Part shown: in pieces, positions 1 through 53,090 of the stretch
Numbering within the stretch: position 1 is the first letter of the stretch
Layout of the letters: each line of letters opens with the position of its first letter
NCBI RefSeq assembly: GCF_010692325.1
Contig: NZ_JAAHHW010000042.1
Coordinates: forward strand, 1 to 53,090
From: Moorena sp. SIO3I8
Lineage (GTDB): Bacteria > Cyanobacteriota > Cyanobacteriia > Cyanobacteriales > Coleofasciculaceae
DNA: 53,090 nucleotides
Direction: 5' to 3'
Notes under the pieces: model-generated
Seen by the model: the letters and a program-made list of their open reading frames with translations, nothing else
Told to the model about the DNA's origin: nothing
Database searches by the model: none
Position numbers and translations under genes: made by a program

Positions 1-108
1 ACCCATGGTCTAGTCACACCCCACTCTAGAGGCTATTAAATTATATTAACACAAATATGATTAATCTAGAATTGCCAAAAGAATAAGAAAAGGTAGTGTT
101 TTTTGTTG

Positions 109-158
109 GTCTCGCTAACCCCACCTATAATCTTCGATTTAGGTGGGGTTAGCGAGAC
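109..158. repeat. 18-bp perfect inverted repeat, 14-nt loop
   Basis: The arms 109-126 and 141-158 are exact reverse complements, separated by 14 nt. The hairpin lies immediately upstream of recognisable Crp-family coding sequence, so it may be a small palindromic insertion that removed the normal start, or a leader hairpin. There is no T-run after it on the + strand, which argues against a simple terminator. Confidence 0.75.
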
Positions 159-240
159 ATTTTGTTCAAAGGGGGAAATCATTCCTTTGGTTGCACCTGG
201 GATCTGGCAAGTCTGTCAAGGTATTGTTCAACTGATTGAC

Positions 241-737
241 ACTCCCCGCCCTGGAAGGACGGGGATTCTTGCTTCCACGGGGTGACTTGTTATCCCTTGC
301 CGGAGCCAGGAAAAATAGAGGTCTCCTTGGAGACGAAACCTTAGAATAGTGGAGCCTTACTACAAAACCTTTCCCCTATGCTGCATAACCGACCGACTAT
401 AAAGGCTCCACTATTCTTACGGTAACTTTAAATCCACAAGCGTATTTAGTCTTCCGACTTGGGTTTCGGTGTGCCCCACCGTACCTTTTCAAAATCTATT
501 TAACTAGATACTTTTTTATCTAAATCTTTCATAAACATTTAAGTCGTTAGACCCAATTACGCAATATGTACGCTCTACATATTTTTTACGTTGCCTACTT
601 ATGTTTAGACAGTATCTAGCTACTACAGTCTATTGATTATACTTTTAGTGTAGCACACAAGGTGCCAACTTTCAATCCCATTGTCTATTAGAATTGCCGT
701 CGAACGAAGGACGGGGCTTTAGACCCATTTTTTTGGT
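241..737 (-). mobile_element. Non-autonomous IS200/IS605-like element lacking tnpB
   Basis: The segment separates two halves of a Crp-family gene. Removing 241-737 rejoins the halves in frame. One end carries a hairpin (arms about 244-252 and 256-264) directly beside TTGAC at 236-240, as expected for a right end of IS605/IS1341-type elements read on the minus strand. The other end has a second imperfect hairpin (697-701 with 710-714) followed by GGGGCTTTAGACCC. No open frame of useful length is present. A conserved folded segment (329-432) is shared with a second remnant near 19.8 kb. The boundaries rest on the host reading frame and are good to a few bases. Confidence 0.65.
329..432 (-). other. 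Conserved structured segment of IS605-like element (omega-RNA-like candidate)
   Basis: A 104-bp stretch runs from GGAGACGAAACCT to GGTAACTTTAAA. It contains a long stem formed by TAGTGGAGCCTTA and a nearly complementary ATAAAGGCTCCACTA about 40 nt later. The same arrangement, with the same outer blocks, recurs at 19812-19965. On the minus strand it lies about 65 nt before the element's right-end hairpin. That is where the guide-scaffold (omega) RNA of TnpB elements normally lies. That it is transcribed or binds TnpB is inference only. Confidence 0.45.
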
Positions 738-1498
738 AAAATTAACCTTGATGGAGAGGAAGTGCTACTAGGTTGGGCATTGCCCGATACCTCCTTCCGG
801 ATTGGGTTGGCTGCTCTAGAGACCTATCAGGCTCAAGCTTTATCCGAAGTGCATCTTAAATGGTTTTCGATGATTGAATTGGAAGCGTCCCCTCATCTAT
901 CTCATACCCTATTCAATCAGCTAGGTCACAGGATACAACAGACAGAAGCACTTTTAGCGATCGCTGGACTGCGCCGAGTGGAAGACCGCTTGCAGCAGTT
1001 ATTATTCTTGTTGAAACAGGAAATGGGGGAGCCAGTTCCCTCGGGAACTCGCTTGAGTGTGCCCATGACCCATCAGAATCTAGCTAATGCCATCGGCACC
1101 TCTCGGGTCACAGTGACTAAAACTCTAGGAGAACTCCATAACCGTGGTGTGATTACATTTGACAGAGACCGTCACATCATTGTCAAACATGGTATAATAT
1201 GTAATTATTTCTGAAGCTAACTTGAAGCTAGTACTGAGTGCTGATTAGTGTGCTGATTACTGATTTTGTCAGTGTGGCAAGGGGTTTTTAGGCTTTGTTG
1301 TCAGGTTTGTTGCTTGTGCCTGACTCAAAAGTACTTGTGTTGCTCAAAGCGCTTCATGCTCGGTCGTGCAATGAATTTCACTGGTCTGGGAGTTGCAAGC
1401 GGGAAAAGTGGTAAATAGCAACTCTGAGATCGGAATAGTAAAATAATACTAAAATTAAGTGGTATAAATATAGATTCATAGCTGAAAAGCAGTTATTT

Positions 1499-3193
1499 AT
1501 GCCTCTTGATAAATTAGTTTTAGAATTCTTAAGAAACCCCCTCTTCCAACTGGGAGGAGAGTCTGTATCTATTCTCACCATACTTCAATTAATATTTTTA
1601 TTTTTAACGGCTAAATTTATAATTCAAGATTTCAAAAAAATCCTGAATTATAAACTACTTAATAAGCTAGTTAATGATCAAAAAAAAAGAGAGTTTATTT
1701 CTAAATTAATTAGTTATATACTTTTACTTATACTGGTATATATTATTGATGATCAAGGTGGTTTAGAACTCATTGAATTCACCATTTTTAAAGTAGGTAG
1801 TACTGAATTATCTATTAAATCACTAATCAAATTAGTACTATCTTTAATGATAGTAATTTTTCTTGCTAGTAGCCTAAAAAACTTTCTCAAACAACAGCTA
1901 CTTCCCCAAATGGGGATTGACGAAGCTAATCGAGCAGTCATCGCTACAATCATCAGCTACGCATTTGGGATATTAGGCATTGTAATTGTTCTGAATAATA
2001 ACTTTGAATTGGGGTCATTAGCCGTTATTGCTGGTGGCTTAGGGGTTGGAATTGGTTTTGGACTACAGGATATAACTAAAAACTTTATCAGTGGTGTGAC
2101 ATTACTATTAGAACGAACAATAAGAGTTGGTGATTTCATTGAATTTGATGGGTTATCCGGATATGTTAAAGAAGTCTCCATGCGGTCTACAATCATCCGC
2201 ACAAGGGAGGGGGGAGATGTAGTAGTTCCTAACTCTCATCTGGTGGAAAACCGAATGCTTAACTGGACTTTTGACAGCTATAAAGCCCGTATACACATAC
2301 CTGTAGGAGTCGCTTACGATAGTGATCCAGTATTAGTGACAGAAGTCCTGTTAAAATCTGCTTATTTAGAACCATCCGTCTTATCTGAACCGACACCAAG
2401 AGTTCTTTTTAAAGGGTTTGGTGATAGTGCTTTAAACTTTGAACTTCGGGTATGGGTCAATCGAATTGATCAAGAACCTTTTATAAGAAGTTCTTTGAAT
2501 TTTATTATTGAATATAATTTACGTCAGCAGGGACTCTCAATTCCTTTCCCTCAAAGGGATTTCTGGCTGCGCAACCCTGAAGCCCTGATGGGGAGAGAGA
2601 TTCACCGCCAAAATCTTGAAACTATTGAAGAAACTATTGAACAATCAACTCAGCAGCCATTCAAAGTTAAAACACCTAGACCTTTAGCTTTACGTGACTT
2701 ACTACGACAGGTCGATTATTTTAAAAATTTTACTGAATTAGAACTAAGACAATTAATTGAAATTGGATACCGAAAGCGCTTACGTGCCTCAGAGATTTTA
2801 TTTCATGAAGGGGACCCTGGAGATGCGTTTTATATTATCCTAGCTGGTTCTGTCGAAGTCTTTGTAGAGAGGATTAACAAAACTCTTAATAGTCTTCAGG
2901 CAGGTCAATTTTTTGGGGAACTTTCGTTAATGTTAGGCGTACCAAGAACAGCATCAGTTAGAGCGTTAGAAGAGTCACTATTATTTGTAATTAGCAATAA
3001 AGGTTTTAAACAACTATTGCAGGACTATCCAGATCTATCTGAGATCATTGTCCAGGAATTAGGCAAGCATCAGGAAGAATTAGCTGAGCGACAAAAACAG
3101 ATGCGGAAAATGGGGTTGTTGGATGCAGCAGAAGATGACAGAAATCTTGTAGCTTGGGTTCGCAAGCGACTCAAGAGGCTTTTTAGTCTTTAA
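1499..3193 (+). CDS. MscS-family channel with C-terminal cyclic-nucleotide-binding domain
   Basis: This 564-residue protein begins with several hydrophobic segments (about 20-40, 70-90, 105-125, 145-180). An MscS core follows, with a glycine/alanine-rich pore helix (GLGVGIGFGLQDITKNFISG) and the beta domain (RVGDFIEFDGLSGYVKEV, VVVPNSHLVENRMLNW). A cNMP-binding domain occupies about 395-525, with HEGDPGDAFYIILAG and a phosphate-cassette-like FGELSLMLGVPRTASV. The fusion matches bacterial cyclic-nucleotide-gated MscS-type channels (bCNG family), in which nucleotide binding is proposed to gate an inner-membrane channel. A charged tail ends the protein. The start ATG is 285 bp downstream of the broken Crp gene, so the two are probably separate units. 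The ligand cannot be assigned from sequence. Confidence 0.9.
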   Translation: MPLDKLVLEFLRNPLFQLGGESVSILTILQLIFLFLTAKFIIQDFKKILNYKLLNKLVNDQKKREFISKLISYILLLILVYIIDDQGGLELIEFTIFKVGSTELSIKSLIKLVLSLMIVIFLASSLKNFLKQQLLPQMGIDEANRAVIATIISYAFGILGIVIVLNNNFELGSLAVIAGGLGVGIGFGLQDITKNFISGVTLLLERTIRVGDFIEFDGLSGYVKEVSMRSTIIRTREGGDVVVPNSHLVENRMLNWTFDSYKARIHIPVGVAYDSDPVLVTEVLLKSAYLEPSVLSEPTPRVLFKGFGDSALNFELRVWVNRIDQEPFIRSSLNFIIEYNLRQQGLSIPFPQRDFWLRNPEALMGREIHRQNLETIEETIEQSTQQPFKVKTPRPLALRDLLRQVDYFKNFTELELRQLIEIGYRKRLRASEILFHEGDPGDAFYIILAGSVEVFVERINKTLNSLQAGQFFGELSLMLGVPRTASVRALEESLLFVISNKGFKQLLQDYPDLSEIIVQELGKHQEELAERQKQMRKMGLLDAAEDDRNLVAWVRKRLKRLFSL

Positions 3194-3309
3194 TAAGCTG
3201 TTCAGCATTTAGATTGGGATACCTAAATTGCTCAAAGGGAACTTCGGATCAGCGGATCTGGGAACAGGGAAAAACCAATTTAAATGCGCATCAGCTTAGC
3301 AGGATCAGT

Positions 3310-3364
3310 TTGTTGAGTGTTGAGTGTTGAGTATTGAGTGTTGAGTGTTGAGTGTTGAGTGTTG
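3310..3364. repeat. 7-bp tandem repeat (TGTTGAG)n
   Basis: About eight consecutive copies of TGTTGAG, with one variant unit (TATTGAG), lie between the MscS-type gene and the next gene. This belongs to the heptanucleotide tandem-repeat class that fills many gaps in this window. Confidence 0.9.
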
Positions 3365-3428
3365 ACAGTATGATGGAATCAAATGTCAACAGAAAACTAT
3401 TTAGCTTAGCCGTCACCAAACCTTATTT

Positions 3429-3764
3429 ATGGCTAAACCGAAACCAATTCCAGCGATTACTCTGCCACCAGCTGCAAATCCTGAGCAGGAAGGTGAATGG
3501 TTACGAGAAACTCTTGCGCAATGGCTAGATCAAGAGTTTCTCCCAGAAGCAATTAATCAAACGATTGCACAACGAGCAGCCCAGATTTTCGTCCGTCAAC
3601 GGATGGAAGGAGAAAATGATTTGGGTTCACTTGTGATTGCTATTGTTACAGAAATGCAGTCGTTTGACTTTCGAGAAAGTTTTTACGGCGAATTTGCGAT
3701 CGCTAACGCTGTCAGTGACCTACTCTTACAAAGTCTTGGCATTGACCGCTGTTGTGGGCAGTAG
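3429..3764 (+). CDS. Conserved hypothetical protein (111 aa)
   Basis: This is a small soluble protein with a proline-rich N-terminus (PKPIPAITLPPAANP) followed by predicted helices (EGEWLRETLAQWLDQEFLPE, INQTIAQRAAQIFVRQRMEG). It has no signal peptide or membrane segment. The composition and HIP1-containing coding sequence fit a native cyanobacterial gene, and I believe relatives exist in other cyanobacteria, but I cannot name a domain or function. It stands alone: tandem repeats precede it, and a palindromic repeat and 15-bp repeats follow before rpsN on the other strand. Confidence 0.65.
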   Translation: MAKPKPIPAITLPPAANPEQEGEWLRETLAQWLDQEFLPEAINQTIAQRAAQIFVRQRMEGENDLGSLVIAIVTEMQSFDFRESFYGEFAIANAVSDLLLQSLGIDRCCGQ

Positions 3765-3935
3765 ATGTTTCAGGTTGAACGCGAACGCGTGGCCTATTGG
3801 CCAAGGTTTTAAGGTTGAAAGTTCCCAGAGCGTCATGCAAGGGCCCGTTGAAGCTCAAGGCAGAGTGGCTATGCTCCTCTTCAGTAGGAAAACCCTAAGG
3901 GTAGACTCGGGTATGTCAGACAACCTAAAACCTTC

Positions 3936-4008
3936 AACCAGTTAACCTGCAACCAGTTAACCTGCAACCAGTTAACCTGCAACCAGTTAACCTGCAAACA
4001 ATTAACCT
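3936..4008. repeat. 15-bp tandem repeat, about five copies
   Basis: Four perfect copies of AACCAGTTAACCTGC run from 3936 to 3995, then a diverged partial copy continues to the stop codon of rpsN (4007-4009, minus strand). The array therefore forms the immediate 3' flank of a ribosomal protein gene. A GC-rich palindrome (GAACGCGTGGCCTATTGGCC type) lies nearby at about 3780-3806. Confidence 0.9.
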
Positions 4009-4309
4009 ACCAGCTTGATTTAACCACACCTGGCAATAGACCTTGGTGTGCCCATTCCCGCAAGACATGGCGAGATAGTCCAAAGTCTCGGTAGTAACCT
4101 CGAGGACGCCCTGTAACCCAACAACGGTTCCGCACACGGCAGGGGGCGCTGTTGCGGGGGAGCTGTTGTATTTTCCGGTGGATCTCTAACCTTTCTCGTT
4201 GAGTCGCAGCATTTTTAAACTCTTCCTTGAGCGCCTCCCGCTTAGCTGCGTACTTTTCTACCATTTTTTTGCGCTTTTTTTCGCGCTCAATCATTGATTT
4301 TTTAGCCAT
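4007..4309 (-). CDS. rpsN: 30S ribosomal protein S14
   Basis: This 100-residue basic protein is a component of the small ribosomal subunit head. The C-terminal signature is clear: [20 protein letters not shown] followed by [19 protein letters not shown]. The lysine-rich N-terminus ([20 protein letters not shown]) is normal for the family. It is the long, zinc-independent form, because the CxxC motifs of short S14 are absent. It is transcribed on the minus strand downstream of nth with a gap of about 58 bp, which could allow cotranscription. Tandem repeats directly follow the stop codon. Confidence 0.97.
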
Positions 4310-4367
4310 TAATTCTCGAAATTCTATTCTTTAACAAGACATTGTCTTTTTATCTTATCCGATCAGC

Positions 4368-5063
4368 TTAATTAGTTTGCCCGCTATCTGTTGTAGTAGT
4401 CGTTACCTCAGGCAGATCGGCACTGGCACATAAGTCCGCCAAAACACAAGCATCACAATCAGGTTTTCGGGCTTTACAAATTGCCCTACCATGATAAATC
4501 AGCCGAATCGACCAGTTTTCCCAATCCTCCTGGGGCAAAAGCCCCATTAAATCTCGCTCAATCCTGATCGGATCGGTGTGTTCTGTCAATCCTAGACGCT
4601 GACTGAGACGCTTGACGTGAGTGTCTACCGTGACTCCCTGGTTAATACCATAGGCATGGGCAAGTACTACATTGGCGGTTTTACGAGCCACTCCAGGCAA
4701 CTTGAGGAGTTTGTCCATTTGTTTCGGTACCTGACCACCGTATTCCTTAACAATCATGCGGCAGGCACCTTGAATATTTTTCGCCTTATTACGATAAAAG
4801 CCAGTAGAGCGCACTAAAGTTTCCAAGACTTCTATATCAGCACTAGCGATCGCAACAGCATCAGGAAACTGGCGAAACAACCCTGGTGTTACCTGATTCA
4901 CACGTTCATCGGTGCATTGAGCTGAAAGAATGGTTGCCACCATTAACTGTACTGGCGTTTCGTAATTCAGTGTGCAGGTGGCGTCCGGATAGAGTCGCTT
5001 AAGGCGAATTAGAATCTCTAGGGATCTTTGCTGCTTGGCAGACCATTTACGGGTAATACTCAT
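4368..5063 (-). CDS. nth: Endonuclease III (base-excision repair DNA glycosylase/AP lyase)
   Basis: This 231-residue protein removes oxidised pyrimidines and cleaves the abasic site. The helix-hairpin-helix (LLKLPGVARKTANVVLAHA) and the catalytic region (GVTVDTHVKRLSQRLGLT, with the conserved Asp) are present. The C-terminal 4Fe-4S loop reads CKARKPDCDACVLADLC, giving the C-x6-C-x2-C-x5-C spacing. The length is close to the usual 210-230 plus a short Thr-rich tail. The ATG at 5063 is followed upstream by an 8-bp tandem repeat starting almost at the start codon, so the promoter must lie within or beyond the repeat, unless the gene is transcribed from farther upstream. Confidence 0.96.
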   Translation of the reverse strand: MSITRKWSAKQQRSLEILIRLKRLYPDATCTLNYETPVQLMVATILSAQCTDERVNQVTPGLFRQFPDAVAIASADIEVLETLVRSTGFYRNKAKNIQGACRMIVKEYGGQVPKQMDKLLKLPGVARKTANVVLAHAYGINQGVTVDTHVKRLSQRLGLTEHTDPIRIERDLMGLLPQEDWENWSIRLIYHGRAICKARKPDCDACVLADLCASADLPEVTTTTTDSGQTN

Positions 5064-5064
5064 G

Positions 5065-5148
5065 GGTTGGAAGGTTGGAAGGTTGGAAGGTTGGAAGGTT
5101 GGAAGGTTGGAAGGTTGGAAGGTTTAAAGGTTGGAAGGTTGGAAGGTT
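5065..5148. repeat. 8-bp tandem repeat (GGTTGGAA)n upstream of nth
   Basis: About ten copies of an 8-bp unit run up to the start codon of nth, with one GTTTAAAGG variant. It is followed at 5199-5225 by a GC-rich palindrome (ACGCGTGGCCGCAAGGCC). Confidence 0.9.
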
Positions 5149-5310
5149 GAACGTTGGCTAGATAAGCGCCAGTTAAAGGTTAGAAGGTTGGAAGGTTGAA
5201 CGCGCACGCGTGGCCGCAAGGCCAATGTTGAGAAGATCGAGGGTAAATCTCTTCTGAAGCTATACCAGTAAAACCCACAGGATCAACTAACCTAGGTCAA
5301 TAAATCTTTG

Positions 5311-5507
5311 AACCTCTAACCTGCAACCTCTAACCTGTAACCTGTAACCTACAACCTGTAACCTCTAACCTGTAACCTCTAACCTGCAACCTCTAACCTG
5401 TAACCTGTAACCTGCAACCTGTAACCTCTAACCTGTAACCTCTAACCTCTAACCTGTAACCTGCAACCTACAACCTGTAACCTCTAACCTGCAACCTGTA
5501 ACCTATA
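5311..5507. repeat. 7-bp tandem repeat (TAACCTG / TAACCTC / CAACCTG)n
   Basis: Roughly 28 degenerate heptamers fill most of the 460-bp gap between rseP and nth. The units alternate TAACCTG, TAACCTC, CAACCTG and CAACCTA, which suggests expansion of a few founder units. No other signal is seen in this gap. Confidence 0.9.
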
Positions 5508-5522
5508 ACAACCAAACACGGG

Positions 5523-6614
5523 TTACTGGAATAAGTTTTGTACCCAAACCAGGTTAGCTGTATCTCGAATAATCAAGAAAACACCTAAACCCAGAAGCAG
5601 CACTAGCCCAGTTTGCATAATATTCTGCTGTACTTCCATGGGCAAGGGCTTACCTCGAAGTCCTTCAATCAGTAAGAAAGCCAGCTGACCACCATCAAGG
5701 GCTGGTAGGGGCAAAATATTAATAATCGCTAGATTTATACTAATCAGAGCTGCAAACTGTAAAAGATTGACAGCATTGGAACGAGCAATATCGGCTCCAA
5801 TCGCCACAATTGCCACTGGACCTGACACTTGTTCCGCCGTTTCGCCAAAATTACTCAATAGCTGACCAAAGCCTTGCAGGGTTAAGACTGTAATGCGTTG
5901 ATATTCTTCGGCACCACGACTGAATACCTCCAGCAAACTACCAGCACGTTTACGCACTTCCTCTCCATTGGGAGAGAGTTGTACACCAATTTTTCCTTTA
6001 CCATCTATCCCTAGTTCCGGAATCACCTTCAACAGTAGCGTTTGTTTTTGACGCTGAATCCGCATTTGAAGGGGCTGGTTGGGATGATTTTGAATCGCTT
6101 TCATCAGGAAAGTAATCCCTTCCGGGTTTGCTTCCAACCCTTGACCATCTACGGCGAGAATTATGTCTCTTGGTTTGATACCTGCTTCTGTAGCCACTAA
6201 ACTGCTTTCTGGGGCAAGTTGAGGCACTACCACACCCGGTTGGTAGTTGAATTGCGAGATGCCAACCATTCCTACCTGAGCCACAAGCAGGAAGTAAGCA
6301 AAGACCAAGTTAGCAATGACACCAGCACTAATCACAATTGCCCGGTCTAGAATCGGTCGGTTGCGGAGCAAATTGGGGTCATTGGGGGGAATATCGCTAT
6401 CGGGGTCATCATCAGGAAAACCCACAAACCCCCCTAGGGGAATCGCTCGCACTGCATACTCAGTTTCTGGACCCTGATATTTCCATAGAATTGGACCAAA
6501 GCCAAGAGAAAAGCGATTGGCATAGATTCCTTGCAGACGAGCTGCCATAAAATGACCCAGCTCGTGAACAAGAATCAAGACTGCCAAAACTGCAATCGCC
6601 GCCAAAATTGACAT
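5523..6614 (-). CDS. rseP: Site-2 metalloprotease RseP family
   Basis: This is an inner-membrane zinc protease for intramembrane cleavage of anti-sigma factors or remnant peptides. The first helix carries the zinc motif HELGH at residues 17-21. A central PDZ-like domain (about 125-215: IKPRDIILAVDGQGLEANPE) faces the periplasm or lumen. The C-terminal helices contain the third zinc ligand motif INILPLPALDGGQ near residue 310. The 363-residue length is normal. The gene is on the same strand as serS upstream, 91 bp away, so the two may be cotranscribed. The substrate cannot be deduced here. Confidence 0.95.
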   Translation of the reverse strand: MSILAAIAVLAVLILVHELGHFMAARLQGIYANRFSLGFGPILWKYQGPETEYAVRAIPLGGFVGFPDDDPDSDIPPNDPNLLRNRPILDRAIVISAGVIANLVFAYFLLVAQVGMVGISQFNYQPGVVVPQLAPESSLVATEAGIKPRDIILAVDGQGLEANPEGITFLMKAIQNHPNQPLQMRIQRQKQTLLLKVIPELGIDGKGKIGVQLSPNGEEVRKRAGSLLEVFSRGAEEYQRITVLTLQGFGQLLSNFGETAEQVSGPVAIVAIGADIARSNAVNLLQFAALISINLAIINILPLPALDGGQLAFLLIEGLRGKPLPMEVQQNIMQTGLVLLLGLGVFLIIRDTANLVWVQNLFQ

Positions 6615-6704
6615 ATAAGTGAAGAATTTATTTAATGTAATGTTAACTTCATTTTTCTATTGTATAGGCATTGCAATTAGGCTCTAGGCTCTAGGCTCAT
6701 GGTA

Positions 6705-7997
<1,293 letters not shown>

Positions 7998-8098
7998 CTA
8001 CTAAAATGGCGCGATCGCATGATCGGTACTCATCTGAGCAACATGGATCTAACTTCACCAATGTGCCACAGTTTTCTTGCCAACGGCAATTAACTTCT

Positions 8099-8220
8099 GC
8101 TGGGAGTCGGGAGTCGGGAGTCGGGAGTCGGGAGTAGGGGAGTAGGGAGTAGGGAGTAGGGAGTAGGGAGTAGGGAGTCGGCTGGTGAGCTGGTGAGCTG
8201 GTGAGCTGGTGAGCTGGTGT
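8099..8220. repeat. Compound tandem repeats (GGGAGTC)n, (GGGAGTA)n, (GAGCTGGT)n
   Basis: Three adjacent arrays sit between serS and the DUF3611 gene. First come about four 7-bp units of GGGAGTC, then about seven of GGGAGTA, then about five 8-bp units of GAGCTGGT. The shift from one unit to a one-base variant unit within one array indicates local expansion after mutation. Confidence 0.9.
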
Positions 8221-8232
8221 GAGGTATGTTGG

Positions 8233-8802
8233 CTAGCGACTGACTCGATTAAATAGCCACAGTGAAATCGCTATGCCAACAAAATTAGCAAAAATAGTGT
8301 TGATGTTTGCCTGCACAACAAACAGGTCTATCGGTGGAACATCATTACAAGCCAACCCAACTGAATTTTGTTGCTCAGCTAGAGCTAGGGCTACAAGGCT
8401 GCCTATGACTGCAAATGAGCCAATGATGGTCAATAACATTCCTACTAAACTCACAATCAAGCCCAGCCTAATCGTTTGAAGGGTTTGAGCTTTGCTTGGT
8501 ATGTCTGACCCATTGGCAGCTAGCAGCCGACTAGCGATTCCAGTGTAACGGTAGGCAAAATAAATGCCTATACCTAAAGCCACTAGTCCACAAACTACGA
8601 AAAAAAGACCGAAGCCGATTCCTTGACCCGCTTGATTGTCAGGTTGAGGGCTGGCAAGGGTAAACCCTGCAAACACTAAAATCAGGGTAGAAATCACCCC
8701 TAGGATTAACTGAGTCCAGAAGGAAATCCAACCGAATCTGCGCAGCGTTAGGGCAATTTTTTGACGAGCTGGTGGGATGGAACTGTCAGGTATCTCTCGC
8801 AT
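8233..8802 (-). CDS. DUF3611 family membrane protein
   Basis: This 189-residue integral membrane protein has four clear hydrophobic segments (about 28-50, 65-90, 113-140 and 165-185). The first is preceded by a short cytoplasmic N-terminus (ARQKIALTLRRFGWISFWTQ). The pattern, including QTLQTIRLGLIVSLVGMLLT and the C-terminal NINTIFANFVGIAISLWLFN, matches the DUF3611 family found in cyanobacteria and plastid-bearing eukaryotes. Function is unknown. It is a single gene, flanked by repeats downstream and by about 870 bp without genes upstream. Confidence 0.8.
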   Translation of the reverse strand: MREIPDSSIPPARQKIALTLRRFGWISFWTQLILGVISTLILVFAGFTLASPQPDNQAGQGIGFGLFFVVCGLVALGIGIYFAYRYTGIASRLLAANGSDIPSKAQTLQTIRLGLIVSLVGMLLTIIGSFAVIGSLVALALAEQQNSVGLACNDVPPIDLFVVQANINTIFANFVGIAISLWLFNRVSR

Positions 8803-9674
8803 GGGGGCTGTGTCCCTTGAGTAATCACTTTTGAAGCGCCTACCACGCGCTCCGCAACGCGAAAAGACGTAGGGCTAATCTTGGGGTGGAAGCTAAACAC
8901 CCTTGTTGTCGGTCGGGGGGGTCAGCAACCAACTTTATTGTGACAAGGATTGATCACACTCGCAATTCATCCCCAGCTAAATCGCAGATAAAGCCCTGAG
9001 GTAATGTGGGAACCGTTAATTTGCTAAAAAACCTGCCTGAATGGGTCCTATGTGAGATGAGCCACATTAATGGTTCACTTTTGTGTTACACTAACTCCCA
9101 CTTACACCAACCGCCACTTACACCAACCCCCACAAAAATTATTAAGCTTTAACGGATTTAAATTGTGAATGGCGGTTTATGGGGGGATGGGGAGATGGGG
9201 AGATGGGGAGATGGTAGACTGGCTTGTGCACAAGTGGCAAGATCTGAAATTTAAATGGATATTAGCTTAGATATTCATCCCTCCATGCCCCCATCCTTCC
9301 ATCCGAGATCATCCTCTCTAGCTCGCATCAATGAAATTGGTGTTACTCGTCTGTCTTGTCTTCCTTCCCGATGTTACCCTTGATAGTCGGTAGTTTTGGA
9401 TAACGGTTTCGAGCAATTATTAAAGTTGATCTTTACTTTTTAGGTGTGTTAAGTCCAAAATTCATTAAACTTTCATCAAATTAGGGAGGTATTTAAACCC
9501 TACGCCAGAGATTTTTAAGTTATAAATTGTGATAGCGATGTACCTACCCAGGTTAGTCGTTTCAAGAAAACTCACTGCAAAACGCGCGTGAATTTCCCAG
9601 GGTGCCTCCAACCATGACTATTTGCCAGAAAACCCTCTAATCCCATCTAGAATAACTGGGAATTCCAACTACAT
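8803..9674. other. Gene-free interval, 872 bp
   Basis: No convincing coding frame is present on either strand. It holds a short (GGGAGAT)n run at about 9185-9213, imperfect repeats of CACTTACACCAACC near 9100-9130, and A/T-rich sequence before the PadR-type gene. Promoters for the DUF3611 gene (minus) and the PadR gene (plus) should be here, but I cannot place them with confidence. Confidence 0.6.
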
Positions 9675-10082
9675 ATGCAGATGAAATTCGAAGATATCTA
9701 TAGCTTTTTCCAAGATCCTCCGCCCAACTATCTCAATAAAGAATTAGCGGTATGCTATGTGCTATCGGTGTTGTTGCAAGGAGAGTCTTATGGAACACAA
9801 CTGATCCAACAACTGGAACAAGAATACCCCACCTATCGACTCTCAGATACTGTCCTCTACAGTGCACTGAAGTTTCTTGAAGAAAAACAGGCAATTTCAG
9901 CGTACTGGCAAAAAGTAGAAGGAAGAGGACGCCCACGCAGGATGTATCAAATCTGCCCAGAGTGGCAGGAGAAAGCTATAGAACTTGCCAGTTTTTGGCA
10001 TAACTATATGGCTGAGGAAACAGTGGGGAAATTTCAGCCAAGGACTCCCTGCCACCAGTCTGTTGTTGAGTCAGTTAGGTAG
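9675..10082 (+). CDS. PadR-family transcriptional regulator
   Basis: This 135-residue protein has an N-terminal winged helix-turn-helix. Recognisable elements are VLSVLLQGESYGTQLIQQLE (recognition core), DTVLYSALKFLEEKQAIS and the wing EGRGRPRRMYQI. The short C-terminus is typical of PadR-s1 proteins, which often repress nearby transporter genes or their own gene. ATG codons at 9675 and 9681 are both possible starts; the second leaves the domain intact. The next gene on the same strand is 238 bp away and is membrane-bound, so a functional link is not implied. Confidence 0.85.
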   Translation: MQMKFEDIYSFFQDPPPNYLNKELAVCYVLSVLLQGESYGTQLIQQLEQEYPTYRLSDTVLYSALKFLEEKQAISAYWQKVEGRGRPRRMYQICPEWQEKAIELASFWHNYMAEETVGKFQPRTPCHQSVVESVR

Positions 10083-10319
10083 GGAAGTAGCAATTTATTC
10101 CAGGGTGCTGTCTTTGAAAACCCTGGTGGCATCCCAGAAGTCAGGTTATGCATTGTTTTGCCCAGATGTGAATTCAGGGCGTGCTACCTGCTAGCCATCT
10201 ACCCACACCAGCATCTTACAGCCTCTAGCTAGTGGGTACCGACGAGCTAAACTGACCATTAGTGTCTCATACATTGTAAAGTAGTAGCAAAGGATGTGTA
10301 TTTTTATAGTTAATATTCA

Positions 10320-10868
10320 GTGAATACAACTATTCTTGCTTCTACACTTTTGCTAACCCTTTTATTGGCAGTAGGTTTGTTTTTCTTTATTCGAGCCTCT
10401 GTGAAAGACCGAATACAACAAGTGAAGCTAGCTTCCCCAGAAACAGAAGAATCGCTTCTAAACCAGTTGAAGCAATATTTTGATCAAAGAGCCTACCAGG
10501 TGGCGGCGGTGGATGCTGCCACCAATCAAGTCACGTTCCAGGGGATAGTCCGACCGAGTTGGTTTCTGGCTATCTTTTTAACCGTCCTAGCTGCCTGTGG
10601 TATAGTCTGCTTATCTCTAGTGCTCTCTATTTTGTTTCCGACTTTGACTAAGGTGTTTTTGGGGCTAGTGGCACTAGCTCCCGCAGCGGGCCTTTTTTAT
10701 TGGAAAAAAGCTGAGCGACTCGAACAGGTATCTCTGAAATTAGAATCAGCGTCTACCCAAGCCCCTGGGGATCAAGCTGCTGCGGAGCAATGTTTGGTTA
10801 TAGTCACTGGCCATCGCGATGAACTAATACAACTTCAACAGTCCCTCAAACTAAAACCCTTGTTGTAA
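10320..10868 (+). CDS. CCB2/CCB4-type cofactor assembly protein of complex C (cytochrome b6f)
   Basis: This 182-residue protein has an N-terminal membrane segment (TILASTLLLTLLLAVGLFFF) and a central hairpin of two more (about 80-125). A soluble stretch follows the first helix (ESLLNQLKQYFDQRAYQVAA) and precedes the motif QGIVRPSWFLAIFLTVLAA. This layout is that of the CCB2/CCB4 family, which in algae helps attach the unusual heme c(i) to cytochrome b6 at the thylakoid membrane. The start is the GTG at 10320. A strong hairpin terminator follows at 10928. Family assignment is from memory of the sequence pattern. Confidence 0.75.
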   Translation: MNTTILASTLLLTLLLAVGLFFFIRASVKDRIQQVKLASPETEESLLNQLKQYFDQRAYQVAAVDAATNQVTFQGIVRPSWFLAIFLTVLAACGIVCLSLVLSILFPTLTKVFLGLVALAPAAGLFYWKKAERLEQVSLKLESASTQAPGDQAAAEQCLVIVTGHRDELIQLQQSLKLKPLL

Positions 10869-10927
10869 GCAAGCAGGGTTTGACATCTTCCCCCACTATA
10901 AGCAGAATAGGTAAATAAACCCAAGAT

Positions 10928-10969
10928 ACTTAGCCCTCCTCAAGCCTTAGAGTTTGAGGAGGGCTAAGT
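10928..10969. terminator. Hairpin terminator between convergent genes
   Basis: The arms ACTTAGCCCTCCTCAA (10928-10943) and its exact complement (10954-10969) form a GC-rich 16-bp stem with a 10-nt loop. It lies between the 3' ends of the CCB-type gene (+) and the DUF3155 gene (-). There is no long T-tract on either side, but the position suits a bidirectional terminator. Confidence 0.7.
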
Positions 10970-11003
10970 AAAAGCACTTTCAATAAATATTACCAGTAAG
11001 GTT

Positions 11004-11321
11004 TCAGCGGCTACGAGCGGCAACCCCTACCTTTTTTAAGGGAGAGTTGATTAATCGCAAACTGGGAAACAGAAAATGATTTTCTTCCACATATTGGGCA
11101 CCGAAGAGCCCTTTTTCTGCCCAGAAATAACGGTCTGTGGTATGCTCGTTACGTTTGACCAGTAGTAGGGCAGGTGGAACTATCCCTTGTGATCGAATGT
11201 ATGCCCGTGCTGCTGTAACCGGTTTATACTCGCCACTTTCTAGATTGTACTGAGGTACATGCTCAAGTATCTTTCGCCCTTCTTGGCGGCGGCGACTCTT
11301 ACGCTTACGTCTTCTTGCCAA
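11004..11321 (-). CDS. DUF3155 domain protein
   Basis: This 105-residue protein has a very basic N-terminus (MARRRKRKSRRRQEGRKILE) that suggests nucleic-acid or ribosome contact. A conserved body follows (PPALLLVKRNEHTTDRYFWA, EKGLFGAQYVEENHFLFPSL). This is the DUF3155 family, found across cyanobacteria, with no established function. A purine-rich GGAGG-like ribosome binding site precedes the ATG on the minus strand (complement of ttacctcctc at 11329-11338). It is a monocistronic gene with a shared terminator downstream. Confidence 0.85.
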   Translation of the reverse strand: MARRRKRKSRRRQEGRKILEHVPQYNLESGEYKPVTAARAYIRSQGIVPPALLLVKRNEHTTDRYFWAEKGLFGAQYVEENHFLFPSLRLINSPLKKVGVAARSR

Positions 11322-11686
11322 CCTTTTTACCTCCTCTTTTTGCTGGCAATTGTAAAGATAGTTACAAAAGCCGTCGAAATTATATCGACTCTTTCTAAAA
11401 ATATCAAGCTCTTGTCATAGAACTAAACAACCCGGCTGAAACCTTTGACAGCAATACTTTAGGGGATTTTCCGTTTCCTCATTACCTCCGGAAAATTAAT
11501 ACAAAAATTTAATAGTTTTAATAAAACTTAAATATAATTAGAAAAAATAGCCTTAAACTCATCTCACAATTACACTGATCAGGTGATGGGGTGATGGGGT
11601 GATCAGATGATCAGGCAATGGATGTAACAGATATTTGCCAGAGGTCTAATCACTAATGACTGATGACTAAGGCATAATAGTCAATT
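11322..11686. other. Gene-free interval, 365 bp
   Basis: A/T-rich, with no coding frame supported. A short (GGTGATG)-type direct repeat is seen at about 11580-11605. The upstream region of the DUF3155 gene must include its promoter. The IS605-like right end begins at about 11687. Confidence 0.6.
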
Positions 11687-11765
11687 GTGTGACATCCTCC
11701 TAAACTAACCTTCGGTATAGTGTAGGCTTCCCATCCTCACAAACGGGTATTCCTGCCCCAGATGA

Positions 11766-13039
11766 TTAAACACCTTTGCGCCACTTATCTAGGATTTCTC
11801 CCCCGACAGATCGACTTGACAAGCGGTTTCCGTTCCCCGAATTGTCCACGGGTACTAATTCCAATCCTCGCCATCTAATCATCTGAGCGGCGGCATGATC
11901 TCTGTGAGTTGTGTAGCCGCATTCAGGACAAAAATGTTCTCTGACCCTCAAGTCTTTCTTGACCGTTGCCTGACACTCAGGGCAAGTCTGACTGGTTCCA
12001 CGGGGGTCTACTCGTTTAAAGTAGCATCCCCGTTTCCAGGCTACCCACTTGAGAAGATCTAAGAATTGACCGAATGAAGCATCAATACAGTCAAACCTCA
12101 ACATCCCTCGATTGAGTCCTACTGTGTTGAGGTCTTCTGCAAAGATTGTCTGAGCTTGGTCACAGAGTAAATGGGCTGTTTTCAGATGAAAGTCTTTGCG
12201 AGTATTCGCTATTTTTTGATGTAGTCTGGCCACCTTCAGTTGTGCCTTTTCCCAGTTATTAGAACGCTTTTGCTTTCTAGCTGCTCTGCGTTGCAGCAAT
12301 TCCAGCTTGCCTTGCAGTGACTTGAAAAACTTAGGCCGTTCAACTGTGAAACCGTCTGAAGTTGTCAGGAATTTCTCTAACCCAAGGTCGATTCCGATTG
12401 CCCTGCCTACAGCAGGGTGATCAGGAATATCGACATCCAGTGCCATCGATATAACAACATACCATTGTGTCTGTCTAGCTTTAGCCAAGACTCTAACCTG
12501 TTTGACCTGGAATCCTTCGGGGATTTCCCGATGGAGCCGAATCGGAACTAAGCCAATCTTGAGGTGCGACCCGTGGCGAATTTAATTCGCCAACGGAAAG
12601 CGCACCTCGTTGGAAGTTTGATATGTGCATTACTGACTGGATTAGATTTGAATTGAGGAAACACAAATGATTTGTATTGCCCGCGTTTCTTGAATCTAGG
12701 AAACCCAAACCCTCTAGACTGCATTGCTTCCCATGAGTCATGTAACCGCCTAACGGTTGTTTGCAAAACTTGGGAATGCACCAAAGCTAGAAATGGGTTG
12801 GTTTTCTTGGCCTTGGGTAGATTGTTTTGTTGACGGTGATAACTAGGAAACGGTGTATCGGCAGGAATGATGTATTCCTTGTCAATGGAACACCTATCCA
12901 CAGGACATTTACGACTAGCAATCCAGTCTTTCAACTCCCTCAATGAGTAGTTATAGACTCGTCTACAAGTCTCAAGCCAGTCTTTGAGGATCTGTTGTTG
13001 ATCCTGACTGGGATAAATCCTGTATGTGTAGTTCATCAT
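11766..13039 (-). pseudogene. tnpB: RNA-guided nuclease/transposon protein TnpB, disrupted by a 50-bp palindrome
   Basis: Two pieces make one TnpB. The N-terminal piece starts at 13039 or 13036 (MNYTYRIYPSQDQQQILKDW) and covers the REC/wedge part to HIKLP. The C-terminal piece (to 11766) has RuvC-I GIDLGLEKFL, RuvC-II FAEDLNTVGL and a CPEC...CPECGY zinc ribbon, with the last RuvC Asp in HRDHAAAQ. At 12561-12610 a 50-bp palindromic sequence splits the frame. Deleting exactly those bases restores ...KLP-KIGLVPIRLHREIPEG..., which aligns with the intact TnpB at 18.3 kb. TnpB cuts DNA under guidance of an omega RNA from its own element. This copy should be inactive unless the C-terminal part is expressed alone. 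Confidence 0.85.
12561..12610. repeat. 50-bp hairpin element inserted in tnpB (copy 1)
   Basis: The insert is a near-palindrome: outer arms AGGTGCG/CGCACCT, then CCGT/ACGG, and an inner core GGCGAATT-A-AATTCGCC. Its limits follow from the tnpB reading frame: removing 50 bp restores KLPKIGLV. No target-site duplication is visible. A second copy is at about 19860-19910. Confidence 0.85.
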
Positions 13040-13239
13040 CAACATAGCCCCTATTCTACCACACTGAGGTGACAATGGTAAATGCTTATAGGGTGGGCAT
13101 CGAACCCACCCGCTCAGCCTGGGGGAGTCCATGTATCCCCCAGACCCCCTCGCTAGTTAAGGGGTTCGACATTATAGAAGGAAAGCTGATAGTGGCTTAA
13201 CTTCCAGTAGGATTAACCCAGATCACTCATCTATTGCTC

Positions 13240-14661
13240 ATGTTCACTCGCGTCAGTTCAGAATTTGTCTCCCTGTGTCGAAACCAAGTGGCTTTATTAA
13301 CCCAAGGACTGGGAGCAGCTAGTGGTGCTGTATATTTAACGGAAGAATTCGTTGAGGGCAATCAGGCAAAGCTAATTCCTGTGGTAGTTTATCCGGAAAC
13401 AAGTACCGTGTGGGATATGAGTGATCCTGACTGGGTTTTGCCACAGAAAATAGGTGAGATTGATCAGATTCCTCGATTATCCAGCAGCTTACCTCGGCTA
13501 CTCCCTCAGGGAAATAACCAAGAGCAAGATGTGGGTTCAACCTCTTTTGACTGGACAGAAAATTCCCTACAGCAGCAGCACCAAATCGTTTTACCTCTAA
13601 TCCATGAAGGGATAGTGATGGGGTTATTGGTGAGTGCTCGTGATGATAGACCTTGGAATCACACAGAACAGGCAAGTGTGGAACGCATTGCTAGAACCTT
13701 AGCGATCGCATATGTCATAGAACAGCGTCAAGGTTGGTTTGAGCAGCAGTTGACTCAGCAAAGACGTCTACAGGCAAAACAACGGGATATGCTTGATGAT
13801 CTGCTGCATCAATTTCGTAATCCCCTGATGGCCTTACGAACCTTTGGGAAGCTATTGCTGAAGCGACTGGTACCAGGAGATAAAAACTATCCAGTGGCTT
13901 CGAGCATTATACGAGAAAGCGATCGCTTACAGGAGTTGCTGCAACAGTTTAATGCTTGCCTGGACATGAACCAAACCGATACAGCATCCCTAACGTTACC
14001 TGTAGCTACGGCTGAGGCTTCCTCATCCCCAGAATCAGATGATCTTGGGGAGATTTACCCAACTAGTCACTCCGAACCACACTCCACCCCAGGGGAATTT
14101 CCCCTACTCACGGACAAAACTCTTCCTTTGGAACTGTTTGCGGTCAAGGATGTCTTAGAACCCTTGCTTATATCTGCTGACGCTATTACTCAAGAGGCTA
14201 ATTTGGAGTTGCATTGCTCTATTGCCCCCGACTTACCTTTGGTGAAAGGGAATCCTAAGGCTTTACGGGAAGTGTTGAGTAATTTGATTGACAATGCTTT
14301 GAAGTACACCCCAGCTGGGGGAAAAATTGATATCCAAGTTGGTGTTGGACAATGGCTTGATCATGGTGATGCTATAGCGATCGCAATTAGTGATACTGGT
14401 CCAGGTATTGCTCCAGAAGACTTAGACCATCTGTTTGAGCGACATTATCGGGGAGTTCAAGCTAATGGTCCTATCCCTGGCACTGGTTTAGGATTAGCGA
14501 TCGCAAAAGAACTCATGGCATACATGCAGGGTGATATTGAAGTTTTGAGTCCTGCCAAACTACTATCGACTGAGGAAAATGGGGAATTATCCATTAGTCA
14601 TGGTCAAGATAACTCAAGCATGGGAACAACCTTTATCGTTTGGTTGACTTACGCTCAGTAG
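13240..14661 (+). CDS. GAF-containing sensor histidine kinase
   Basis: This protein of about 473 residues has no membrane segment. The N-terminal part (about 10-160) looks like a GAF sensor. A HisKA domain follows, with the phospho-acceptor in LLHQFRNPLMALRTFGKLL near residue 190. A long Ser/Pro-rich linker (about 250-300) comes next. The ATPase domain has N box NLIDNALKYTPAGG, G1 ISDTGPGIAPEDL, the F box LFERHYRG and G2 GTGLGLAIAKEL. It would autophosphorylate and pass phosphate to a response regulator, but none is adjacent. A TTG at 13234 in the same frame is an alternative start; I prefer the ATG at 13240. The signal and regulon are unknown. Confidence 0.9.
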   Translation: MFTRVSSEFVSLCRNQVALLTQGLGAASGAVYLTEEFVEGNQAKLIPVVVYPETSTVWDMSDPDWVLPQKIGEIDQIPRLSSSLPRLLPQGNNQEQDVGSTSFDWTENSLQQQHQIVLPLIHEGIVMGLLVSARDDRPWNHTEQASVERIARTLAIAYVIEQRQGWFEQQLTQQRRLQAKQRDMLDDLLHQFRNPLMALRTFGKLLLKRLVPGDKNYPVASSIIRESDRLQELLQQFNACLDMNQTDTASLTLPVATAEASSSPESDDLGEIYPTSHSEPHSTPGEFPLLTDKTLPLELFAVKDVLEPLLISADAITQEANLELHCSIAPDLPLVKGNPKALREVLSNLIDNALKYTPAGGKIDIQVGVGQWLDHGDAIAIAISDTGPGIAPEDLDHLFERHYRGVQANGPIPGTGLGLAIAKELMAYMQGDIEVLSPAKLLSTEENGELSISHGQDNSSMGTTFIVWLTYAQ

Positions 14662-14753
14662 CCCTCAGTACATAGTTGTTGTTGACCGTTGAGAGGTTGG
14701 CTCTGATTGGTTAATCTATCATCCTCTCAACAGTTAACTGTCCACATATCTAG

Positions 14754-16013
14754 TTACTGACTGGTAATCACCAGGTCAGAGTCGATGGTAAGCTGTAAGT
14801 CGGTTTCTGGTTCAACCATAAATAGGTCAACGCTGCTGCTACCGAATAAACGTTTGCCGATATTTAAAGCGATGCCAGAACTAACTCCGATCAAGATTTC
14901 TTCTGTAGCGATCGCACGGTCACCGGTAACGGCAGAGATAGCAGCGGCGGCAGCGGTACCAACTGCTGCATCTTTTAGGATACTCCCTGGATTGCTACCC
15001 TTGCGAATAGTTTCAGTGGTGGTAATTTCCTCAGAGGTGGCATTAAAGGATAGGGTTTCACCATTGATCAACAGCTGCTGAGCTACAAACTGAGCTCCCT
15101 CTTTTGTAGCACGGAGTTCGCCAACCACTTCACTACCAGCAGGAATCAGCAACTTGCCCTCATCAGCAGTGGTAATGTTTAGATCCACTGTCAGGGTTAG
15201 GGGAATAGTTTCCTCTTGGGCGAGCAGAATTTTATCTTTTTTGTACTTAACCGGAATAGAAGTACCTGCAGGAATTGTGAAGGCTACAGGTGCTGGATTG
15301 GGATCGATAATGTATTGGGAGCTAATCACTGGGGCTTGTTCTGTTGCCACCAGCGCTTGGTACATAAAAGCTGCAACTTCTGCACGAGTTGCATTCCGAG
15401 TCGGATTGAGAAAGGCAACGTTAGGATAATTAACCACCAAACGATTTTCTGTAGCAGCAGCGATGGGAGCACGGGCAAAGTTAGAAATTTGGCTGCCGTC
15501 CCGGTAGAAACTGACCAGTTCTGAGGTAGAACCGCTGGAAGAGAAATTCAGTCCATTAGAAAGGGCTACTAAAACTTGTTCGCGGGGAATATTTTGTTCA
15601 GGTCTAAAGATATTACCAGGGTAACCACTCAGAAATCCGGTTTGGTAGGCTTCCTGAATGGCAGGATTTGCCCAGTAGTTGGAAGCAACATCCACGAAAC
15701 TGTTGCCACCGCGAATGGCGGGTTTATTGAAATCTTGATTTGCTTTACGTAGCATTGCCGCAAACTGAGCGCGGGTCACTGGTGCATTTGGTCTGAAGGA
15801 GCCATCAGGAAATCCGGCAATAATACCGCGCTGGGATAATTCTCCAATAAAGTCACTTGCCCAGTAGTTGGATGAAACATCGATAAAGTTAGTGCTTTGG
15901 GCAAAAGACGGAGCAGGTGCGACTAGGGGAGCCATGGTGGTGGCGGTGAGTCCAAGGGCTAAAACAGCAGCAGTTCCTGATTGAAAATGATTTAGGTTAA
16001 GCATGGAAGGCAT
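14754..16013 (-). CDS. S-layer homology (SLH) domain protein
   Basis: This 419-residue exported protein has a signal peptide (ending ...APAPSFAQ, cleavage near residue 39). Two clear SLH repeats follow: FIDVSSNYWASDFIGELSQR...PVTRAQFAAML (about 42-90) and FVDVASNYWANPAIQEAYQ...PREQVLVAL (about 103-152). A weaker third ends TRAEVAAFMYQALV (about 220). SLH repeats anchor proteins to peptidoglycan-linked polymers. The C-terminal 170 residues are beta-rich (IPAGTSIPVKYKKDKILLAQ) with a small-residue stretch (AAVGTAAAAAISAV) and resemble no domain I can name. It has its own transcription unit; a 360-bp gap with an A/T-rich hairpin (16087-16115) lies upstream. Confidence 0.88.
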   Translation of the reverse strand: MPSMLNLNHFQSGTAAVLALGLTATTMAPLVAPAPSFAQSTNFIDVSSNYWASDFIGELSQRGIIAGFPDGSFRPNAPVTRAQFAAMLRKANQDFNKPAIRGGNSFVDVASNYWANPAIQEAYQTGFLSGYPGNIFRPEQNIPREQVLVALSNGLNFSSSGSTSELVSFYRDGSQISNFARAPIAAATENRLVVNYPNVAFLNPTRNATRAEVAAFMYQALVATEQAPVISSQYIIDPNPAPVAFTIPAGTSIPVKYKKDKILLAQEETIPLTLTVDLNITTADEGKLLIPAGSEVVGELRATKEGAQFVAQQLLINGETLSFNATSEEITTTETIRKGSNPGSILKDAAVGTAAAAAISAVTGDRAIATEEILIGVSSGIALNIGKRLFGSSSVDLFMVEPETDLQLTIDSDLVITSQ

Positions 16014-16374
16014 TCTATTAAATTAATGTGTTCTTAAGTAAATAGAACCAATCAGATGCTAGATGTTCCTAGGTTCACTAAAATTGTTTTTTTTGCTCAA
16101 AATAAGCAAAAAAAACCATATTATGCCTGTTTAATAGCAATAAGTTCGGCACAATCTGAGTAATTTGACGCTAGTAACATTGGATGAGTTGCCAACCACT
16201 TGCCAGATCAAAAATTGTCACATCAGCCCAAGGGTGTCGGGTGACCGGTTGACCGGGTGTGGCCTGTAGTAGACCGGTCCCAAGCGATACCCTACAGCTA
16301 GAGTTGCTGGGTAAGTCCTGAACTTTTCAGGACTGATTACTCAACACTGACCCACTGACGTACTGATGCAGTAA
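16014..16374. other. Gene-free interval with two small hairpins
   Basis: 16087-16115 is a T8/A8-flanked hairpin (arms TTTTTTTTGCT / AGCAAAAAAAA). 16314-16334 is an 8-bp stem (AGTCCTGA / TCAGGACT) just beyond the 3' end of the TerB-like gene on the minus strand, and may act as its terminator. The SLH gene promoter should lie between about 16020 and 16100. No coding frame is supported. Confidence 0.5.
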
Positions 16375-16803
16375 TCATTCACTAAACTGCTTATCAATCC
16401 ACCGGCGGTAAATTTTTTGAATTGCTTTGAGTACTTTTTGACTACTCGACTGCTTAGATGGACTGCTGGGGTCGAGTAACTGCAAGCGATTCAGAAGTTT
16501 GGCTTCTTCTGTGTCTACCAGCCCATCGCTATAAATTAAGGCACTGAGGGCTTCAATCAAGCGCTGATAGTCTTCTGGACTAGGGCGATCGCCTAAATAC
16601 TGTTCCACCCAACTGTAGCATTCATCTGCTGACACAGCTTTGAGTTCATACAGTAACGGTTTAATCTCTGGGTCGTCAGCAACTCCATATTCCTTGGCGA
16701 CTTTATACAGATATTCCCGTTCCTCTGCCTGAACTTTACCGTCTATCCAGGCGGCACCGATTAAAATTTTGAGCAACTGTTTGACACTAGAATTTGTAAC
16801 CAT
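16375..16803 (-). CDS. TerB-like protein
   Basis: This all-helical protein of about 142 residues has the duplicated acidic helix pattern of the TerB/DjlA-N fold: LLKILIGAAWIDGKVQAEER (about 9-28) and LIEALSALIYSDGLVDTEEA (about 82-101). Each ends in a D-G-x-(V/L)-x-x-E-E motif thought to bind metal. TerB domains occur in tellurite-resistance and stress or envelope-associated systems, but a lone gene such as this cannot be assigned to tellurite resistance. An upstream in-frame ATG at 16860 would add 19 residues (starting MIGNKCCIGSV) that do not look conserved, so I choose 16803. Confidence 0.75.
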   Translation of the reverse strand: MVTNSSVKQLLKILIGAAWIDGKVQAEEREYLYKVAKEYGVADDPEIKPLLYELKAVSADECYSWVEQYLGDRPSPEDYQRLIEALSALIYSDGLVDTEEAKLLNRLQLLDPSSPSKQSSSQKVLKAIQKIYRRWIDKQFSE

Positions 16804-17123
16804 GACTTTATCTCTCCAGTAGGGGGGAACCGAACCAATACAGCACTTGTTGCCAATCAACCTTGAATCATCAACAGCTTGCCACGATTAGGGGAAAAGG
16901 GAAAGTGGAAAGGGAAGAGGGGGAAGAGTGGGAAGATTGGGGAGACGGAGGAGAACTTTGTCAAAAAACTGGGTTTGTGAAAACTAACTTAGTTAGACCC
17001 GTTAATCTAGGTAAGAAACCTGATTTCTTTAAAGCCAATTTTTTTTAACAGAAGTGTCAACCGCTAGTATGTTAGGTTTAGTTCTACCTAACTAATTTAG
17101 TTCTTCCTTACACACTTCTGTTA

Positions 17124-17708
17124 ATGGAAATCGATATTGATTACTTAATTCAAGGGTATGCTCAAGGCTATTTCCTGATGGCAGATGATACTGGTAATTT
17201 AGGCTGGTACTCAAGCCGCGAACGTGCTATAATTCCTCTGGATGAGCGGTTTCGCTATCCTAAATCTCTGCGTCGTGTCCTAAATCAGGAACGATTTAGT
17301 GTCAGTATTAACCGAGACTTTTTAGGGGTAATGACTGGTTGTGCTGACCGTGAAACTACTTGGATTTCTCCAGAAATTAAGGAAATTTATTGGCAATTTT
17401 ATAAGGCTGGATGGGCCTACAGCTTTGAAACTTGGCAGGGAAATCAGCTGGCAGGAGGAATTTTGGGCATTGTAATTGGTGGAGCCTTCATTGGTGAATC
17501 AATGTTTTATCGGATTCCGGATGGCTCGAAGGTGGCGATGGTTAAGCTGGTAGAACGGTTGCGCGATCGCAACTTTTTGCTGTTTGATGCTCAGATGATG
17601 AATTCTCACCTAGAACGGTTTGGTGCCTGTACGGTCAATGAGCAAGAGTATAATCTGCTGTTACAGAAGGCAATAGCACAAACCTGTTCGTTTGATGAAC
17701 CTATCTAA
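17124..17708 (+). CDS. aat: Leucyl/phenylalanyl-tRNA-protein transferase
   Basis: This 194-residue enzyme adds Leu or Phe from charged tRNA to proteins with N-terminal Arg or Lys, which marks them for ClpAP/ClpS degradation (N-end rule). Family features are IQGYAQGYFLMADDTGNLGW (usually ...YAxGxFPMa...W), ETTWISPEIKEIY and GILGIVIGGAFIGESMF. The last includes the G-x-x-F-x-G-E-S-M-F core. It is shorter at the N-terminus than the E. coli enzyme, as is usual for cyanobacteria. The 3' end is 5 bp from the convergent gene at 17714. Confidence 0.92.
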   Translation: MEIDIDYLIQGYAQGYFLMADDTGNLGWYSSRERAIIPLDERFRYPKSLRRVLNQERFSVSINRDFLGVMTGCADRETTWISPEIKEIYWQFYKAGWAYSFETWQGNQLAGGILGIVIGGAFIGESMFYRIPDGSKVAMVKLVERLRDRNFLLFDAQMMNSHLERFGACTVNEQEYNLLLQKAIAQTCSFDEPI

Positions 17709-17713
17709 CTTAG

Positions 17714-18295
17714 CTAGGGCTTCTTGCTCCACACAGCCAAACCTCCTCCCCGACCTCTAGCAGCAATGCAACGGTTTTCCACTAGAAAGTAGGTGAAGAA
17801 TGCTTGTTCTTTTAAGGGTTGCTCATAGAACCTAGTTTCCCGGTCTTGTCCACCTTTAATGTAGCCTTGATAAAGTGTTATACGAGATAAGGATATCCTG
17901 ATTTGAGTAAAGTCGAAAGCTAAGATATTGGTCTTAGGATAAAACTTCGTAGGACCGGTAAGAACTATCTGAATCGGTCCAAATTGAACAGCATTTTGAA
18001 CCGTTCCTTGGTCTTGAGAAGACTCTGATGGGGAGTAGGATAGGTGAATTTTGATCCACTTTGGCAGAAATCGTCCACTACCCAAGATCACCCCTGCTCG
18101 TTGGCGCGATCGCTTTGTGCCTGTAATAAACCCTAGTCGCCAATTTCCGATCAGTTGTGAATAGCCATAGCTGACTTTGGTTCGTTTAGCAGTTGTCTCT
18201 GCCTGAAGTAGTACCTCGACTACAGCTTCAGAGGTCGGTGGTCTCACCGATGGGCTTGTTAAAAACTCAATCGCTTGGTCTAGAGCTGTATCCAT
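17714..18295 (-). CDS. Conserved cyanobacterial protein, possibly plastid-lipid-associated (fibrillin)-like
   Basis: This protein of about 193 residues has a helical N-terminus (ALDQAIEFLTSPSVRPPTSE) followed by a beta-rich body. Recognisable stretches are LIGNWRLGFITGTKRSRQRA, VQFGPIQIVLTGPTKFYPK, NILAFDFTQIRISL and a glycine-rich end (CIAARGRGGGLAVW). The NWRL... lipocalin-like opening and the closing strand suggest the PAP/fibrillin or a related calycin fold, but I am not certain. The ATG at 18295 lies only 2-3 bp from the end of an inserted IS element. The native ribosome binding site and promoter have therefore been replaced, and extra N-terminal codons may have been lost. The tnpB stop is 19 bp upstream, so readthrough from the tnpB promoter could now drive it. 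Confidence 0.65.
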   Translation of the reverse strand: MDTALDQAIEFLTSPSVRPPTSEAVVEVLLQAETTAKRTKVSYGYSQLIGNWRLGFITGTKRSRQRAGVILGSGRFLPKWIKIHLSYSPSESSQDQGTVQNAVQFGPIQIVLTGPTKFYPKTNILAFDFTQIRISLSRITLYQGYIKGGQDRETRFYEQPLKEQAFFTYFLVENRCIAARGRGGGLAVWSKKP

Positions 18296-18314
18296 TGGTG
18301 ACATACTCCCACAC

Positions 18315-19565
18315 TCACCTTTTCAGGTTGAGTGTGGGCTTCTTTCCAACTCCAGCTAACGCTTCGGATACTCGGAAAGCTTTACTACCGACGGAATGCC
18401 CTACCGCCAACTTTAATATATTGATTGCCGCATTTACATCCCTATCTGCTGTATATCCACAGTGAGGACAAGAATGGATGCGGTCTTTCAACTTCTTGGG
18501 TACTTTTGTTCCACAATTAGAACAGTTTTGGCTAGTATTTCGAGGATTCACTGCAACCGTGAGTAACCCAGCATTTATGGCCGTAGGCCACGCTACGCGA
18601 ACGGCTTTGGTTGACAGGATAGACAGGAATTGACCCCAACCAGCATCCAATACAGATTTGGCCATTTTAGTCTTAGCCAAACCTTTTATGTTCAACTTTT
18701 CGTGAGCCACTAGGTCGTGATTGTCTAGAAGCTCTTTAGCTGTCTTAAAATGAAAATCTTTCCTGGTATCAGCTACCTTTTTATGAGCTTTACCCAGTTT
18801 AGTTACAACTTTCTTTCTATTGTTACTACCTTTCTTAGATCTGCTGACAGCTTTTTGGATTTTATTTAGTCGCTTTTGAGCTTTCCGATAGTATTGAGGG
18901 ATTGGCACCTCGGAACCATCGGACTTGACTAAGAACGACTTGAGACCCATATCTATCCCAACAGGGTTAGAAGCGCTATCTACTGGGATAATATCCGGAA
19001 CAGAATCATCTTGGATTGATAGCGTAACATAGTACCCATCAGCTTTTCGGGTTATAGTGGCTGTCTTTACTTTAAAGCCTTCTGGAATAGGTCGATGATA
19101 AATCATTTTGACTTTTCCAAACTTCGGGAGAGTCATAATGTTGCCATTTATAGGATTTTTATAAAGAGAAGGGAATGTAAAAGACTTGTACCTGTTTTTT
19201 CCTTTAAACCTCGGCCTGCCGCTCTTTTTTCCGTTACTGTCTCCTTTCAAGAACCGCTTAAAAGCTAGATCGACTCTCTTAACACAGTCTTGCAGGACTT
19301 GAGATTGAACCACCTTGTACCAAGGTCTATCCTTCTTTAACTGAGGGAGGGTTTTCTTTTGGTAAAAATAATCAGGATTATTTCTTAAGTCTGGTAAGTA
19401 ACAAACTAAAGGACAGGAGTTAATAGAACAACGATTTTGCTCGTACCAGTTGAATCTGTCGGCAAGTAAATAATTGTATTGGTGTCGGAGCATGTCCAAC
19501 CATTTCTCTATTTCTACTTCCTGTGATTTGGTCAACCTTAATCGGTACTGGTACGCTGCTATCAT
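18315..19565 (-). CDS. tnpB: TnpB (IS605-family RNA-guided nuclease)
   Basis: This 416-residue TnpB has the usual order: helical N-terminus (YQYRLRLTKSQEVEIEKWL), RuvC-I GIDMGLKSFLVKSDG, a basic helical hairpin, RuvC-II AHEKLNIKGLAK, zinc ribbon CSNCG...CPHCGYTADRD and the last RuvC Asp in DRDVNAAINIL. All catalytic acidic residues are present. Between RuvC-II and the zinc ribbon, eight residues (VRVAWPTA) come from a GC-rich palindromic repeat inserted in frame; without it the sequence reads STKAINAGLL, as expected. A good promoter (19598-19626) and AGGA-type ribosome binding site precede the ATG at 19565. Confidence 0.93.
   Translation of the reverse strand: MIAAYQYRLRLTKSQEVEIEKWLDMLRHQYNYLLADRFNWYEQNRCSINSCPLVCYLPDLRNNPDYFYQKKTLPQLKKDRPWYKVVQSQVLQDCVKRVDLAFKRFLKGDSNGKKSGRPRFKGKNRYKSFTFPSLYKNPINGNIMTLPKFGKVKMIYHRPIPEGFKVKTATITRKADGYYVTLSIQDDSVPDIIPVDSASNPVGIDMGLKSFLVKSDGSEVPIPQYYRKAQKRLNKIQKAVSRSKKGSNNRKKVVTKLGKAHKKVADTRKDFHFKTAKELLDNHDLVAHEKLNIKGLAKTKMAKSVLDAGWGQFLSILSTKAVRVAWPTAINAGLLTVAVNPRNTSQNCSNCGTKVPKKLKDRIHSCPHCGYTADRDVNAAINILKLAVGHSVGSKAFRVSEALAGVGKKPTLNLKR
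18579..18605. repeat. GC-rich palindromic repeat inserted in frame within tnpB
   Basis: On the minus strand this reads GCCGTTCGCGTAGCGTGGCC followed by TACGGCC. It is the same family as the repeats at 19697-19725, 26968-27066, 27129-27158, 44591-44620 and 53030-53056. The net addition to tnpB is 24 bp (eight codons), so the frame is kept. Confidence 0.85.
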
Positions 19566-19597
19566 TATTGCTATATCCTATTTCTCGACCTATTCTT

Positions 19598-19626
19598 AGT
19601 ATATCATTCGTCTTTACATGTGTCAA
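19598..19626 (-). promoter_or_regulatory. Probable sigma-70-type promoter of tnpB
   Basis: On the minus strand, TTGACA (19626-19621) and TATACT (19603-19598) are separated by 17 bp. This is close to consensus, and the -10 box lies about 33 bp before the tnpB ATG. Confidence 0.6.
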
Positions 19627-19739
19627 TGCAAAATGAAAGATAAAAACTTAATGATTAGACTTACCAGCTTTGAAAAAAGGCAACTTCAACAGGAAGCCGT
19701 TCGCGTAGCGTGACCTACGGTCAATCGTAGAGGGATGAC

Positions 19740-20010
19740 TTGCTCCGAATTACTCAGGAGCTTAATAGCTCGTTTCCCTGAGCCGAAAGACTCTGTGTAA
19801 AATTCATCCCTGGAGACGAAACCTGATTGTTAGTGGAGCCTTAATCAAAAAGTTTTAACCAAAGGTGCGCTTTCCGTAGGCGAATTAAATTCGCCACGGG
19901 TCGCACCTCTTTTACTCATAGCCGACTAACCATAAAGGCTCCACTATCCTTACGGTAACTTTAAACGCTCATCCTTGCGGATTGAGACGTGGGGCTTCTT
20001 TTACCGGACA
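19740..20010 (-). mobile_element. Solo IS605-like fragment carrying the conserved structured segment
   Basis: The region 19812-19965 repeats the organisation of 329-432: GGAGACGAAACCT, TAGTGGAGCCTTA, ATAAAGGCTCCACTA and GGTAACTTTAAA. Here the stem is interrupted by a 50-bp palindrome. Outward of it lie CAAGTCATCCC on the minus strand, matching CAAGTCACCCC of the first element, and GACGTGGGGCTTC near 19988-20000, similar to an IS left end. The right-end hairpin seen in the first element is missing, replaced near 19697-19725 by a GC-rich palindrome. It has no coding capacity. Confidence 0.5.
19860..19909. repeat. 50-bp hairpin element (copy 2)
   Basis: This is the same hairpin as at 12561-12610, differing at one position in the recognisable core (CCGTAGGCG against CCGTTGGCG). 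Without it, the surrounding segment is exactly as long (104 bp) as its counterpart at 329-432, so the insertion is again about 50 bp. The exact ends may shift by 1-3 bp. Confidence 0.8.
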
Positions 20011-20137
20011 GCTAACAAATGTGTTCGCCAAGTGTGGCGCTACCGGGTCAATGCCATGTCTTGATAATCTAATCCGATCTTATAGCCGATCGTTCAAAGT
20101 ATATCCTAGGGAAACAGTGACATAATAATTGTCTTCA

Positions 20138-23107
20138 ATGGTCAAGTTGACTTCCCTCAAGGTCTTACGAAAGCGGTTCAATATTTCCCGGTTAGCCATT
20201 AAGTATTCCCGAGTAACCATAGGTTTTTGGATCGCAATGGTTGTGGCTGGGCTTTTGGCGTTCAGTTCCCTTAAGTATGCCCTATTCCCCGATATTACGT
20301 TTCCCGTGGTGGTGGTCAATGCTCAAGTGCCATTGGAGACTGCCGTGGAAACGGAGCAGAAACTGACTCAACCGATTGAGGAAAGGCTTTTGCCTTTGGC
20401 AGGACTCGATCAGATGGTTTCTTCAACCTACCCTGGTCGAACGGTGGTTACCCTCTATTTCGATGTCGGAACCGATCTCAACTCTTCTTCAATGGAGGTT
20501 GAAAAGACACTGTGGCAAATTGCTATTCCTGAAGGTGCAACCTTTGAGGTCATTCCCTTCAATTTGAACGAATCCTCTGCAGTTAGCTACACCATCAAGA
20601 GTGATACTAAAGACCTGAAGCAATTAGCTGATATTGCTAAGACTAGTATTTTACCAGAGATTGCTCAACTTCCAGGAGTTCTGAAAGTCAATTTGTTGGG
20701 AGGGGGGGAAACTACGTTTACGGCTCTCAATTCTGGCTCGGACTTGACCAAACAAGCACCAGAAATTATTAAGGAGGAACAGCAGCGAGATAATCCCGAA
20801 TCTCCCATACCCATTACCCCGACTCGGATTCGCTTCAATGGACAGGAAGCTTTGGCTTTTCAGGTGATCAAAGGGGGTGATGCTAACACCTTAGATGTAG
20901 TTAGTCGGGTAGAGGAAACAGTACAAAGGCTACAAGCTAGTTTGCCAGAGGTACAGTTAGTCTTAGCAGTGACTCAAGCTAACTATATCCGGGAAGCGAC
21001 TCAATCTACTATTGATGGTTTATTACTGGCAATTGTTCTGGCAGTGTTGGTAATTTTTACTTTCTTGCGTAACTGGCGTGCTACCCTAATTACTGCCTTG
21101 GCAATTCCAATTTCCCTGCTCGGAACCGCTATCGTGATGGCTATCTATGAGTTCAATCTCGAAACCATTACTCTGTTAGCTTTGGCTCTGGTAATTGGGA
21201 TTATCATTGATGATGCCATTGTAGAAGTCGAGAATATTTCTCGGCACCTGGAGGCTGGGGAGTCTCCTCGACAAGCTGCTCTTTCTGCTACTAATGAAAT
21301 TGGTCTGACGGTTTCTGCTTCTACTTTGACCATTGTGGCGGTATTTCTACCGGTTGGTTTAATGGGTGGTAACTTAGGACAGTTCTTTAAACCTTTTGGT
21401 CTGACGGTTTCGGCAGCAGTTCTTACCTCTTTGTTGGTTGCTCGGACCTTGTGCCCAGTTCTTGCGGTTTATTGGCTTAAACCTAGGCAGGGGAGCAGGG
21501 AACAGGGAATAGGGAACAGGGAACAGGTAACAGGTAGAAGGGAGCAGGGAACAGGGAACAGGGCAAGATTATCGAGAGTAGTTTTCGACTTTTGGTTGAG
21601 GTTTAATCCCAACTACCGTGATTTGCTGCGCTGGTCCCTGGGGCATCGGAAATTTGTAGTGGGATTAGCGGTATTGAGCTTTGTGGCTGGGATTTCCCTG
21701 ATTCCCCTAATTCCTCAGGGGTTTATTCCTACCCTAGACCGAGGGGAATTTATGATTACCTATACGGCACCGTTGCCTCAGATGCCTAGTGCCTCTCAAT
21801 TTGGTGATTTAATTGATAAGATTCTGAATTTGGGAGGGTTTGATTCTAACAGTGAAGAGTCAAAGTCATTAACTAATTCAGATACTAATTCAGATACTAA
21901 GAAGCAGCTAAAACCACAACTATCACAGCCACAACTATCAAAGTCGGGGTTTAATGGTCTATTTCCGATTAAAAAAGGGATGAAATTGGTACTGAAGCAA
22001 TCTGAGCAGGTAGCTAAGCAGTTAGAAGAGGCGGTGCTGGCTTTCCCTGAAGTGGAATCGGTATATACGGTTGTGGGGGTACAGGGTGATCCCAACAAAG
22101 GTAACCTTCAGGTCAAACTTAAACGTAATCGCCAATATACTACTGCTCAGGTTCAGGAAAAAATGCGGGCTGCTTTGCCAAAGATCTCTGGTGTAACGAA
22201 TAGTGTTGAAGATATTCAGTTTATTGAACTACCTACTCAAAAACCGGTTCAAGTTGCTTTATTGGGTGATGATTTAGAGGTGTTAGGCAATACTGCTGCG
22301 GATCTCAAAACTCGGATTGAGAGACTACCAGGATTAGTGGATGTAGAGGCAACTGGTCAAAATAATCGAGGGAATAGGATTACTGAGATTGAGCATGTTA
22401 ATGGTCAGCGAGGGGTTTATGTTCGTGCTAGCCTTAACCAGGGTCAAAGGTTGGGAGATGCGACTGAGGAGGTGGTAAAGGTTGCCAAAATGGTTTTACC
22501 GGATGGTGTGAGGTTAGAACTGTGGGGGGATTCGGCTCTGAGTAGTCATGTGCTGGGGAGTTTTGCTGGCACCTTGACCTTGTCTGTTACCTGTATGCTG
22601 CTAGTGCTGATTTTGCCTTTTGGTCGATTGTTAGAACCGATGGTGGTGGGCTTGTCGTTGCCCTTATCTATTGTGGGAGCAATGCTAGCACTTCTGATCA
22701 CCCAGAGTGATTTTGGCATGATTTCCCTGATTGGTCTAATTTTTTTGCTGGGACTACTTGACAAAAATGCGCTTTTGCTGATGGATTATGTTAACCAACT
22801 TCGTCGAGCTGGTTTAAGTCGCACTGAGGCAATTCTGGAAACGGGAGTGGTGCGTTTGCGACCGATTATAATGACTACTGCTTCGACAATTTTGGGGATG
22901 TTGCCCTTGGCATTGGGATTTGGCGCAGGAGCAGAATTGCGACAACCGATGGCTGTGGCAATTATTGGTGGATTGCTTACGTCTACGTTGTTGAGTTTGA
23001 TTGTTGTACCAGTATTGTATACTCTGCTGGAAGATTGCTGGCTAGGATTATTGTCTGGTATAGCGCTACGCGCAAGTCAGAAGTCAGAAGTCAGAAGTCA
23101 GAAGTAA
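20138..23107 (+). CDS. RND-family efflux transporter permease (HAE1/AcrB-like)
   Basis: This inner-membrane proton-driven exporter of about 989 residues has the RND layout. It starts with TM1 (IGFWIAMVVAGLLAFSSLKY) and the PDITFP motif. A periplasmic domain follows, then TM2-6 with the proton-relay pair in GIIIDDAIVEVENISRHLEA, a second periplasmic domain (about 560-820) and TM8-12. Two parts derive from tandem heptamer repeats: residues about 450-475 (GNREQ-type repeats, after TM6) and the C-terminus (QKSEVRSQKSEVRSQK). No membrane-fusion protein or outer-membrane partner is adjacent. The substrate is unknown. A TTG at 20129 is an alternative start. Confidence 0.92.
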   Translation: MVKLTSLKVLRKRFNISRLAIKYSRVTIGFWIAMVVAGLLAFSSLKYALFPDITFPVVVVNAQVPLETAVETEQKLTQPIEERLLPLAGLDQMVSSTYPGRTVVTLYFDVGTDLNSSSMEVEKTLWQIAIPEGATFEVIPFNLNESSAVSYTIKSDTKDLKQLADIAKTSILPEIAQLPGVLKVNLLGGGETTFTALNSGSDLTKQAPEIIKEEQQRDNPESPIPITPTRIRFNGQEALAFQVIKGGDANTLDVVSRVEETVQRLQASLPEVQLVLAVTQANYIREATQSTIDGLLLAIVLAVLVIFTFLRNWRATLITALAIPISLLGTAIVMAIYEFNLETITLLALALVIGIIIDDAIVEVENISRHLEAGESPRQAALSATNEIGLTVSASTLTIVAVFLPVGLMGGNLGQFFKPFGLTVSAAVLTSLLVARTLCPVLAVYWLKPRQGSREQGIGNREQVTGRREQGTGNRARLSRVVFDFWLRFNPNYRDLLRWSLGHRKFVVGLAVLSFVAGISLIPLIPQGFIPTLDRGEFMITYTAPLPQMPSASQFGDLIDKILNLGGFDSNSEESKSLTNSDTNSDTKKQLKPQLSQPQLSKSGFNGLFPIKKGMKLVLKQSEQVAKQLEEAVLAFPEVESVYTVVGVQGDPNKGNLQVKLKRNRQYTTAQVQEKMRAALPKISGVTNSVEDIQFIELPTQKPVQVALLGDDLEVLGNTAADLKTRIERLPGLVDVEATGQNNRGNRITEIEHVNGQRGVYVRASLNQGQRLGDATEEVVKVAKMVLPDGVRLELWGDSALSSHVLGSFAGTLTLSVTCMLLVLILPFGRLLEPMVVGLSLPLSIVGAMLALLITQSDFGMISLIGLIFLLGLLDKNALLLMDYVNQLRRAGLSRTEAILETGVVRLRPIIMTTASTILGMLPLALGFGAGAELRQPMAVAIIGGLLTSTLLSLIVVPVLYTLLEDCWLGLLSGIALRASQKSEVRSQK
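21487..21565. repeat. (GGGAACA)-type heptamer array inside the RND gene
   Basis: About eleven units of GGGAACA and near variants (GGGAGCA, GGGAATA, GGTAACA, GGTAGAA) are translated as part of the transporter. Seven-bp units give a seven-residue peptide period (R-E-Q-G-x-G-N). The array lies just after the sixth membrane helix, a tolerant cytoplasmic loop. Confidence 0.85.
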
Positions 23108-23201
23108 GCTATGACTAAGTTTCGGAGTTTAGGAATGTCAAACACCTTAATTGGTAGTGCTATAAGCAATAAGAAATTGGGAAACAGAGGAGCGTGCGTC
23201 A

Positions 23202-24173
23202 ATGGCAATCAAAGCTTTCGTCACTGGAGGAACAGGATTTATCGGTGCTCATGTTGTGCGATCGCTACTTGAAGCAGGATACTCCGTGCGAGCTCTGGTG
23301 CGCCCTACTAGCCAACTCGATAACCTCCAGGGTCTAGATATAGAAGTCGTTATCGGTGACTTGAACGATCCAGGCTTGTGCCAACTGATGCAGGGATGTC
23401 AGGTATTATTTCATGTCGCTGCCCATTATTCCCTGTGGCAAGCGGATCGAGATTTACTCTATCGTAACAATGTCGAGGGAAGCCGTAATGTGCTACAAAG
23501 TGCTGGTAAAGCTGGGATTGAACGCACTGTTTACACCAGTTCAGTAGCGGCTATTGGTGTGGGTAAACCTGGGGAAATTGTGGATGAAACCCATCAGAGT
23601 CCTGTCGAGAAATTGGTGGGTGACTATAAAAAATCTAAGTTTTTTGCTGAACGTGAAGCGATCAAGGCAGCTCAATCTGGTCAAGATGTGGTGATTGTTA
23701 ATCCTAGCGCTCCCATTGGTCCAATGGATATTAAGCCAACTCCTACCGGAGAAATCATTGTGCGCTTCCTACAGCAGAAAATGCCATTTTATTTGGATAC
23801 GGGATTAAATTTTATTGATGTGCGGGATGTAGCTCAGGGTCACCTGTTGGCGTTGGACCGGGGGAAAAAAGGCGATCGCTATATTTTAGGTAACCAAAAT
23901 CTATCTTTCAAATCCTTATTGGAGCAACTTGCGGAAATTACTGGATTGAGTGCGCCTCAAAAAACTGTTCCGGTCTGGCTACCGCTGAGTATCGCTTGGA
24001 TTGATGAGTGCGTGTTGACTGCTTTCGGGAAAACCCCTTCTATACCGCTAAATGGGGTGCGGATGGCACAACACCCAATGTATTACGATGCCTCGAAAGC
24101 GGTTAGAGAGTTAGGGTTACCCCAATCTTCCATTAGGAAAGCCCTCAAGGATGCTGTTGATTGGTTTAGCTAA
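23202..24173 (+). CDS. hpnA: Hopanoid-associated sugar epimerase HpnA
   Basis: This 323-residue extended short-chain dehydrogenase has the NAD(P)-binding motif FVTGGTGFIGAHVVRSLLEAG at the N-terminus. The SSV...YKKSKFFAE part provides the catalytic Ser and Y-x3-K. The stretch HVAAHYSLWQADRDLLYRNN and the C-terminal GVRMAQHPMYYDASKAVREL are as in HpnA proteins. The next gene, hpnH, acts in the same pathway (side-chain extension of hopanoids to bacteriohopanepolyols). A GAGG ribosome binding site lies about 11 bp before the ATG. The 3' end runs straight into a GGGAACA repeat. Confidence 0.88.
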   Translation: MAIKAFVTGGTGFIGAHVVRSLLEAGYSVRALVRPTSQLDNLQGLDIEVVIGDLNDPGLCQLMQGCQVLFHVAAHYSLWQADRDLLYRNNVEGSRNVLQSAGKAGIERTVYTSSVAAIGVGKPGEIVDETHQSPVEKLVGDYKKSKFFAEREAIKAAQSGQDVVIVNPSAPIGPMDIKPTPTGEIIVRFLQQKMPFYLDTGLNFIDVRDVAQGHLLALDRGKKGDRYILGNQNLSFKSLLEQLAEITGLSAPQKTVPVWLPLSIAWIDECVLTAFGKTPSIPLNGVRMAQHPMYYDASKAVRELGLPQSSIRKALKDAVDWFS

Positions 24174-24174
24174 G

Positions 24175-24275
24175 GGAACAGGGAACAGGGAACAGGGAAC
24201 AGGGAGCAGCGGATCCCCCCTAACCCCCCTTAGTAAGGGGGGAAGGGAACAGCGGATCACCGGAACAGGGAACAG
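24175..24275. repeat. (GGGAACA)n array with CCCCCTAACCCCCCTTAGTAAGGGGGG palindrome
   Basis: Heptamers begin directly after the hpnA stop codon. They are interrupted at about 24214-24243 by a C/G-rich palindrome that recurs at 29147-29222 and 38048-38083. The array separates hpnA from hpnH by over 300 bp. Confidence 0.85.
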
Positions 24276-24507
24276 AAAGACTTTTGGCAGCTTTAAAAAA
24301 GTTAATACAGTTCCGTTTATTTATCTATCGGTACTTACCGCTGGCTCCAGTAAATAGGGAAACTTACAACTGTCGCGAAGTCTAGGATTTTAAGCAATTC
24401 ACCAACAGTATTATAAATTTATCGGCGAAGCTGGTCAAAGTTAAAGCTGTGGGGTAATCAGGATTACCCTCAATGATTAGCGTTAATTATATGGTGTGAG
24501 GACAATT

Positions 24508-25527
24508 ATGGCAATTCAATTACAACAAGCTCTTGATGTCGGAAAGTATATTGTTACCCAGCGTCTTTTGGGTCGTAAACGCTTTCCCCTGGTGCTGATG
24601 TTGGAACCTCTGTTCCGCTGTAATCTAGCTTGTTCCGGTTGTGGCAAAATCCAGCATCCTACGGAAATACTCAAGAGCCAGCTCACTCCTGAAGAGTGCT
24701 TTGCTGCGGTGAAAGAGTGTGGTGTTCCGGTGGTTTCTATTCCGGGGGGAGAACCTTTGCTTCATCCACAAATTGACGAAATTGTCAAGGGGTTGGTGGC
24801 ATGGCGAAAGTATGTCTATCTCTGTACTAATGGGTTGTTGTTAGAAAAGTGTCTGGATAAGTTCCAACCTTCCCCTTACCTGACTTTCAGCGTTCACTTG
24901 GATGGCTTACGGGAACGGCATGATCAGTGTGTGGACCGTCAAGGGGTATTTGATAAGGTGGTGCAGGCCATTCGGGCGGCTAAAGCTAGGGGATTTCGTG
25001 TGACTACTAACACGACGGTGTTTGAGGGAACTGATCCTAAGGAAATCCAGGAGTTCTTTGATTTCCTGGCCATGTTGGGTATTGACGGCATGATGGTTTC
25101 TCCTGGATATAGTTATGAATGGGCACCAGATCAGGAGCATTTCCTGAAGCGGGAACAGACTAAGGGGATGTTCCGGGAAATTTTAGCACCTTTGAAGGCT
25201 GGGAATAAAACCTGGAATTTTAACCATAATCCTTTATTTTTGGATTTCCTGATCGGGGAGAAAGATTACGAGTGTACCCCTTGGGGAAGTCCTAGTTACA
25301 GTGTTTTGGGGTGGCAAAAGCCTTGCTATTTGTTAAATGAAGGGCATTATGCCACTTTTAAGGAATTGCTGGAGGAAACGAATTGGGATCAGTATGGTCG
25401 CGCTAGTGGTAATCCTAAGTGTGCCGATTGTATGGTTCATTGTGGGTATGAGCCTACGGCGGCTATGGATGCGTTTCAGCCCCAGAATATGGTTCGTGCG
25501 ATGGGTAGTGTGTTAGGAGGAGTATGA
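24508..25527 (+). CDS. hpnH: Adenosyl-hopene transferase HpnH (radical SAM)
   Basis: This 339-residue radical SAM enzyme attaches adenosine to diploptene, the first step in C35 hopanoid synthesis. The cluster motif is CNLACSGCG (C-x3-C-x2-C) near residue 40, preceded by LMLEPLFR. Other family features are [37 protein letters not shown] and a C-terminal Cys set in [15 protein letters not shown]. The ATG at 24508 follows a GAGGAC ribosome binding site. An in-frame ATG at 24496 is also possible. It pairs with hpnA upstream, although repeats separate them; a hairpin terminator follows. Confidence 0.93.
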
Positions 25528-25673
25528 ACCTGACCAATTTCCGACACCATAAAGCTGGCGCTACTTCCTAGCTCTGAGTAGTGATGGATTGCTAAGCCTG
25601 GCAGGATAGACAAGGTCAACTTGAGCAACCTAAATGCGATCGCATTAATCTGAGCTTTCTGATTCTTGATTAA

Positions 25674-25703
25674 AATGACCTTGACATCAAGCTCAAGGTC
25701 ATT
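25674..25703 (+). terminator. Hairpin downstream of hpnH
   Basis: The 11-bp arms AATGACCTTGA and TCAAGGTCATT are separated by 8 nt and followed by an A/T-rich stretch. It lies about 150 bp after hpnH. A (GTTCCCT/GCTCCCT) heptamer array follows at 25730-25770. Confidence 0.5.
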
Positions 25704-25804
25704 ATTTCAAATGAATTGTGATAATTTTTGTTCCCTGTTCCCTGCTCCCTGTTCCCTGCTCCCTGTTCCCTTTGCTATTTAATGTGAAAGGCAAACCTTG
25801 AGAA

Positions 25805-26623
25805 TTAGGCAATAGAAAGATCAAGTATAGTCCGTGCTCGATCTCTTATCTCAGTTCTGCGCTGAATTGGTATGGCAAAGTAGTTAGTTGTTCGTCTAGG
25901 ATAATAATGGGACTCAATGAAGCATTCTTGACTTAATCCAGGCCCATTGTGTGCAACTCTATTAGGTACGAACAATTCATAACCATAATCATTTAACCAG
26001 GACACTATATCTGCTTTTGTAGATTTCCAATCATCCTCTTGGGATGGGGCACTTTCAAACATTATCACTGGACTATTTTTGGTAATGATAGTCTCACTTC
26101 CGCGAATAACGTCTAATTCAGCACCTTCCACATCAATCTTGATCACGTCAATGTCATCTGATGATACCAGGCTGTCTAAACGTACGATTGGAACTTTTAT
26201 TTCAACTGAAATTGATTTTTTATCTTCGCTAGGTTGCCTTAGGGAGCTATAGCCAGATTCTCTGGTATTTATATAGAAAGATACTTCTCCTTCTGTGTTG
26301 CCAACCGCATAGTTATGTACTTCTACGTCAGGAAACTTACTACGAAGTTTCCTGGCTTTATCGGGTATCGCCTCCACAGCAATAACTTTTATACTTGCAT
26401 CGTAATCAGATACTAAAGCTATAATTGAACCAATATGTGCCCCAACATCAATAAAAGTCTTGTTGTGATCACATAATTGAGTGACCAAACGTGTAGCGAT
26501 CTGATCGTTAATTATAGTTCCTAAACTTTCCGATTTAGTGACTGCCCCTTTTACCCTATCTATTTTATCACGGGTTGCCATTGCCAGTTTCCCAAGGAAA
26601 GTACCCAGAATTAGTTGCTTCAT
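25805..26623 (-). CDS. FkbM-family methyltransferase
   Basis: This 272-residue SAM-dependent methyltransferase has motif I FIDVGAHIGSIIALVSDY, an acidic loop AVEAIPDKARKLRSKFPD and the FkbM signature RLDSLVSSDDIDVIKIDVEGAE. Members O-methylate sugars, polyketides or other small molecules. The C-terminus (PNRVAHNGPGLSQECFIESH) is typical. It is a monocistronic gene with a gene-free kilobase upstream. The nearest candidate client pathways are the polysaccharide genes after 35 kb, so its substrate is open. Confidence 0.88.
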   Translation of the reverse strand: MKQLILGTFLGKLAMATRDKIDRVKGAVTKSESLGTIINDQIATRLVTQLCDHNKTFIDVGAHIGSIIALVSDYDASIKVIAVEAIPDKARKLRSKFPDVEVHNYAVGNTEGEVSFYINTRESGYSSLRQPSEDKKSISVEIKVPIVRLDSLVSSDDIDVIKIDVEGAELDVIRGSETIITKNSPVIMFESAPSQEDDWKSTKADIVSWLNDYGYELFVPNRVAHNGPGLSQECFIESHYYPRRTTNYFAIPIQRRTEIRDRARTILDLSIA

Positions 26624-26967
26624 TACGAGGTAGTTGGCTTTAGACCTTACCTACTACTATACAGTCTAACTTTGGGTCTTCCGGACAAAATGATGCTAAT
26701 TGAGCACAGAGCAACTCTAAATCTAATGCTGGCCAAGGATTTTGGGTATTTAGATATCCTAGACGAGTAAGAAACAAATTCTAAAAAAAATACATCTATA
26801 CAGAATAGTTATTTTAGCTGATCGTAAAAATTATAACCTCATAAATTAGAATTTTATTTATTTGTAAATGCTATATCTACAAACCAAACTATCTGGAAAA
26901 AACCAAATTATAATTAATCTAGTGTAAGCATTCAGCTATCAGTTTATGGGCTACGTTAAGTCCCAGC

Positions 26968-27066
26968 GTCGTTCGCACAGCGTGGCCAAACGCGCCCCGC
27001 GTGGCCTTTAGGCCAAGGCCAAAGCCTGTGCCACAAAGCTGTTCCCGTAGCGTGGCCAAGCTACGT
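26968..27066. repeat. Cluster of GC-rich palindromic repeats
   Basis: Several copies of the GTTCGCGTAGCGTGGCC-A-GGCC type are packed together, at about 26972-26990, 26991-27018 and 27043-27066, with a further copy at 27129-27158. They are GC-rich islands in otherwise A/T-rich sequence and overlap no coding frame. Confidence 0.75.
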
Positions 27067-27641
27067 GAATGGCCAAGGGTTTTTCTGTTGACTTTCAATT
27101 CTCATTCATCTATCAATATTAAATTCTTCCGTTCCCGTAGCGTGGCCATAGGCCAAACAGGTTTATTTTAAGCTGACGGCTGACAGCTGACGATATACTT
27201 TTCTTATTCCAAGAGGATTTTGATTAATTAATTCTTATCCAGAGTGTTGTATATTTGTGATGTTTATAGCAAAGACAGCAATTTGTCAAGCCCTCTTACC
27301 AAAACTTCACGGTCTTGCTCCCATCACCTGTGGGCTTGATATCCTCAATGGATTGTCTTTTTTGCGTAGCCTTGAAGGCCCTAGCCCTTCGGGCTAATCC
27401 CTCTCAAGTTCCTACACATAACTCATCAATTGTAAAGCAATTTTTAAATTACTGAAAATGGTGTCCTATTTGGCACTTATTTCGGCTTTACCCCTAACTG
27501 TTCAATATTAATTAAAAAAGGAAAAATTAAATCTCCGGATCTGGTTAAATTTGACGGTATAATTAAATCGTTAACTTTTTATTTAACTTTTTTAAAAATG
27601 GCTCTCCTAGTTGATATGCTGCTTGTGATGCCTATGCTCAA

Positions 27642-27779
27642 CCTATGGGCATTGAATCAATGTTTCGTGATTTTAAGAGTGGTGGTTATAACTTAGAGGC
27701 TACTAGAGTTAGCAATAAACGCTTAATTTATCTAATTTTATTGTTTTTTTTATACACAATAGCAAAGTTTTACGGATAA
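27642..27779 (+). pseudogene. IS4-like transposase remnant (C-terminal fragment)
   Basis: A 45-codon frame reads PMGIESMFRDFKSGGYNLEA followed by TRVSNKRLIYLILL. It matches the catalytic Glu region (E-x-x-F-R-D-x-K-...-G-Y-x-L-E) of IS4-family DDE transposases. Nothing of the N-terminal part is recognisable upstream. The frame ends at TAA 27777-27779, inside a palindrome. Confidence 0.65.
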
Positions 27780-27819
27780 ATAACCTAAAAAATGGGTAAT
27801 TTTTTAGGTTATTTATCCG
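27773..27819. repeat. 21-bp perfect inverted repeat, 5-nt loop
   Basis: The arms 27773-27793 and 27799-27819 are exact complements (CGGATAAATAACCTAAAAAAT and its reverse). It overlaps the stop codon of the transposase remnant, so it may be an IS terminal structure or a secondary palindromic insertion. Confidence 0.85.
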
Positions 27820-28379
27820 GTCTAAACTACAAGCTTAAACCCAATTATACAGCAGTTTTACTATTGAATGGCATGGTAAAAAATGGTTCAAATCGATGTA
27901 TTGTGTGGCAGAACTAATTCGATAATTACTTCGTTTTTATCGCCACAGCCCGATAATCTCAGAGGAATGAGGGCTGAAAACATGATACAGTCTGCCTTCT
28001 AGGACGACTTGTCGCCCCCGCAGCTATTTTACCCACACCCCACACCCGGTCAACCTACACCCTGTCTGCTTTTTAGCCTTGTTGTCACCTCCTCAGAATC
28101 TTCATCCCAAATTCATATAATTACGATTTATGATAATTTATTCGCAAACCAGTCTGAAGTAAAAAATGAAACTAGTATAAATTAAGTAGGTATATACATA
28201 TTAGTAGGGCGAAAGCACATAATGTATAACCCATATCCAGCACCCTAACTCTCACAATTGCTTATTTCGGTTTTTGATTCACAGTCAAAGTATTTTATAC
28301 AAATTAGATTAACTTTGGCTGGGATTCGACAGGAGTGCTGTATAAAAACATCCCCAAATAATTTCAAATAAATTATTTC

Positions 28380-29090
28380 ATGGCGACCAAACCTCAATCT
28401 AGCGAAATTCATTCTGGTATTGGATTTAGGATAAAAAAAAATATTACCAGATGCGATCGTAAATTATTGCAAAAATTATCTCAATTTGAGACTCCTGATA
28501 TTTCCGATATGATGAATCGTTTGTACACAATTAATCAAAATATCAAGAATTTAATTAACGATCAAAAAATTATAGGAACAGCTTGTACAGTAAAAGTATT
28601 CCCTGGCGATAATTTAATGGTTCACAAAGCTCTAGACATCGCTCAACCCGGGGACATCATTGTAGTTGATGGGGCTGGTAGTACAACCAACGGCATTATT
28701 GGTGACTTAATTGCAACCAAGGCTAAACATAGAGGAATTGCAGGGTTTGTGATTGATGGTATGATTCGAGATCTACCTGGTATTAAGGAAGTAGGAATGC
28801 CTGTATATGCAACGGGTGTGACTCCTATTGGTCCATTACACCGAGGACCAGGAGAAATTAATTTTTCCATTAACTGTGGCGGAATTGTCGTTAATCCCGG
28901 CGATATTATTTGTGGAGATTTAAATGGTTTAGTGGTCATTCGCCAAGAATTGGCCGAGGAATTATTAGAAAAATTACTTAGTAAAAAAGTAAGCCTTAAA
29001 AATTATATTGAAAATGTCAAAAAAGGGGAATTTAGCAATGATTGGGTTGACCAGATATTAAGCAAAAATAAATGTTGGATATCTGATTAA
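28380..29090 (+). CDS. RraA-family protein (HMG/oxaloacetate aldolase-decarboxylase superfamily)
   Basis: This 236-residue protein has the RraA fold hallmarks. These are DISDMMNRLY near residue 39, GTACTVKVFPGDNLMVHKAL, the metal/substrate loop GDLIATKAKHRGIAGFVIDG and the essential Arg-Asp in GMIRDLPGI. Enzymes of this superfamily catalyse retro-aldol cleavage of 4-hydroxy-4-methyl-2-oxoglutarate or decarboxylation of oxaloacetate with a divalent metal. Others are RNase E regulators without activity; the intact GDxxA...R-D set here favours an enzyme. It is the first gene of a co-directional set with the Ldh-type gene (307 bp later) and the A-T-TE synthetase. The set suggests a role in making or trimming a 2-keto acid. 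Specific activity cannot be assigned. Confidence 0.85.
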   Translation: MATKPQSSEIHSGIGFRIKKNITRCDRKLLQKLSQFETPDISDMMNRLYTINQNIKNLINDQKIIGTACTVKVFPGDNLMVHKALDIAQPGDIIVVDGAGSTTNGIIGDLIATKAKHRGIAGFVIDGMIRDLPGIKEVGMPVYATGVTPIGPLHRGPGEINFSINCGGIVVNPGDIICGDLNGLVVIRQELAEELLEKLLSKKVSLKNYIENVKKGEFSNDWVDQILSKNKCWISD

Positions 29091-29146
29091 TAAGCACCTA
29101 CACAGAATTAATTTGGAGCATGTCAAATTTGTAATTAGGTACATAT

Positions 29147-29222
29147 ATCCCCCCTAACTCCCCTTAAAAAAGGGGGGAATTAGATTGAAAAGTCCCCCTT
29201 ATTAAGGGGGATTTAGGGGGAT
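29147..29222. repeat. CCCCCTAACTCCCCTT...GGGGG palindromic repeat
   Basis: Two facing copies of the C/G-rich palindrome (CCCCCCTAACTCCCCTTAAA and ...TTAAGGGGGATTTAGGGGG) are separated by a short spacer. They occupy the gap between the RraA-like and Ldh-type genes. The family is dispersed in this window and may act as a hairpin in a polycistronic mRNA. Confidence 0.8.
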
Positions 29223-29396
29223 CTGAATCAGGGATTAACAAAACTGACATGCACCCAATTAATTTCCTACTGCCAATCTCTGTAACCCTTACCATGCAAG
29301 GCTTTAAATTTTGTAAAATGTGTAATTAATTTTGTGTACCTGCTTATTTTAATTAAATTATTTATGTTAAAAAAATGAACTAAAATCGCGTTAAAA

Positions 29397-30449
29397 ATGG
29401 ATTCATTTATTAGAGTTGATCCGGAAAAACTACAGGAATTTATTAATGATATTTTATGTGCTGAGGGTATCGACGCGCATGAAGCCCTGATAATTGCTAA
29501 AATCTTTGTCTGGTTCGATCTAATTGGTAGAACTACTCAAGGTGTGGCTCGCTTGCCAGCCTATTTAGAACGATTCAGAAAGCATCTGATTAAATCACCC
29601 TGTGTTCCCAAATTTATTCAAAAATCGGCAACTATTAATTTAGTGGATGGTCACGATGGTTTTGGTCATTATCTAGGCCATGTATCCATGTTAAAAGCAA
29701 TAGAGATAGCCAATAAATATGGAGTTGGCATGGTGCTAGTTAGCCATAGCAACCATTTTGGAGCCGGTGCTTATTACGTTCAGTTAGCAGCACAAAATTC
29801 ACAGCTTGGTTTAGCATTTAGTAACTCTTTTCCTCATGTTGCTCCTTATGGTGGAGTTACAGCAGTTTTAGGAACTAATCCTTTTGCTTTTGCTGCACCT
29901 GTGAGAAATAAAAACTCCATAATTGTAGATTTTTCAACTGGTGCAACGGCAGGTTCGGTATTGAGAAAAACTGTAGAAAATAATCAAAAAATTACTGAAG
30001 GAATTTTGATTGATGAAAACAGTAATGCGATAGTTGATCCTCGAAAAGCTGCACAGGGAGTTATCTTACCCTTTGGTGGTGCTAAAGGATTTTGTTTAGG
30101 TTTAATGGTGGAAATTATTAGTGGTGTGATTAGCGGATCAGGGATTTCCCATGAAATAGCATCTATGTATAAAAACTTCGACAGAAGTGCTAATGTGGGA
30201 CATTTTTTTATGGCAATTGATATTTCTAAAATCATGCCTATGGTTGATTATTATCAACGGCTAGAGACCTTAATTTCATTCATTCAAACTGCCAAAACAA
30301 GCAATGATTTTGAGGAAATCATTCTTCCTGGTGAAACCAGATGGCGTAATTATGCAGAACAATTAGATCGAGGAATTTCTCTGGAAATAAAAACCGTTAA
30401 AATTTTAAAAGAATTAGCAAAACACTTAAACATCAAAAATTATTTTTAG
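29397..30449 (+). CDS. Ldh-family NAD(P)-dependent 2-hydroxyacid/2-keto acid oxidoreductase
   Basis: This 350-residue protein belongs to the malate/L-sulfolactate/ureidoglycolate dehydrogenase (Ldh_2) superfamily, not the Rossmann lactate dehydrogenases. Signature stretches are DLIGRTTQGVARLPAYLERF (substrate part), VDGHDGFGHYLGH, the nucleotide region VLVSHSNHFGAGAYYVQLA, SNSFPHVAPYGG and GTNPFAFAAPV. The C-terminal GGAKGFCLGLMVEIISGVIS is also typical. It interconverts a 2-hydroxy acid and its keto acid. It ends 19 bp before the A-T-TE synthetase, which strongly suggests one operon and a role in supplying or consuming the synthetase's acid. The substrate cannot be read from sequence. Confidence 0.88.
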   Translation: MDSFIRVDPEKLQEFINDILCAEGIDAHEALIIAKIFVWFDLIGRTTQGVARLPAYLERFRKHLIKSPCVPKFIQKSATINLVDGHDGFGHYLGHVSMLKAIEIANKYGVGMVLVSHSNHFGAGAYYVQLAAQNSQLGLAFSNSFPHVAPYGGVTAVLGTNPFAFAAPVRNKNSIIVDFSTGATAGSVLRKTVENNQKITEGILIDENSNAIVDPRKAAQGVILPFGGAKGFCLGLMVEIISGVISGSGISHEIASMYKNFDRSANVGHFFMAIDISKIMPMVDYYQRLETLISFIQTAKTSNDFEEIILPGETRWRNYAEQLDRGISLEIKTVKILKELAKHLNIKNYF

Positions 30450-30468
30450 TTATTTTTTATAAACAATA

Positions 30469-33171
30469 ATGTTCAAAAAAAAAACATTTAAAGAGTTTAA
30501 AAAAGAAGACATTGAACAGTCCGTTCCAGACCGCTTTAGACAACAAGTCAAGCTATATTCCCACCGACTAGCAATTAAATATAAAAAGCAACAGCTAACC
30601 TACGAGCAACTAAATAAAATTTCCAATCGCATCGCGGCGGCCATTATCTCCAAATGTGGTCAAAAAGAAGGGGCAATCGCCCTTTTGTTTGAACCCGGTA
30701 TCATGGCAATCACCGCAATTTTGGGTTCTTTAAAAGCCGGTAAAATTTGGGTTCTTTTGGATGCTTCGCTTCCGGAAATCAGACTCAACTATATACTAGA
30801 GGATTCCCAGACAATTATGATTGTTAGTAACAATCATAATTCTTTACTCGCTGAAAAACTTGCTCAAAATTCTTGTCAATTACTTAATCTCGATTCTGCA
30901 ACTTCAGGCTACTCTGATCAAGATTGTGACTATAGTGTCTCCCCAGATTCTCTTGCTTATATTCTTTATACATCAGGCTCTACAGGAAAACCCAAAGCTG
31001 TTGTCCAGAATCATCGCAACATACTCCATGCCATTAGATTGCATACCAATTCTCTTCACCTTTGCTCAGGCGATCGCTTATCTCAGCTATCCACATATGC
31101 TCACCTATCTGGATTAACAGCTATTTTTAGAGCTTTACTTAATGGTGGAGCAGTTTTTCCCTTCAATATCAAACAGGAAGGGGTTGAGCAATTAGCAGAC
31201 TACTTAATTGAAGAGGAAATAACGGTTTATCATTCTGTACCTACAGTATTTCGGCATTTTATCAATACTCTGACAGGTAAAAAAGAATTTCCTAATCTAC
31301 GGTTGATTCACTTGGGAGGAGAAAGTGTCTCCATTCGAGACGTAGAACTGTACAAACAACACTTTTCTCCAAATTGTATCCTTCTCAATAATCTCGGTTC
31401 TACAGAAGTAGGTACTTACGGACATTATTTTATTAATCAAAAAACCCAGCTTACTGGTAACATTGTCCCTGTCGTTTGTAACTTAGAAGATAAAGAAGTT
31501 CTATTGCTCGATGAGGAAGGAAAAAAAGTTAGGGAAAACTGTATAGGGGAAATCGCAGTTAAAAGTCCTTATCTTGCTCTGGGTTATTGGCGTAAACCCC
31601 ATCTTACCAAAGAAAAATTTAGATCAGAAATAGAAGGTAATTCAAGGATTTATTTAACCGGGGATTTAGGTCGTTTATTACCTGATGGAAGCCTTGAATA
31701 TCTCGGACGTAAGGACTTGCAGGTAAAAATTAGAGGTCAAAGAATTGAAATTGCCGAGATTGAGTTAAAAATCCTCGAACATCGATCTATAAAAGAAACT
31801 GCCGTTATTACAGCAGACGATCGCTTTGGGGACAAACAATTAGTGGCTTATGTAGTTGTATCACCGGATAAAAATGAGCCTCCTAGTTCTTTAAAATTGC
31901 AAAATTTTCTTATTGATAAACTGCCCCAATATATGATTCCATCAACCTTTATTTTATGGGAATCGCTACCCCATAACTCTAGTGGTAAAATTGATAGAAA
32001 AGCATTACCTGAACCAGATTTTAAAGCAAATATACAAGAGCAATTTATTGCACCTCGGAATGAAACAGAAATTAAATTAACCCAAATTTGGCAAGAAGTT
32101 TTAGGAATTAAGAAAGTAGGAATCAATCATAACTTCTTTGAGTTGGGTGGTCACTCCTTGCTGGCAGTGCGCTTAGTTGCAGAAATAGAAAAAGTTACTC
32201 AGACAAAATTGCCGTTGGCCGCCCTATTTCAATTTACAACCATTGAGGAAATTGCCAGTCTTCTCAAAGAACCAGAAGTAGCAGATAACCCTAACCCTAA
32301 TCTATCTCCAGAGTTGTTACCACTGGATACAGATGACCTTCGCGCCTTGTTAACTATTGTAGCTGGTCGAGAAGGAGCACGACCCAGACCGGATTCTCTA
32401 ATGGTTACTATCCGTCCCACAGGGGTGAAGCCACCGCTGTTTTATTGCGCTAATGGTGTCGGGGAAATATCTACTCTTGCCCGCTATTTAGGTGAGGAGC
32501 AACCAGTTTATTTCCTAGAATCTGGTTCCGTGGTTATCGGTAAAAAAGGCCAACCGACACAGAATAATATTAAAGCGATCGCCGCTAGTCACGTTCGCGA
32601 TATCCTGGAGGTATATCCCACTGGACCAATACTGTTAACAGGATATTCTTTTGGGAAAAATGTAGCTTATGAAGTTGCCAAGCAACTACAAGAGCGCGGA
32701 AAGAAAGTGGCTTTTCTAGCTATATTAGATACTTGGGGTTCGGGACAGATGTATCGCTACTATCTGCAAAGAATAGAGCCGGCTCTGGTGGCAATGAAAA
32801 AGGAATTATTACGTGGTTCGTTAGTGTCTTGTGCTCAACAGTTAGGCTCGTTGCTCTGGGAAGTAAAAGACAATTTAACAGTACAAAAGTCTATGTCTGC
32901 TGTGGGAGCGAATCAAGGAGAGTATCTGATCCAAGGCTACTCGGGTAAAATTACACTCTTCCTGACTCGGGTTGCTCATGATCACCGTTACAACATTAAA
33001 ATTCGGCGTTGGCTGTTTCCGTTAATGGGTTGGGAGGAACACGTTGTCGATCTAATCAGAGTTCCTGGGAAGCATCATACTATGATAATGGAACCTCATG
33101 GGCGGGTGTTAGCAGAGAAATTAAAAATGTGCATTGATCAGGCTTTGGCTGCTGAAGCTGATCGTGAGTAA
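30469..33171 (+). CDS. NRPS-like synthetase, domains A-T-TE
   Basis: This 900-residue single-module protein has an adenylation domain (about 15-510) with A1 LTYEQLN, A3 YTSGSTGKPKAVVQNHR, A7 YLTGDLGRLLPDG, A8 GRKDLQVKIRGQRIEIAEIE and A10 NSSGKIDRKALP. A carrier domain follows (FFELGGHSLLA, phosphopantetheine Ser near 563). The thioesterase (about 640-895) has the nucleophile in GYSFG near 725 and His in GKHHTM. No condensation domain is present. In the A4 region (STYAHLSGLTAIFRALLNGG) the usual Asp that binds an alpha-amino group is not evident. A-T-TE enzymes of the atromentin/ralfuranone type activate 2-keto acids and couple them through the TE. That, plus the neighbouring Ldh and RraA genes, makes a 2-keto or 2-hydroxy acid substrate plausible. 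The A domain closely resembles the first A domain of the NRPS at 49 kb. Confidence 0.9.
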   Translation: MFKKKTFKEFKKEDIEQSVPDRFRQQVKLYSHRLAIKYKKQQLTYEQLNKISNRIAAAIISKCGQKEGAIALLFEPGIMAITAILGSLKAGKIWVLLDASLPEIRLNYILEDSQTIMIVSNNHNSLLAEKLAQNSCQLLNLDSATSGYSDQDCDYSVSPDSLAYILYTSGSTGKPKAVVQNHRNILHAIRLHTNSLHLCSGDRLSQLSTYAHLSGLTAIFRALLNGGAVFPFNIKQEGVEQLADYLIEEEITVYHSVPTVFRHFINTLTGKKEFPNLRLIHLGGESVSIRDVELYKQHFSPNCILLNNLGSTEVGTYGHYFINQKTQLTGNIVPVVCNLEDKEVLLLDEEGKKVRENCIGEIAVKSPYLALGYWRKPHLTKEKFRSEIEGNSRIYLTGDLGRLLPDGSLEYLGRKDLQVKIRGQRIEIAEIELKILEHRSIKETAVITADDRFGDKQLVAYVVVSPDKNEPPSSLKLQNFLIDKLPQYMIPSTFILWESLPHNSSGKIDRKALPEPDFKANIQEQFIAPRNETEIKLTQIWQEVLGIKKVGINHNFFELGGHSLLAVRLVAEIEKVTQTKLPLAALFQFTTIEEIASLLKEPEVADNPNPNLSPELLPLDTDDLRALLTIVAGREGARPRPDSLMVTIRPTGVKPPLFYCANGVGEISTLARYLGEEQPVYFLESGSVVIGKKGQPTQNNIKAIAASHVRDILEVYPTGPILLTGYSFGKNVAYEVAKQLQERGKKVAFLAILDTWGSGQMYRYYLQRIEPALVAMKKELLRGSLVSCAQQLGSLLWEVKDNLTVQKSMSAVGANQGEYLIQGYSGKITLFLTRVAHDHRYNIKIRRWLFPLMGWEEHVVDLIRVPGKHHTMIMEPHGRVLAEKLKMCIDQALAAEADRE

Positions 33172-33223
33172 TCTTTAGTTGACAAGCAGCAGTTACAGTG
33201 GTAAGTCAGACCTTACAGTTCAC

Positions 33224-33607
33224 CTAAAATTTAAATCCTAATAAATTCCAAGAATTTAGGAGCCAGATAAATAGCCATGCCGCTAGCATACTCAAACAAT
33301 AATACCCTCGTCTGATCCAAGACCAGTTTTTGTCTCTCCAAGCCAGTAAACCAATAATCGATACTATAGTACTCAAGCCTGTGGTCACAATGGGTAGATA
33401 AAGTAACGCAATCATCACAGGGGGCATTCCGAAGAAAAATTCCCAGAAATCTATTGTACTAATAGCTATCCCCATTCCCATCAAAAAGCATAAATTTAAA
33501 ACACTAATCAGACCAATGATCAACTCCACTAGACGAGTATGTCGTGAAACTAGAGCTAAAGTTTTATTTTTGCGGCTAATTAATAGTCTAATTAGCCAAA
33601 CTAAACA
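33224..33607 (-). pseudogene. C-terminal membrane domain of the serine hydrolase, cut off by an in-frame TGA
   Basis: Reading continues in the same frame directly after the TGA at 33610-33608 of the upstream hydrolase frame. It begins CLVWLIRLLISRKNKTLALV and contains about three more hydrophobic segments, ending in SWNLLGFKF. Exporter-type or CubicO-like serine hydrolases often carry such a helical tail. A start at 33529 could express 101 residues alone. The simplest reading is one original gene of about 680 residues with a nonsense mutation. Confidence 0.75.
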
Positions 33608-35266
33608 TCACCATAGGAAGATTATCACACAAAATACCACCAGTCCAAGCTGTAAAACAAGAGTTTCGTACCAGGGTAACTTTTCATAGGTTAAATGGAC
33701 ATGACTACTCATAGACATACCAGTAATTTTACCCTGACTATCTGGCCGAAAATTTATATACATATTGCTATCAGTAGCGCGAAATAGGAGTGGCTCTACT
33801 TCCTCCCATTTACTTCTTCCTGGAAATATAGTTAATGTGTGGTCTTGATTAGTTTTAATAGTAAATAATCGTCCAGATTCAAGCAAAACAATTGCTAACT
33901 TAACCAGGTATTTTCGAGGATATCGAATAAAGCGATAGCCGCCATTAATTTGTTTATATTGCTGTTTATACTGCTGGGGAATATTAGCTTCAGGGATAGC
34001 TTCAGGGATAGCTTTAGTAATAATTTCGGTAGGTGATGCAATGGTCTCCTGTACAGGATAATAACGATCTAAAAACTGTTGAACCAAGTCGTCTCGCAAA
34101 TTCTCATTAAGACTGTTACGATTGTAAGCAATATAGAAACCTAACTTTTGTTCTGGAATTAAAAACACCAGATTAGTATACCCTGACATGCTACCGCCAT
34201 GTTCAATTATCCGTTGATTATTCACAAAGCGCTCAAAAAAACCATAAGTAGATCCTGCGGCTTGAGGAATGTTCGGAAAATTAGTATAGTGTTGGCGGTG
34301 CATCTCCTTTACTGTAGTGTCATTCAGGATACGCTGTGTACCATAACGACCTCCCTGTAAATGAGCAATCATAAAGTGAGCCATGTCTTCAGCAGTAGTA
34401 GTTAAAGCTGTAGTAGGAACACTTTTATTACAGGTAAAGGGTTGCTTTATATAATTGCCATTTTTGTACTGATATCCCACAGCTAAGTTAGCTGCCAGCT
34501 GAGACGGTAATGGTTGCTGAAAACTACTTTGACTCATATCCAGAGGCTGTAGGATAGTTTGGTCAATATATTCACTGAAAGGAATTCCAGCAACCACTTC
34601 TACTAAGTAACCTGCCAATGCTAATCCCACATCACCATAAACATATAATTCACCTGGTGGTCGCACTCGCTCTGGTAGATTTTCTCTGATAAATTTTTCT
34701 AAGGATAGCAGCTTAGACTGGCAACGAGTGGCTCCGCCAATCACCCAAGCTACATCGAATCCATCAGTATGAGTTAAGAGATGATCAACTGTAATTGGCT
34801 TAAATTGATCAGTCTTGATTTTAAATTCCTTAAGATACTGGTTAATATCTTGATTTAGCTTAAGCTTACCTTGCTCGACTAGTTGCATTACTGCTGTAGA
34901 GGTAACTAGTTTAGATACAGAGCCTACACGAAACAGAGTTTTGTTAGGAATAACCGGTATCTTATCCTCAAGGTTAGCGTAGCCGTAGCCTTTTGAGAAG
35001 ATAATTTTGTCATCTTTTACTAAGGTAAATACCGCACCAGTAAGATTATTTTCTGTAATTTGATTTACAAAAAAATTGTCACTAAATTCTTCTATATCAT
35101 GGAATTTAGTTAGTTCTAACTGGGAATCATCGGCTGTAGATACCATAGGCAAATCCCGGTTAGATACATCCTGAGCAAATACGGGCAGTACAGAAACACT
35201 AACAATCAAGATAGCTAAACTTATTGATTGAATCAGCTTTAATAATCTATCTAATGTTTTTTTCAC
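33608..35266 (-). CDS. Serine hydrolase, beta-lactamase class C/CubicO family
   Basis: This 552-residue exported protein has a signal peptide (SISLAILIVSVSVLPVFAQ). The penicillin-binding fold follows, with the nucleophile motif SVSK in LFRVGSVSKLVTSTAV (about residue 118), a Tyr motif in YVYGDVGLALAGYLVEV (about 210) and HGG in IIEHGGSMSGYTNLV (about 345). The residues after about 430 form a separate beta-rich part and then one membrane helix (ETLVLQLGLVVFCVIIFL), where a TGA ends the frame. The catalytic domain is complete, so activity is possible. The membrane tail is truncated relative to what the downstream frame encodes. Family members hydrolyse D-amino peptides or small esters; no substrate is indicated. 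The start lies next to a heptamer array. Confidence 0.88.
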   Translation of the reverse strand: MKKTLDRLLKLIQSISLAILIVSVSVLPVFAQDVSNRDLPMVSTADDSQLELTKFHDIEEFSDNFFVNQITENNLTGAVFTLVKDDKIIFSKGYGYANLEDKIPVIPNKTLFRVGSVSKLVTSTAVMQLVEQGKLKLNQDINQYLKEFKIKTDQFKPITVDHLLTHTDGFDVAWVIGGATRCQSKLLSLEKFIRENLPERVRPPGELYVYGDVGLALAGYLVEVVAGIPFSEYIDQTILQPLDMSQSSFQQPLPSQLAANLAVGYQYKNGNYIKQPFTCNKSVPTTALTTTAEDMAHFMIAHLQGGRYGTQRILNDTTVKEMHRQHYTNFPNIPQAAGSTYGFFERFVNNQRIIEHGGSMSGYTNLVFLIPEQKLGFYIAYNRNSLNENLRDDLVQQFLDRYYPVQETIASPTEIITKAIPEAIPEANIPQQYKQQYKQINGGYRFIRYPRKYLVKLAIVLLESGRLFTIKTNQDHTLTIFPGRSKWEEVEPLLFRATDSNMYINFRPDSQGKITGMSMSSHVHLTYEKLPWYETLVLQLGLVVFCVIIFLW

Positions 35267-35296
35267 TAGTTTTAGATTTGATAAATTTTTGATAAA

Positions 35297-35438
35297 AGGG
35301 AATCGGGAATCGGGAATCGGGAATCGGGAATCGGGAATCGGGAATCGGGAATCGGGAATCGGGAATCGGGAATCGGGAATCGGTAATCGGTAATCGGTAA
35401 TCGGGAATCGGGAATCGGGAATCGGGAATCGGGAATAG
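35297..35438. repeat. (GGGAATC)n heptamer array, about 20 copies
   Basis: This is one of the longest pure arrays in the window, with a short block of GGTAATC variants near 35383-35402. It lies just upstream of the serine hydrolase ATG, within about 30 bp, so its promoter must be inside or beyond it. A second array of CAACCTT/CAACATT-type heptamers fills 35530-35690 and runs into the 3' end of wzt. Confidence 0.92.
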
Positions 35439-35677
35439 TAAAGCTAAATCTGTTACCTCTTGCCTATTACCTGTCCCTTCAACAGTCAACCAACCTACCC
35501 TACGGGAACGCCAAAGGCGAACAACAGTCACCCAACATTCAACTTTCAACAGTCACCCAACCTTCAAAATTCAACTTTCAACCAACATTCAACTTTCAAG
35601 CAACATTCAACCTTCAACCTTCAACCTTCAACAGTCAACATTCAACCTTCAACCAACCTTCAACCTTCAACCAATCT

Positions 35678-36904
35678 TCAACCTTCAACAATATCCCAAC
35701 GAAGCGGTGGGCTAATAATACCTTTTTCGCTTTTATTTGAACGGACTAAAAAGTTATAAACACGCAAATGGTAGTCATAGGTATAAGCCCGATTTGGTTC
35801 ATAAACCCCAACATCAACAAAATACTTACCACTGTTTAAATCTAAGCGAGATAGATGGAGTTTTATTTTTCCTTTACCTTTAATAACTGGTAATGATTCT
35901 CCCATGGTAGTTGTGTTAGTCTCAAGACAGATTTGACCATCTTCAGTACTAATGAGGACACTAAAAATTAGTCCATCAATTGCTTGAGGTGAAAAGTACT
36001 CAATGTCAATGGCTAAGGAATCACCACTATTAATCTCTAAGCTAGGTAACAGCAACACATCGGTAATTTCTACTTCTAGAGAGCCAAAGCGGTTTTCATT
36101 CATGCGCAGTTCCACACCAGACCTAGTCAGTTGGGCAGGTCTGTTGGGAGTAGGTTGCTGGGTTTGCGATCGCATTTGATTGACATACTGTCCTGCTACC
36201 ACTTTTGGCTCACCGTAAGCCATGATTTGTCCTTGTTGTAGCCACAAAGCGCGATCGCAAAGTTGCTCAATTTGCTCGCTACTGTGAGAAATTAGGACAA
36301 TAGCACAGCCAGACTCTTTCAACTGAGCAATTCGTTCCAAGCACTTAGCCTGAAATCTCAAATCCCCAACTGACAGAAACTCATCAACTAGCATCACATC
36401 TGGGTCTGTGTGGACAGCCACCGAAAACGCCAGCCGCATCTGCATCCCTGTACTATAAGTGCGCACTGGGTTATCGATAAACTGCTCAAGTTCAGCAAAC
36501 GTCACGATTTCATCGAAACGCCGCCCCACCTCTTCACGAGTAAGACCTGCTACCACACCACTAACAAAAGCGTTTTCTCGCCCAGTCAAATCTGGATGGA
36601 AACCAGCGCCCAAATCCAGCAGCGCTCCAATGGAGCCATTAACCGTAACCTTCCCTTTATCGGGTTTTCCAACCCCACCAATCAAGCGCAACAGGGTTGA
36701 TTTACCTGCCCCATTGTGACCGAGAATGCCTAGCATCTGGCCTGGGGAAACCGTGAAAGTAATATTCCGCAACGCCCAAAACCCTTCCGCTGCCATAATA
36801 TGCCGAAAACCCGACAGCGCCGCCTCCATAATGGTAAGCGGTCGCTCAGGATGATAGTAGTTAAAGCGTTTACCGAGTCCTTGAACAATAATTGCATCAA
36901 CCAT
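35678..36904 (-). CDS. wzt: Polysaccharide ABC exporter ATP-binding protein, Wzt-like
   Basis: This 408-residue protein has an ABC ATPase half with Walker A GHNGAGKSTLLRLIGGV, signature YSTGMQMRLAFSVAV, Walker B PDVMLVDEFLSVGD and the H-loop LISHSSEQI. The C-terminal part (about 255-400) is beta-rich (LRMNENRFGSLEVEITDVLL), like the Wzt carbohydrate-binding domain that recognises the capped end of a glycan. With the permease directly upstream it would export a lipid-linked polysaccharide across the inner membrane. The ATG follows the permease stop codon with no gap, and the GGAGG ribosome binding site is inside the permease's last codons, so translation is likely coupled. Confidence 0.92.
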   Translation of the reverse strand: MVDAIIVQGLGKRFNYYHPERPLTIMEAALSGFRHIMAAEGFWALRNITFTVSPGQMLGILGHNGAGKSTLLRLIGGVGKPDKGKVTVNGSIGALLDLGAGFHPDLTGRENAFVSGVVAGLTREEVGRRFDEIVTFAELEQFIDNPVRTYSTGMQMRLAFSVAVHTDPDVMLVDEFLSVGDLRFQAKCLERIAQLKESGCAIVLISHSSEQIEQLCDRALWLQQGQIMAYGEPKVVAGQYVNQMRSQTQQPTPNRPAQLTRSGVELRMNENRFGSLEVEITDVLLLPSLEINSGDSLAIDIEYFSPQAIDGLIFSVLISTEDGQICLETNTTTMGESLPVIKGKGKIKLHLSRLDLNSGKYFVDVGVYEPNRAYTYDYHLRVYNFLVRSNKSEKGIISPPLRWDIVEG

Positions 36905-37747
36905 CTATAATTCCTCCACAAAGCGATCGCTCTGCCACCGGAAAATTTGAAGACCTATAGGTAAAAACACTGCCGTGACCAAAGCCATAACTAGCAGAGC
37001 TAGCCAATCCGGTGGTGTTCCTTTAATTAGTACAGCGCGATAGGCGGTAACCAGATGCACCATCGGGTTAATGTAATAGAAAAACTGGTAATTTTTGGGC
37101 ACATTAGTAATTTCATAAAAAATAGGTGTGAGATAAAAAAACAGCTGTAGAAGTACACCGATAGTATGCTGGGTGTCGCGAAATATTACATTAAGCCCAG
37201 CTAGTATATAGGCTAAACTAATGGTAACGGAAAACTGGAGAGCTTGTAGGATTGGTAACAGTATAATTACTGGCTGTAGCTGAACACCATCGATTAACAG
37301 AAAGATAACTAATATTGGCAGGGCTAGAATAAAGTGAATCAGACCTGTTGTTACGGTAACCACCGGTAAGATAGCGTTGGGAAAACCCGGTTGTCGGATC
37401 AGGGGGCGATTACTAATAATCACCCCAGTGGCTTGGAAAAGAGAATTACTAAACCATGTCCATACCAACAAACCCGAAAATGCAAAGGAGGTATATTGAG
37501 GAATATCAACCGACAATACAAAACGGAAAACAAAGGAAAATACAGCTAGCTGGAGTAGTGGATTAAGCAGCATCCAAGCTACTCCTAAAACTGACCGTTT
37601 GTAGAGTAGCTTCATCTCCCGATTAACTAGCTCTCGTAGCAAATCATAAAGATAATAAAACCGCCACTTAGACAACGTTTTGATGTTGGATTTTCGATTT
37701 TTTATTGAAGACATTGGAGTAATATAGCATTTTAAAGCAGTTTTCAA
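36905..37747 (-). CDS. wzm: Polysaccharide ABC exporter permease, Wzm-like (ABC-2)
   Basis: This 280-residue membrane protein starts with a cytoplasmic N-terminus (LYDLLRELVNREMKLLYKRS), then VLGVAWMLLNPLLQLAVFSF. Six predicted helices include a characteristic region FYLTPIFYEITNVPKNYQFF and INPMVHLVTAYRAVLIKG. This is the ABC-2/TagG pattern of O-antigen or teichoic-acid exporters. It forms the transmembrane dimer for the downstream wzt product. Start codons at 37747 and 37714 (MSSIKNRKSN) are both possible. Confidence 0.9.
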   Translation of the reverse strand: MKTALKCYITPMSSIKNRKSNIKTLSKWRFYYLYDLLRELVNREMKLLYKRSVLGVAWMLLNPLLQLAVFSFVFRFVLSVDIPQYTSFAFSGLLVWTWFSNSLFQATGVIISNRPLIRQPGFPNAILPVVTVTTGLIHFILALPILVIFLLIDGVQLQPVIILLPILQALQFSVTISLAYILAGLNVIFRDTQHTIGVLLQLFFYLTPIFYEITNVPKNYQFFYYINPMVHLVTAYRAVLIKGTPPDWLALLVMALVTAVFLPIGLQIFRWQSDRFVEEL

Positions 37748-38120
37748 TTGGTTTATGTACTTTAGTCCTGGGTTTTAGGGAGCAGGGAGCAGGGAGCAGG
37801 GAGCAGGGAGCAGGTAAGAGTAGATAATAAAGCCTGGTTTATATATTTTAAATGCTATATTTATAGTTTTGTTTACTGTAATTAAGCAGTCAATAAAAGC
37901 TTGACAGGGCTTTATTTAACCGATTGTGCTTTCAAGTTTTAGTTATTAAAAAAAAATATTAAAACATTGATGAAATAAAAGTTTCAGTCTTTGGCTGAGA
38001 TTACAGTGTTTTTCATAACTATGAGGTACACAAGATTTTTTCACTCTTGCCCGCCCCCCTTACTAAGGGGGGTTAGGGGGGATTCCTCTTGCCTCTTGCC
38101 TCTTGCCTCTTGCCTACTCC
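37748..38120. other. Gene-free interval with heptamer arrays and C/G-rich palindrome
   Basis: (GGGAGCA)n lies at 37777-37813. The CCCCCTTACTAAGGGGGGTTAGGGGG palindrome is at 38050-38080. (GCCTCTT)n and (CCCTACT)n arrays follow at 38089-38135, running into the 3' end of the next gene. A/T-rich sequence between them probably includes the wzm promoter. Confidence 0.7.
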
Positions 38121-40781
38121 CTACTCCCTACTCCCTGTTACCTTTGCTATACGACCTTCACGTTTAACCCGCATATGGGACTGCCACAAAGACCAAACTC
38201 CAGCCAGATTACCTGTCATTTCCAACCAGATTAGGGAGATTGGATAATCACTCCAACCTCTTAGCCGTTGATAGATGCGAGATAAATGAGCAAGTGGCAA
38301 TCCCAGCACTATTTGTACCAATCCTCGCCAATCCCCATCTTGTAGCCATGTGGTCAGATTGTAAGCAACATGACCTTTACTATAGTTGTAAAGCTGACGA
38401 TGTAGCTCTGCCATCTCAGTGCGATGCTTATGCCAGACATAAGCGCTTGGCTCATAGACCAGGGTGTAGCCAGCTTTAAGTACTTTATAGAATAAGTAAG
38501 TATCTTCACCAACTCCTGAAGGCATACCGGGACCGAGGGCTTCGTTCATTAAGCCAATCTTAGGATGGCTAAATATACTGGCACGAAAAGCAGCATTAGC
38601 CGTTGCTCCTAACTTCCAAGTTGGTGCAGGCTGGTGCGAAAAGGATTCAAACCAATCTCCGTTAACCTCCAACCGCTCAAAGCCCCGTCCCAAGCCGCCA
38701 TAATTTTCAAAAGACTGTTGGGCTAAGGTTTCCAACTGTAGAGGCAAAACATTACCTGTGACAATCATTACATCCGGTCTAGCAAAAGGAGTGATCAGCT
38801 TTTCTAACCAATCTGGTGGTACAGTAACATCATCATCCGTCGCAATCACAATATCCCCGGTACTAGCAACAAAGCCAGCATTGCGAGCATAAGCTAGTCC
38901 CTGACGGGATTCACTAACTAGGACAACATCAGGAAACTCCGCAACCACTGGTGGAGTCCAACCAGAAGCGGGATGATTATCAACTACAATAATTTCCAAT
39001 TGTCGAGTAGACTCTTGGGCAACTAGGCTCGACAAACACTTCCGCAAATCTTGGGGTCGGTCATAGGTAGCGATGATAATATAAACTGGTATATTATCAG
39101 GTAAAGAGGTTAGTAAATCAGTCTCTTTATCCGTGAATTTATAGTGATTAGTTAAGATAGATAGTGCTTGAGTCTGGCAGTAATCCCTACTGAAGTTAAG
39201 GTCTAATTCGAGCAGCTTATGACCAAACTGATTGACAATAACTTCAATTAAGCGATTCTTGCTAATCCCTCGATCAGGGTTAGCAATATCAACGCTACCT
39301 AAAAGGTGATCATGCCATTTCACAAAGACTCGTACTGATGAATACTCTTTTACATCAGTTAATGCCTGTAAAGGTTTCCGTAGATCGACAGTGCGCACTG
39401 CCATACCTGGATTAGTTTTAATCTTTGGTATTTCTTCCTTAGTCAGAGCGGGAAAGATAGGGTCAGAAAAAATCGGGTAGGGAACACTATTTATATCAAC
39501 TTCTGTTTCTCGTTCTTGGTTACCGAAAGATTGAGTAATCTCAGCAGCAGTGTGGCGAGCTTTGTGATAGCGAGTTAAACCAGTGAAGCAGCCTTTGAAT
39601 TCAGCCAGAATTAAATCCCGTGGGAAGCGAGTGGGGTTTTTGAAATCAAGACACAAACGTCTTAAATTCCAATAAACTATCCACCAGAGCAAAAGCAAGA
39701 AGAAAGACAGAAACTCTTCTGGATAGGCAAAGACGCTACGGATAGCGTAAGAAAACAGACCAATACTGTTATTAGTAATTTGCGTACGCAACTTAGCATA
39801 ATCCCGTCGATGTCGATGGCGCACTATGGCACTAGGCTCATAGACCAGGGTATGTCCTTCCTTCACCACCCGGAAAAACATTTCTAAATCACCACCACCA
39901 TTAGTGACAGTACCCACATCCAAAGCAGGGTCAAAGAAACCAATATCATCAAAGACTGAGCGGCGATAAGCCATGTTTGCCCCTGTACCGAATTGTCCAG
40001 TACCCAGGAATTTCCAAGGCATTTTGTTGCCTCGATTAACCTGATACCACTTACGCCTCATGCCTCGCCCGAAGCCGCCATACATTTCAAACAGCACTTG
40101 TGCTTCAGTTTCCAATTCATAAGGCACAACTAACCCAGTCACTGCCATAACGTCAGGATGTTTAATAAACACTAGGGCTAATGCTTTTAGCCATCCTGAA
40201 TCAACCACTACATCATCATCAGTATAGGCAATAATGTCTCCTTTAGCTTCAATAATGGCTCGGTTTCTCGCCCAATCTAAACCCGGACGATGTTCACAAA
40301 CATAACGAACATTAGCATAAGTTTTTACCAGTTTTTTTGTGCTATCATTTGTGGGAGCATTATCAACAACTAAAATATCTAAGTAAGGATAATCCAGTTG
40401 ATTGATAGCGTTTAAACATAGAGCAATATCAGCAGTGCGATCGCGAGTACAAACCGCAACCGTTACTAACGGCAACTTTCCCTTATACTCCGGTGGTGGC
40501 ACATCCAACAAATCCTCAAGACACAAGCTTTCGCGTCCGAGGGGTAAGGATAATCCATTGTACAAAAGACGATTGATAATCGTCTCGCTATGGTCTTCCA
40601 GAATACATTTACTTAAGGTTTGTGCTGTGCAGTGACCATTAGTAATTGGTGCTTTAACATATCCAATTGGCGCACCATGGAAGCGAAGCAGTCCTTGCAC
40701 TCCCATATAGCCATCTAAACCATCAAGAGTAGTCAGGGGGCGGCTCAACTCAATGTCCACTACTTTGATTGGATAAAGCAT
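38121..40781 (-). CDS. Tandem double GT2 glycosyltransferase
   Basis: This 886-residue protein is built from two similar halves. Each begins with an 80-residue domain: VVDIELSRPLTTLDGLDGY... and VRTVDLRKPLQALTDVKEY..., which share D-(I/L)-x-x-P-L-x-x-L and a later (R/K)-x-H-x-x-(P/L)-(I/L)-G. A GT2 domain follows in each. The first (about 100-345) has TVAVCTRDRTADIALCLNAI and DXD-type IAYTDDDVVVD. The second (about 550-800) has YIIIATYDRPQDLRKCLSSL, IATDDDVTV and GVGEDTYLFYKV. A hydrophobic segment follows the first (LSFFLLLLWWIVYW). It would transfer two sugars or act processively in polysaccharide assembly for the Wzm/Wzt exporter. The repeat suggests internal duplication of a whole gene. 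Confidence 0.88.
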   Translation of the reverse strand: MLYPIKVVDIELSRPLTTLDGLDGYMGVQGLLRFHGAPIGYVKAPITNGHCTAQTLSKCILEDHSETIINRLLYNGLSLPLGRESLCLEDLLDVPPPEYKGKLPLVTVAVCTRDRTADIALCLNAINQLDYPYLDILVVDNAPTNDSTKKLVKTYANVRYVCEHRPGLDWARNRAIIEAKGDIIAYTDDDVVVDSGWLKALALVFIKHPDVMAVTGLVVPYELETEAQVLFEMYGGFGRGMRRKWYQVNRGNKMPWKFLGTGQFGTGANMAYRRSVFDDIGFFDPALDVGTVTNGGGDLEMFFRVVKEGHTLVYEPSAIVRHRHRRDYAKLRTQITNNSIGLFSYAIRSVFAYPEEFLSFFLLLLWWIVYWNLRRLCLDFKNPTRFPRDLILAEFKGCFTGLTRYHKARHTAAEITQSFGNQERETEVDINSVPYPIFSDPIFPALTKEEIPKIKTNPGMAVRTVDLRKPLQALTDVKEYSSVRVFVKWHDHLLGSVDIANPDRGISKNRLIEVIVNQFGHKLLELDLNFSRDYCQTQALSILTNHYKFTDKETDLLTSLPDNIPVYIIIATYDRPQDLRKCLSSLVAQESTRQLEIIVVDNHPASGWTPPVVAEFPDVVLVSESRQGLAYARNAGFVASTGDIVIATDDDVTVPPDWLEKLITPFARPDVMIVTGNVLPLQLETLAQQSFENYGGLGRGFERLEVNGDWFESFSHQPAPTWKLGATANAAFRASIFSHPKIGLMNEALGPGMPSGVGEDTYLFYKVLKAGYTLVYEPSAYVWHKHRTEMAELHRQLYNYSKGHVAYNLTTWLQDGDWRGLVQIVLGLPLAHLSRIYQRLRGWSDYPISLIWLEMTGNLAGVWSLWQSHMRVKREGRIAKVTGSRE

Positions 40782-40794
40782 AACCGAAAATTCC

Positions 40795-41861
40795 TTATAT
40801 CATCAGCAGTGAACGGTGTAATAAATTTCCAAGCAAGAGCTTGAAATATAGACTACCTCGGCGTTTCGTTAAATCCGCATAACTGACTGATAAACCCGGT
40901 TTATTAACATAATTATCAGATTTCAGCTTAGTGATCATTCTAAATATGCTTTTAATGAACAAAAAATACAACCCATAGCGAAAAATAGGCGTTATAAAAT
41001 CCGCTTTCAAAGCTTGAGATAGCCAAAATAACGTACTGCGATCGCTACTACACTGACTACTTTGTCGTGCCAAATACATATAAAAACTACTCTTAGACAA
41101 TCGATAAAGTGCTGCTGGAATCTCCGGATGCCTTTGTTGAACGTCACCTAGCATCAAACCATGAGACTTAGCCATTTGGCTGTAGTCGCGAGACATACTA
41201 CTAACAATCTTGCGATAGCCAATCATAAATTCTGGCACAACAGCAAATTCATAATGTTCTGCAATGCCCAGATAGAGCTCCCAATCCTCACACCCCTGAG
41301 CCTGTTGTGCGTTCAATTGACAGTTGTAGCCACCCACGGTCTCAAAACAACAGGCGCGAATCACAGATGCACTAGCATTGCCTAAAAAGTTATGACATAC
41401 CAGAGTTTTATAAACCTTTCCCTCTATAGTTGAAGCACGGAAATCTCCAGTCAGTGAATTTTCTTCATTAATATCCACCGACCAAGCATAAACCAACCCT
41501 ACCGCTGGATCGGTTGCCAAGAAGCGTTTAACTTGCTTTTCTAAATTTTGCGGATACCAAATATCATCAGCATCCAGGGGAGCAATATAATCTCCCTTCG
41601 CGTTTTTAATCCCTAAATTACGAGCAGCAGCCACCCCTAAATTTGGTTGTTGTAGTAAACACGCTGATCGTCCTCAGCAATAGATTGAACAATCTCAGCT
41701 GTGCGGTCTTGAGAACCGTCATCTACCACTATCACTTCCAGGTTTTTATAGGTCTGAGAAAGAACAAACTGTAATGTGATTTCAATAAACTGCTCTGTAT
41801 TATAGGCAGGGATAATCACTGAAACCAGTGGTAAGCTATCAACTGTTTTAACAACCGACAT
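40795..41861 (-). pseudogene. GT2 glycosyltransferase, split by a 1-nt frameshift
   Basis: The first frame (41861-41637) gives the GT-A start [20 protein letters not shown] and [16 protein letters not shown], and stops after VYYNNQI. The second frame (from about 41650 to 40795) continues [20 protein letters not shown] and the DXD motif APLDADDIWYP. One inserted base near 41652-41656 (for example CAACAACC from CCAACAACC) would join them into one protein of about 354 residues. All motifs are otherwise intact, so the break is recent or a sequencing error. It precedes the double GT2 by 13 bp and should belong to that operon. Confidence 0.8.
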
Positions 41862-42240
41862 TTGGTGATTTAAATTTTATATCTATACTTTTCACAGAGA
41901 TAAACTGAGTTTTTAATTTAGCTATCAGCGTTTAGCTATATCAAATGGGCTGACTATCCGCTGACTGCTGATACCGGATTGCTGACTGCTCAACCTGTAG
42001 ACACAACCTCTATTACAAGTACAGAGTTACTCAGTCAATTCAGGACTTTTTGAAAAAAAAATCCCTACTAGGGATTATTCGGTAGTTTTGTTAAAGCCAA
42101 TCAACGAGTTAGTTTAATTTATTATCAACTGATAATTTTAACTAAACTAATGTTAAACTATTGGAGGGTATTATTGAGATGCAGAGTAACGATTTAATCT
42201 CAAAATATCAATCAGTAATTGAAGGTAAATTTTCTAAAGA
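41862..42240. other. Divergent gene-free interval, 379 bp
   Basis: It separates minus-strand and plus-strand glycosyltransferase operons and should hold both promoters. A short stem (ATCCCT / AGGGAT, 42061-42075) is preceded on the + strand by nine A residues. On the minus strand it is therefore hairpin-plus-T-run, shaped like an intrinsic terminator or attenuator in the leader of the split GT2 gene. GCTGACTG-type short repeats are at 41950-41992. Confidence 0.5.
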
Positions 42241-43311
42241 ATGGTTGACTCTGCTAGACTAACTATCTCCGTCATTATCCCCGTATACAACGGAGGGGAA
42301 GACTTTCACCAATGTCTTGCCAGACTATCTCAAGCTGCATCCCCTCCCGATCAAGTGATTGTAGTAGCTGACGGCGATACTGATGGCTCATGGCGTCTAG
42401 CCCAAGACTTTGGAGCCACGGTAATTCGATTGCCCACAGCAGGGGGTCCGGCTAAAGCCCGAAACCTGGGAGCGAAAGTAGCACAGAGCGATATCCTGTT
42501 CTTTATAGATGCTGATGTAGCAATCTATCGGGATACTATTGCTCAAGTGCTGAAAATCTTTAACAATGAACCTAATTTAACCGCTTTAATTGGTTCCTAT
42601 GACGATGCTCCCGGTGCTGCTAATTTCCTTTCCCAGTACAAAAATTTACTCCACCACTACACTCACCAAACCGCATCTGAACAAGCATCGACCTTCTGGG
42701 GTGCCTGTGGCGCAATCCGTCGTGACATCTTTATTGCCATGGGTGGCTTTGAGGAAAATTATCGTCAACCCTGTATTGAAGATATTGAGTTAGGCTATCG
42801 ACTCAAGGAAAAAGGTTACAGGATTAAGCTGTGTAAGACTCTACGGGTGAAACATCTCAAGCGCTGGGGCATAATTTCTCTGCTTAGAGCTGACTTTTTC
42901 TACCGCGCCTTGCCCTGGACTGCCGTAATTCTCAAGGTTCACGACGCAAGTCCGGAAAACTGTCGTGAGTTTATCAGTGACTTGAACCTAAAACTGTCTA
43001 GTCGTATTAGTGTGGTGTTGGTCTATGCTCTACTAGGTGTTTTAGTTACAGCTTATTGGTGGTCTAGTACTCTGATTGCTATGGCTACCTGTGTGTTTAG
43101 TCTCGCCCTGCTAGTACTCAACAGACCTGTCTACCAATTCTTTTATCAAAAGCGTGGTCTACTATTCACTATACGAACCGTTCCATGGCACTGGCTGTAT
43201 TACTTTTACAGCGGACTTGCGTTTGCCATTGGTATAGTTCGTTATTGGTTTAAAAAGTACATAAAAACTCTGATCGACTTGCCTAATATATCAGGCTTAA
43301 ATCATTATTGA
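42241..43311 (+). CDS. GT2 glycosyltransferase with C-terminal membrane helices
   Basis: This 356-residue protein has a GT-A domain with ISVIIPVYNGGEDFHQCLAR, QVIVVADGDTDGSWRLAQDF, the nucleotide-sugar DXD in ILFFIDADVAIY and the acidic acceptor motif QPCIEDIELGYRLKEKGYRI. Two or three hydrophobic helices at the C-terminus (about 255-300 and 318-335) would keep it on the inner membrane face. It is probably part of the polysaccharide pathway. An inverted repeat overlaps its stop codon and may end transcription. No other gene follows in the same intact operon. Confidence 0.9.
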   Translation: MVDSARLTISVIIPVYNGGEDFHQCLARLSQAASPPDQVIVVADGDTDGSWRLAQDFGATVIRLPTAGGPAKARNLGAKVAQSDILFFIDADVAIYRDTIAQVLKIFNNEPNLTALIGSYDDAPGAANFLSQYKNLLHHYTHQTASEQASTFWGACGAIRRDIFIAMGGFEENYRQPCIEDIELGYRLKEKGYRIKLCKTLRVKHLKRWGIISLLRADFFYRALPWTAVILKVHDASPENCREFISDLNLKLSSRISVVLVYALLGVLVTAYWWSSTLIAMATCVFSLALLVLNRPVYQFFYQKRGLLFTIRTVPWHWLYYFYSGLAFAIGIVRYWFKKYIKTLIDLPNISGLNHY

Positions 43312-43324
43312 AGCCTGATATATT
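43285..43324 (+). terminator. Inverted repeat spanning the stop codon of the GT2 gene
   Basis: The 14-bp arms AATATATCAGGCTT and AAGCCTGATATATT surround a 12-nt loop. The left arm is inside the coding sequence and the stop codon is in the loop region. There is no T-run, so it may stabilise the 3' end rather than terminate. Confidence 0.5.
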
Positions 43325-43464
43325 GCTGAATCATTAATCTAAAATAACGTTAAATATAAGGTTTAATTTTAGGGTTAACCTAGAATTGCGATCGCTATGG
43401 AATAAAAATCGATATTCTCCTACTAAGCACTCAACACTCACCACTGACGCACTATTTTTAATCA

Positions 43465-43863
43465 ATGGAACATTATCCCGTAGTGATTACAGGCGCAGGA
43501 CCGGCTGGTCTTACTGCTGCCTATGACCTGGTTAAACAAGGCATTAAACCTATCGTTCTAGAAAAATCCAATAAAGTCGGTGGTATTGCTCGCACCGAAG
43601 TCTACAAAGGCTATCGCTTCGATATTGGTGGTCATCGCTTCTATACCAAAGTAGAAGCAGCGCATCAACGTTGGCAAGAGGTTTTAGGGCAAGACTTTAT
43701 CAAAGTTCCCCGCATGTCACGCATTTATTACCAGGGTAAATTCTACGACTATCCCCTCTCAATCTTTAACACCCTATCGAATCTAGGCATCATTAACAGT
43801 CTGGTTATTTTGCTCAGCTACTTCAAGGCAAAAATCAAGGCAAAATGGCGACCTTTAGACTGA
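43465..43863 (+). pseudogene. Truncated FAD-dependent amine-oxidase-like oxidoreductase (N-terminal third)
   Basis: The 132 residues begin with the dinucleotide-binding motif VVITGAGPAGLTAAYDLVKQ. They continue with LEKSNKVGGIARTEVYKGYR and FDIGGHRFYTKVEAAHQRW, as in the protoporphyrinogen-oxidase-like/UDP-galactopyranose-mutase-like family of about 500 residues. Homology stops at about residue 125 (LLSYFKAKIKAK). The rest of the FAD domain and the substrate domain are missing. The following ~200 bp encode an unrelated open stretch, so the truncation is a deletion or rearrangement rather than a simple stop. Confidence 0.8.
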
Positions 43864-43866
43864 TTA

Positions 43867-44070
43867 TAACTCCCCATCTGATGACGTCAGATTTAGTAAA
43901 AAAACAAGTCAATGGTATTAATTATTTTTCTCCACAAGATATCTCTCCAGAAGACTATGAGCTATGCTGGTCTGCCAAACTACCTTGTGCATTTGAACTA
44001 GAAGATAATATCCAACTTCGCGATCCAAACCGTGGTATTAAAGGTGGTTTTAGGAAAGGGAAAAGGGAGT
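43867..44070 (+). pseudogene. Unrecognised coding fragment
   Basis: An open stretch reads TPHLMTSDLVKKQVNGINYF, then SPQDISPEDYELCWSAKLPC and IQLRDPNRGIKGGF, and runs into a tandem heptamer array. It looks like real protein sequence by composition, but I cannot name the family. It is joined directly to the truncated oxidoreductase in another frame, so it is most likely a leftover of a different gene brought together by deletion. Confidence 0.4.
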
Positions 44071-44180
44071 AGGGAGTAGGGAGTAGGGAGTAGGGAGTAG
44101 CTCACAGGGGTAGGTTTTTTACTTTGGAGATAGGTAATAGGTAATAGGTAATAGGTAATAGGTAATAGGTAATAGGTAAT
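44053..44180. repeat. (GGGAGTA)n and (TAGGTAA)n heptamer arrays
   Basis: About six GGGAGTA units (44065-44098) and, after a short spacer, about eight TAGGTAA units (44130-44178). A GC-rich palindrome CGGTGCGCGTTCACGCGCACCG follows at 44236-44258 and part of the CTTAGTAAGGGGGG repeat at 44328-44342. The interval 44180-44667 otherwise holds no gene. It includes TTGACA (44512-44517) and TATAGG (44534-44539), 16 bp apart, a possible promoter for the next gene. Confidence 0.85.
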
Positions 44181-44667
44181 GGGGAGAGGGTTTTTTTCAG
44201 GTTATGCAATACTTTTTATTAATAAAAATTCCCCACGGTGCGCGTTCACGCGCACCGCTATCTCCCGATCTCCCTATCTGCCCACTTCCCCACCAATTAA
44301 ATTTTAGCAGGACGCAAAAAACCGCCCTGCTTAGTAAGGGGGGAATGGGAGCACGGGAGAGGGTTTGACGGTTTTTTTTGATAACTGAATAATATCCAAT
44401 TTAAATCTGCAACAGCTTAGTTTTTTTGTAATTAAATAAACACTATATGTGGAAAATCCATTGTCAACAAGCACAATAAGGCCGGGTTTATTAAGAAATA
44501 TTAGTAGTTTATTGACAATATAGATTTACCCTGTATAGGTAATTAGAGTGACAAAGTAAGCGTAGTCGATCGCTTTTAGCGGCTCCTAGGTCGCATCGCG
44601 TAGCGTGACCAAAGGTCAATCCCGGGTGCTAGTGCATAAACAGATCACAGAACATAGGGTATATAAG

Positions 44668-45957
44668 ATGAACCTTCGAGTATTGATTGCAGCGGAACAT
44701 GCATCTGCAAAGTTTGGTGGTGAAGCAGCTCTTCCATTACATTACTATCGAATTTTGCGCCAACGAGGAATTCCTACCTGGTTAGTCGTACACGAACGCA
44801 CTCGTGCAGAATTAGAGGCATTATTTCCCCAAGATCAACATATTGCTTATGTTCCTGACACCATTTGGCATCGTATGTTGTGGCAGTTAGGTCGTCTACT
44901 GCCTACCCGTTTATCCTACTTTACGCTAGGGCTGGTTATGCGTCTTTTGACCCAGCTGACCCAGCGACAAATCATTCGCCGTATTGTTAAGCAGGAGCAG
45001 ATCAATATAATTCATCAACCGATTCCAGTATCCCCCAAAGAACCATCTATGCTGTTTGGAATGGGTGTACCGATAATTATTGGTCCTATGAATGGTGGTA
45101 TGGACTATCCTCCAGGTTTTCAGAAACTCCCAAATAAAACTGTCAACTTTACCATATTTTTGGGACGGAAGTTTTCGAATATTATGAACCAATTGATACC
45201 TGGAAAGAAACAGGCAGCATTACTAATAGTGGCAAATGAGCGAACCCGAAAAGCACTACCTCAAGTCGCCTGTAAACAAGTCATTGAAATAGTAGAAAAC
45301 GGTGTAAATTTATCTATATTTAAACCTCTGAAATCTGCGTCCACAAGCCTACCGATAAAAACATCTTATGTTTTTATCGGTAGGCTTGTGGACTGGAAAA
45401 GCGTTGATTTATTGCTGCTTTCATTTAAAAAAGCATCCCTAAACTTTCCGATTAGCTTAACTATTATTGGTGATGGTACAGAGCGGGATAAATTACAGAA
45501 ACAAGCACAAGAACTCAATATTTTATCCACAACTATCCACAATACTGGTAAAGTATTTTTTGCTGGTTGGCTTTCTCAGGAAAAGTGTTCAGAGCAATTA
45601 CAGCAGTCTGATGTGTTTGTTTTACCGAGTCTTTTAGAGTGTGGTGGGGCAGTGGTGCTTGAGGCAATGGCAAAGGGACTTCCAGTGATTGCCAGTAATT
45701 GGGGAGGCCCAGCAGATTATCTCGATACTTCTTGTGGAATTCTTGTAGAACCCTCCTCTCGAGAGGAGTTTATTGATAGTCTTGCCAATGCAATGCTGAC
45801 CCTGGCCCACTCACCCCAAAAACGCCTTGATATGGGAAGAATGGGCCAAAAGAAAGTTATGCAACATTTTGATTGGGAAGTTAAGGTAGATCACATGATC
45901 AAGATCTATCACAAGGTGATTGCTGACCACCTAGCCAGCTCCAAGATACAGTCCTGA
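44668..45957 (+). CDS. GT4 glycosyltransferase
   Basis: This retaining glycosyltransferase of about 429 residues has a GT-B fold. The N-terminal domain opens MNLRVLIAAEHASAKFGGEA. The C-terminal nucleotide-sugar domain has YVFIGRLVDWKSVDLLLLSF, LTIIGDGTERDKLQKQAQEL, FVLPSLLECGGAVVLEAMAK (E-x7-E region) and GLPVIASNWGGPADYL. It would add a sugar to a lipid-linked glycan. An in-frame start at 44605 would add 21 residues that include repeat-derived sequence, so I prefer the ATG at 44668. A perfect 26-bp inverted repeat (45339-45393) sits in the coding region: the right arm encodes conserved YVFIGRLVD and the left arm its mirror copy (STSLPIKTS). Confidence 0.88.
   Translation: MNLRVLIAAEHASAKFGGEAALPLHYYRILRQRGIPTWLVVHERTRAELEALFPQDQHIAYVPDTIWHRMLWQLGRLLPTRLSYFTLGLVMRLLTQLTQRQIIRRIVKQEQINIIHQPIPVSPKEPSMLFGMGVPIIIGPMNGGMDYPPGFQKLPNKTVNFTIFLGRKFSNIMNQLIPGKKQAALLIVANERTRKALPQVACKQVIEIVENGVNLSIFKPLKSASTSLPIKTSYVFIGRLVDWKSVDLLLLSFKKASLNFPISLTIIGDGTERDKLQKQAQELNILSTTIHNTGKVFFAGWLSQEKCSEQLQQSDVFVLPSLLECGGAVVLEAMAKGLPVIASNWGGPADYLDTSCGILVEPSSREEFIDSLANAMLTLAHSPQKRLDMGRMGQKKVMQHFDWEVKVDHMIKIYHKVIADHLASSKIQS
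45339..45393. repeat. 26-bp perfect inverted repeat inside GT4 coding sequence, 3-nt loop
   Basis: The arms 45339-45364 and 45368-45393 are exact reverse complements separated by CTT. The right arm belongs to the conserved GT4 motif, so the left arm is probably a templated copy. In mRNA it would form a very stable hairpin. Confidence 0.93.
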
Positions 45958-46020
45958 CTGCCTGACACAAGTAGTTCAAACCCAATCTGTCCTTGAATAA
46001 GAATAGTATTTGCGCCGGTC

Positions 46021-46374
46021 TTATAAATACAGTTCAAACTGGTGAAGTGCTTGAGATTCGTAGGTGATCAAAGCTTGAGATTTACCTTTAACATAATTTG
46101 CGATCGCATCAGCTGCTTTAATTGCCGACTGCAACGCCTTGTTAATACCAGCCGACGATAGGGGATCTAGGGTACAAGCTGCATCACCAACAGCTAGCCA
46201 GCCATCATCGGTGATCTGATCTAAATACTGAGAATAGGCTGGCTGAATCAAAAGCTTGGATTGAGAAGAGGCGTTGGCACTTAACTCCTGCACGTACTGA
46301 GTTTTTTGGAGATATGCTGTCCAATTGGGCAATTGCAGGAGTCCGTATTGCTGCAGCAGTTTGCGATCGCTCAT
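46021..46374 (-). pseudogene. C-terminal fragment of a FAD-dependent halogenase/LodB-like flavoprotein
   Basis: The 117 residues contain DGWLAVGDAACTLDPLSSAG followed by INKALQSAIKAADAI. This is the G-D-A-x-x-x-x-D-P-L-x-S-x-G-x-x-x-A motif shared by flavin-dependent halogenases and the LodB/GoxB group that matures quinone-cofactor oxidases. Full-length relatives have 350-500 residues, so more than two thirds is missing. No N-terminal FAD motif is found upstream, where short GCTGACTG repeats occur (46393-46422). Which of the two groups it came from is undecided. Confidence 0.7.
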
Positions 46375-46689
46375 TAAGCTGACATTTATTTCAAGCTGAC
46401 TGCTGACTGCTGACTGCTGACCTATTTCCTAGAGGAACAATGGGAAAAAATTCTTAATAACTCATTACTATTAAAACCGCTATAACTATAATAACTATAT
46501 TTATAATAAAGCCTTATACATTAATTAAGTTGATTAAGTATTACTTATATAAAATTTGATAACAAGTTAAAAAAAAATTGGCATTTTATGATATAAGCGG
46601 TGGAAATAATTGAATAATGTCAAGTTTTAGGTAAATCAGCTATGCTATGAATAAGCTGTGTTCTGCTAGTTAAGGTAGTTAACTAAGAA

Positions 46690-46960
46690 GATCAGGAAAC
46701 CTAGAGAACACGGACTTAGAGAACGACTGGAACTATGAACGGTTGATGTGACCTCATTTCTAGGATTAGGAGAGTCAAGGGAACCAAACCGTAAGGCTGC
46801 ATTGTCTAACATTTGAGGGAATTATAACCCTTATGGGTTGGGATCAATGTGCGCGATTAATACAGAATCCGGTAGATTCCAGACTACAGCCTCAGAAGGA
46901 AAGCCTAACCGTCCCACCAGCCCTAATCCTGCCCAAATAATTTATCGCAACATACTACAT
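46690..46960 (+). other. Possible group II intron fragment (domain I region)
   Basis: The stretch includes AGTCAAGGGAACCAAACCGT, then AAGGCTGCATTGTC and TTGAGGGAATTATAACCCTT followed by ATGGGTTGGGATCAATGTGC. This arrangement resembles domain I of cyanobacterial group II introns as I remember them. No reverse transcriptase frame and no domain V hairpin (AGC...GUUCR) follow before the next gene, so it would be a truncated remnant. An RNA covariance search is needed to be sure. Confidence 0.4.
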
Positions 46961-47105
46961 TTTTTAAAAAAATACTACAACTTGAATTGCAAAATCTGGT
47001 TTCTTAAATTCAGCTTAAAATCAGTTTAAAAAGAAAACTAAATGTTGAAACCCGAGCACAATGAGGTATTATAAATAACAGGCAATTGTGGGTAGCATTT
47101 TTGGT

Positions 47106-47947
47106 ATGACTATTTCCTTGTTAGAGACGGTAAATCCTCTAATCAATATGGTGGATGACGCCCAGTTGAGGCAGTAATTGACTCAAGCTTTCTGTGAAGC
47201 AACGGAGGCAGTAAGCAAGATTGATAATTTCTTTGCACTGGTTCCTACCCATCGTTGGTCTAAGTCATTTCTGGCTCATTTCTTTAACTCCTGGAAGGCG
47301 ACTCACCTCAAGATGTTGGCGATCTATGGTCTATCTTGTCGCTTACAACGGCTGGCTTTGGCAAATCCCTATTCAGTCAGGGAACAGTTATTCATGGCGG
47401 GAGCCTTCAACGCTGAGACCAGTTATGAAGACCTCGGTTTAGACTATGGATGTCAAACCCATGCTGAGCTGTATCACCGGCTGGGGTGTTTTTGGATAAC
47501 GATTCCTGGCAATTAGAGCAGTATTGCTTACCGAAAGCCAGAGAGTTTAAACAATGGATTTATCAGAACATGGTAGTGAATGATATCCCCAAGGGATTGT
47601 TCACCAATATGTTTTCTGAGATCTATAACCACGGTGAGTATACCATCGCCCTAAAAGCTTTTAGTGATCTCATTGATCGTCATTACTCCTTCTCGGCTCC
47701 AGAAAAAGAGCAAGCCCTGACCTATATCCACGCCCATGTGGCTGATGAGACGGAAGTGGATCACTTTTTGGTAGTGGTCAAAGCCTTGAATGCCTATTGT
47801 CAAGGGACAAACACATCCATTGATTACGAACAGGATCGGAACTTATTTGTGGAATATTTGACTCGTTTAGGTGGTGTAATGGTAAAATTAACTAACAGTA
47901 TGAGTCAAGAAATTCATGCCAACGAACCCCTTATCTGCGCGTCTTAA
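47106..47947 (+). pseudogene. Heme-oxygenase-like (all-helical) enzyme of the NRPS locus, doubly broken
   Basis: Starting at ATG 47106 (MTISLLETVNPLINMVDDAQ), a TAA at 47175-47177 interrupts the frame where CAA (Gln) is likely (LRQ-stop-LTQAF). The frame continues (TQAFCEATEAVSKIDNFFAL, FNAETSYEDLGLDYG) to HAELYHRLG. There, loss of one G from a G-run (47483-47486) shifts to a second frame: VFLDNDSWQLEQYCLPKARE, MFSEIYNHGEYTIALKAFSD, DETEVDHFLVVVKALNAY. Reassembled, it has about 280 residues. The helical pattern with E...E-x-x-N-H...E-x-x-H suggests a heme-oxygenase-like or diiron (HDO/TenA-type) fold. Function is not assigned. Its end overlaps the racemase-family gene by 32 bp, so both belonged to one operon. 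Confidence 0.65.
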
Positions 47948-48929
47948 CCCAGAGCATCAGTACGTTTTTCAAACAGCTCAACAGGCGATTACGGCGCTCC
48001 CAGGCTATCGGCGAAAATTAGCTGACATCGCCAGGCTCCACTATGACTTGGGAGAAGTGATTGCGGATCAAGACTATCCCACAGAGGTGATGGTACTCCG
48101 GCCTCAGCACACCAAAGCTCCCCCCTTACTCTTAATTGGTGGGATGGGTCCTATCCCAGGGGTGGAGGGATTTGAGCAAGCCTGTGAGATGTTTCAAAAC
48201 ACTCGGGAAATTGTGTTGTTACAGGCCTGTGCAGTGCCGAATCGAACAACAGTTATGACCGAGAAAAGGCAAGCTGGCAGCAAAACCTTGAGGAAAACCT
48301 TGGCCGAAGAGGAGTTAGTGGCGATGCTAGAGATGGCAATTCGAGTGGGAGTTGCACAATGTTATACACGCCATACTCCGATCCAAGTGATTGTCCTGTG
48401 TAATGCTGCCCATTACTTCCTTCCTTTTGCCTGGCAACGGCTCTTGAACAATCATCCCCAAATGGCGATTAAACTCCAGTGGATTTCATTAATTGAATCT
48501 GTGGTGAAGCATCTCAGAGATGGGCATTGGCAGCGACCGTTACTCCTATGCACCAGTGCCACGCGATGGGGAAAGGTCTACGCCCATCCCCTTCAAGCCA
48601 ATGGAATTGACCTGATCGAACCAAACGATGCTTTGCAGTTAACCCTGATGGACTGCATTTATCAGGGGGTAAAAGCCTCTAATCAGGATATCACCTGCTT
48701 CTTAGGGGAACGCTTCTTTGTTGAGCTGCTCAAAACCCAACCTGACCTGGACTGTATCATCGCAGGCTGTAGTGAAATTCCCTGTTTGCTGGAGTTGCTG
48801 CAAGGAAGAAGTACCGGTGCTGTCGGGCAGTTTTTGTCGGCGATCGAGGTGATTAATCCGGTTCAACTGGCTTTGAACCATGCCGCTGAAACCCTTCAGC
48901 CGATGGCAGCCATGGAACTGAACCTGTGA
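47916..48929 (+). CDS. Aspartate/glutamate racemase-family protein
   Basis: This 337-residue protein has features of the Asp/Glu/hydantoin racemase superfamily: LLLIGGMGPIPGVEGFEQAC (usual GG-x-G-P... opening), the first catalytic Cys in VIVLCNAAHYF (residue 162) and the second in DCIIAGCSEIPCLLELL (residue 285). The two-cysteine mechanism would invert the alpha carbon of an amino acid without PLP. It is about 100 residues longer than bacterial Asp racemases, with an extra N-terminal 65-residue helical part and a middle insertion. Its start overlaps the preceding frame by 32 bp (likely translational coupling) and an NRPS follows after 185 bp. A role in supplying a D-amino acid to the NRPS is a reasonable inference. 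Confidence 0.82.
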   Translation: MPTNPLSARLNPEHQYVFQTAQQAITALPGYRRKLADIARLHYDLGEVIADQDYPTEVMVLRPQHTKAPPLLLIGGMGPIPGVEGFEQACEMFQNTREIVLLQACAVPNRTTVMTEKRQAGSKTLRKTLAEEELVAMLEMAIRVGVAQCYTRHTPIQVIVLCNAAHYFLPFAWQRLLNNHPQMAIKLQWISLIESVVKHLRDGHWQRPLLLCTSATRWGKVYAHPLQANGIDLIEPNDALQLTLMDCIYQGVKASNQDITCFLGERFFVELLKTQPDLDCIIAGCSEIPCLLELLQGRSTGAVGQFLSAIEVINPVQLALNHAAETLQPMAAMELNL

Positions 48930-49113
48930 CGAGACAGGTTTTATAGCGCTACGCGCAAGGCAGCTATGCTGAGGGCAGAAGGCAGAAGTTGACTCTAAAA
49001 AGGTTTTAGAAGTAAGAGTTGTCCTAACCTTAGTACCTACTGCTATATCCCATTGATGTCAGCCCAAACCACCAAAGCTCAAACACCAAAGCTCAAACAC
49101 CAAAGCTCAAACG

Positions 49114-52100
49114 ATGAATCCCTCTGTAAAACCCCTGACCCTGAACGACAACGATAGTCCCAACCAGACCTTTAAGCCTTTCCCCTTAGAAAATGTTGAA
49201 CGGTCAATTGTAGAGCAATTTGAACAACAGGTTTCACGTCATGGGAATCGTCTTGCCATCGGTTTTCCTGGACAAGAGCTAACCTACAACGCCTTAAACC
49301 AATGGGCTAACCGGATTGCACGAGCAATCTTAACCAAGCTTGGGGCTGGGTCTGAACCGGTTGCTCTGTTATTTGAGACCGGACCAAGCATGATTGCAGG
49401 GATGTTGGGGGTACTCAAGGCTGGGAAATTTTATGTTCCGATAGATATATCGTTGCCAGAGTCTCGCCTTAGCCTGATTCTTAAGGACTCAAAGGCTAGG
49501 TTAATTTTAAGCGATCGCTACCATCTCGATGCTTCAGGGTTTGAGCAGAGGATTTTGAGCCAAGATGTTTTGAGCCAAGATATTTTAAGGATTGACAGCC
49601 TAGAACCAGGGATTTCAGACGAGAACTTAGAAATTCAGTATCATCCTGACGATAAAGCCTATATTCTTTACACTTCTGGTTCTACAGGACGCCCCAAGGG
49701 TGTGATCCAAAACCATCGGTATGTCCTGAATCTATGCCGGAACTATACTAACAGCAGTAAGATTAGCTTTTGCGATCGCTTTTCACTGTTGTACTCAGCC
49801 GCTTTTGGTGGTGCAGTGCGAGATATTTACTGTGCCCTGTTGAATGGAGCAGCCCTATTCCCCTTGGATGTCAAGCAAATTGGGTTACATCAGTTAGGCC
49901 GATGGTTGCGAGATAACGAAATCACCATTATGTTTGCGGTGGCGACATTGTTTCGTCACTTTGTTTCAAAATTAGATGGGCTTGGAAATTTTCCTAAGTT
50001 ACGACTGATCCAAATTGGCAGTGAAACGGTTTACCGACAGGATGCGGAACTTTTCCAGGAAAACTTTTCCGACCAATGCACCTTAATGGTGAATCTTGGA
50101 GGTACAGAGATTAGTCCAGTCCGACAATTTCCCATTACCAAAAAAACCGTGCTCACTGGTGCCACCGTGCCTGCGGGCTATGGTGTTGAGGGCACCGAGG
50201 TTTTCCTTTGGGATGAATCGGGGCAGGAGGTGCCTCCGGGAGAGGTTGGTGAAATTGTGGTTCGTTCTCGCCAAGTGGCTAATGGCTACTGGCAACAGCC
50301 TGAGCGAACCGAGCAAGTGTTTATCACAGATGGGGAGCATCGATATTTCAAAACCGGTGATTTAGGTAAGTTATTACCGGATGGTTGTTTGCTGCACCTG
50401 GGTCGTAAAGATTTTCAGGTCAAGATCCGAGGTTATCGGGTTGAAACCAGTGAAGTGGAAGCCAGTTTGTTGAACTTAGACGCTGTTCAAGAGGCGGTTG
50501 TAGTCGCCCAGACAGAAGCAGGGGGAGCAGTTGGGGATCAACAGCTAGTGGCTTATCTGACTCCGGTAAATTCCCAAAACAAACCGACAGCCAACGAATT
50601 AAAAGCTGCGTTGGGAGACAAATTACCCAGTTACATGGTTCCCGCTTGTTTTATTTGGCTAGAGTCATTACCTTTAACTGTAACTGGTAAAATTGACCGA
50701 CGGGCTTTACCAAAACCGGAATCAATTCTATCAACATCACAATTAGAATTAAACGTTATTGCCCCCCGTACGGAAATAGAAGAAACCTTAGTCAAAATTT
50801 GGTCGGAAGTCCTAAAAATTGAGCCGATTGGCATTGAGAATAATTTCTTTGAATTAGGGGGACACTCCCTTCATGCCAGCCAAGTTGTGGCTCGTATTTC
50901 CCAGAGACTAGGCATTGAAATCCCATTGAAGCAGATTTTTGAAGCACCAACAATTAGCCTGCTCTCAGAATACCTAGAATCCGTAAACACTAGCACTTGT
51001 AGCACTGGTGACTATCCCTTAGTTCCCACCCCCACGGCAAGAGAGGCAGAAATTCCTCTATCCTTAACCCAACAAGGTCTCTGGTTTCTGGCTCAACTGG
51101 AAGACAATCGTGCTGCCTATAACTTGGTGAGAGCGTTTGTGATTACCGGGTCATTAGACAGAACGAGTTTAGAAAATGCGATCGCAACCCTCATCGACCG
51201 CCACGAAATCCTACGAACCACCTTTTCAGCTGGCGAGGGCATACCAAACCAAAGGATTTCATCCCAGATTCGGTTACCCCTATCTATGGTAGACTTGACC
51301 ACTGAGGGGTTGGATGGGATTGAGGAAGTGATTTTCCAAGAACAAAATCGCCCCTTCGATGTAACTGTTGGCCCTCTGCTGCGATTTACGCTAATTTGCA
51401 ATTCACAGGAAAAGCAAATTTTACTACTGACCATGCACCACATCATTAGTGATGACTGGTCAATACAAGTTTTGCTCAGAGAACTCTCATGGCTTTATAC
51501 GGCTGGTTTAACTCAAACATCGCCATCATTACCCCCTCTGCCCATTCAGTATGTTGATTATGCGACTTGGCAACGCCGCCGATTCACCGGGGAGTTTAGA
51601 GATAGCCAAATTAAATACTGGCAAGAGCAATTAGCGGATGCTCCCCCAGTGCTTAACCTCCCCCTGGATCGCCCCCGCACAACTCAACCCTTCAAATCTG
51701 GCCGGGTGCCATTTGGCCTCAATGCTGACCTAACTGATCAACTCAATGTCTTAAGCCAGGGTAAGGGCACAACCCTATTCATTACCCTTTTTGCGGCCTT
51801 TTCCGGTTTTCTGTCTCGCTATTGCCATCAAGACGATATTGTGGTGGGGACTCCCATCGCCAACCGAAACCCAGCCATAACAGAGGCTTTGATTGGCTTC
51901 TTCGTTAATACCTTAGTCTTACGCACTCGACCGAAGCAACAGCATACCTTCATTGAGTTGCTTTCCCAAGTTCGTCAAGTGGCCTTAGATGCTTATGCTC
52001 ATGGCGATATCCCCTTTGACCTGCTGGTAGAGCAACTGAAACCGGAACGGCTGCCAGGGGTTAGTCCCCTCTTTCAGGTGATGTTTACCTTGCAAAATCT

Positions 52101-52953
52101 CCCGAAGGAAACCCTAGAGTTGTCGGGGCTGACTGTCAGTGCTAAGTCTTTAGATAAACCCACTGCTGGGGCTACCTTTGATTTAACCTTATCCCTGACT
52201 CAAAGCGATACAGAACTGATTGGCGCTTTTGAATACAATGCCAACCTGTTTGATCCCGCAACGATTGAGCGGATGACAAGAAATTTCCAAATTTTTGTAG
52301 AGGGGATCACTGTATTTCCAGAACAAACCATTGCTCAATTGCCGATTTTGAGTGCTGCTGAACAACAGCAATTATTAGTGGAGTGGAATCAAACCCAAAC
52401 CGATTATCCTCGTAATGCCTGTGTTCACCAGTTATTTGAAACCCAAGTCCAAAAGACACCAGATGCAGTAGCATTACGTTTTGCCGAACAAGCTCTGACC
52501 TATCACCAGTTGAATCAAAAGGCTAACCAACTTGCCCATTACTTGCTTTCTTTGGGTGTTGGCCGAGATGTTCCGGTGGGAATTTGTCTGGAGCGCTCCT
52601 TGGAGATGGTGATCGCGCTGCTAGCAATTCTCAAAGCCGGGGGAGCTTATGTTCCCCTAGACCCTGGCTATCCCCAGAAACGGCTGGCCTACATGATGAA
52701 AACTGCTCAAGTTTCCATTCTACTCACCCAAGAGTGTTTAATATCCCAGGTGCAGCTAATGGCAGAGCATACCCTTTGTCTAGATAAGGATTGGCCAACC
52801 ATTGCCCAACATCTACCCACCAACCTCAATGGCCAGACTACACCAGATCACCTGGCTTATATTATCTATACTTCTGGCTCAACTGGGCAACCGAAAGGGG
52901 TTGCCATGCCCCACCAAGCTTTAGCTGTCCGGCAAAATTCATCCCACACCTAA
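49114..52953 (+). CDS. Nonribosomal peptide synthetase A-T-C-A, 3' end lost to IS insertion
   Basis: The remaining coding sequence gives about 1,273 native residues. The loading module has an A domain (about 25-525; A3 YTSGSTGRPKGVIQNHR, A8 LGRKDFQVKIRGYRVETSEV, A10 TVTGKIDRRALP) and a carrier domain (FFELGGHSLHAS, Ser near 585). A condensation domain follows (about 645-1060; HHIISDDWS, with the HHxxxDxxS active site). A second A domain starts near 1100 and stops after its A3 motif (YTSGSTGQPKGVAMPHQALA). The next residues come from an inserted palindrome, ending at TAA 52951-52953. The first A domain has no obvious substrate-binding Asp in its A4 region (LLYSAAFGGAVRDIYCALLN) and is sister to the A domain of the A-T-TE protein at 30 kb. 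It may load a non-amino acid. Confidence 0.9.
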   Translation: MNPSVKPLTLNDNDSPNQTFKPFPLENVERSIVEQFEQQVSRHGNRLAIGFPGQELTYNALNQWANRIARAILTKLGAGSEPVALLFETGPSMIAGMLGVLKAGKFYVPIDISLPESRLSLILKDSKARLILSDRYHLDASGFEQRILSQDVLSQDILRIDSLEPGISDENLEIQYHPDDKAYILYTSGSTGRPKGVIQNHRYVLNLCRNYTNSSKISFCDRFSLLYSAAFGGAVRDIYCALLNGAALFPLDVKQIGLHQLGRWLRDNEITIMFAVATLFRHFVSKLDGLGNFPKLRLIQIGSETVYRQDAELFQENFSDQCTLMVNLGGTEISPVRQFPITKKTVLTGATVPAGYGVEGTEVFLWDESGQEVPPGEVGEIVVRSRQVANGYWQQPERTEQVFITDGEHRYFKTGDLGKLLPDGCLLHLGRKDFQVKIRGYRVETSEVEASLLNLDAVQEAVVVAQTEAGGAVGDQQLVAYLTPVNSQNKPTANELKAALGDKLPSYMVPACFIWLESLPLTVTGKIDRRALPKPESILSTSQLELNVIAPRTEIEETLVKIWSEVLKIEPIGIENNFFELGGHSLHASQVVARISQRLGIEIPLKQIFEAPTISLLSEYLESVNTSTCSTGDYPLVPTPTAREAEIPLSLTQQGLWFLAQLEDNRAAYNLVRAFVITGSLDRTSLENAIATLIDRHEILRTTFSAGEGIPNQRISSQIRLPLSMVDLTTEGLDGIEEVIFQEQNRPFDVTVGPLLRFTLICNSQEKQILLLTMHHIISDDWSIQVLLRELSWLYTAGLTQTSPSLPPLPIQYVDYATWQRRRFTGEFRDSQIKYWQEQLADAPPVLNLPLDRPRTTQPFKSGRVPFGLNADLTDQLNVLSQGKGTTLFITLFAAFSGFLSRYCHQDDIVVGTPIANRNPAITEALIGFFVNTLVLRTRPKQQHTFIELLSQVRQVALDAYAHGDIPFDLLVEQLKPERLPGVSPLFQVMFTLQNLPKETLELSGLTVSAKSLDKPTAGATFDLTLSLTQSDTELIGAFEYNANLFDPATIERMTRNFQIFVEGITVFPEQTIAQLPILSAAEQQQLLVEWNQTQTDYPRNACVHQLFETQVQKTPDAVALRFAEQALTYHQLNQKANQLAHYLLSLGVGRDVPVGICLERSLEMVIALLAILKAGGAYVPLDPGYPQKRLAYMMKTAQVSILLTQECLISQVQLMAEHTLCLDKDWPTIAQHLPTNLNGQTTPDHLAYIIYTSGSTGQPKGVAMPHQALAVRQNSSHT

Positions 52954-53090
52954 TGCGTAGCATTAGGTGTGGGATGAATTTTGCACAGGGTATTAAAAAA
53001 TTGCTATAATATATTTACTGATAAACAAAGCCGTTCGCGAAGCGTGGCCAAAGGCCTTAAATGCTGGTTTGTCAGCCACCTACTAATCAA
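52932..53090 (+). mobile_element. Left end of an IS element interrupting the NRPS gene
   Basis: A perfect 25-bp inverted repeat with a 3-nt loop (52932-52956 / 52960-52984) starts exactly where the A-domain homology ends. Its right arm and the following bases (GGGATGAATTTTGCACAG) resemble GGGATGAATTTTACACAG of the IS605-like fragment near 19.8 kb (minus strand). A strong promoter directed into the element follows, and a GC-rich palindromic repeat lies at 53030-53056. The coding part of the element is beyond the window. Confidence 0.7.
52981..53010 (+). promoter_or_regulatory. Probable promoter at the IS end
   Basis: TTGCAC (52981-52986) and TATAAT (53005-53010) are separated by 18 bp. It reads rightward, out of the palindrome, and would drive the IS gene or the NRPS sequence beyond it. 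Confidence 0.55.

Follow-up and report, generated by a model that had tools for sequence, protein, structure and literature searches.

The locus and its genes

Three co-directional, full-length open reading frames lie within a genomic island of the window (the whole 53,090-nt stretch of Moorena sp. SIO3I8 DNA analysed here). They encode an RraA-superfamily protein, an Ldh_2 dehydrogenase and a single-module A-T-TE synthetase, and both their coordinates and their Pfam identities agree with a preliminary description made from the sequence alone. The island is missing from two genomes of the same genus, G399 and G401, and its content differs in a third, G400. The features discussed below are:

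25708..33218, no strand: genomic island, missing from G399 and G401, with different content in G400
25805..26623, − strand: FkbM-type methyltransferase in the island (Pfam Methyltransf_21, 6.1e-26)
27615..27776, + strand: IS4-family transposase remnant of 54 aa, by similarity to a 375-aa ORF of the genome
28380..29090, + strand: RraA-like / HMG-CHA-aldolase-like gene (236 aa; Pfam RraA-like, 3.1e-48)
28704..28772, + strand: D109-x20-R130-D131 sequence motif of the RraA-like protein
29397..30449, + strand: Ldh_2 family 2-hydroxyacid dehydrogenase gene (350 aa; Pfam Ldh_2, 2.1e-94)
29538..29540, + strand: Gln48, replacing an invariant active-site His (AllD His44), by alignment of Ldh relatives
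30469..33171, + strand: A-T-TE single-module synthetase gene (900 aa; Pfam AMP-binding 1.2e-57, PP-binding 1e-16, Thioesterase 5e-14)
30514..32028, + strand: A domain lacking Asp235, the half not common to G400 (alignment and tree)
31105..31107, + strand: Leu213, at the position equivalent to GrsA Asp235, by alignment
32129..32150, + strand: T-domain crossover region (FFELGGHS), by the jump in identity to G400
32155..32157, + strand: Ser563, phosphopantetheine attachment site (LGGHS motif, residues 559-563)
32359..33168, + strand: TE domain common to the G400 NRPS (triad candidates by motif: GYSFG Ser727, Asp754, His869/870)

The ORF coordinates confirm 19 bp between the Ldh stop and the A-T-TE start. 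The locus had been called compact, which suits this pair but only partly suits the whole, because RraA stands 306 bp from Ldh with a palindromic GGGGG/CCCCC repeat between them. Promoter-like sites show no excess (18 vs 20.9 in shuffles), and there are 9 terminator-like sites (5.6 in shuffles). GC3 is low across the cassette (RraA 0.27, Ldh 0.24, A domain 0.28), which fits a single source but is non-diagnostic because the syntenic neighbour gene at 33608-35266 is also at 0.29. No aminotransferase was found among seven neighbourhood proteins scanned with Pfam.

The catalytic Arg-Asp pair that had been read in the RraA-like protein is present as R130-D131, with D109 upstream. D-x20-R-D is the spacing of class II pyruvate aldolases. 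The protein belongs to the same family as HMG/CHA aldolase, whose structure is the nearest one solved (3NOJ, 6.3e-32); the alignment stops at 3NOJ residue 189, short of the Glu-199 metal ligand. It matches NCBIfam PRK06201 (243.8 vs a cut-off of 231) but differs from HMG/CHA aldolases in scoring below their NCBIfam equivalog cut-offs (PRK09262, 154 vs 179; ligK, 134.8 vs 304.5). Roles for Arg-123 and Asp-124 are given in PMC5065237.

The dehydrogenase shares its family with 1v9n, 2x06 and AllD, the first two being the best fold matches of its predicted model (pLDDT 80). It scores below the cut-offs of all five listed NCBIfam equivalogs and is the sole match in the window's genome. Where AllD has His44, the window Ldh has Gln: all 21 aligned relatives have Ser/Thr-His-Gly, the window protein Thr-Gln-Gly. 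Arg52 and His120, equivalent to AllD Arg48 and His116, are retained. Both active-site His residues are invariant in the Ldh_2 family, a role is described for AllD His44, and the H44A change lowers kcat/Km from 54.3 to 0.10 (PMC3527362).

Island contents and the junction in the T domain

Alignment of G399 and G401 to the window stops at 25709 and 25707 and resumes at 33222 and 33219, with 60 and 64 bp between. G400 aligns to 9979-25702 and 32067-43855 (90-98% in blocks of >=500 bp), and between these flanks it holds ~11 kb of NRPS genes where the window has the cassette. The FkbM-type methyltransferase is unaligned in the stretches of G400, G399 and G401 compared. The left boundary of the exchange falls near 27517, about 100 bp from the IS4 remnant. 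The remnant is 47% identical to part of the 375-aa ORF elsewhere in the same genome; when started at ATG/TTG, that ORF has 361 aa and scores 293.5 against the NCBIfam transpos_IS4_2 cut-off of 152. A 49-aa piece of the remnant had no Pfam match at 0.01. One island accommodates either the cassette (IS4 remnant, RraA, Ldh and A domain) or the ~11 kb of NRPS genes. Four close genomes show an empty site (two), a multimodular NRPS and the chimera described below, all at one place, so the event is readable almost base by base.

DNA identity to G400, taken in 30-nt bins, runs at 0.43-0.70 across 31701-32120, rises to 0.80 at 32121 and reaches 1.00 at 32151. The window TE is 81% identical to the G400 NRPS TE over 274 aa. 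The trees are discordant, with the A domain placed among domains lacking Asp235 (100/97) and the TE with G400 (100/98). Judged from these alignments and trees, the A-T-TE gene is a natural chimera whose A domain is joined, within the T domain, to a terminal T-TE also found in G400. GC3 of the T-TE (0.36-0.37) is nearer to that of the G400 NRPS (0.38) than to that of the window A domain, which favours an NRPS state first and a derived A-T-TE; G400 could be the derived state.

The FFxxGGxS motif of the T domain is also the junction of XUT III/IV NRPS fusions (PMC12668312). Those fusions were engineered, whereas this chimera, an N-terminal A domain with a terminal T-TE, is of natural origin; its junction coincides with the motif picked by NRPS engineers, and the A domain retains its own A-T linker. 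PMC8097286 reports that NRPS recombination in nature mostly exchanges stretches of A domains; in the single exception it notes, some of the T domain was exchanged as well.

The A domain and the distribution of the three genes

The alpha-amino-binding Asp, thought from the outset to be missing from the A4 region, is indeed absent: Leu213 aligns to GrsA Asp235. Relatives 46-50% identical carry Asp in the same A4 stretch, which is of equal length. Read by alignment at what we take to be the GrsA column positions, the nine-residue code is L-S-T-H-I-L-N-T-Y. The predicted model of the domain, built from a two-row alignment, has a pLDDT of only 43.

In the tree, the window A domain is sister to 20 cyanobacterial A domains, twelve of them from A-T-TE genes of a single Nostoc-type family (f6), and Asp235 is absent in 21/21 members of this clade. 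The A domains are N-terminal, starting at residue 2-93 of their ORFs (G614 is a split gene) and at residue 16 of the 900-aa window protein, with no C-domain match ahead of the A domain in the ORFs of any of the 21. By alignment and tree, the window domain falls in a clade of starter or stand-alone domains without Asp235. Keto-acid A domains typically have an aliphatic residue at 235, according to PMC10949194. Asp235 alone is insufficient for a substrate call, because HcaB, a proposed keto-acid domain, retains it (PMC10949194) and four A domains elsewhere in our tree have Ser there. The 21-member clade, mostly cyanobacterial A-T-TE genes, is amenable to direct assay.

Members of the A clade occur in at least 47/388 order-level genomes (E<=1e-100; a lower bound, with three candidates scored per genome), Ldh in 10/388 and RraA in 19/388. 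The preliminary description took lack of adjacency in other genomes as grounds for refuting its candidate locus, and on that check it fares badly: the three genes occur together in 0/387 other order-level genomes sampled (1/388, the window's own), so the pathway is without conservation support, and we rejected a conserved three-gene cluster. Pairs occur elsewhere on different contigs, in G597 (Ldh and RraA), G392 and G441 (A and RraA) and G705 (A and Ldh). Neither RraA nor Ldh was found in the other genomes of the 21-row clade, nor were there matches to them in 12 stretches around the f6 A-T-TE genes. Open-licence literature yielded no paper on RraA with a nonribosomal peptide synthetase gene cluster and no pathway combining RraA, Ldh and A-T-TE, in line with the earlier impression that none had been described.

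Among 20 family genomes, Ldh is present only in the window's own. A close Ldh donor was rejected: class-level matches besides the window's own are at 25-30% (10 of 11 positive genomes), and a contig scan found 10 loci at 28-32%; the scan works from six exact peptide patterns and so misses more distant kin. The best 20 rows of a plasmid tblastn among 2282 records gave NRPS matches of 29-32%. Ten distant Ldh_2 loci of 3.7-17 kb include two with RraA-like genes (L030, L032) and one with an A domain (L031). By eye, the RraA-like genes of L030 and L032 lie near TRAP-transporter-looking genes.

Interpretation and comparison with known systems

We give an even chance to the reading in which a swap of cassette and NRPS genes produced a chimera that activates, then releases, a 2-hydroxy or 2-keto acid supplied by Ldh, perhaps with RraA. 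We infer that the substrate of the enzyme is a carboxylic acid lacking an alpha-amino group, and most likely one of these two kinds. RraA might act as a pyruvate aldolase giving a 4-hydroxy-2-keto acid; Ldh, perhaps with RraA, would make or interconvert the acid substrate for the A domain; and the TE common to a peptide NRPS would release it as a free acid, lactone or short ester. The interpretation already raised, with its precursor supply or tailoring, is partly supported. Our reading has in its favour the synteny and empty sites, the discordant trees and the crossover motif, the missing Asp235 with an aliphatic residue in its place, the 19-bp spacing from an Ldh with no second match in the genome, and the Arg52 and His120 that this Ldh retains. 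Against it count the absence of the three genes together from every other genome sampled, the loss of the invariant Ldh His and the repeat-bearing gap between RraA and Ldh.

RraA and Ldh may instead be unrelated catabolic genes in the same cassette, with the A-T-TE as the only synthetase gene. The distant Ldh_2 loci, with RraA-like genes in 2/10 and an A domain in 1/10, and the repeat-bearing 306-bp gap suggest this, but Ldh and A-T-TE are closely spaced and all three genes lie on one side of the crossover, in a stretch missing from G400; we think it somewhat improbable. Slightly less probable is non-functional debris, a recombination product en route to loss. The arrangement is seen in a single genome, with an IS remnant and a replaced Ldh His, and dN/dS of the window/G400 T-TE pair is 0.64, vs 0.12-0.49 in four flanking genes; yet none of the three ORFs is truncated, the A, T and TE motifs are intact, and the longer branch in the TE tree is G400's (0.18 vs 0.061 for the window, with a very distant outgroup and a long-branch warning).

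It seems unlikely that the A domain activates an unusual (beta- or N-modified) amino acid. Just outside the clade, the seven closest rows retain Asp235 (code DAxHVLxF) and have His at position 4 and Leu at position 6 in common with the window, but the uniform loss of Asp235 within the clade and the lack of a preceding C domain argue otherwise. The kinship first proposed, with the atromentin, terrequinone and ralfuranone synthetases, whose TE couples two 2-keto acids to a quinone or furanone, is not favoured and strikes us as very doubtful. Domain order and an aliphatic residue in place of Asp235 agree, but the same TE also terminates the multimodular NRPS that G400 carries at this site, which weakens the comparison; code position 1 is Leu, and no aminotransferase was seen among the seven scanned proteins.

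Returning to the hydroxy- or keto-acid reading, we offer one elaboration as speculative: an incoming aldolase, dehydrogenase and starter A domain took the resident T-TE by crossover at FFELGGHS, and the product is a lactone or oligoester built from a 2,4-dihydroxy acid of aldol origin. If true, a site that housed a peptide assembly line would have been turned, in one natural step, into one for a small-molecule synthetase, and the A-T-TE clade lacking Asp235 would as a whole form a cyanobacterial family of hydroxy-/keto-acid synthetases that has yet to be described.

The f6 A-T-TE proteins (10 intact, of 903-936 aa, and 2 split genes) have the same domain order and A clade as the window protein, with A domains 46-51% identical. 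Their code is LGLHVLSTF in 11/12 (MGRHLFGTV in G628) vs LSTHILNTY, their TEs are only 29-35% identical to the window TE, and a TPR-like neighbour was seen by eye in 8/12 stretches. MysE (Ava_3855) likewise has the order A-T-TE. It is a cyanobacterial NRPS-like shinorine enzyme that attaches an amino acid, so A-T-TE need not imply keto acids (PMC3252866); its partners, a DHQS homologue, an O-methyltransferase and an ATP-grasp ligase, are absent among the seven window neighbourhood proteins scanned. Atromentin, polyporic acid and ralfuranone synthetases have the A-T-TE order and lack Asp235, as here. Compared by description, fungal keto-acid enzymes are marked by Val at code position 1 (PMC10316625) where the window has Leu, and the window TE clusters with a multimodular NRPS TE. 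The A-KR-T keto-acid modules of hectoramide and others also typically have an aliphatic residue for Asp235 (PMC10949194). They include a KR domain, which the window synthetase lacks; by analogy, the separate Ldh_2 enzyme could take over a KR-type reduction.

The three-gene locus and its conservation

We found three open reading frames (ORFs) at exactly the positions proposed in the preliminary description, and Pfam matches bear out the identities it gave them:

28380-29090, + strand: RraA-like protein
29397-30449, + strand: Ldh_2-type dehydrogenase
30469-33171, + strand: A-T-TE synthetase (AMP-binding, PP-binding and Thioesterase in one protein)

The Ldh and A-T-TE genes are separated by 19 bp, and the RraA and Ldh genes by 306 bp with a palindromic repeat. 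This repeat (GGGGG/CCCCC, 29150-29250) has a terminator-like score on the - strand. The expected catalytic Arg-Asp is present in the RraA protein (D109-x20-R130-D131), which scores above the cut-off for the general PRK06201 subfamily only and below the HMG/CHA aldolase equivalog cut-offs.

The predicted Ldh structure (pLDDT 80) matches solved Ldh_2 enzymes, with 1v9n and 2x06 at the top. It has Thr-Gln-Gly where 21/21 aligned relatives have Ser/Thr-His-Gly (2/20 loci used, L006 and L030, had no row in this alignment). A second alignment (14 rows, L030 included) shows conservation of 90% or more for this His. In the portions of the AllD study used here (PMC3527362), His44 and His116 are described as invariant in the family; kcat/Km is 0.10 for H44A vs 54.3, and activity is not detectable for R48A and H116A. 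Because the His44 equivalent is replaced but those of Arg48 and His116 are kept (Arg52, His120), the window's Ldh is altered, yet not obviously dead.

Ldh occurs in 1/20 genomes of the family and RraA in 3/20, the other two RraA matches being at 46% over 143 residues and at 28%. Across an order-level sample of 388 genomes, the A-domain clade was found in forty-seven, Ldh in ten, and RraA in nineteen; the window's genome (G000, 8.0 Mb, 510 contigs) is alone in carrying all three genes together. Ten distant Ldh loci include an RraA-like gene in two cases and an A domain in one. Since the three genes adjoin in no other sampled genome, the earlier proposal of a keto-acid-derived pathway is weakened; the A-T-TE itself is unaffected.

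The A domain and its clade

Leu213 aligns with GrsA Asp235, the residue that binds the substrate alpha-amino group, and the A4 stretch is equal in length to that of Asp-bearing relatives (46-50% identical). Because Leu213 sits in an equal-length stretch, the earlier claim that this Asp is missing is right by sequence. Four acyl-CoA-ligase-like rows of sixty were removed first; in the midpoint-rooted tree of the remaining fifty-six A domains, the window's domain forms the sister of a group of twenty others (support 100/97). Asp235 is missing in 21/21 of these mutually related rows (Leu 12, Ala 4, Gly 3, Met 2). The clade's A domains begin at ORF residue 2-93, the start at residue 2 coming from part of a split gene. 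The nearest seven rows outside the clade all have Asp235; a C domain precedes the A domain in six, and that of G392 is N-terminal. Four A domains elsewhere in the tree have Ser at 235 (2/4 N-terminal), and Asp235 loss is not confined to the window's clade.

The clade comprises seven loading modules, including one at 49114 in the window, and fourteen A-T-TE proteins or pieces: twelve from f6, a Nostoc-type family of the same order (ten intact, two split), the window's, and that of G491 (TE match partial). The split genes are L098 (G178), with a 372-aa ORF between the halves, and L114 (G614).

On the best-supported reading, the A-T-TE is a single-module enzyme acting on a carboxylic acid without an alpha-amino group. 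RraA and Ldh may feed this acid to the A-T-TE; the identity of the acid and the manner of TE release are likewise inferred. A possible parallel lies in fungal enniatin-type synthetases, whose hydroxy-acid A domain lacks Asp235 and works with a ketoacid reductase that is a separate enzyme. In the parts of PMC10949194 consulted, position 235 of keto-acid A domains is typically aliphatic, HcaB being a proposed exception.

Other genes in the window

The region 47178-52953 holds a racemase-like gene and an NRPS starter module, likewise without Asp235 (code GGRFIINPV):

47178-47516 and 47486-47947: two ORFs with no Pfam match, corresponding to one ORF of 245 aa (G399) or 288 aa (G401) in same-genus genomes
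47916-48929: Asp/Glu-racemase-like protein (Pfam 32.6 vs 31)
49114-52953: second NRPS, ending at 1279 aa within its second A domain (likewise in G399); the G401 counterpart is an A-T-C-A-T protein of 2097 aa

Four f6 genomes (G703, G681, G334, G375) have a similar arrangement with code AGRFIVNPI, with no separate racemase-like ORF listed in G375. At 43465-43863 lies a FAD/NAD-binding oxidoreductase fragment (132 aa); the matching G399 region has an ORF of 489 aa with the same start.

The A-T-TE chimera and its counterpart in a same-genus genome

G400, of the same genus, aligns with 9979-25702 and 32067-43855 of the window in blocks of at least 500 bp at 90-98% identity; two stretches, at about 11.7-13.2 kb and 18.3-20.0 kb, do not align. 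The window's island between these flanks is not present in G399 or G401, and an IS4-family remnant sits inside the left exchange boundary, ~100 bp from it. Between its aligned flanks G400 carries:

acyl-ligase-like A-T protein, 635 aa
PEP-mutase/isocitrate-lyase-like protein, 278 aa
NRPS, 3018 aa, C-A-T-TE at its end

The first two belong to the G400 NRPS island (L037+L038, G400:C8); in G404 and G405, NRPS loci begin with ligase-like A-T proteins resembling G400's.

Against the G400 TE, the window's TE shows 81% identity; for twenty-two others the value is 24-35% (alignments of 215-313 aa) or 34-43% (alignments of 118-129 aa). DNA identity to G400 per 30-nt bin is 0.43-0.70, then 0.80 at 32121 and 1.00 at 32151; most bins downstream are 0.83-1.00, the TE dipping in four bins of 0.63-0.70 (two dips) and one of 0.80. 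The T-TE pair of the window and G400 has a dN/dS of 0.64, greater than four flanking genes (0.12, 0.45, 0.49, 0.26) and the second NRPS against G399 (0.23). Because the window's TE branch is shorter (0.061 vs 0.18), this excess may belong to G400, the outgroup being too distant for certainty.

The common tract starts at residues 554-555, directly before FFELGGHS, and this motif is the fusion site of XUT III/IV in the available part of PMC12668312. Natural NRPS exchanges, in the sections of PMC8097286 drawn on here, mostly preserve the A-sub/T interface; one exceptional case also swapped part of the T domain. In the window's chimera the A domain's own interface is kept too.
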